From Anaerolineales bacterium (GTDB taxonomy: Bacteria; Chloroflexota; Anaerolineae; 4572-78; NAK82): a stretch of 16,731 nucleotides of DNA. Under the pieces are notes generated by a model. That model had not been told where the DNA came from. It worked only from the letters and a program-made list of their open reading frames with translations, and did no database searches. The DNA is taken from the NCBI GenBank assembly GCA_024643945.1, contig JAHELX010000064.1, positions 1-16,731 on the forward strand. The letters are read 5' to 3'. Position numbers and translations under genes: made by a program. Shown here piece by piece: positions 1 through 16,731 of this stretch (its first letter is position 1; each line of letters opens with the position of its first letter).

Positions 1-1049
1 AAGGCCAGCAGGTCCGAGACAAGGGATAGCCATCGGCCGTTTCGAAATTGTGTTTCCGCAATGGCCAATCCCTGCATTTGCTGCTCAATGAAAGCGGCCA
101 GAACCTGCGACTCGCGAAATTGTGGGCGTGCGACGTAGCCGAAGGGGACTCCTGCAGAATAAACCTCGGCCAGGGTGCTGTAGCCGGCTTTGCCGATGAC
201 CGCATCACACGCATTCACCAAATCTGGGTGGAAAAAGTCCGAATGGTGGGGCAAAAGCACTAACCCGCCGCTCCCGTCTGGAGAGTTTCTGCGGACCTGC
301 ATCTGCTCGGCAGCCCCGGGGATGACAAAGTAAAGGTTGTTTTGGTATGTCAATTGGTCTAAAAAGGTGTAGTCCCAGGGGATTCCCCCCATGGTGATCA
401 TCACCGTTCTCGCCGTGTCCGGTATCCCTAACTGCTGTCGAATCTCCCTGGTGGGCGTTCTGACCTTGCGGCTGACCGGGGACGTGGTGAGATCGGCAGT
501 ATGCCGCTGACAGACCGGTTCAGTTTGGATGTGGTAATCGGCCTTATCGAATAGGTCTTGCAGGTATGAGATATGTGGGGCCAGCCGGGGCTCATACTTC
601 ACGTATCCCTGGTAAATCCAGTCCCAGGTGAAATTCTCCACCAGTACCGAGGGAACCCCGGCTCCCCTGGCGACGGCGATGCCCATCGGGGCGATGTCGC
701 AAATGACCAGTTGACACTGAAGCCGGCTTACCTGTCGTGCTATCTCCTGGATCCGGGGGCCATCGAAGGGCAAGAGACTATCCAAGCGCCGCAGCGTCTC
801 GGGCAGATCCTCGATCAGCGGCGTTTTCTGCACCAGTCCTATGTCGGTTAACAACGAATGATGCCCGAAGGGCTCGGAGAGCGAGTCCTCGAAAAACCAG
901 CGAGGTACCAGGGTGAAAATCTCGAACCGGATCGCTGGATCCCGTTCGCGGAGTGCCATCATCACTGCCGCGGCGCGAGCAGCGTGGCCGTAGCCATGCG
1001 GGGAGATAAAGTATGCAATCCGGCTTTCTACTGATTCGAATCTTGCCAT
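1..1049 (-). CDS. Glycosyltransferase, MurG/L-arabinokinase N-terminal-like (3' end cut by window edge)
   Basis: An open frame of about 349 codons starts with ATG at 1049 and runs off the left edge, so the C-terminus is missing. The protein begins MARFESVESRIAYFISPHGY; the segment PHGYGHAAR (residues 17-25) is the glycine-rich N-terminal loop of GT-B transferases of the kind found in MurG-like proteins and in the N-terminal domain of plant-type L-arabinokinase. A second signature, CDAVIGKAGYSTLAE, lies late in the visible part (about residues 305-320) and resembles the nucleotide-sugar-binding loop (GKpGYgTvsE) of the same group. It has no signal peptide, so it is probably a cytoplasmic or membrane-peripheral enzyme. 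It starts 17 bases after the stop of the thiamine-diphosphate enzyme, with a GAAGAAGG-like Shine-Dalgarno at a longish spacing, so the two are probably co-transcribed. Donor and acceptor sugars cannot be read from the sequence. A non-enzymatic relative is possible. Confidence 0.82.
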   Translation of the reverse strand, partial: MARFESVESRIAYFISPHGYGHAARAAAVMMALRERDPAIRFEIFTLVPRWFFEDSLSEPFGHHSLLTDIGLVQKTPLIEDLPETLRRLDSLLPFDGPRIQEIARQVSRLQCQLVICDIAPMGIAVARGAGVPSVLVENFTWDWIYQGYVKYEPRLAPHISYLQDLFDKADYHIQTEPVCQRHTADLTTSPVSRKVRTPTREIRQQLGIPDTARTVMITMGGIPWDYTFLDQLTYQNNLYFVIPGAAEQMQVRRNSPDGSGGLVLLPHHSDFFHPDLVNACDAVIGKAGYSTLAEVYSAGVPFGYVARPQFRESQVLAAFIEQQMQGLAIAETQFRNGRWLSLVSDLLA

Positions 1050-1066
1050 ATTGTTCTGCGCCTTCT

Positions 1067-2728
1067 TCACACAATGTAAGGCGTGCTGGCGCCGGTCTTG
1101 GCCATGCCCTTCGGATCGAGGGCGACGTTGACGCACGCCGGGCGGCCCGAGGCAAAGGCTCGCTCCAGCGCGGGGCGGATACCCTCCGGCCCCTCCACGT
1201 TCTCACCATAGCCGCCCATCGCCTCGACCACCTTATCGTAGCGGGTGGGAGCCAGGCTGGTGGCGACGGCCCGCTCCTCTCCCACTATCTGAATCTGGGG
1301 ACCGCGTATCTGGCCCCAGCCGGCGTCGTTGCCCACGATGGCCACAATGGGCAGGTTGAAGCGCAGCGCGGTGTCGAACTCGAAGCCGTTGAAGCCAAAG
1401 GAGCCATCGCCGCTCAGGATAAGGACGCGCCGCTCGGGGTAAAGCGACTGGGCAGCAATGGCGAAGGGGGCGCCGACGCCCAGACAGCCCAGCGGGCCGG
1501 GATCGAGCCACTGGCCGGGCCGGCGCAGGGTGATGACCTTGGCGCAGGTGGCCACGATGTCGCCGCCGTCGCCGATGAGCAGCATGTCCTCGGGCCGCTG
1601 TTCCCCCACGAAGGCGTCCACCTCGGCCGCAAAGCGGAAGTGGTTGACGGGCGCGTCGTCCAACTGGCACCAGGCGGCCTGGCGGCTCAACTTCTCGCCC
1701 TCGATTTCTCCTAATGCGCTCAGCCAATCGCCAAAGTCGAGGTGGGCGCGGCGTCGTTCCAATTCATCCCGCATGCCCTCCAGCAATAGCCGGGCGTCGG
1801 CGACCAGCCCCACCTCGGCCGGCCGATTGCGCCCGATGTCGGCCGGGTCGTTGTCCACCTGGACCAGCTTGAGCTCCGGATTCCAGCCGGTCCCCCCATA
1901 TTTCAAACGGAAGTCCAGCGGCGTGCCGATGACCAGGGCCAGGTCGGCCTCCTTCAGCGCATCGGAGCGGCTGGCGCGGAAGCAGTGCGGATGGTCCATG
2001 GGCAGCGTGCCCCGCCCGGCGCCGTTGGTGAAGACGGGAACGCCAACCTGGTCGGCCAGCTCGCGCAGGGCATCCCACGCCCCGTCCCAGTAAACCTGGC
2101 TGCCGGCGATGACGATCGGCTTGTGCGCCGCCAGCAGCATATCCACGACACGGCCGAGGGCGGTAGGGTCAGGCGGGATGGGCCTGACCGCAACGCGCGG
2201 CGGGATGGGGGGCGGATCCACTGTGTTGAAGAGTACGTCGAAGGGGAGTTCCACAAAGACCGGGCCGGGCCGTCCGCTGAGGGCGACGCGGAAGGCATGG
2301 GCCATCAATTGCGGGATGCGCCCCGTGTCGCGGATGGTGAAGCTGGCCTTGGTGATAGGCTGAAACAGGTCTACCTGTTCCATCTCTTGCAGCGCGCCCA
2401 TCCCCTCGGTTTTGAGCGGGGCCGCGCCGCCCAGCAGCACCAGGGGACTCCGGGACTGGTAGGCGTTGGCCACACCGGTGACGGCGTCGGTGACCCCTGG
2501 CCCGGCGGTGACGACCGCCACTCCCACCCCGCGCGTCAGCCGGGCGTAGGCGTCGGCGGCGTGGGCCGCTGCCTGCTCGTGGCGGAAGTCAATGATGCGG
2601 ATGTCGTGGTTCAGACACCCGTCGTAGATAGGCGCGATGTGGCCGCCACATAGGGTGAAGATGGTATCCACGCCTTGCGTGGCCAGGCTGCGGGCGACGA
2701 GTTCGCCGCCGTGAGTATAAGTGGACAT
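1067..2728 (-). CDS. Thiamine-diphosphate-dependent enzyme, acetolactate synthase/2-hydroxyacyl-CoA lyase superfamily
   Basis: A 553-residue protein with the full three-domain layout of the acetolactate synthase superfamily. The N-terminal pyrimidine-binding domain carries RHEQAAAHAADAYAR, whose Glu (about residue 51) is the catalytic cofactor-activating glutamate. A central domain (about 190-340) follows, then the C-terminal pyrophosphate-binding domain with GDGSFGFNGFEFDTA and the closing GND (about 441-469), the Mg/TPP motif. The length matches large catalytic subunits (about 550-590). The adjacent visible gene is not an ilvH-like small subunit, which argues against a housekeeping IlvB. 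Sequence style (GGHIAPIYDGCL, PYIV C-terminus) is closer to the 2-hydroxyacyl-CoA lyase/ILVBL-like or uncharacterised TPP-binding group; oxalyl-CoA decarboxylase is another option. The start at 2728 has GGAG six bases upstream. It leads a two-gene unit with the downstream glycosyltransferase. Family is certain; the reaction is not. Confidence 0.9.
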   Translation of the reverse strand: MSTYTHGGELVARSLATQGVDTIFTLCGGHIAPIYDGCLNHDIRIIDFRHEQAAAHAADAYARLTRGVGVAVVTAGPGVTDAVTGVANAYQSRSPLVLLGGAAPLKTEGMGALQEMEQVDLFQPITKASFTIRDTGRIPQLMAHAFRVALSGRPGPVFVELPFDVLFNTVDPPPIPPRVAVRPIPPDPTALGRVVDMLLAAHKPIVIAGSQVYWDGAWDALRELADQVGVPVFTNGAGRGTLPMDHPHCFRASRSDALKEADLALVIGTPLDFRLKYGGTGWNPELKLVQVDNDPADIGRNRPAEVGLVADARLLLEGMRDELERRRAHLDFGDWLSALGEIEGEKLSRQAAWCQLDDAPVNHFRFAAEVDAFVGEQRPEDMLLIGDGGDIVATCAKVITLRRPGQWLDPGPLGCLGVGAPFAIAAQSLYPERRVLILSGDGSFGFNGFEFDTALRFNLPIVAIVGNDAGWGQIRGPQIQIVGEERAVATSLAPTRYDKVVEAMGGYGENVEGPEGIRPALERAFASGRPACVNVALDPKGMAKTGASTPYIV

Positions 2729-2761
2729 GGTGATCTCCGAGTCAATTCAAGCATACTGAGG

Positions 2762-2812
2762 CGTGAAACGTAAGGCGTAATACGTGAAACGTAAAGCGTA
2801 AAACGTAAACGT
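2762..2812. repeat. 21-base tandem repeat, two full copies plus partial
   Basis: On the plus strand, cgtgaaacgtaaggcgtaat (plus one a) is followed directly by cgtgaaacgtaaagcgtaaa (plus one a), two 21-base units with 2 mismatches. A degenerate third piece, cgtaaacgt, follows. Each unit is itself built of 6-7 base steps of the type ACGTAA/GCGTAA. It lies in the 5' leader of the thiamine-diphosphate enzyme gene. Confidence 0.75.
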
Positions 2813-2898
2813 ATCGCGCCTTGCGCATCACGCGCTACGTAAACAATGTCCTACCTCGGTATCTTTTGGGCATCGTGGTGGATTGTGCCTACTATTCC

Positions 2899-2927
2899 AT
2901 TATAATGGGGAACTGAGCGACATGCAA
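2899..2927 (-). promoter_or_regulatory. Candidate promoter for the TPP-enzyme/glycosyltransferase unit
   Basis: On the minus strand, TTGCAT (2927-2922) is followed after exactly 17 bases by a perfect TATAAT (2904-2899). The -35 matches the consensus in only three positions, but the spacing and -10 are ideal. Transcription would start near 2892 and give a leader of about 165 bases before the ATG at 2728, containing the 21-base tandem repeat. The -10 lies in a 12-base palindrome (CCATTATAATGG, 2897-2908), so TATAAT reads on both strands; I see no matching -35 for the plus strand. Confidence 0.5.
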
Positions 2928-2935
2928 TAAGAGCC

Positions 2936-2948
2936 AACCCGAAGGGTT
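2936..2948 (-). terminator. Weak hairpin, possible end of the long operon
   Basis: AACCC (2936-2940) and GGGTT (2944-2948) form a 5-bp stem with a 3-base loop. On the minus strand it is followed by GGCTCTTATTG, only a weak T-rich tail. It lies about 110 bases after the stop of the last operon gene and just before the candidate promoter of the next unit, a sensible place for a terminator, but the hairpin is short. Confidence 0.3.
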
Positions 2949-2970
2949 CAGTCCACTCAGATTGCCTTCA

Positions 2971-3011
2971 CCAGCCGGCCTCTGTTGCTGGACGAGGCTA
3001 AGACCGGCTGG
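2971..3011 (-). other. Inverted repeat (interrupted stem) downstream of the SIS gene
   Basis: CCAGCCGG (2971-2978) pairs with CCGGCTGG (3004-3011). Inside it CCTC (2979-2982) pairs with GAGG (2994-2997), leaving a 6-base bulge on one side. It falls in the roughly 330-base gap (2729-3058) between the long operon and the next unit. No U-tract follows, so it may be an mRNA-end structure or part of a Rho-type terminator. The rest of the gap holds the tandem repeat, the candidate promoter and a short hairpin; I see no gene in it. Confidence 0.45.
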
Positions 3012-3058
3012 ATGCAAGGGGCATGGAGCGGGTCTGTGACCGTACCCGGTGGTTTGCC

Positions 3059-4105
3059 CTATTCGGTCTCAGTCACCTTTGTGGCTCGTTCAAAGCGCCC
3101 GGCCTCGTGACCCTTCAGTTGTGCCAGGGCAAGGGAGATTATCTGGGCGGGGAGGATTTCCAAAAGCGGGCGAGCGATCTCGGGGACGGAAGGTAAAGTA
3201 AATACATCCGGGGTGAGAGATTCACCCACGAGCGCAGCCTGGCCTCCGGCGGCGCGGATATCGTCGACGAGACGGGCATTGAGGTCGGCGGTCACCTCTG
3301 CACCTGCGTATACCAGCACGAACAGATTTGGCGAAGTCATTTCCAGGGGGCCATGGCGAAAAGCCGCACTACTCATACCTTCCGCAGGAAAGCGCGCAGC
3401 TTCTTTGATGATCAGTGCCCCTGTACCCACAGCAGCCAGCGAGGGACCGCGTCCCACGAGGGCAAGGTAGCGAACGTCCGCCAGTTGTCTGCGCAAGCTT
3501 TCCAAGTACTCTGTCCAATGCGTCAGATATTGCGCCATAGCATCAGGGGCACGATCCAGCGCAACCCGGGTAGGGAGAGGGTCATGACCAGTGAGCGCAT
3601 CCCCCAGCCATGCCAGTGCAGCGAGGGCCGCCAGGTACGTTTTGCTCGAAACTGAATATTCGTTTCCGGCACGAGTGAGCAGCAGGGCATCCGATTGTAA
3701 GGCGAGAGGGCTGTCCGGGGTATTGGTCACACCGATGAGGGGAGCCTGGTCGTGCGCTCGTTCGAGCAATTGCACAGTTTCTACACTCCGGCCTGACTGA
3801 GAGACAACGATGAGGAGTGTACATGGCTCGATAAGTGCGGACGCGTAATGGACCAGTTCAGAGGTCTCAATCATGTGTGCAGAGAACCCGCGGGCTATAA
3901 GTGTGAGGGTGAGCGGATGCAGGGCATGATATGACGCCCCCATGCCGGTAAGCACCACGCGGCGCAAGTCGCCGGAGGCGAGTCGTTCGGCGAAGGGCAC
4001 TAAGGAGCGGGAATCGGACAAAGCAGCCAGAGTGTCACGTATGGCGGCGGGCTGATCGAGGATGTCACGCAAGTAGCCGCCGGGAGTGGATTGAGCGTTG
4101 GGCAT
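3059..4105 (-). CDS. SIS-domain sugar isomerase/deaminase, GlmS-isomerase-like (NagB-II type candidate)
   Basis: A 348-residue protein with two tandem SIS domains and no glutaminase domain, the layout of the isomerase half of GlmS, of fructoselysine-6-P deglycases and of the alternative GlcN-6-P deaminase NagB-II. Visible motifs: GMGASYHA (54-61) and SQSGRSVET (102-110), the phosphosugar-binding loops; SSKTY (153-157); GRGPSLA (218-224); then KEAARFPAEGMSSAAFRHGP (234-253), the counterpart of the GlmS region with the catalytic Glu and the HGP turn; and a C-terminal KVT resembling the conserved Lys of this fold. It is probably cytoplasmic. It starts 3 bases after the ROK kinase stop, with AAAGGT inside the ROK 3' end as ribosome site. 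Next to NanE and a sugar kinase, conversion of GlcN-6-P to fructose-6-P and ammonia is the best guess. Another phosphosugar deglycase or isomerase is possible. Confidence 0.85.
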   Translation of the reverse strand: MPNAQSTPGGYLRDILDQPAAIRDTLAALSDSRSLVPFAERLASGDLRRVVLTGMGASYHALHPLTLTLIARGFSAHMIETSELVHYASALIEPCTLLIVVSQSGRSVETVQLLERAHDQAPLIGVTNTPDSPLALQSDALLLTRAGNEYSVSSKTYLAALAALAWLGDALTGHDPLPTRVALDRAPDAMAQYLTHWTEYLESLRRQLADVRYLALVGRGPSLAAVGTGALIIKEAARFPAEGMSSAAFRHGPLEMTSPNLFVLVYAGAEVTADLNARLVDDIRAAGGQAALVGESLTPDVFTLPSVPEIARPLLEILPAQIISLALAQLKGHEAGRFERATKVTETE

Positions 4106-4108
4106 GAT

Positions 4109-5038
4109 TCAATACCTTTCATTGTAGCGATGAAACCAGACGCAAGCCGCACCGGCGAGGCCGACGTCCATTCCGAGGGCAGCAGGGACAAGACGTACCT
4201 TCTCAAATGGCACCAGGCCACAAGTGGCACGAATAGTTTCCAGGATCTGATCCCAAAACAAGTGCCGGCTACGCATCACGCCGCCACCGAGGGCAATCAC
4301 CTCTGGCACGAAGAGAGTGATGAGATTAGCGAGACCCAGCCCAAGATAATATCCCTCGCGTGCCACGGCTGCCTGGGCAAGGGGCTCACCCTGTTCCGCG
4401 GCGGCACAAATGCTCCGGGCGTCAAGGGATTCCAAGGTGTGAAATCCGTCCAAGGTCCCATCTCTTGTCCATTGTGCCATGGCAGGGCCGCTGGCTAAGC
4501 TTTCCCAACAGCCATAGGCACCGCAGAAACACGCCGGTCCGGAGGGATCAATCACGTGATGGCCAATCTCGGGGTGCGCACCATCCACGCCCCGATAGAG
4601 CCGGCCATCGAACACGAGACCTGCACCGATTCCGGTGCTCACAGTGACGTAGATGAAACGGGATGCGCCACGACCTGCGCCCCAGGCGGCTTCAGCTAAT
4701 GCCGCTGCGTCGGCGTCATTCTCGATAGCAGCCGGGACACCAAACCCTCGCGACAACTCACCGGCGATGTCCGCCCCTTCCCACCCTGGCAGAAACTCGA
4801 CGTCGCCGATCGTCCCGGCCAGCGGATCGACCGGGCCTGTGCAGCCTATGCCGATGCCGCGCAAGTCCCCGCCCGCGCGAGACGCTGCCTCCTGCAGCAT
4901 CGTGGTGATCCGCGCCAGGCCATCGGCCAGCCCTCGTTCAGGGGCAGTGGGACACTCGACACGAGCCAGCAGCTGCCTGGACGCGGTTACCATCCCCGCG
5001 GCTATTTTGGTACCGCCAATGTCCACCGCACCGATCAT
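4109..5038 (-). CDS. ROK-family sugar kinase
   Basis: A 309-residue ROK kinase that phosphorylates a hexose or N-acetylhexosamine with ATP in the cytoplasm. DIGGTK (6-11) is the phosphate-binding loop; GCTGPVD (65-71) is the second nucleotide motif; ENDAD (106-110) holds the catalytic-base Asp108; EIGHH (157-161) and CFCGAYGCWE (170-179) supply the sugar-binding Glu/His and the three zinc-binding cysteines; GGGV (251-254) is the adenosine motif. The open frame extends 100 codons further upstream, but that part lies inside the permease gene in another frame and is unlike any kinase. ATG at 5038 puts DIGGTK at the normal position, overlaps the permease stop as ATGA, and has AGGAG ten bases upstream. 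With nanE in the operon, ManNAc or GlcNAc are likely substrates; glucose cannot be excluded by eye. Confidence 0.93.
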   Translation of the reverse strand: MIGAVDIGGTKIAAGMVTASRQLLARVECPTAPERGLADGLARITTMLQEAASRAGGDLRGIGIGCTGPVDPLAGTIGDVEFLPGWEGADIAGELSRGFGVPAAIENDADAAALAEAAWGAGRGASRFIYVTVSTGIGAGLVFDGRLYRGVDGAHPEIGHHVIDPSGPACFCGAYGCWESLASGPAMAQWTRDGTLDGFHTLESLDARSICAAAEQGEPLAQAAVAREGYYLGLGLANLITLFVPEVIALGGGVMRSRHLFWDQILETIRATCGLVPFEKVRLVPAALGMDVGLAGAACVWFHRYNERY

Positions 5039-5877
5039 TGCTTCACTGCTCCTGCTGTCAGTCCTTCGATAAACTGCCGTTGCATAAAGAGGAACACCAC
5101 GATCATAGGCAAGGCAGCGATCGTAGAGCCGGCCATAGTCTGGGTCCAACTGACGGTGTGATACTCCTGCAGCAGGGCGATCCCCACCGGCAAAGTGCGC
5201 ATCTCCATGGAACTGGTGACGATCATCGGCCAAAGAAAGTCGGTCCAGGAGCGCACGAACATAAAGATGGCCAGAGTGGCCACGCCAGGGAGGCTCAAGG
5301 GTGCCACGATCCGCCAGAAGACCCCAAACTCTGAACAACCATCCACCCGCGCAGAGTCCAGAAGCTCATCAGGTATTGATACGATGTACTGGCGCATGAG
5401 GTATATGCCGAAGACCGATGTGGCCCCTGGCATAATGAGTGCCCAGAAAGTATCGAGCCACTTGAATATATCCATTAACTTGTAAAGGGGTATCAGATTA
5501 ACCTGGAAAGGCACCATAAGTGTTAGCAAGAGTACGAAGAAGATTTTATCGCGGCCTGGGAACTTTAACTTGGCAAAGGCATAGCCGGCCAGGGTGGCAA
5601 AGAAGGCATTGCTGAGAGTGACCATCGTGGCCACGAACACGCTATTGAAAAAGAACCTGGCAAAGGGCAAGCGTGTCCAAATCTCCACGTAGTGAACGAG
5701 CGTGACAGGTTGTGGTACCCATTCTACCGGAGAGGCGAATACATCCGCCTCCAGTTTCAGCGAAGTGCTCACCATCCAGTAGAAGGGTACCAGCATAATG
5801 ATGGAGCTGGCGATCAAAGCCAGATACAGAGTGGTTTGCCTCACCAGCCTGGTCATCCCCGTGCGGCCTATGCTCAT
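5035..5877 (-). CDS. Carbohydrate ABC transporter permease, MalG-like
   Basis: A 280-residue inner-membrane protein with about six hydrophobic segments, starting with one at about residues 15-37. The cytoplasmic EAA loop that docks on the ATPase is visible at about 171-195 (ELLDSARVDGCSEFGVFWRI, then VAPL), typical of the MalG/UgpE (CUT1) type. The C-terminus EGLTAGAVKQ is also characteristic of MalG-like permeases. It follows the MalF-like partner by 34 bases and overlaps the ROK kinase start by 4 bases (ATGA), implying translational coupling. The chosen ATG at 5877 is the first in-frame start after an upstream stop at 5886-5884. Its own Shine-Dalgarno is poor (AGGGG at a long distance), which may be explained by coupling to an 11-codon reading frame just upstream. 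Confidence 0.95.
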   Translation of the reverse strand: MSIGRTGMTRLVRQTTLYLALIASSIIMLVPFYWMVSTSLKLEADVFASPVEWVPQPVTLVHYVEIWTRLPFARFFFNSVFVATMVTLSNAFFATLAGYAFAKLKFPGRDKIFFVLLLTLMVPFQVNLIPLYKLMDIFKWLDTFWALIMPGATSVFGIYLMRQYIVSIPDELLDSARVDGCSEFGVFWRIVAPLSLPGVATLAIFMFVRSWTDFLWPMIVTSSMEMRTLPVGIALLQEYHTVSWTQTMAGSTIAALPMIVVFLFMQRQFIEGLTAGAVKQ

Positions 5878-5909
5878 CGCGGCTCATCCCCTGATGCCGT
5901 TTCGATCAT
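5874..5909 (-). CDS. Possible 11-codon coupling ORF (MIETASGDEPR)
   Basis: In the 34-base gap between the two permeases, GAGGAGTG is followed five bases later by ATG at 5909 and 11 codons (MIETASGDEPR). Its TGA overlaps the MalG-like ATG as ATGA (5877-5874). The MalG start has no good ribosome site of its own, so ribosomes may load here and restart. It could equally be chance; the peptide itself probably has no role. Confidence 0.3.
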   Translation of the reverse strand: MIETASGDEPR

Positions 5910-5911
5910 AT

Positions 5912-6787
5912 TCACTCCTCCCGGCCAAAAAACCTGATCTGGAGAATAGAGAACACAGCCAGTATCGCGAAAAGGACATAGGCGATGGCTGATGCATATC
6001 CAAACTTCATGTAGGTGAAATTGCGAAAGAGGTGTCCCACGATAGATTGGGTGCTGTAAATAGGGCCGCCCGCCGTCATTACATAGATCTGGTCAAACAC
6101 CTGGTAACTGCCAATAATGCCGATGATATATATCATGACGATGACTGGCTTGAGACTGGGAAGGGTGACGTGCCAGAACCTGTTCCAGGCATTGGCTCCA
6201 TCTATCATCGCCACCTCGTAAAGTTCCCGGGGGATTGCCTGCAGGGCAGCCAGAAAGATCACCGTCTCAAAGCCGAAACCCTGCCACACACTGGCAACGA
6301 TGATGGCCAGAAGTGCCGTGTCGGGATTCGCCAGCCATCGCGTGGTGGGCAGACTGATTGCCCCTAACACAGTATTCACCAGCCCTCCCTGGCTGTAGAG
6401 CATCTTCCAAACGGTGGCCACCACTACCATAGCCGTCATGTAGGGTAGAAAGTAGATGGTCCGGAAACCAGCTCGGAATTTTATCTTCCGGTTGAGAGCC
6501 AGAGCGGAGATCAGTCCCAATACGGGCCCAGTACCTTGCCCCAATATTACAAAGATAGTGGTGTTGACAAACGCCTTTACGAATTTGGGATCACCGAAGA
6601 TGAGTTTTCGATAGTTGGCTAGGCCGACAAACTCAGGAGGTTGAATGCCGCTCCACCTGGAGAAGCTGAAAACAAAAGAGCTGAGCATAGGGACGAAGAG
6701 GAAGATCACCGTACTTATCACTGGAACGGAGATGAAGAGGTAGGCTAGATAATACTTCTTTATGGTTGTACCAAGGCTACGGTCCAT
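5912..6787 (-). CDS. Carbohydrate ABC transporter permease, MalF-like
   Basis: A 291-residue inner-membrane protein with about six membrane segments; the first spans about residues 13-33 (LAYLFISVPVISTVIFLFVP). The EAA loop lies at 189-210 (ELYEVAMIDGANAWNRFWHV, then TLP), as in CUT1-family MalF/UgpA permeases, and YQVFDQIYVMTAGGP (228-242) is another hallmark of the family. An upstream in-frame ATG at 6820 would add 11 residues, but ATG at 6787 has a perfect AGGAGG five bases before it and gives the usual short N-terminus, so I chose it. It pairs with the MalG-like permease and the binding lipoprotein encoded just upstream. No ATPase gene is in the window, so the transporter probably shares a MsmX/UgpC-type ATPase encoded elsewhere. 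Confidence 0.95.
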   Translation of the reverse strand: MDRSLGTTIKKYYLAYLFISVPVISTVIFLFVPMLSSFVFSFSRWSGIQPPEFVGLANYRKLIFGDPKFVKAFVNTTIFVILGQGTGPVLGLISALALNRKIKFRAGFRTIYFLPYMTAMVVVATVWKMLYSQGGLVNTVLGAISLPTTRWLANPDTALLAIIVASVWQGFGFETVIFLAALQAIPRELYEVAMIDGANAWNRFWHVTLPSLKPVIVMIYIIGIIGSYQVFDQIYVMTAGGPIYSTQSIVGHLFRNFTYMKFGYASAIAYVLFAILAVFSILQIRFFGREE

Positions 6788-6792
6788 CGAAG

Positions 6793-6798
6793 CCTCCT
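6793..6798 (-). promoter_or_regulatory. Ribosome binding site that decides the MalF-like start
   Basis: AGGAGG lies five bases before ATG at 6787. The alternative upstream ATG at 6820 lies only about 20 bases after the intercistronic hairpin and has no comparable site. Confidence 0.8.
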
Positions 6799-6834
6799 GA
6801 GTATTAAGAATGACCCGCACTCAGGTATAGGGAA

Positions 6835-6861
6835 GCGAAGGGGGCGGAGCACCCCCTTCGC
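6835..6861 (-). other. Perfect 10-bp intercistronic hairpin between binding protein and permease genes
   Basis: GCGAAGGGGG (6835-6844) and CCCCCTTCGC (6852-6861) form a perfect, very GC-rich stem with a 7-base loop. It lies 23 bases past the stop of the binding-protein gene. On the minus strand it is followed by TTCCCTATACC, not a U-tract, so it is unlikely to be a full intrinsic terminator. By analogy with the malE-malF REP structures, it may block 3'-exonucleases or cause partial termination, so that the binding protein is made in excess over the permeases. Confidence 0.8.
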
Positions 6862-6884
6862 CGGAAAAGCCCTCTCTTCTGTGA

Positions 6885-8198
6885 TTATTCTGCCAGGAGA
6901 GCGTTGGCCTCGACAGCGGCGTCGTCCAGAGCCTCTTGTACTGTTTTCGCCTCCAGCAACGCTGAGGCAACCGCTTCATCGATGACTGCGGATATCTCAT
7001 TCCACTGGCGAACGTAAGGGAAGTGGTGCGCCGTCTCCGTAGCTTGCAGAAATAGAGGCAAGGTTACCTGATCGCCAAAGTATGGATCCGCCTTGCTCAC
7101 CTCGTCGCTCTCCAGGGCGGCCTTGAGCCCCGGTGCGGCGCCAGCGTTCTCGTAGACGCCGATGGCGTTATCCAGCCGCAGTGCAAACTCAATGAACTTC
7201 CAGGCGGCTTCCTTGTTGGCAGCCCCGGCAGGGATCACCAGGCCTGTCCCGCCCAGGTAGGAGCCCGGTTGGTCCTTGTAGGGGTGCCGGGCTACCTTCC
7301 ACATCCCCTCCATCTCGGGAGCGCCGTCTTTCAGCACCCCCATCATGTAGGGGCCATCGGAGAACATAGCGATCGTCCCATCTTTGAGGAGTTGCATGAA
7401 GGATTCTTCGCCGATATCAAAGGCGAACTGATGCTGGTTAGCCATGTCGACGAAGAACTGGGTTGCCTCCACGCCTTCGGCGCCGTTGAAGATGGCTTCC
7501 GTGTTGTCGGGATTGAGGATCTCGCCCCCGCTCTCGTAGAGGAACTGGGCCCAGCGGAAAGTTTCAGGCCAGTAGCCGTACAGATACTTGTCCGGCGTAC
7601 CATCACCATCGCTATCCTCCGCTAACTGCTGCCCAACCTCAACCAATTCGTCCCAGTTGGTGGGCACCTCCAATCCCTTCTCCTCGAAGAGGTCGGACCG
7701 GTAGTAGAGAGAATAGACGTCGAAGTCCTCGAGTATGGTGACGACCTGGCCCTCATAAGACATAGCCTCCAGCGCGCCGGCGGTGAAAGCCTGGCTGAGG
7801 GGAACTCCATTGAGCTGGCCTCCGGAGAACGTGTCCAGCTCGGTGAAGCCACCTAACGCTGCCCAGGTAGGAACCCACGTCATGTCCACGGTCGCCACGT
7901 CAGGCGCTGTATCGGTCGTCAGGGCCACACTCAGCTTCTCGAACATAGAGTCCCAGTTTAACGCCTCATACTCCACCTTGATGCCCGGATTCTCCACCTC
8001 AAAGGCCGCGATCATCTCAGGCTGGAAGGGGGTGGCGGTACCGTAGTAGTCCCAGACCTTGATAGTTGTGACTTCCTCCGCTGGCGATGCCTCTGGCTCT
8101 TCGGTCTTAACCGGAGGGGCTTGGGTGGCTGGCGCTCTGCAGCCTACTAAAACCATCAACAAGCACACACTGAGTAGAATAATGATGAATGTTCTCAT
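6885..8198 (-). CDS. Carbohydrate ABC transporter substrate-binding lipoprotein
   Basis: A 437-residue family-1 (MalE/UgpB-like) extracellular solute-binding protein. The N-terminus MRTFIIILLSVCLLMVLVGC is a lipoprotein signal peptide with lipobox LVGC; Cys20 is the expected lipidation site. A short Pro/Glu-rich linker follows, then TTIKVWDYYGTA (the first strand of the fold) and DTAPDVATVDMTWVP (about 95-109), typical of this family. The later GGTGLVIPAGAANKEAAWKF segment is also typical. It sits on the outer face of the membrane and hands sugar to the two permeases encoded downstream. The start at 8198 has AAGGAGGT six bases upstream, a strong site consistent with high expression. The roughly 145-base gap before it (8199-8344) shows no clear promoter, so it is probably read from upstream. 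The sugar bound cannot be read directly; context favours an amino-sugar oligosaccharide. Confidence 0.95.
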   Translation of the reverse strand: MRTFIIILLSVCLLMVLVGCRAPATQAPPVKTEEPEASPAEEVTTIKVWDYYGTATPFQPEMIAAFEVENPGIKVEYEALNWDSMFEKLSVALTTDTAPDVATVDMTWVPTWAALGGFTELDTFSGGQLNGVPLSQAFTAGALEAMSYEGQVVTILEDFDVYSLYYRSDLFEEKGLEVPTNWDELVEVGQQLAEDSDGDGTPDKYLYGYWPETFRWAQFLYESGGEILNPDNTEAIFNGAEGVEATQFFVDMANQHQFAFDIGEESFMQLLKDGTIAMFSDGPYMMGVLKDGAPEMEGMWKVARHPYKDQPGSYLGGTGLVIPAGAANKEAAWKFIEFALRLDNAIGVYENAGAAPGLKAALESDEVSKADPYFGDQVTLPLFLQATETAHHFPYVRQWNEISAVIDEAVASALLEAKTVQEALDDAAVEANALLAE

Positions 8199-8344
8199 CT
8201 TCGACCTCCTTACTGGTTAGGTGCCTGAAACACTTGATCTTGGGGCGATCCGCTTCACTCGTCTAAACATTTCCGATGGGAACCACCCCCTTTCTATGCG
8301 TCGTGAAAGCCAGCTCCTGTGGGCGATGCAAGCTGATACCTTTC

Positions 8345-10429
8345 CTATGTTTCTGCTTCCCATTCCACTACCGCGCCCCCGTACCCATCCATATCCATCT
8401 TCCAGGAACGCCCCTCGTGGGTGATGGGTTGAGAGCCGGAAACTGTGATAAGGACCACCGACCGGAGTGTCTGGCGAGCGGTGACGGTGACGGATTGCGG
8501 CTCCGGTCGGTGGTTGGCGAGGATAGCGTACCCACGCCCCTGGCCCAGGAGCGCGGCCACTTCGACCCATGGCTGGTCGGTGACAAACATTGGCGTGAGC
8601 CCAGCCCATATCCGCAGAGCACGATAGAGCCTATGGGTGCTCTCCTGGCCTTCAAAAGCCGATGGTCTGACAGCCAGGTGACTTTCCAGTGGATAAGCAG
8701 AGAGCAGGACGTGACCTTTCCCGAACGTGTTGGCGACCAGCGCGGGCCGCTCCCCTTGGTCGGTGGCGATGACCCGCCCGCCAGCAAGCTCCAGAGTTGC
8801 AGGCCAGTGCCGGGGATTGGCGCCGTCGGCCCGGTAGTGGAATGTCTCGCCCACGGCCAGGTCGCCGAAGGGAACAGCCACGGTGAGGGTCACCTCCTCC
8901 ACCGGGACGTGGTCGGCCAACGTCGCGCCGAACAAGTCATTCATATCCGGGATGGCGGCATCGGCACAGAGCGAGGCGTACACTGCCCCACCGCTTCGTA
9001 CATAGTCGCGCACTCTATCCCAGAAGCTGGTGTGGACGTGGACCAGGTTGCGCTCGGTGCTGGTGAGGGGCGAGGGCAAGAGCAAGAGTGGGCGTGTCCC
9101 CCAGTCGGCATACTCTCGCGGCAGGTCGACTTTGAGGCCGGCGCGGCGGGCCAGGATAAACGCCGCAAGAAGTGATCCGGTGAGCCATACGTTGGCGCCC
9201 CACCTGCTTCGATCTGTGAGAACTGCGTAGGGATCAAGGGTGCCCCCTCCCTCTTGCACAGAGACGTAAGGGACAATGCTGGGGCCGCTGAGGCCGAGGC
9301 GGGCGAAGTCGCCGTGCGGCTTGGACCATTCGTGCGGGACGACGAGTGCCGCCTCGGCCGGCCCAGGTTCGACCCCACCCAGGTCCATCTGGGCCAGGAT
9401 GCGGCTGAACGCGCGCACCTCACGGCCGGCGGGACGATCTTTTCTGTCCCAGGTAGTCAGGCCGAACTGCGTCTCGTGCGGGGCGCGCAGGTACGGCACG
9501 CGCTTGAACGTCTCGGGGGCAGCGTCGGTGTAGCACCAGGGGAGGAAGCCATTGGCTCCGGCAGCCAGGGAGGAGTACATCGTCACCCGGTCGAAGTGCG
9601 CGATGCGTTCCGGGCTGTATTGTGCGGACGAGGCACCTAACTCGTGAACCATCACTGGCCTGCCCGCACCGGCCGAGAGCGCCGTCTGGAATGCGCCGCA
9701 GTATGTGCCACGCTCGGAGAGCATGGGATCGGGGAAGCGATCCATGGTGTAGATGGAATAGGGATGAACGGAGAAAAAGTCTACCTCGGCCGCGATGTTG
9801 TCTGGCCGGAAGGGGCCGTGATTGAGGTCTTCCATGCTCGTGCCCACACACAACAAGTGCTCGGGGTCATGACGACGCAGAGTCCCGGCAACCAGGCGTG
9901 TCCAGTTGATGGCCATAGCGTCGGTTGTTTGCGCGCTCACGATCCAGAAGGGTGGCTCATCGGTCAAGTCCCATGCCAGGATGGCCGCTTCCCCGCGATA
10001 GCGGCGAGCGAACTCAGCAGCGTGGTCGGTCTGCAGGCGCAGCATCTCGGGGTCGGCGTGGGGGTGACGGCCTTGCCGCCACGGCACGTCCCAGAAGGCC
10101 TCACCCACCTCGCCGCCGATGAACAAGGTGGGATGCAGGTAAATCTCGTACTTGTGCGCCAGGCGGATGAAGAAGTCAAACTGCTGGAAGGCCTCGGGGT
10201 TATAATCACCGGGGCGTGGCTCAAACCATGCCCAGAACAAATCGAAGCGAACAATGTTGAAGCCGAGATCCTGCATCTTGATGAAGTCGGCTTCGACGTC
10301 AGCCTCGTCCCATTGGTACGGCCATTGAAGCGCGGCTTTGGCGGGTACCCAATGGGCGCCGATGGGCACGAAGCGTTGGCCGTTCGCGGAGAAGTAGTTG
10401 CCTTCCAGGGTGACCGGATGAAGAGCCAT
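8345..10429 (-). CDS. Cytoplasmic glycoside hydrolase, clan GH-A-like (GH5/GH42-like barrel with C-terminal domains)
   Basis: A 694-residue protein without a signal peptide, so it should act on imported oligosaccharides. The first 350 residues look like a clan GH-A TIM barrel: GFNIVRFDLFWAWFEPRPG (56-74) early, WDLTDEP (153-159) with probable acid/base Glu158 after strand 4, FFSVHPYS (218-225), and VMVHELGAS (259-267) with probable nucleophile Glu263 after strand 7. Residues about 400-580 (LLLLPSPLTSTERNL, WDRVRDYVRSGGAVYAS, GKGHVLLSAYPLE) resemble the glutamine-amidotransferase-like trimerisation domain of GH42 beta-galactosidases, and the last 80 residues look all-beta. The exact CAZy family is uncertain, so beta-galactosidase, beta-mannosidase or beta-N-acetylhexosaminidase-like specificity cannot be separated by eye. 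The start at 10429 has AGGAG nine bases upstream, 25 bases after DUF4127. Confidence 0.85.
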   Translation of the reverse strand: MALHPVTLEGNYFSANGQRFVPIGAHWVPAKAALQWPYQWDEADVEADFIKMQDLGFNIVRFDLFWAWFEPRPGDYNPEAFQQFDFFIRLAHKYEIYLHPTLFIGGEVGEAFWDVPWRQGRHPHADPEMLRLQTDHAAEFARRYRGEAAILAWDLTDEPPFWIVSAQTTDAMAINWTRLVAGTLRRHDPEHLLCVGTSMEDLNHGPFRPDNIAAEVDFFSVHPYSIYTMDRFPDPMLSERGTYCGAFQTALSAGAGRPVMVHELGASSAQYSPERIAHFDRVTMYSSLAAGANGFLPWCYTDAAPETFKRVPYLRAPHETQFGLTTWDRKDRPAGREVRAFSRILAQMDLGGVEPGPAEAALVVPHEWSKPHGDFARLGLSGPSIVPYVSVQEGGGTLDPYAVLTDRSRWGANVWLTGSLLAAFILARRAGLKVDLPREYADWGTRPLLLLPSPLTSTERNLVHVHTSFWDRVRDYVRSGGAVYASLCADAAIPDMNDLFGATLADHVPVEEVTLTVAVPFGDLAVGETFHYRADGANPRHWPATLELAGGRVIATDQGERPALVANTFGKGHVLLSAYPLESHLAVRPSAFEGQESTHRLYRALRIWAGLTPMFVTDQPWVEVAALLGQGRGYAILANHRPEPQSVTVTARQTLRSVVLITVSGSQPITHEGRSWKMDMDGYGGAVVEWEAET

Positions 10430-10454
10430 AAGAACAGACTCCTAAATTGGAAAG

Positions 10455-12116
10455 TCAGTTAAATTTAACCTGCACATTGAAGCCGACTTCGAAGAGCCGC
10501 TGCCACGGGAGATAAACGTTGTCCACGTGAACTTCGCGGACCAGGCCGGAGCGCAGGAAGAGATCGCGCAGCTCGGCGGCGGCACGCGTGAGGCGATCAC
10601 GAACACGGACCTGAACAGCGGCGGCCCGGTCGGGGTCGGGCAGGTGCTCCTCGGTGGGTGAGAGACCGAGAGCAGGCAAATCCTCCACCAGACAGCGCGT
10701 GCGCTCGCGCGCCTGATAGAAATAGTCGTCGAGAAAACGGAGAAACAAGAACGCAAAGTGCGCGGCCCGTTGCTCATGCGTGGGGTCAGAACGGAGCGCC
10801 AGGGCACGAATGACGGCTTGAGCTAGCACCGTGCCCAGCGTGTTGCCGGCTGTGTTCCAGCCACCGTAGGCCGCGAGGTTCACGACCTCGGGATGTTGGA
10901 GGAGAAGGTTACCCAGTATGAGATCGGCTCCGTTGACGAAGGCCACGTCGGCCAGGGCCACCGGGTGGTCGGAATCCAGCGCCGCCAGCAGGGCGCGGAC
11001 GAACTCCTCAGGGCTGCGGCGTGGTGTCTGCATTTCGCGGCGGGTGATGCGCAGGCCCTCGTCGGCGGCAAATCCGTCAAGGTAGGTATGAAATTCCGGC
11101 GGTAGTTGCGCGCGGATGGCGTCCAGCCCCTGCCACACCAACCACTGATACGAGCCCCATCCCTGCGCCCCGGCGGGCGCGTTGATAAAGAGCATAAGAT
11201 CGGCACTGTCCGGCGAGTCCGCAACCACTCCGCCCAGCGGCCCTAGGTGCGCCTTGAGCAGTTCGTGGATGGGGCGGTCTTCGTAAGAAGTAACGACGGC
11301 AGGCCCACTCACGCTGGAATAGCGCGGCCAAATTCTGGGCGAAAAACCCATCCTCTGGCAGGCATAACGCGCCAGGAGCAGACAGCCAATCTCGTCCGCG
11401 CCAGGATAGGTGATGGCGCGCTCGGTAAGGCCGCGGGCGCGAATCATCGCCTGTAAGTCGCGTGCCTCAGCGATGTTCCAGCCGTAGTCGGCTGTGTCGT
11501 CCTGGGGAAGGAGAAGGTAATCGAATACCCCTTCAGCCAGCCAGTCCAGCATAGTGCGATTCACGGCATGGTTGCGCGCCCGGCCCTGGCGATAGTCTGT
11601 GTAAACCTCGGTGGGAATCTCTGTCTGCAGAGAATGCCGTTCGGTGATCTCGGCGGCGGAGGCCTCTCCGAGTTCGACCTTGTGTTCAAGGTAGGAGAGC
11701 CGGAACATGCGGCTTCCATACGTCCCCCAATAGGGTTTCTCTTCTTCGCTGGCGTCAGCGCGTGAGATGCGCATGATGACGTTGAAAGCGAGGATGGGCT
11801 GTTGGGGACGGGCTGTTTTGAGATCACGTAGAATGGTGAGGCGATCCAGCACAACCTCGACGGGTTCAGATGAGGTGCGTGAAGGGATGAGGCCACCATA
11901 AGCCAACGTATCAATGGCCACAATGAGCGAGTCGGCTTCGAGCGCAGTCTGTGCCAGCCAGTCCACAAGGTCGGCGTGCCGGCTTACACGCCAGGGATTG
12001 CCCAACCACTCGCGTGGCGGGAGCAGGATCTCCAGACCCGCTGCTCGGGCGAGATAGCGCGGGTAGTCGTAGTTGACAGGACGGTCATCCAGTGGCAGAA
12101 CAGCGATACGCGTCAT
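10455..12116 (-). CDS. DUF4127 family protein (unknown function)
   Basis: A 553-residue protein matching DUF4127 over its whole length. Conserved-looking blocks are PLDDRPVN (8-15), DTLAYGGL (69-76), MRISR (115-119), QDDTADYGWN (205-214), YPGADE (237-242), and near the C-terminus FVNGAD followed by YGGWNTAGNTLG, a hallmark of the family. It has no signal peptide or membrane segment, so it is probably cytoplasmic. The number of Asp/Glu in the conserved blocks would suit a metal-dependent enzyme; that is inference, since no activity is established to my knowledge. An in-frame ATG at 12158 would add 14 residues inside nanE; ATG at 12116 overlaps the nanE stop as ATGA and starts with the family's usual opening, so I chose it. 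Coupling to nanE suggests a role in amino-sugar or glycan breakdown. Confidence 0.9.
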   Translation of the reverse strand: MTRIAVLPLDDRPVNYDYPRYLARAAGLEILLPPREWLGNPWRVSRHADLVDWLAQTALEADSLIVAIDTLAYGGLIPSRTSSEPVEVVLDRLTILRDLKTARPQQPILAFNVIMRISRADASEEEKPYWGTYGSRMFRLSYLEHKVELGEASAAEITERHSLQTEIPTEVYTDYRQGRARNHAVNRTMLDWLAEGVFDYLLLPQDDTADYGWNIAEARDLQAMIRARGLTERAITYPGADEIGCLLLARYACQRMGFSPRIWPRYSSVSGPAVVTSYEDRPIHELLKAHLGPLGGVVADSPDSADLMLFINAPAGAQGWGSYQWLVWQGLDAIRAQLPPEFHTYLDGFAADEGLRITRREMQTPRRSPEEFVRALLAALDSDHPVALADVAFVNGADLILGNLLLQHPEVVNLAAYGGWNTAGNTLGTVLAQAVIRALALRSDPTHEQRAAHFAFLFLRFLDDYFYQARERTRCLVEDLPALGLSPTEEHLPDPDRAAAVQVRVRDRLTRAAAELRDLFLRSGLVREVHVDNVYLPWQRLFEVGFNVQVKFN

Positions 12117-12805
12117 CGGCGATCTTTCAAACTCTCCACAAAGCGTTCGGTGATCCAATGTGGGCGGGTGATGGCACTGCCCACCACCACGGCGTATGCG
12201 CCGAGTTCGAGGGCACGTCTGGCCTGCTCTGGGGTGGCGATGCGACCCTCGGCGATAAGTGGTACCGGAAGAGCCAGAGCGAGCTGATGGACGAGCTCGA
12301 AATCAGGACCATCCTGCGTGGGACTGTCGTCGGTGTAGCCGGAGAGTGTCGTGGCGACCGCGTCGGCGCCGGCGGCGGCGGCGGCAAGACCTTCTTCCAC
12401 GTTGGCGACGTCTGCGATGACCGGGCAGCCAATGGCCCTGTGTACGTAGGCGATCAAGTCGGCGGCGGTGACCCCACCTGGACGCGCCCGGGTTGTGGCG
12501 TCGAGGGCGATCAGGTCCGCCCTGGCGTCGGCGACTCGCCGGGCGTGATCAAAGGTAGGAGTGATGCGAACTTCGAAGCCAGGTAGATCAACCTTGTAGA
12601 TGCCAATGATCGGGATGGTGATGGCAGCCCGGATGGCGGCGATGTTGGCCGGGCCGTTGGCGCGAATGGCCACGGCGCCACCTGCGGCAGCAGCGCGCGC
12701 CATAGCGGCCATAAAGACTGGGCCGTGCAGCGGTTCATATAGCTCGGCCTGGCAGGAGACGATGATGCCGTGGCGAAGTTTCGCCAGCAGTGTCTGGAGT
12801 GGCAT
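12113..12805 (-). CDS. nanE: N-acetylmannosamine-6-phosphate 2-epimerase
   Basis: A 230-residue TIM-barrel epimerase that converts ManNAc-6-P to GlcNAc-6-P in the cytoplasm. It opens like other NanE proteins (LLAKLRHGIIVSCQA), followed by AIRANGPANIAAIRA (Arg in the substrate loop), PIIGIYKVD with the probable catalytic Lys (family knowledge), ALDATTRARP with the conserved Asp, ADVANVEEGLAAAAAGADAVATTLSGYT, and LIAEGRIATPEQARRALELGAYAVVVGSAITRP, the phosphate-binding end of the barrel. An upstream in-frame ATG at 12826 adds 7 residues; ATG at 12805 is preferred because AGGTG lies five bases before it and the resulting N-terminus matches the family. It overlaps DUF4127 by 4 bases. It is the most specific clue to the pathway: N-acetylmannosamine is an intermediate. 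No NanA (sialate lyase) gene is in the window. Confidence 0.94.
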   Translation of the reverse strand: MPLQTLLAKLRHGIIVSCQAELYEPLHGPVFMAAMARAAAAGGAVAIRANGPANIAAIRAAITIPIIGIYKVDLPGFEVRITPTFDHARRVADARADLIALDATTRARPGGVTAADLIAYVHRAIGCPVIADVANVEEGLAAAAAGADAVATTLSGYTDDSPTQDGPDFELVHQLALALPVPLIAEGRIATPEQARRALELGAYAVVVGSAITRPHWITERFVESLKDRR

Positions 12806-12836
12806 AGGATCACCTTTTAGTGTCATAGCCCGTAGC

Positions 12837-13661
12837 TCAGGGTCTCCGAATGAGCAAGTGGCTGAACTCTACCCAAGTCTCGTCCCCTGAACCTGGCACA
12901 ACCTCAACGAAGAGACCAACTGAATCCATGCCTGATGGGACATTCGTCACCTTTGTGACTTCCACATCGTTCACATAGAAGGCCAGCGTTGACCCAACAG
13001 CGCTTACGCTGATTCGGTTGGTGTCGGCGATGTTGACACTTGAAAAGGTAGTCGGCTCTTGAATAAACTCAGGCTGCGGCGCGGGCGGTTGTTCTTCTAC
13101 GAATACAGAGTACACGCCGTCAGAATCAAGGGCAAAGTAATATCTGATTTCATAGCTTGACCGATCAACACAGATTCCATATCCTATCCCGGCCGCCCTG
13201 GACTCAGATCTGGCGTCGAGGCTGAAGTGAAAATCGGCGAAGGCACGCTTGGGAACAGGAAGGCAATACCTCATCAGCCCCGCAAAAGGGACGACGGCGG
13301 CGGTTCTGGCAGCTCGCAGCTTTCCGCCAGTAAAGGACCAATCCAGCCAGCGCGACTGAATGGAATTCAGGTCCCAGCCATTGACGTTCGAGCTAAGATC
13401 ATCAATGAATAAGAGCTCGTCGGCAGTAGCGGTAGCCTGGTATTGTTGAGCGACATCCCAGTCTGACACCGGTTGCAGAATGGCGGTCCGGGCTTTACTC
13501 TTAGACGAATCCTGACCTATACGGGCCGGGCTGAAATGCGCGCTGATCATGACCAGGACGATGATCCCCGCCAAGCCAGCGACACCCACGGTTAAGATCG
13601 GGGTGAATCTCCTGGTTGCTCCTGGGTCTACCCTTTTTGTCCTGCGAGCTTGCTTGGCCAT
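12837..13661 (-). CDS. Membrane-anchored LamG/concanavalin-like domain protein
   Basis: A 274-residue protein with a basic N-terminus (MAKQARRTKRVDPGATRRF), one membrane helix (about residues 19-43) and a large outside domain. From about residue 85 (FIDDLSSNVNGWDLNSIQSR) to the end, the pattern (DDLSSNxNGWD, FSLDARSESRAAGIGYGICV, YYFALDSDGVYSV, ISVSAVGSTLAFYVNDVEV, VGLFVEVVPGSGDETWVEFS) is that of a concanavalin-like/LamG beta-sandwich of the DUF1080 style, often carbohydrate-binding. No catalytic residues are evident. An in-frame ATG at 13694 would lie in the loop of a strong hairpin; ATG at 13661, with AAGGA seven bases upstream, is more likely. Lying between the exported DUF4434 protein and nanE, it may hold glycan at the cell surface, but an enzyme is not excluded. 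Confidence 0.72.
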   Translation of the reverse strand: MAKQARRTKRVDPGATRRFTPILTVGVAGLAGIIVLVMISAHFSPARIGQDSSKSKARTAILQPVSDWDVAQQYQATATADELLFIDDLSSNVNGWDLNSIQSRWLDWSFTGGKLRAARTAAVVPFAGLMRYCLPVPKRAFADFHFSLDARSESRAAGIGYGICVDRSSYEIRYYFALDSDGVYSVFVEEQPPAPQPEFIQEPTTFSSVNIADTNRISVSAVGSTLAFYVNDVEVTKVTNVPSGMDSVGLFVEVVPGSGDETWVEFSHLLIRRP

Positions 13662-13676
13662 AGCGCAGTCCTTGGG

Positions 13677-13713
13677 TGGACGAAGCCCTTCCATGAACGA
13701 AGGGCTTCGTCCA
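13677..13713 (-). other. Perfect 15-bp intercistronic hairpin
   Basis: TGGACGAAGCCCTTC (13677-13691) and GAAGGGCTTCGTCCA (13699-13713) are exact inverted repeats with a 7-base loop. The structure begins 23 bases after the stop of the DUF4434 gene and ends 15 bases before the chosen ATG of the next gene, just upstream of its ribosome site. No U-run follows on the minus strand, so transcripts may be partly terminated or protected at this point, favouring the exported protein. Confidence 0.85.
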
Positions 13714-13736
13714 TCTGTGGAGGCGGTCTAATGGCG

Positions 13737-15233
13737 TCAACCGGTGATAGAATCGCAGGTCTCGACGTTCGCTCCGGGATCGTAGGTCAACCCATCCTTA
13801 ACCACGTTTGTCACGCAGAACGTATAGGTTAGTACATCCCGCATCTTGTAGTTGAAGAAGTGGGCCACGCCACTGGTATTGGTGTCGGCGTACTGATCCA
13901 GATTATTTACGTCCCAATGACCGTAGACCCGCGCCCCGACCACCGGCTGCCCGTAATCGTCCACAATTGTCACGTTGGCATGGGCTTCGTGGTTGACCCC
14001 TCCCAGGACGATCCACATGTCAATTGCGGAGACGTGCATGCCTTGCCCAGCTTGGGGCGTATTGGTCGGCGTGGGAGTAGGTGTGTTGGTCGGCGTCGGG
14101 GTGGGTGTGTCGGTGGGCGTTGGGGACGGACCCTCAGTGGGCGTCGGCGTCGGCCCTTCCAGGGTAGGTGTGGGCGTTGGCGTCCCCGATCGGACGCTGT
14201 CTACATAGTTTTTGTAGCCGTTGTAGTAGACCGGATCCCAACCCCACTCGGGAGACATGGCCTCGATGAAGGAGTAGGTGATGATTTTGTCTACATAGGG
14301 GTACTCGGCCTGGTGCTGGTCTATGATGCGCTGCGTGGGGGCCGGCTTCAGATGGTTGGTTCCTATGAAGTTCTCCAGATCGCTCCAACAGAGCTTCCCG
14401 GCGGCCCATACGCCGGCGCACACGTGTTGATACCACGTGGGGAGTTGATCAATCGTCGCGTGCCCGACACCAATGCCATCCTGCAACATCAGGATATCCA
14501 CGCTCGTCTGGCTCATGATGTCGTACCAGAACAGCTCCCATTGCTCTGGCGTCGCCCCCCCGTTAGTGTTGAAGAAGGGAGCGATGCTGGAGGGCAGTGC
14601 CGGGTTCAGGGTATCCAGGTGCTGGGAGACTGTATTGAGCGCAGTGATCATGTTCTGCTTTTCGTCCGGATACCAGTTGTACCCGGCATAGTTGTCCATC
14701 TCCCAGTTGATGTACCAGCCAGCAAACGTGTTCGGGTAGCGGCTAAAGTAGTTGGCGTACAACTCGTCCGCGACGGCGTTCATCTCCGCCGCTTCGCCCA
14801 GCAACCAGTTGAGGTCGGTGCCTTCCTTGTGCCACCATTGGCTGTTGAAGACGAGACCCATAAAGACCTTGAAGCCAAACCGATCGGCCGTTGCCAGCGC
14901 CGTCTCGACTTGGTCGTACGTCGAAGATTGGGAATAGCCGGGAATGTTGGTGGGATAGATGGTGGTGTTTGCCTTAGAGTCACCCGTCCATTGGTAAATC
15001 CACAGCGTCATATCGACGTTTTGCATATACGTGAATTCGCTGTCCCACTGAGCCTGGGTGGTGTACTTGTCCACGGTCCAAGGTTGGGTGAAGCTGCCCT
15101 GACTCCACGGGTCGGCGGGGCCGCCGGCCTGGACGGAAGCCGGGGGGTCAGACCAGGGAGTCCCAACAATGCCGAAGAGCATCGCGAGGCTTATCAGTAT
15201 CAGGAACCACTTACGAAAGGTCGAGTGTTGCAT
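13737..15233 (-). CDS. Exported DUF4434 glycoside-hydrolase-like protein with Thr-Pro linker and C-terminal Ig-like domain
   Basis: A 498-residue secreted protein. Residues 1-36 are a signal peptide (MQHSTFRKWFLILISLAMLF then a likely cut after SVQA). Residues about 45-345 match the DUF4434 TIM-barrel family (GSFTQPWTV, EFTYMQNVDMTLWIYQW, GFKVFMGLVF, FAGWYINWEMDN, WSDLENF), which is related to clan GH-A hydrolases. Glu178 in NWEMDN and Glu287 in DLENF stand where an acid/base and a nucleophile would be expected, but this is a guess from position. Residues 351-393 are a Thr-Pro-rich linker, followed by a beta-rich domain (about 400-498) with VTIVDDYGQPVVGARV, like Ig-like or carboxypeptidase-regulatory domains. 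An upstream ATG at 15248 lies inside the ribosome site; ATG at 15233 has GGGAGG seven bases before it. It is the first enzyme-like gene after the regulator, probably acting outside on the glycan. Confidence 0.85.
   Translation of the reverse strand: MQHSTFRKWFLILISLAMLFGIVGTPWSDPPASVQAGGPADPWSQGSFTQPWTVDKYTTQAQWDSEFTYMQNVDMTLWIYQWTGDSKANTTIYPTNIPGYSQSSTYDQVETALATADRFGFKVFMGLVFNSQWWHKEGTDLNWLLGEAAEMNAVADELYANYFSRYPNTFAGWYINWEMDNYAGYNWYPDEKQNMITALNTVSQHLDTLNPALPSSIAPFFNTNGGATPEQWELFWYDIMSQTSVDILMLQDGIGVGHATIDQLPTWYQHVCAGVWAAGKLCWSDLENFIGTNHLKPAPTQRIIDQHQAEYPYVDKIITYSFIEAMSPEWGWDPVYYNGYKNYVDSVRSGTPTPTPTLEGPTPTPTEGPSPTPTDTPTPTPTNTPTPTPTNTPQAGQGMHVSAIDMWIVLGGVNHEAHANVTIVDDYGQPVVGARVYGHWDVNNLDQYADTNTSGVAHFFNYKMRDVLTYTFCVTNVVKDGLTYDPGANVETCDSITG
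14055..14183 (-). repeat. Thr-Pro linker coding repeat
   Basis: The DNA is a low-complexity run of G/T-rich 6-base steps (ggcgtg, ggtgtg, ggcgtc on the plus strand) that encodes about 43 residues of alternating Thr-Pro with a few Glu, Gly, Ser, Asp and Asn. It joins the hydrolase-like and Ig-like domains. Such tracts are prone to length change by slippage. Confidence 0.85.
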
Positions 15234-15275
15234 GTTGTGTCCTCCCATATGCCCTATCAGGTTGCAGACTTCGGT

Positions 15276-15317
15276 TCAGTTAAAGCTCAGTGCCCTGCAC
15301 TGAAAGGATTGGGACAT
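15276..15317 (-). CDS. Possible 13-codon leader peptide (MSQSFQCRALSFN)
   Basis: AGGAGG (15329-15324) lies six bases before ATG at 15317, as good a ribosome site as any in the window. The frame encodes MSQSFQCRALSFN and stops at 15276, 42 bases before the DUF4434 start. The 7-bp hairpin lies inside the frame, so a translating ribosome would open it. No codon run points to a specific amino-acid signal. It may be a chance match or the relic of a start. Confidence 0.35.
   Translation of the reverse strand: MSQSFQCRALSFN
15287..15303 (-). other. Perfect 7-bp hairpin in the regulator/DUF4434 gap
   Basis: TCAGTGC (15287-15293) and GCACTGA (15297-15303) form an exact inverted repeat with a 3-base loop, 44 bases after the regulator stop. 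On the minus strand GCTTTAAC follows, a weak T-rich tail. It may be an attenuating hairpin or a protein-binding site. It lies within a 13-codon reading frame. Confidence 0.6.
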
Positions 15318-15346
15318 AGTCAACCTCCTGGCGCAGATGATTCAGC

Positions 15347-16120
15347 TCAACTTATCCCTTCCGCATTGCCTTCCTCCCGAAAGCGAAAGAAGAATCTACA
15401 CTTATCCCCCCGGGTCACCGACCAGGAATATTCGATCGGTGTGTCGTCTTCGGTGAACGCCACTACCTCGCTCAACAGCGCCGGCGCCCCCGGTTCTGCC
15501 TCCAGGAATTGCGCTTCCTGTGCGGTGAGCAGAACCGGCTCCAACGTCTGGTCCATGGCGACGACCGTCGTCTGATAGCGCTCGCTCAAGCACTCGTACA
15601 GGGAACAACTACCCAGATTGGCTTCGATTAGATTCGGAAAACGTGCCTGGGAGAGATAGGCGGTTTCCAGCATAATCGGCTCTTCATTGGCGAGCCGCAC
15701 CCGGACGAGTTCGATGACGGGGTCGGCCACCTCCAACCCAAGGTGTGTCGCTACCTCGGCCGCAGCCGGAATAACCTTCACGCTGATCAGGCGACTGCTC
15801 GGCGTCCGGCCAATCTGCCGCATTTTCTGGGTGAAACCCAGCCTGCTGGGGACGATTTGCGCCATTGTAGGGTTGGCGACAAACGTCCCCACGCCATGCC
15901 GTCGGATGAGCCAGCCCTCACGAGCCAGTTCGTCCAACGCGCGCCGGACGGTGAGGCGACTCACACCGTACAGATCGCTCAGTTCCCATTCCGAAGGTAC
16001 CCCCTGACCAGGCTGCAATTGGCTACTTGTGATCAGTTCTCTGAGGTTCTGGGTAATCTGGTGATAAAGTGGCAACTTTGTATGACGGTCAATTCTAATA
16101 AGGTCTTTCCAGTCTTTCAT
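15347..16120 (-). CDS. GntR-family (HutC subfamily) transcriptional regulator
   Basis: A 257-residue cytoplasmic DNA-binding regulator. Residues about 12-83 are the winged helix of GntR proteins (LPLYHQITQNLRELI, then PSEWELSDLYGVSRLTVRRA, and the wing EGWLIRRHGVGTFVA). Residues about 90-247 are a UTRA ligand-binding domain, which senses a small effector such as a phosphosugar in NagR/DasR-type relatives; the ending PIEYSWSVTRGDKCRFFF is typical. The length (about 240-260) is normal. It is the first gene of the operon, directly behind a strong promoter with a palindromic operator over the start site, so autoregulation and local control of the operon are likely. GlcNAc-6-P or GlcN-6-P would be a sensible inducer given nanE and the SIS gene, but that is inference. 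No strong Shine-Dalgarno precedes ATG at 16120, which may keep the regulator level low. Confidence 0.93.
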   Translation of the reverse strand: MKDWKDLIRIDRHTKLPLYHQITQNLRELITSSQLQPGQGVPSEWELSDLYGVSRLTVRRALDELAREGWLIRRHGVGTFVANPTMAQIVPSRLGFTQKMRQIGRTPSSRLISVKVIPAAAEVATHLGLEVADPVIELVRVRLANEEPIMLETAYLSQARFPNLIEANLGSCSLYECLSERYQTTVVAMDQTLEPVLLTAQEAQFLEAEPGAPALLSEVVAFTEDDTPIEYSWSVTRGDKCRFFFRFREEGNAEGIS

Positions 16121-16127
16121 GTTAGAA

Positions 16128-16151
16128 GTATTGTCCTCTAGATGTCAATAC
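16128..16151 (-). promoter_or_regulatory. Palindromic operator over the transcription start
   Basis: A 24-base near-palindrome with 10 of 12 positions paired: outer arms GTATTG (16128-16133) and CAATAC (16146-16151), core TCTAGA (16137-16142), with one further C/G pair between. It starts one base after the -10 element and ends seven bases before the regulator's ATG. A dimeric GntR protein bound here would block the start site. I did not find a second copy elsewhere in the window. Confidence 0.75.
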
Positions 16152-16152
16152 A

Positions 16153-16181
16153 AGTATAACCAAAGAAAGTTCTTTTGTCAA
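16153..16181 (-). promoter_or_regulatory. Sigma70-type promoter of the glycan operon
   Basis: On the minus strand a perfect -35 TTGACA (16181-16176) is followed after exactly 17 bases by TATACT (16158-16153), one base from the -10 consensus. Transcription should start near 16146, about 26 bases before the regulator ATG. It is the strongest promoter in the window and the only clear one upstream of the operon. Confidence 0.88.
16162..16175 (-). promoter_or_regulatory. Second inverted repeat in the promoter spacer
   Basis: AAAGAA (16162-16167) and TTCTTT (16170-16175) form an exact inverted repeat with a 2-base centre, filling nearly all of the spacer between -35 and -10. It could be a second regulator site, or simply A/T-rich spacer DNA. 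Confidence 0.5.
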
Positions 16182-16183
16182 GA

Positions 16184-16235
16184 CCCAAATCCTTGGGAAT
16201 TCCCGCCTGGCGCATATTAGCCAACGGGCCAATAT
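16184..16235. other. Inverted repeats between the acetamidase stop and the operon promoter
   Basis: Three structures are packed together. CCCAA (16184-16188) pairs with TTGGG (16193-16197); GGGAATTCCC (16195-16204) is a perfect palindrome; and ATATTAGCC (16214-16222) pairs with GGCCAATAT (16227-16235) as a 9-bp stem with one wobble pair and a 4-base loop. They may mark the end of the acetamidase transcript or an upstream regulatory region. No T-run follows. Confidence 0.45.
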
Positions 16236-16271
16236 CCACCCCTTCCTCGCACGTTCCCTGGACCCTCGATG

Positions 16272-16731
16272 TTACCGCAGATATTTGCGATTGATTTTCG
16301 CCACGTAGGTATACAACGGATCAACAAACTGGGTGCAGCGTGCTTCGAGCACCTGGCCCAGCAACAGGAACGCCTCTCGTTCATCCATGGGGTAGCTGTC
16401 GGCCAGCCAGTAGATCAACTGCTCGGTCGCGATGCGGAAAGCATCTTCAGCCGGGCGCGCACAGCCGACGGCTGTCAAGTGCGTGTCATCAACGATGCGC
16501 GGCCAACTCATGCGCTCCGGCCTGGGCTCCAGATTGACTGTCAACGTGACCTCCGCCCGGCACTCGATGCCGCCGCCACAATTGATTTCACCGTCGCCCT
16601 GGATGGCATGAACGTCGCCGATGTGCAGGAGTGCTCCAGGCACGTTGACCGGCAGGTAGACCGTTGCGCCGGGACAGACCTCCTGCACGTCCATGTTGCC
16701 CCCATATTGTCCGGGCCAGGCGTTGCTGAAT
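16272..16731 (-). CDS. Acetamidase/formamidase family protein (N-terminal part cut by window edge)
   Basis: The C-terminal half (about 153 residues) of an FmdA/AmdA-type amidase, which hydrolyses formamide or acetamide to the acid and ammonia. The frame is open to the right edge: the first visible residues are FSNAWPGQYGGN, before the first internal Met, so ATG at 16694 is not the true start. Family marks are GQYGGNMDVQEVCPGATVYL and LLHIGDVHAIQGDGEINCGG, the metal/active-site region of this family. Full members are about 300 or more residues, so roughly half is missing. It is separated from the regulator by 151 bases with its own inverted repeats and the operon promoter, so it is probably a separate unit. 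A role in handling amide or acetyl groups from the amino-sugar pathway is only a guess. Confidence 0.88.
   Translation of the reverse strand, partial: FSNAWPGQYGGNMDVQEVCPGATVYLPVNVPGALLHIGDVHAIQGDGEINCGGGIECRAEVTLTVNLEPRPERMSWPRIVDDTHLTAVGCARPAEDAFRIATEQLIYWLADSYPMDEREAFLLLGQVLEARCTQFVDPLYTYVAKINRKYLR

Follow-up and report, generated by a model that had tools for sequence, protein, structure and literature searches.

The sialate pathways nanA/K/E of E. coli and NanL/NanE-II(AGE)/RokA of B. fragilis have in common with the operon type considered here a NanE or AGE epimerase, a ROK kinase, a transporter, and a regulator, as described in the available part of PMC10017367. According to the same text, nagA and nagB of E. 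coli are encoded away from the nan pathway genes. A second point of comparison is the nfrBA-ybcH exopolysaccharide operon of E. coli, which likewise encodes a DUF4434 protein. Its glycan is proposed to be ManNAc-based in the part of the source available (PMC8669472). There the glycan is synthesized and exported, whereas the operon examined here would import and degrade one.

The window analyzed is a 16,731-nt stretch of DNA from an Anaerolineales bacterium (contig JAHELX010000064.1). Sugar-uptake operons of the shape found in it are common, and to our knowledge no enzyme has been described in them that yields ManNAc without sialic acid. The preferred reading, judged slightly more probable than the contrary, is that the operon imports and degrades a ManNAc-containing polysaccharide, with the DUF4127 protein freeing ManNAc in the cytoplasm.

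Layout and regulation of the operon

Eleven long ORFs lie on the minus strand from the GntR gene (start 16120) to the SIS gene (end 3059). The distances between them are 98, 42, 10, −10, 25, 146, 97, 34, −13, and 3 nt in this direction, lengths that depend on the gene starts used in Table 1. In the same order, their Pfam families are GntR/UTRA, DUF4434, none, NanE, DUF4127, GH5/GH42-type, SBP_bac_1, BPD_transp_1 (twice), ROK, and SIS. In the widest gap, between the hydrolase and binding protein genes, no inverted repeat was seen in a scan and no promoter-like site was found at 11/12 matches. The promoter in Table 1 is the sole site with at least 11/12 matches within the window, compared with a mean of 0.03 such sites per simulated window (60 first-order simulations), and the GntR start lies about 33 nt downstream of it. 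The first-pass annotation had described eleven same-strand genes behind one strong promoter; the ORF map and the promoter agree with this description, and the layout suggests that the eleven genes are co-transcribed. The SIS gene is followed by a 330-nt gap, which has a weak terminator-like stem, and then by a TPP enzyme gene.

Table 1. Features of the operon in transcriptional order, with the matches on which each assignment is based
Feature	Position	Strand	Evidence
Sigma-70-type promoter TTGACA-17-TATACT	16153..16181	−	11/12 matches
Probable GntR operator, ACTTGTATTGACATC and imperfect palindrome with TCTAGA at centre	16128..16155	−	Pattern match
GntR/UTRA regulator	15347..16120	−	PF00392 and PF07702
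Exported DUF4434 protein, probable glycan hydrolase, E. coli YbcH family	13737..15248	−	PF14488, 198.8 bits (cut-off 30)
Membrane-anchored protein without family	12837..13694	−	Hydrophobic stretch near N-terminus
NanE, ManNAc-6-P 2-epimerase	12113..12826	−	PF04131, 207.3 bits (cut-off 27); NF002231, 287.7 bits (cut-off 189)
DUF4127 protein, proposed ManNAc-releasing enzyme	10455..12122	−	PF13552, 466.5 bits (cut-off 27)
GH5/GH42-type exo-glycosidase without signal peptide	8345..10429	−	PF02449 and PF00150
Sugar-binding lipoprotein of ABC transporter	6885..8198	−	PF01547, 123.6 bits
ABC permease 1	5912..6787	−	PF00528, 67.7 bits
ABC permease 2	5035..5877	−	PF00528, 72.8 bits
ROK sugar kinase	4109..5047	−	PF00480, 235.5 bits; tree
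Double-SIS sugar-phosphate isomerase or deaminase, GlmS-like	3059..4105	−	PF01380; 82 bits to GlmS 1moq

The whole operon would be controlled by GntR through one operator. The operator pattern, which was composed after viewing relatives, occurs once in the window and in none of 200 shuffles. It recurs 5' of GntR in the genomes of four relatives, preceding the NanE-side GntR in G001 and G002 and the GntR of a GH-ABC module in G221 and G130.

Searches of the window proteins (14 against Pfam, 10 against NCBIfam) gave no match to NanA, NagA, or an ABC ATPase, consistent with the earlier description of NanE without nanA or nagA in the operon. The membrane-anchored protein had no match in Pfam or NCBIfam. 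The DUF4434 protein has a hydrophobic N-terminus, and its residues E183, D257, and E292 are invariant among 15 sequences; it is probably a hydrolase. E. coli YbcH, which belongs to the receptor glycan system of phage N4, is itself a DUF4434 protein (PF14488, 235.1 bits; cut-off 30).

Partnership of DUF4127 with two unrelated epimerases

The NanE assignment of the first-pass annotation is borne out by NF002231, and the comparison of gene order in relatives that it had proposed places NanE in the flanking DNA of 48 of 80 DUF4127 loci. In 20 of the 80, NanE is on the same strand and overlaps DUF4127 or lies at most 200 nt away. In five other loci, an AGE-type GlcNAc/ManNAc 2-epimerase, which is unrelated to NanE, stands directly before DUF4127, and none of these five genomes shows a NanE. 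The specificity of AGE was scored on the Opitutaceae gene of L001 alone (640.8 bits against GlcNAc 2-epimerase), the other four having been matched only to the AGE of L001 and that of L003, which also matches PF07221. A cellobiose epimerase was ruled out for the L001 gene, the best such match being 96.6 bits. Neither epimerase is near DUF4127 in 27 of the 80 loci, which was counted against the preferred reading; among 24 genomes of this kind searched, NanE is encoded elsewhere in 21 and absent from the entire genome in three. Within one class of 396 genomes, NanE is present in 17 of the 19 with DUF4127 versus 36 of the 377 without it (p = 1.6e-14, uncorrected for relatedness). In these gene neighborhoods, it is DUF4127 and not the hydrolases that constantly accompanies the epimerase, a point that the first-pass annotation had not stressed.

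This pairing mirrors the two known sialate pathways, in which NanE or AGE follows the lyase. Unlike those pathways, the operon type considered here has an ABC importer, other hydrolases, and DUF4127 instead of NanA. The latter, whose presence would mark a sialate (nan) operon, was found neither among the window proteins nor in any of the 80 loci (one E. coli query; flanks up to 10 kb long and in some cases much less; no NanA-positive control locus). Because DUF4127 is coupled to NanE or AGE in loci without NanA, it probably yields free ManNAc in the cytoplasm. A widespread, conserved family of unknown function is thereby tied to one metabolite, since it pairs with one or the other of two unrelated epimerases, and its function becomes open to direct testing. 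A substrate class for DUF4434 and YbcH is likewise pointed to.

The predicted model of DUF4127 (pLDDT 97) had no significant match among solved structures (Foldseek, E 0.001). Common alpha/beta arrangements alone were seen in VIA. By sequence, no glycosidase was matched, in Pfam included, and the one weak PDB match was an isoaspartyl dipeptidase (E 0.1). The lack of a glycosidase match by sequence and of a significant Foldseek match was counted against the preferred reading. Neither DUF4127 nor DUF4434 was found in the open-access PMC papers searched, and the same applies to N-acetylmannosaminidase and mannosaminidase (word beginnings included). Tentatively, DUF4127 may represent a new enzyme family, perhaps of a fold unseen among solved structures, that frees ManNAc from imported oligosaccharides in Chloroflexota, Bacillota, Verrucomicrobiota, and Armatimonadota as a third route beside NanA and NanL, and DUF4434 proteins, including YbcH, may be hydrolases of ManNAc polymers. 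A NagA-like role for DUF4127 was set aside as needless, as no resemblance to a deacetylase was seen and nagA is over its cut-off elsewhere in six of eight relatives' genomes. The latter count also makes the absence of NagA from the operon ordinary. The NagA step had been expected either from elsewhere or from an unassigned protein of the operon; the first option gains support and the second is needless.

The first-pass annotation had also noted the lack of NanA, and this now extends to relatives. An ordinary sialate operon with nanA elsewhere in the genome is highly improbable: NanA/DapA-like genes were matched at E 0.001 in seven of eight relatives (a single match of 94 bits in G002), but none of the eight genomes reached the nanA cut-off, a strict one that 1 of 14 controls reaches, and the best match scored 235 bits versus 382. 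Alternatively, DUF4127 may be a new lyase, unrelated to NanA, that releases ManNAc from a sialate-like nonulosonate in a sialate-type operon. Its position is that of NanA or NanL in the two known pathways, as described in the available text of PMC10017367, and BNR sialidase-type genes score above the cut-off in 7 of the 11 genomes of relatives, an observation that was also counted against the preferred reading. However, the hydrolases adjoining DUF4127 elsewhere are GHL10, GH84-type, DUF4855, and the like, and no sialidase family is among the 25 of 111 families listed, for 90 of 214 neighbors. Furthermore, BNR_2 was unmatched in G007 and in two (G426 and G427) of the four other Opitutaceae genomes with DUF4127 and AGE. 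A new lyase was judged quite unlikely.

A separable module for a possible second sugar

Two modules that occur apart from each other in relatives are united in the operon. By gene content, GntR, the GH5/GH42-type enzyme, the ABC transporter, ROK, and SIS constitute one of them. The enzyme is nearest to the GH5 exo-beta-1,4-mannosidase Op5Man5 (7bob; 98.1 bits with a profile; top fold match with E 1.1e-28 and TM 0.79 on target). Both this sequence relation and the shared fold place it in the Op5Man5 type, yet identity is 20%, GH42 (nearly equal) and GH164 are close behind by fold, and its own model has pLDDT 76. From sequence and model, the hydrolase most resembles an exo-beta-mannosidase.

The kinase had been annotated as a possible ManNAc/GlcNAc kinase. 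Membership in the ROK family holds, but the score was 131.3 bits against the NanK model (cut-off 450) and 181 against a glucokinase-type model (cut-off 260), and in the tree it groups with the ROKs of GH-ABC modules at 100/100. Its place outside the clade of ROKs beside other NanE-DUF4127 pairs was counted against the preferred reading, which needs it as the ManNAc kinase. The SIS protein is below every NCBIfam cut-off (NagB-II, NF046059, 83 versus 430 bits). It shares two SIS domains of equal span with NagB-II and the isomerase domain of GlmS, and the AEG and RHGPLE stretches of GlmS align with it; unlike GlmS, it has no glutaminase domain.

These features bear on a two-branch explanation, a serious possibility that falls short of probable. 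The GntR, GH5/GH42-type, ABC, ROK, and SIS genes would serve either glucosamine or beta-mannosides, with mannose converted via Man-6-P to Fru-6-P. The DUF4434, NanE, and DUF4127 genes would be an addition that deals with the ManNAc portion of the same heteropolymer, in which case neither ROK nor SIS would serve ManNAc. This explanation overlaps with the preferred one, and the likelihoods assigned to the two are not meant to sum to certainty. In its favor, besides the hydrolase resemblance and the ROK clade, the GH-ABC-ROK-SIS module is free-standing in G221, a PfkB kinase adjoins SIS in G146, and the genomes that pass the NanE or DUF4127 cut-off do not include G221, G130, G146, or G355, with nagA over its cut-off in only one of these four. 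However, these MAGs may be incomplete, the GH42 galactosidase fold matches nearly as well, and the one operator pattern before both GntR types suggests one inducer class.

Proposed route and source of the polymer

In the preferred reading, the polymer would be cut outside the cell by the exported DUF4434 protein, and the oligosaccharides would be imported through the two permeases with the help of the binding lipoprotein and an ATPase encoded elsewhere. DUF4127, most likely a new kind of glycosidase, would free ManNAc in the cytoplasm, and the GH5/GH42-type enzyme would remove a second, probably beta-manno-configured sugar. ManNAc would be converted to ManNAc-6-P by a kinase, for which ROK is the only candidate within the window, and then by NanE to GlcNAc-6-P, which would yield fructose-6-P via a NagA encoded elsewhere followed by the SIS protein or NagB. 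The earlier proposal that ManNAc comes from a polysaccharide rather than sialic acid has become likelier, though still a matter of inference, because NanE and AGE are exchanged as partners and the DUF4434 protein belongs to the YbcH family.

The ManNAc may instead be recycled from the envelope glycans of the bacterium itself rather than from foreign polymers. Many Bacillota carriers of DUF4127 are Paenibacillus and Bacillus, the cell-wall polysaccharides of which can contain ManNAc. Nevertheless, the ABC importer, the secreted DUF4434 protein, and the substrate-type GntR suggest uptake from outside, and the relatives of the window are environmental Chloroflexota. Recycling was judged unlikely. 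In favor of the preferred reading, the binding protein and permeases of Bacillota nearest to those of the window stand between NanE and DUF4127 (L021, L025, and L045).

DUF4127 and ManNAc epimerases in relatives

The noteworthy element of the operon is DUF4127. Comparison of gene order around NanE and DUF4127 in relatives, proposed by the first-pass annotation, revealed NanE (ManNAc-6-P 2-epimerase) at 48 of 80 DUF4127 loci, these being the best 80 of 483 genome loci encoding a relative; the E. coli NanE query recovered the identical 48. At 20/80 loci, NanE is on the same strand and overlaps DUF4127 or lies within 200 nt of it. In five others (L001, L002, L003, L011, and L017), a gene for an AGE-type epimerase, unrelated to NanE, immediately precedes DUF4127, and NanE was found in none of these five genomes. 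The L001 protein, the sole one of the five tested, is by score a GlcNAc/ManNAc 2-epimerase (640.8 bits to 2gz6, 303.1 to 1fp3, and 96.6 to the best cellobiose epimerase). The DUF4127 tree requires two changes for the AGE label, both forced by well-supported branches, and places the window protein beside four Opitutaceae proteins with moderate support (89/81). Neither epimerase is near DUF4127 in 27 loci; among the 24 genomes searched, representing 25 of these loci, 21 have NanE elsewhere.

A second sample comprised 396 genomes from the class to which the relative G002 belongs. DUF4127 occurs in 19 of them and NanE exceeds the cut-off in 53, two only barely. Comparison of the two lists indicated that NanE is present in 17 of the 19 (exceptions G198 and G326; Fisher p 1.6e-14, with genomes counted as independent despite kinship), and in 12 of the 17 both genes are on one contig, at most 8 kb apart. 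In the protein listings, the longest contig is of equal length for seven DUF4127-hydrolase and three DUF4127-DUF4434 pairs, which fits linkage weakly.

As side observations, an FAD-dependent oxidoreductase (PF12831) often neighbors DUF4127 in Bacillota (one cluster at 22/80 loci, another at 7). Esterase-type (AXE1, S9-like) and sulfatase genes also adjoin DUF4127, a hint of decorated ManNAc glycans.

Sialate routes and the missing NagA

Two sialate routes, NanA-NanK-NanE and NanL-AGE-RokA, are described in a review (PMC10017367). The alternation between NanE and AGE is common to these routes and the DUF4127 loci, whereas the lyase is missing from the latter. The operon was annotated as lacking nanA and nagA, and indeed a scan of 14 window proteins detected neither of these, nor any ATPase gene. 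Beyond the operon, nanA was found at 0/80 loci (E. coli query) and above the cut-off in 0/8 relatives' genomes, a cut-off passed by 1/14 controls. The simplest reading is that DUF4127 is the putative ManNAc supplier. The presence of BNR sialidase-type genes above the cut-off in 7/11 relatives' genomes counts against a purely non-sialate reading.

E. coli NagA and NagB queries matched 3/80 and 1/80 loci, and nagA exceeds the cut-off in 6/8 relatives' genomes, consistent with one of the two sources proposed earlier for the NagA step, namely supply from elsewhere and not by an unassigned protein of the operon. Since E. coli NagA and NagB are likewise encoded outside the nan operon, according to the same source (PMC10017367), this absence is ordinary. 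The ManNAc reading stands in outline, with comparative support, and the NagA concern drops out; the roles annotated for ROK and SIS are tentative.

The hydrolase and transporter module

The operon appears elsewhere as two parts. In locus L005, GntR-NanE-DUF4127 is divergent from GntR-GH5/42-SBP-permease-permease-ROK-SIS, and L004 is similar as far as its contig extends. The latter set occurs by itself in genome G221, which is not in the lists of genomes matching NanE or DUF4127. The window GntR is closest to module-side regulators (320, 315, and 307 bits for G221, G130, and G355), versus 223-244 bits for NanE-side regulators in L004, L005, and L006. The window ROK clusters with those of L005 and G221 (support 100/100). 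The SIS gene is adjoined by a PfkB kinase in G146 and by ROK in G355. Among four genomes with the module and without DUF4127, one has nagA above the cut-off.

For the GH5/GH42 hydrolase, Op5Man5 is nearest by sequence (98 bits; runner-up 30), and the fold comparison gives E 1.1e-28 for Op5Man5 versus 1.6e-28 for GH42. The nearest counterparts of the window SBP and permeases in three Bacillota loci (L021, L025, and L045) are encoded between NanE and DUF4127, an arrangement that links this type of transporter to ManNAc too.

Operon layout and the DUF4434 protein

The eleven same-strand genes annotated earlier are real; all are encoded by the minus strand, with GntR (16120) first and SIS (3059) last. 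Promoter sites matching 11/12 consensus positions, like the one at 16181-16153, are expected by chance at a mean of 0.03 per simulated window. A candidate operator pattern, composed only after inspecting the sites in G001, G002, G221, and G130, occurs in 8/170 loci, representing these four genomes, 5' of GntR; G221 has an additional copy 5' of the hydrolase gene.

Strongly hydrophobic N-termini were found in the DUF4434 protein and SBP, and not in DUF4127, NanE, the GH5/GH42 enzyme, ROK, or SIS. Among 83 relatives' DUF4127 proteins, one has a signal-like N-terminus (an extra copy in L026). E. coli YbcH also belongs to the DUF4434 family. YbcH is a putative scaffold per its authors, who report that N4 infection proceeds without it (PMC8669469), and a ManNAc-based composition is proposed for the nfr glycan (PMC8669472). 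Because E183, D257, and E292 are invariant across 15 DUF4434 sequences including YbcH, and the solved relative 4h41 (E 2.3e-10) is labeled putative alpha-L-fucosidase, the window protein and YbcH may, judging from sequence, both be glycan hydrolases; YbcH would then not be a scaffold. DUF4434 is seldom near DUF4127, with window-type matches at 4/80 loci (L004 and L035, plus weak matches of 24-25 bits in L056 and L076).

The window also contains flanking genes; the two downstream probably form a unit separate from the operon.

Features in the window and in relatives' loci
Feature	Location	Strand	Remark
Promoter	16181-16153	minus	11/12 consensus positions matched
ACTTGTATTGACATC			adjoins promoter, inside imperfect palindrome centered on TCTAGA
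Acetamidase/formamidase-type gene (PF03069), 3' end	16272-16730	minus	directly upstream of operon
TPP-dependent enzyme	1067-2728	minus	downstream
Glycosyltransferase-like gene	3-1046	minus	downstream
CGTGAAACGT-type repeats	2762-2803		downstream of operon
Repeat resembling CGTGAAACGT type, arms inverted	L163:11645-11713		G221, between GntR and hydrolase gene
ybcH, E. coli K-12	L081:3092-3982		DUF4434 protein
FAD-dependent oxidoreductase	L058:14212-15795; L031:8613-9971		examples, beside DUF4127
Esterase-type and sulfatase genes	L013:12448-16018; L001:8692-10149		beside DUF4127
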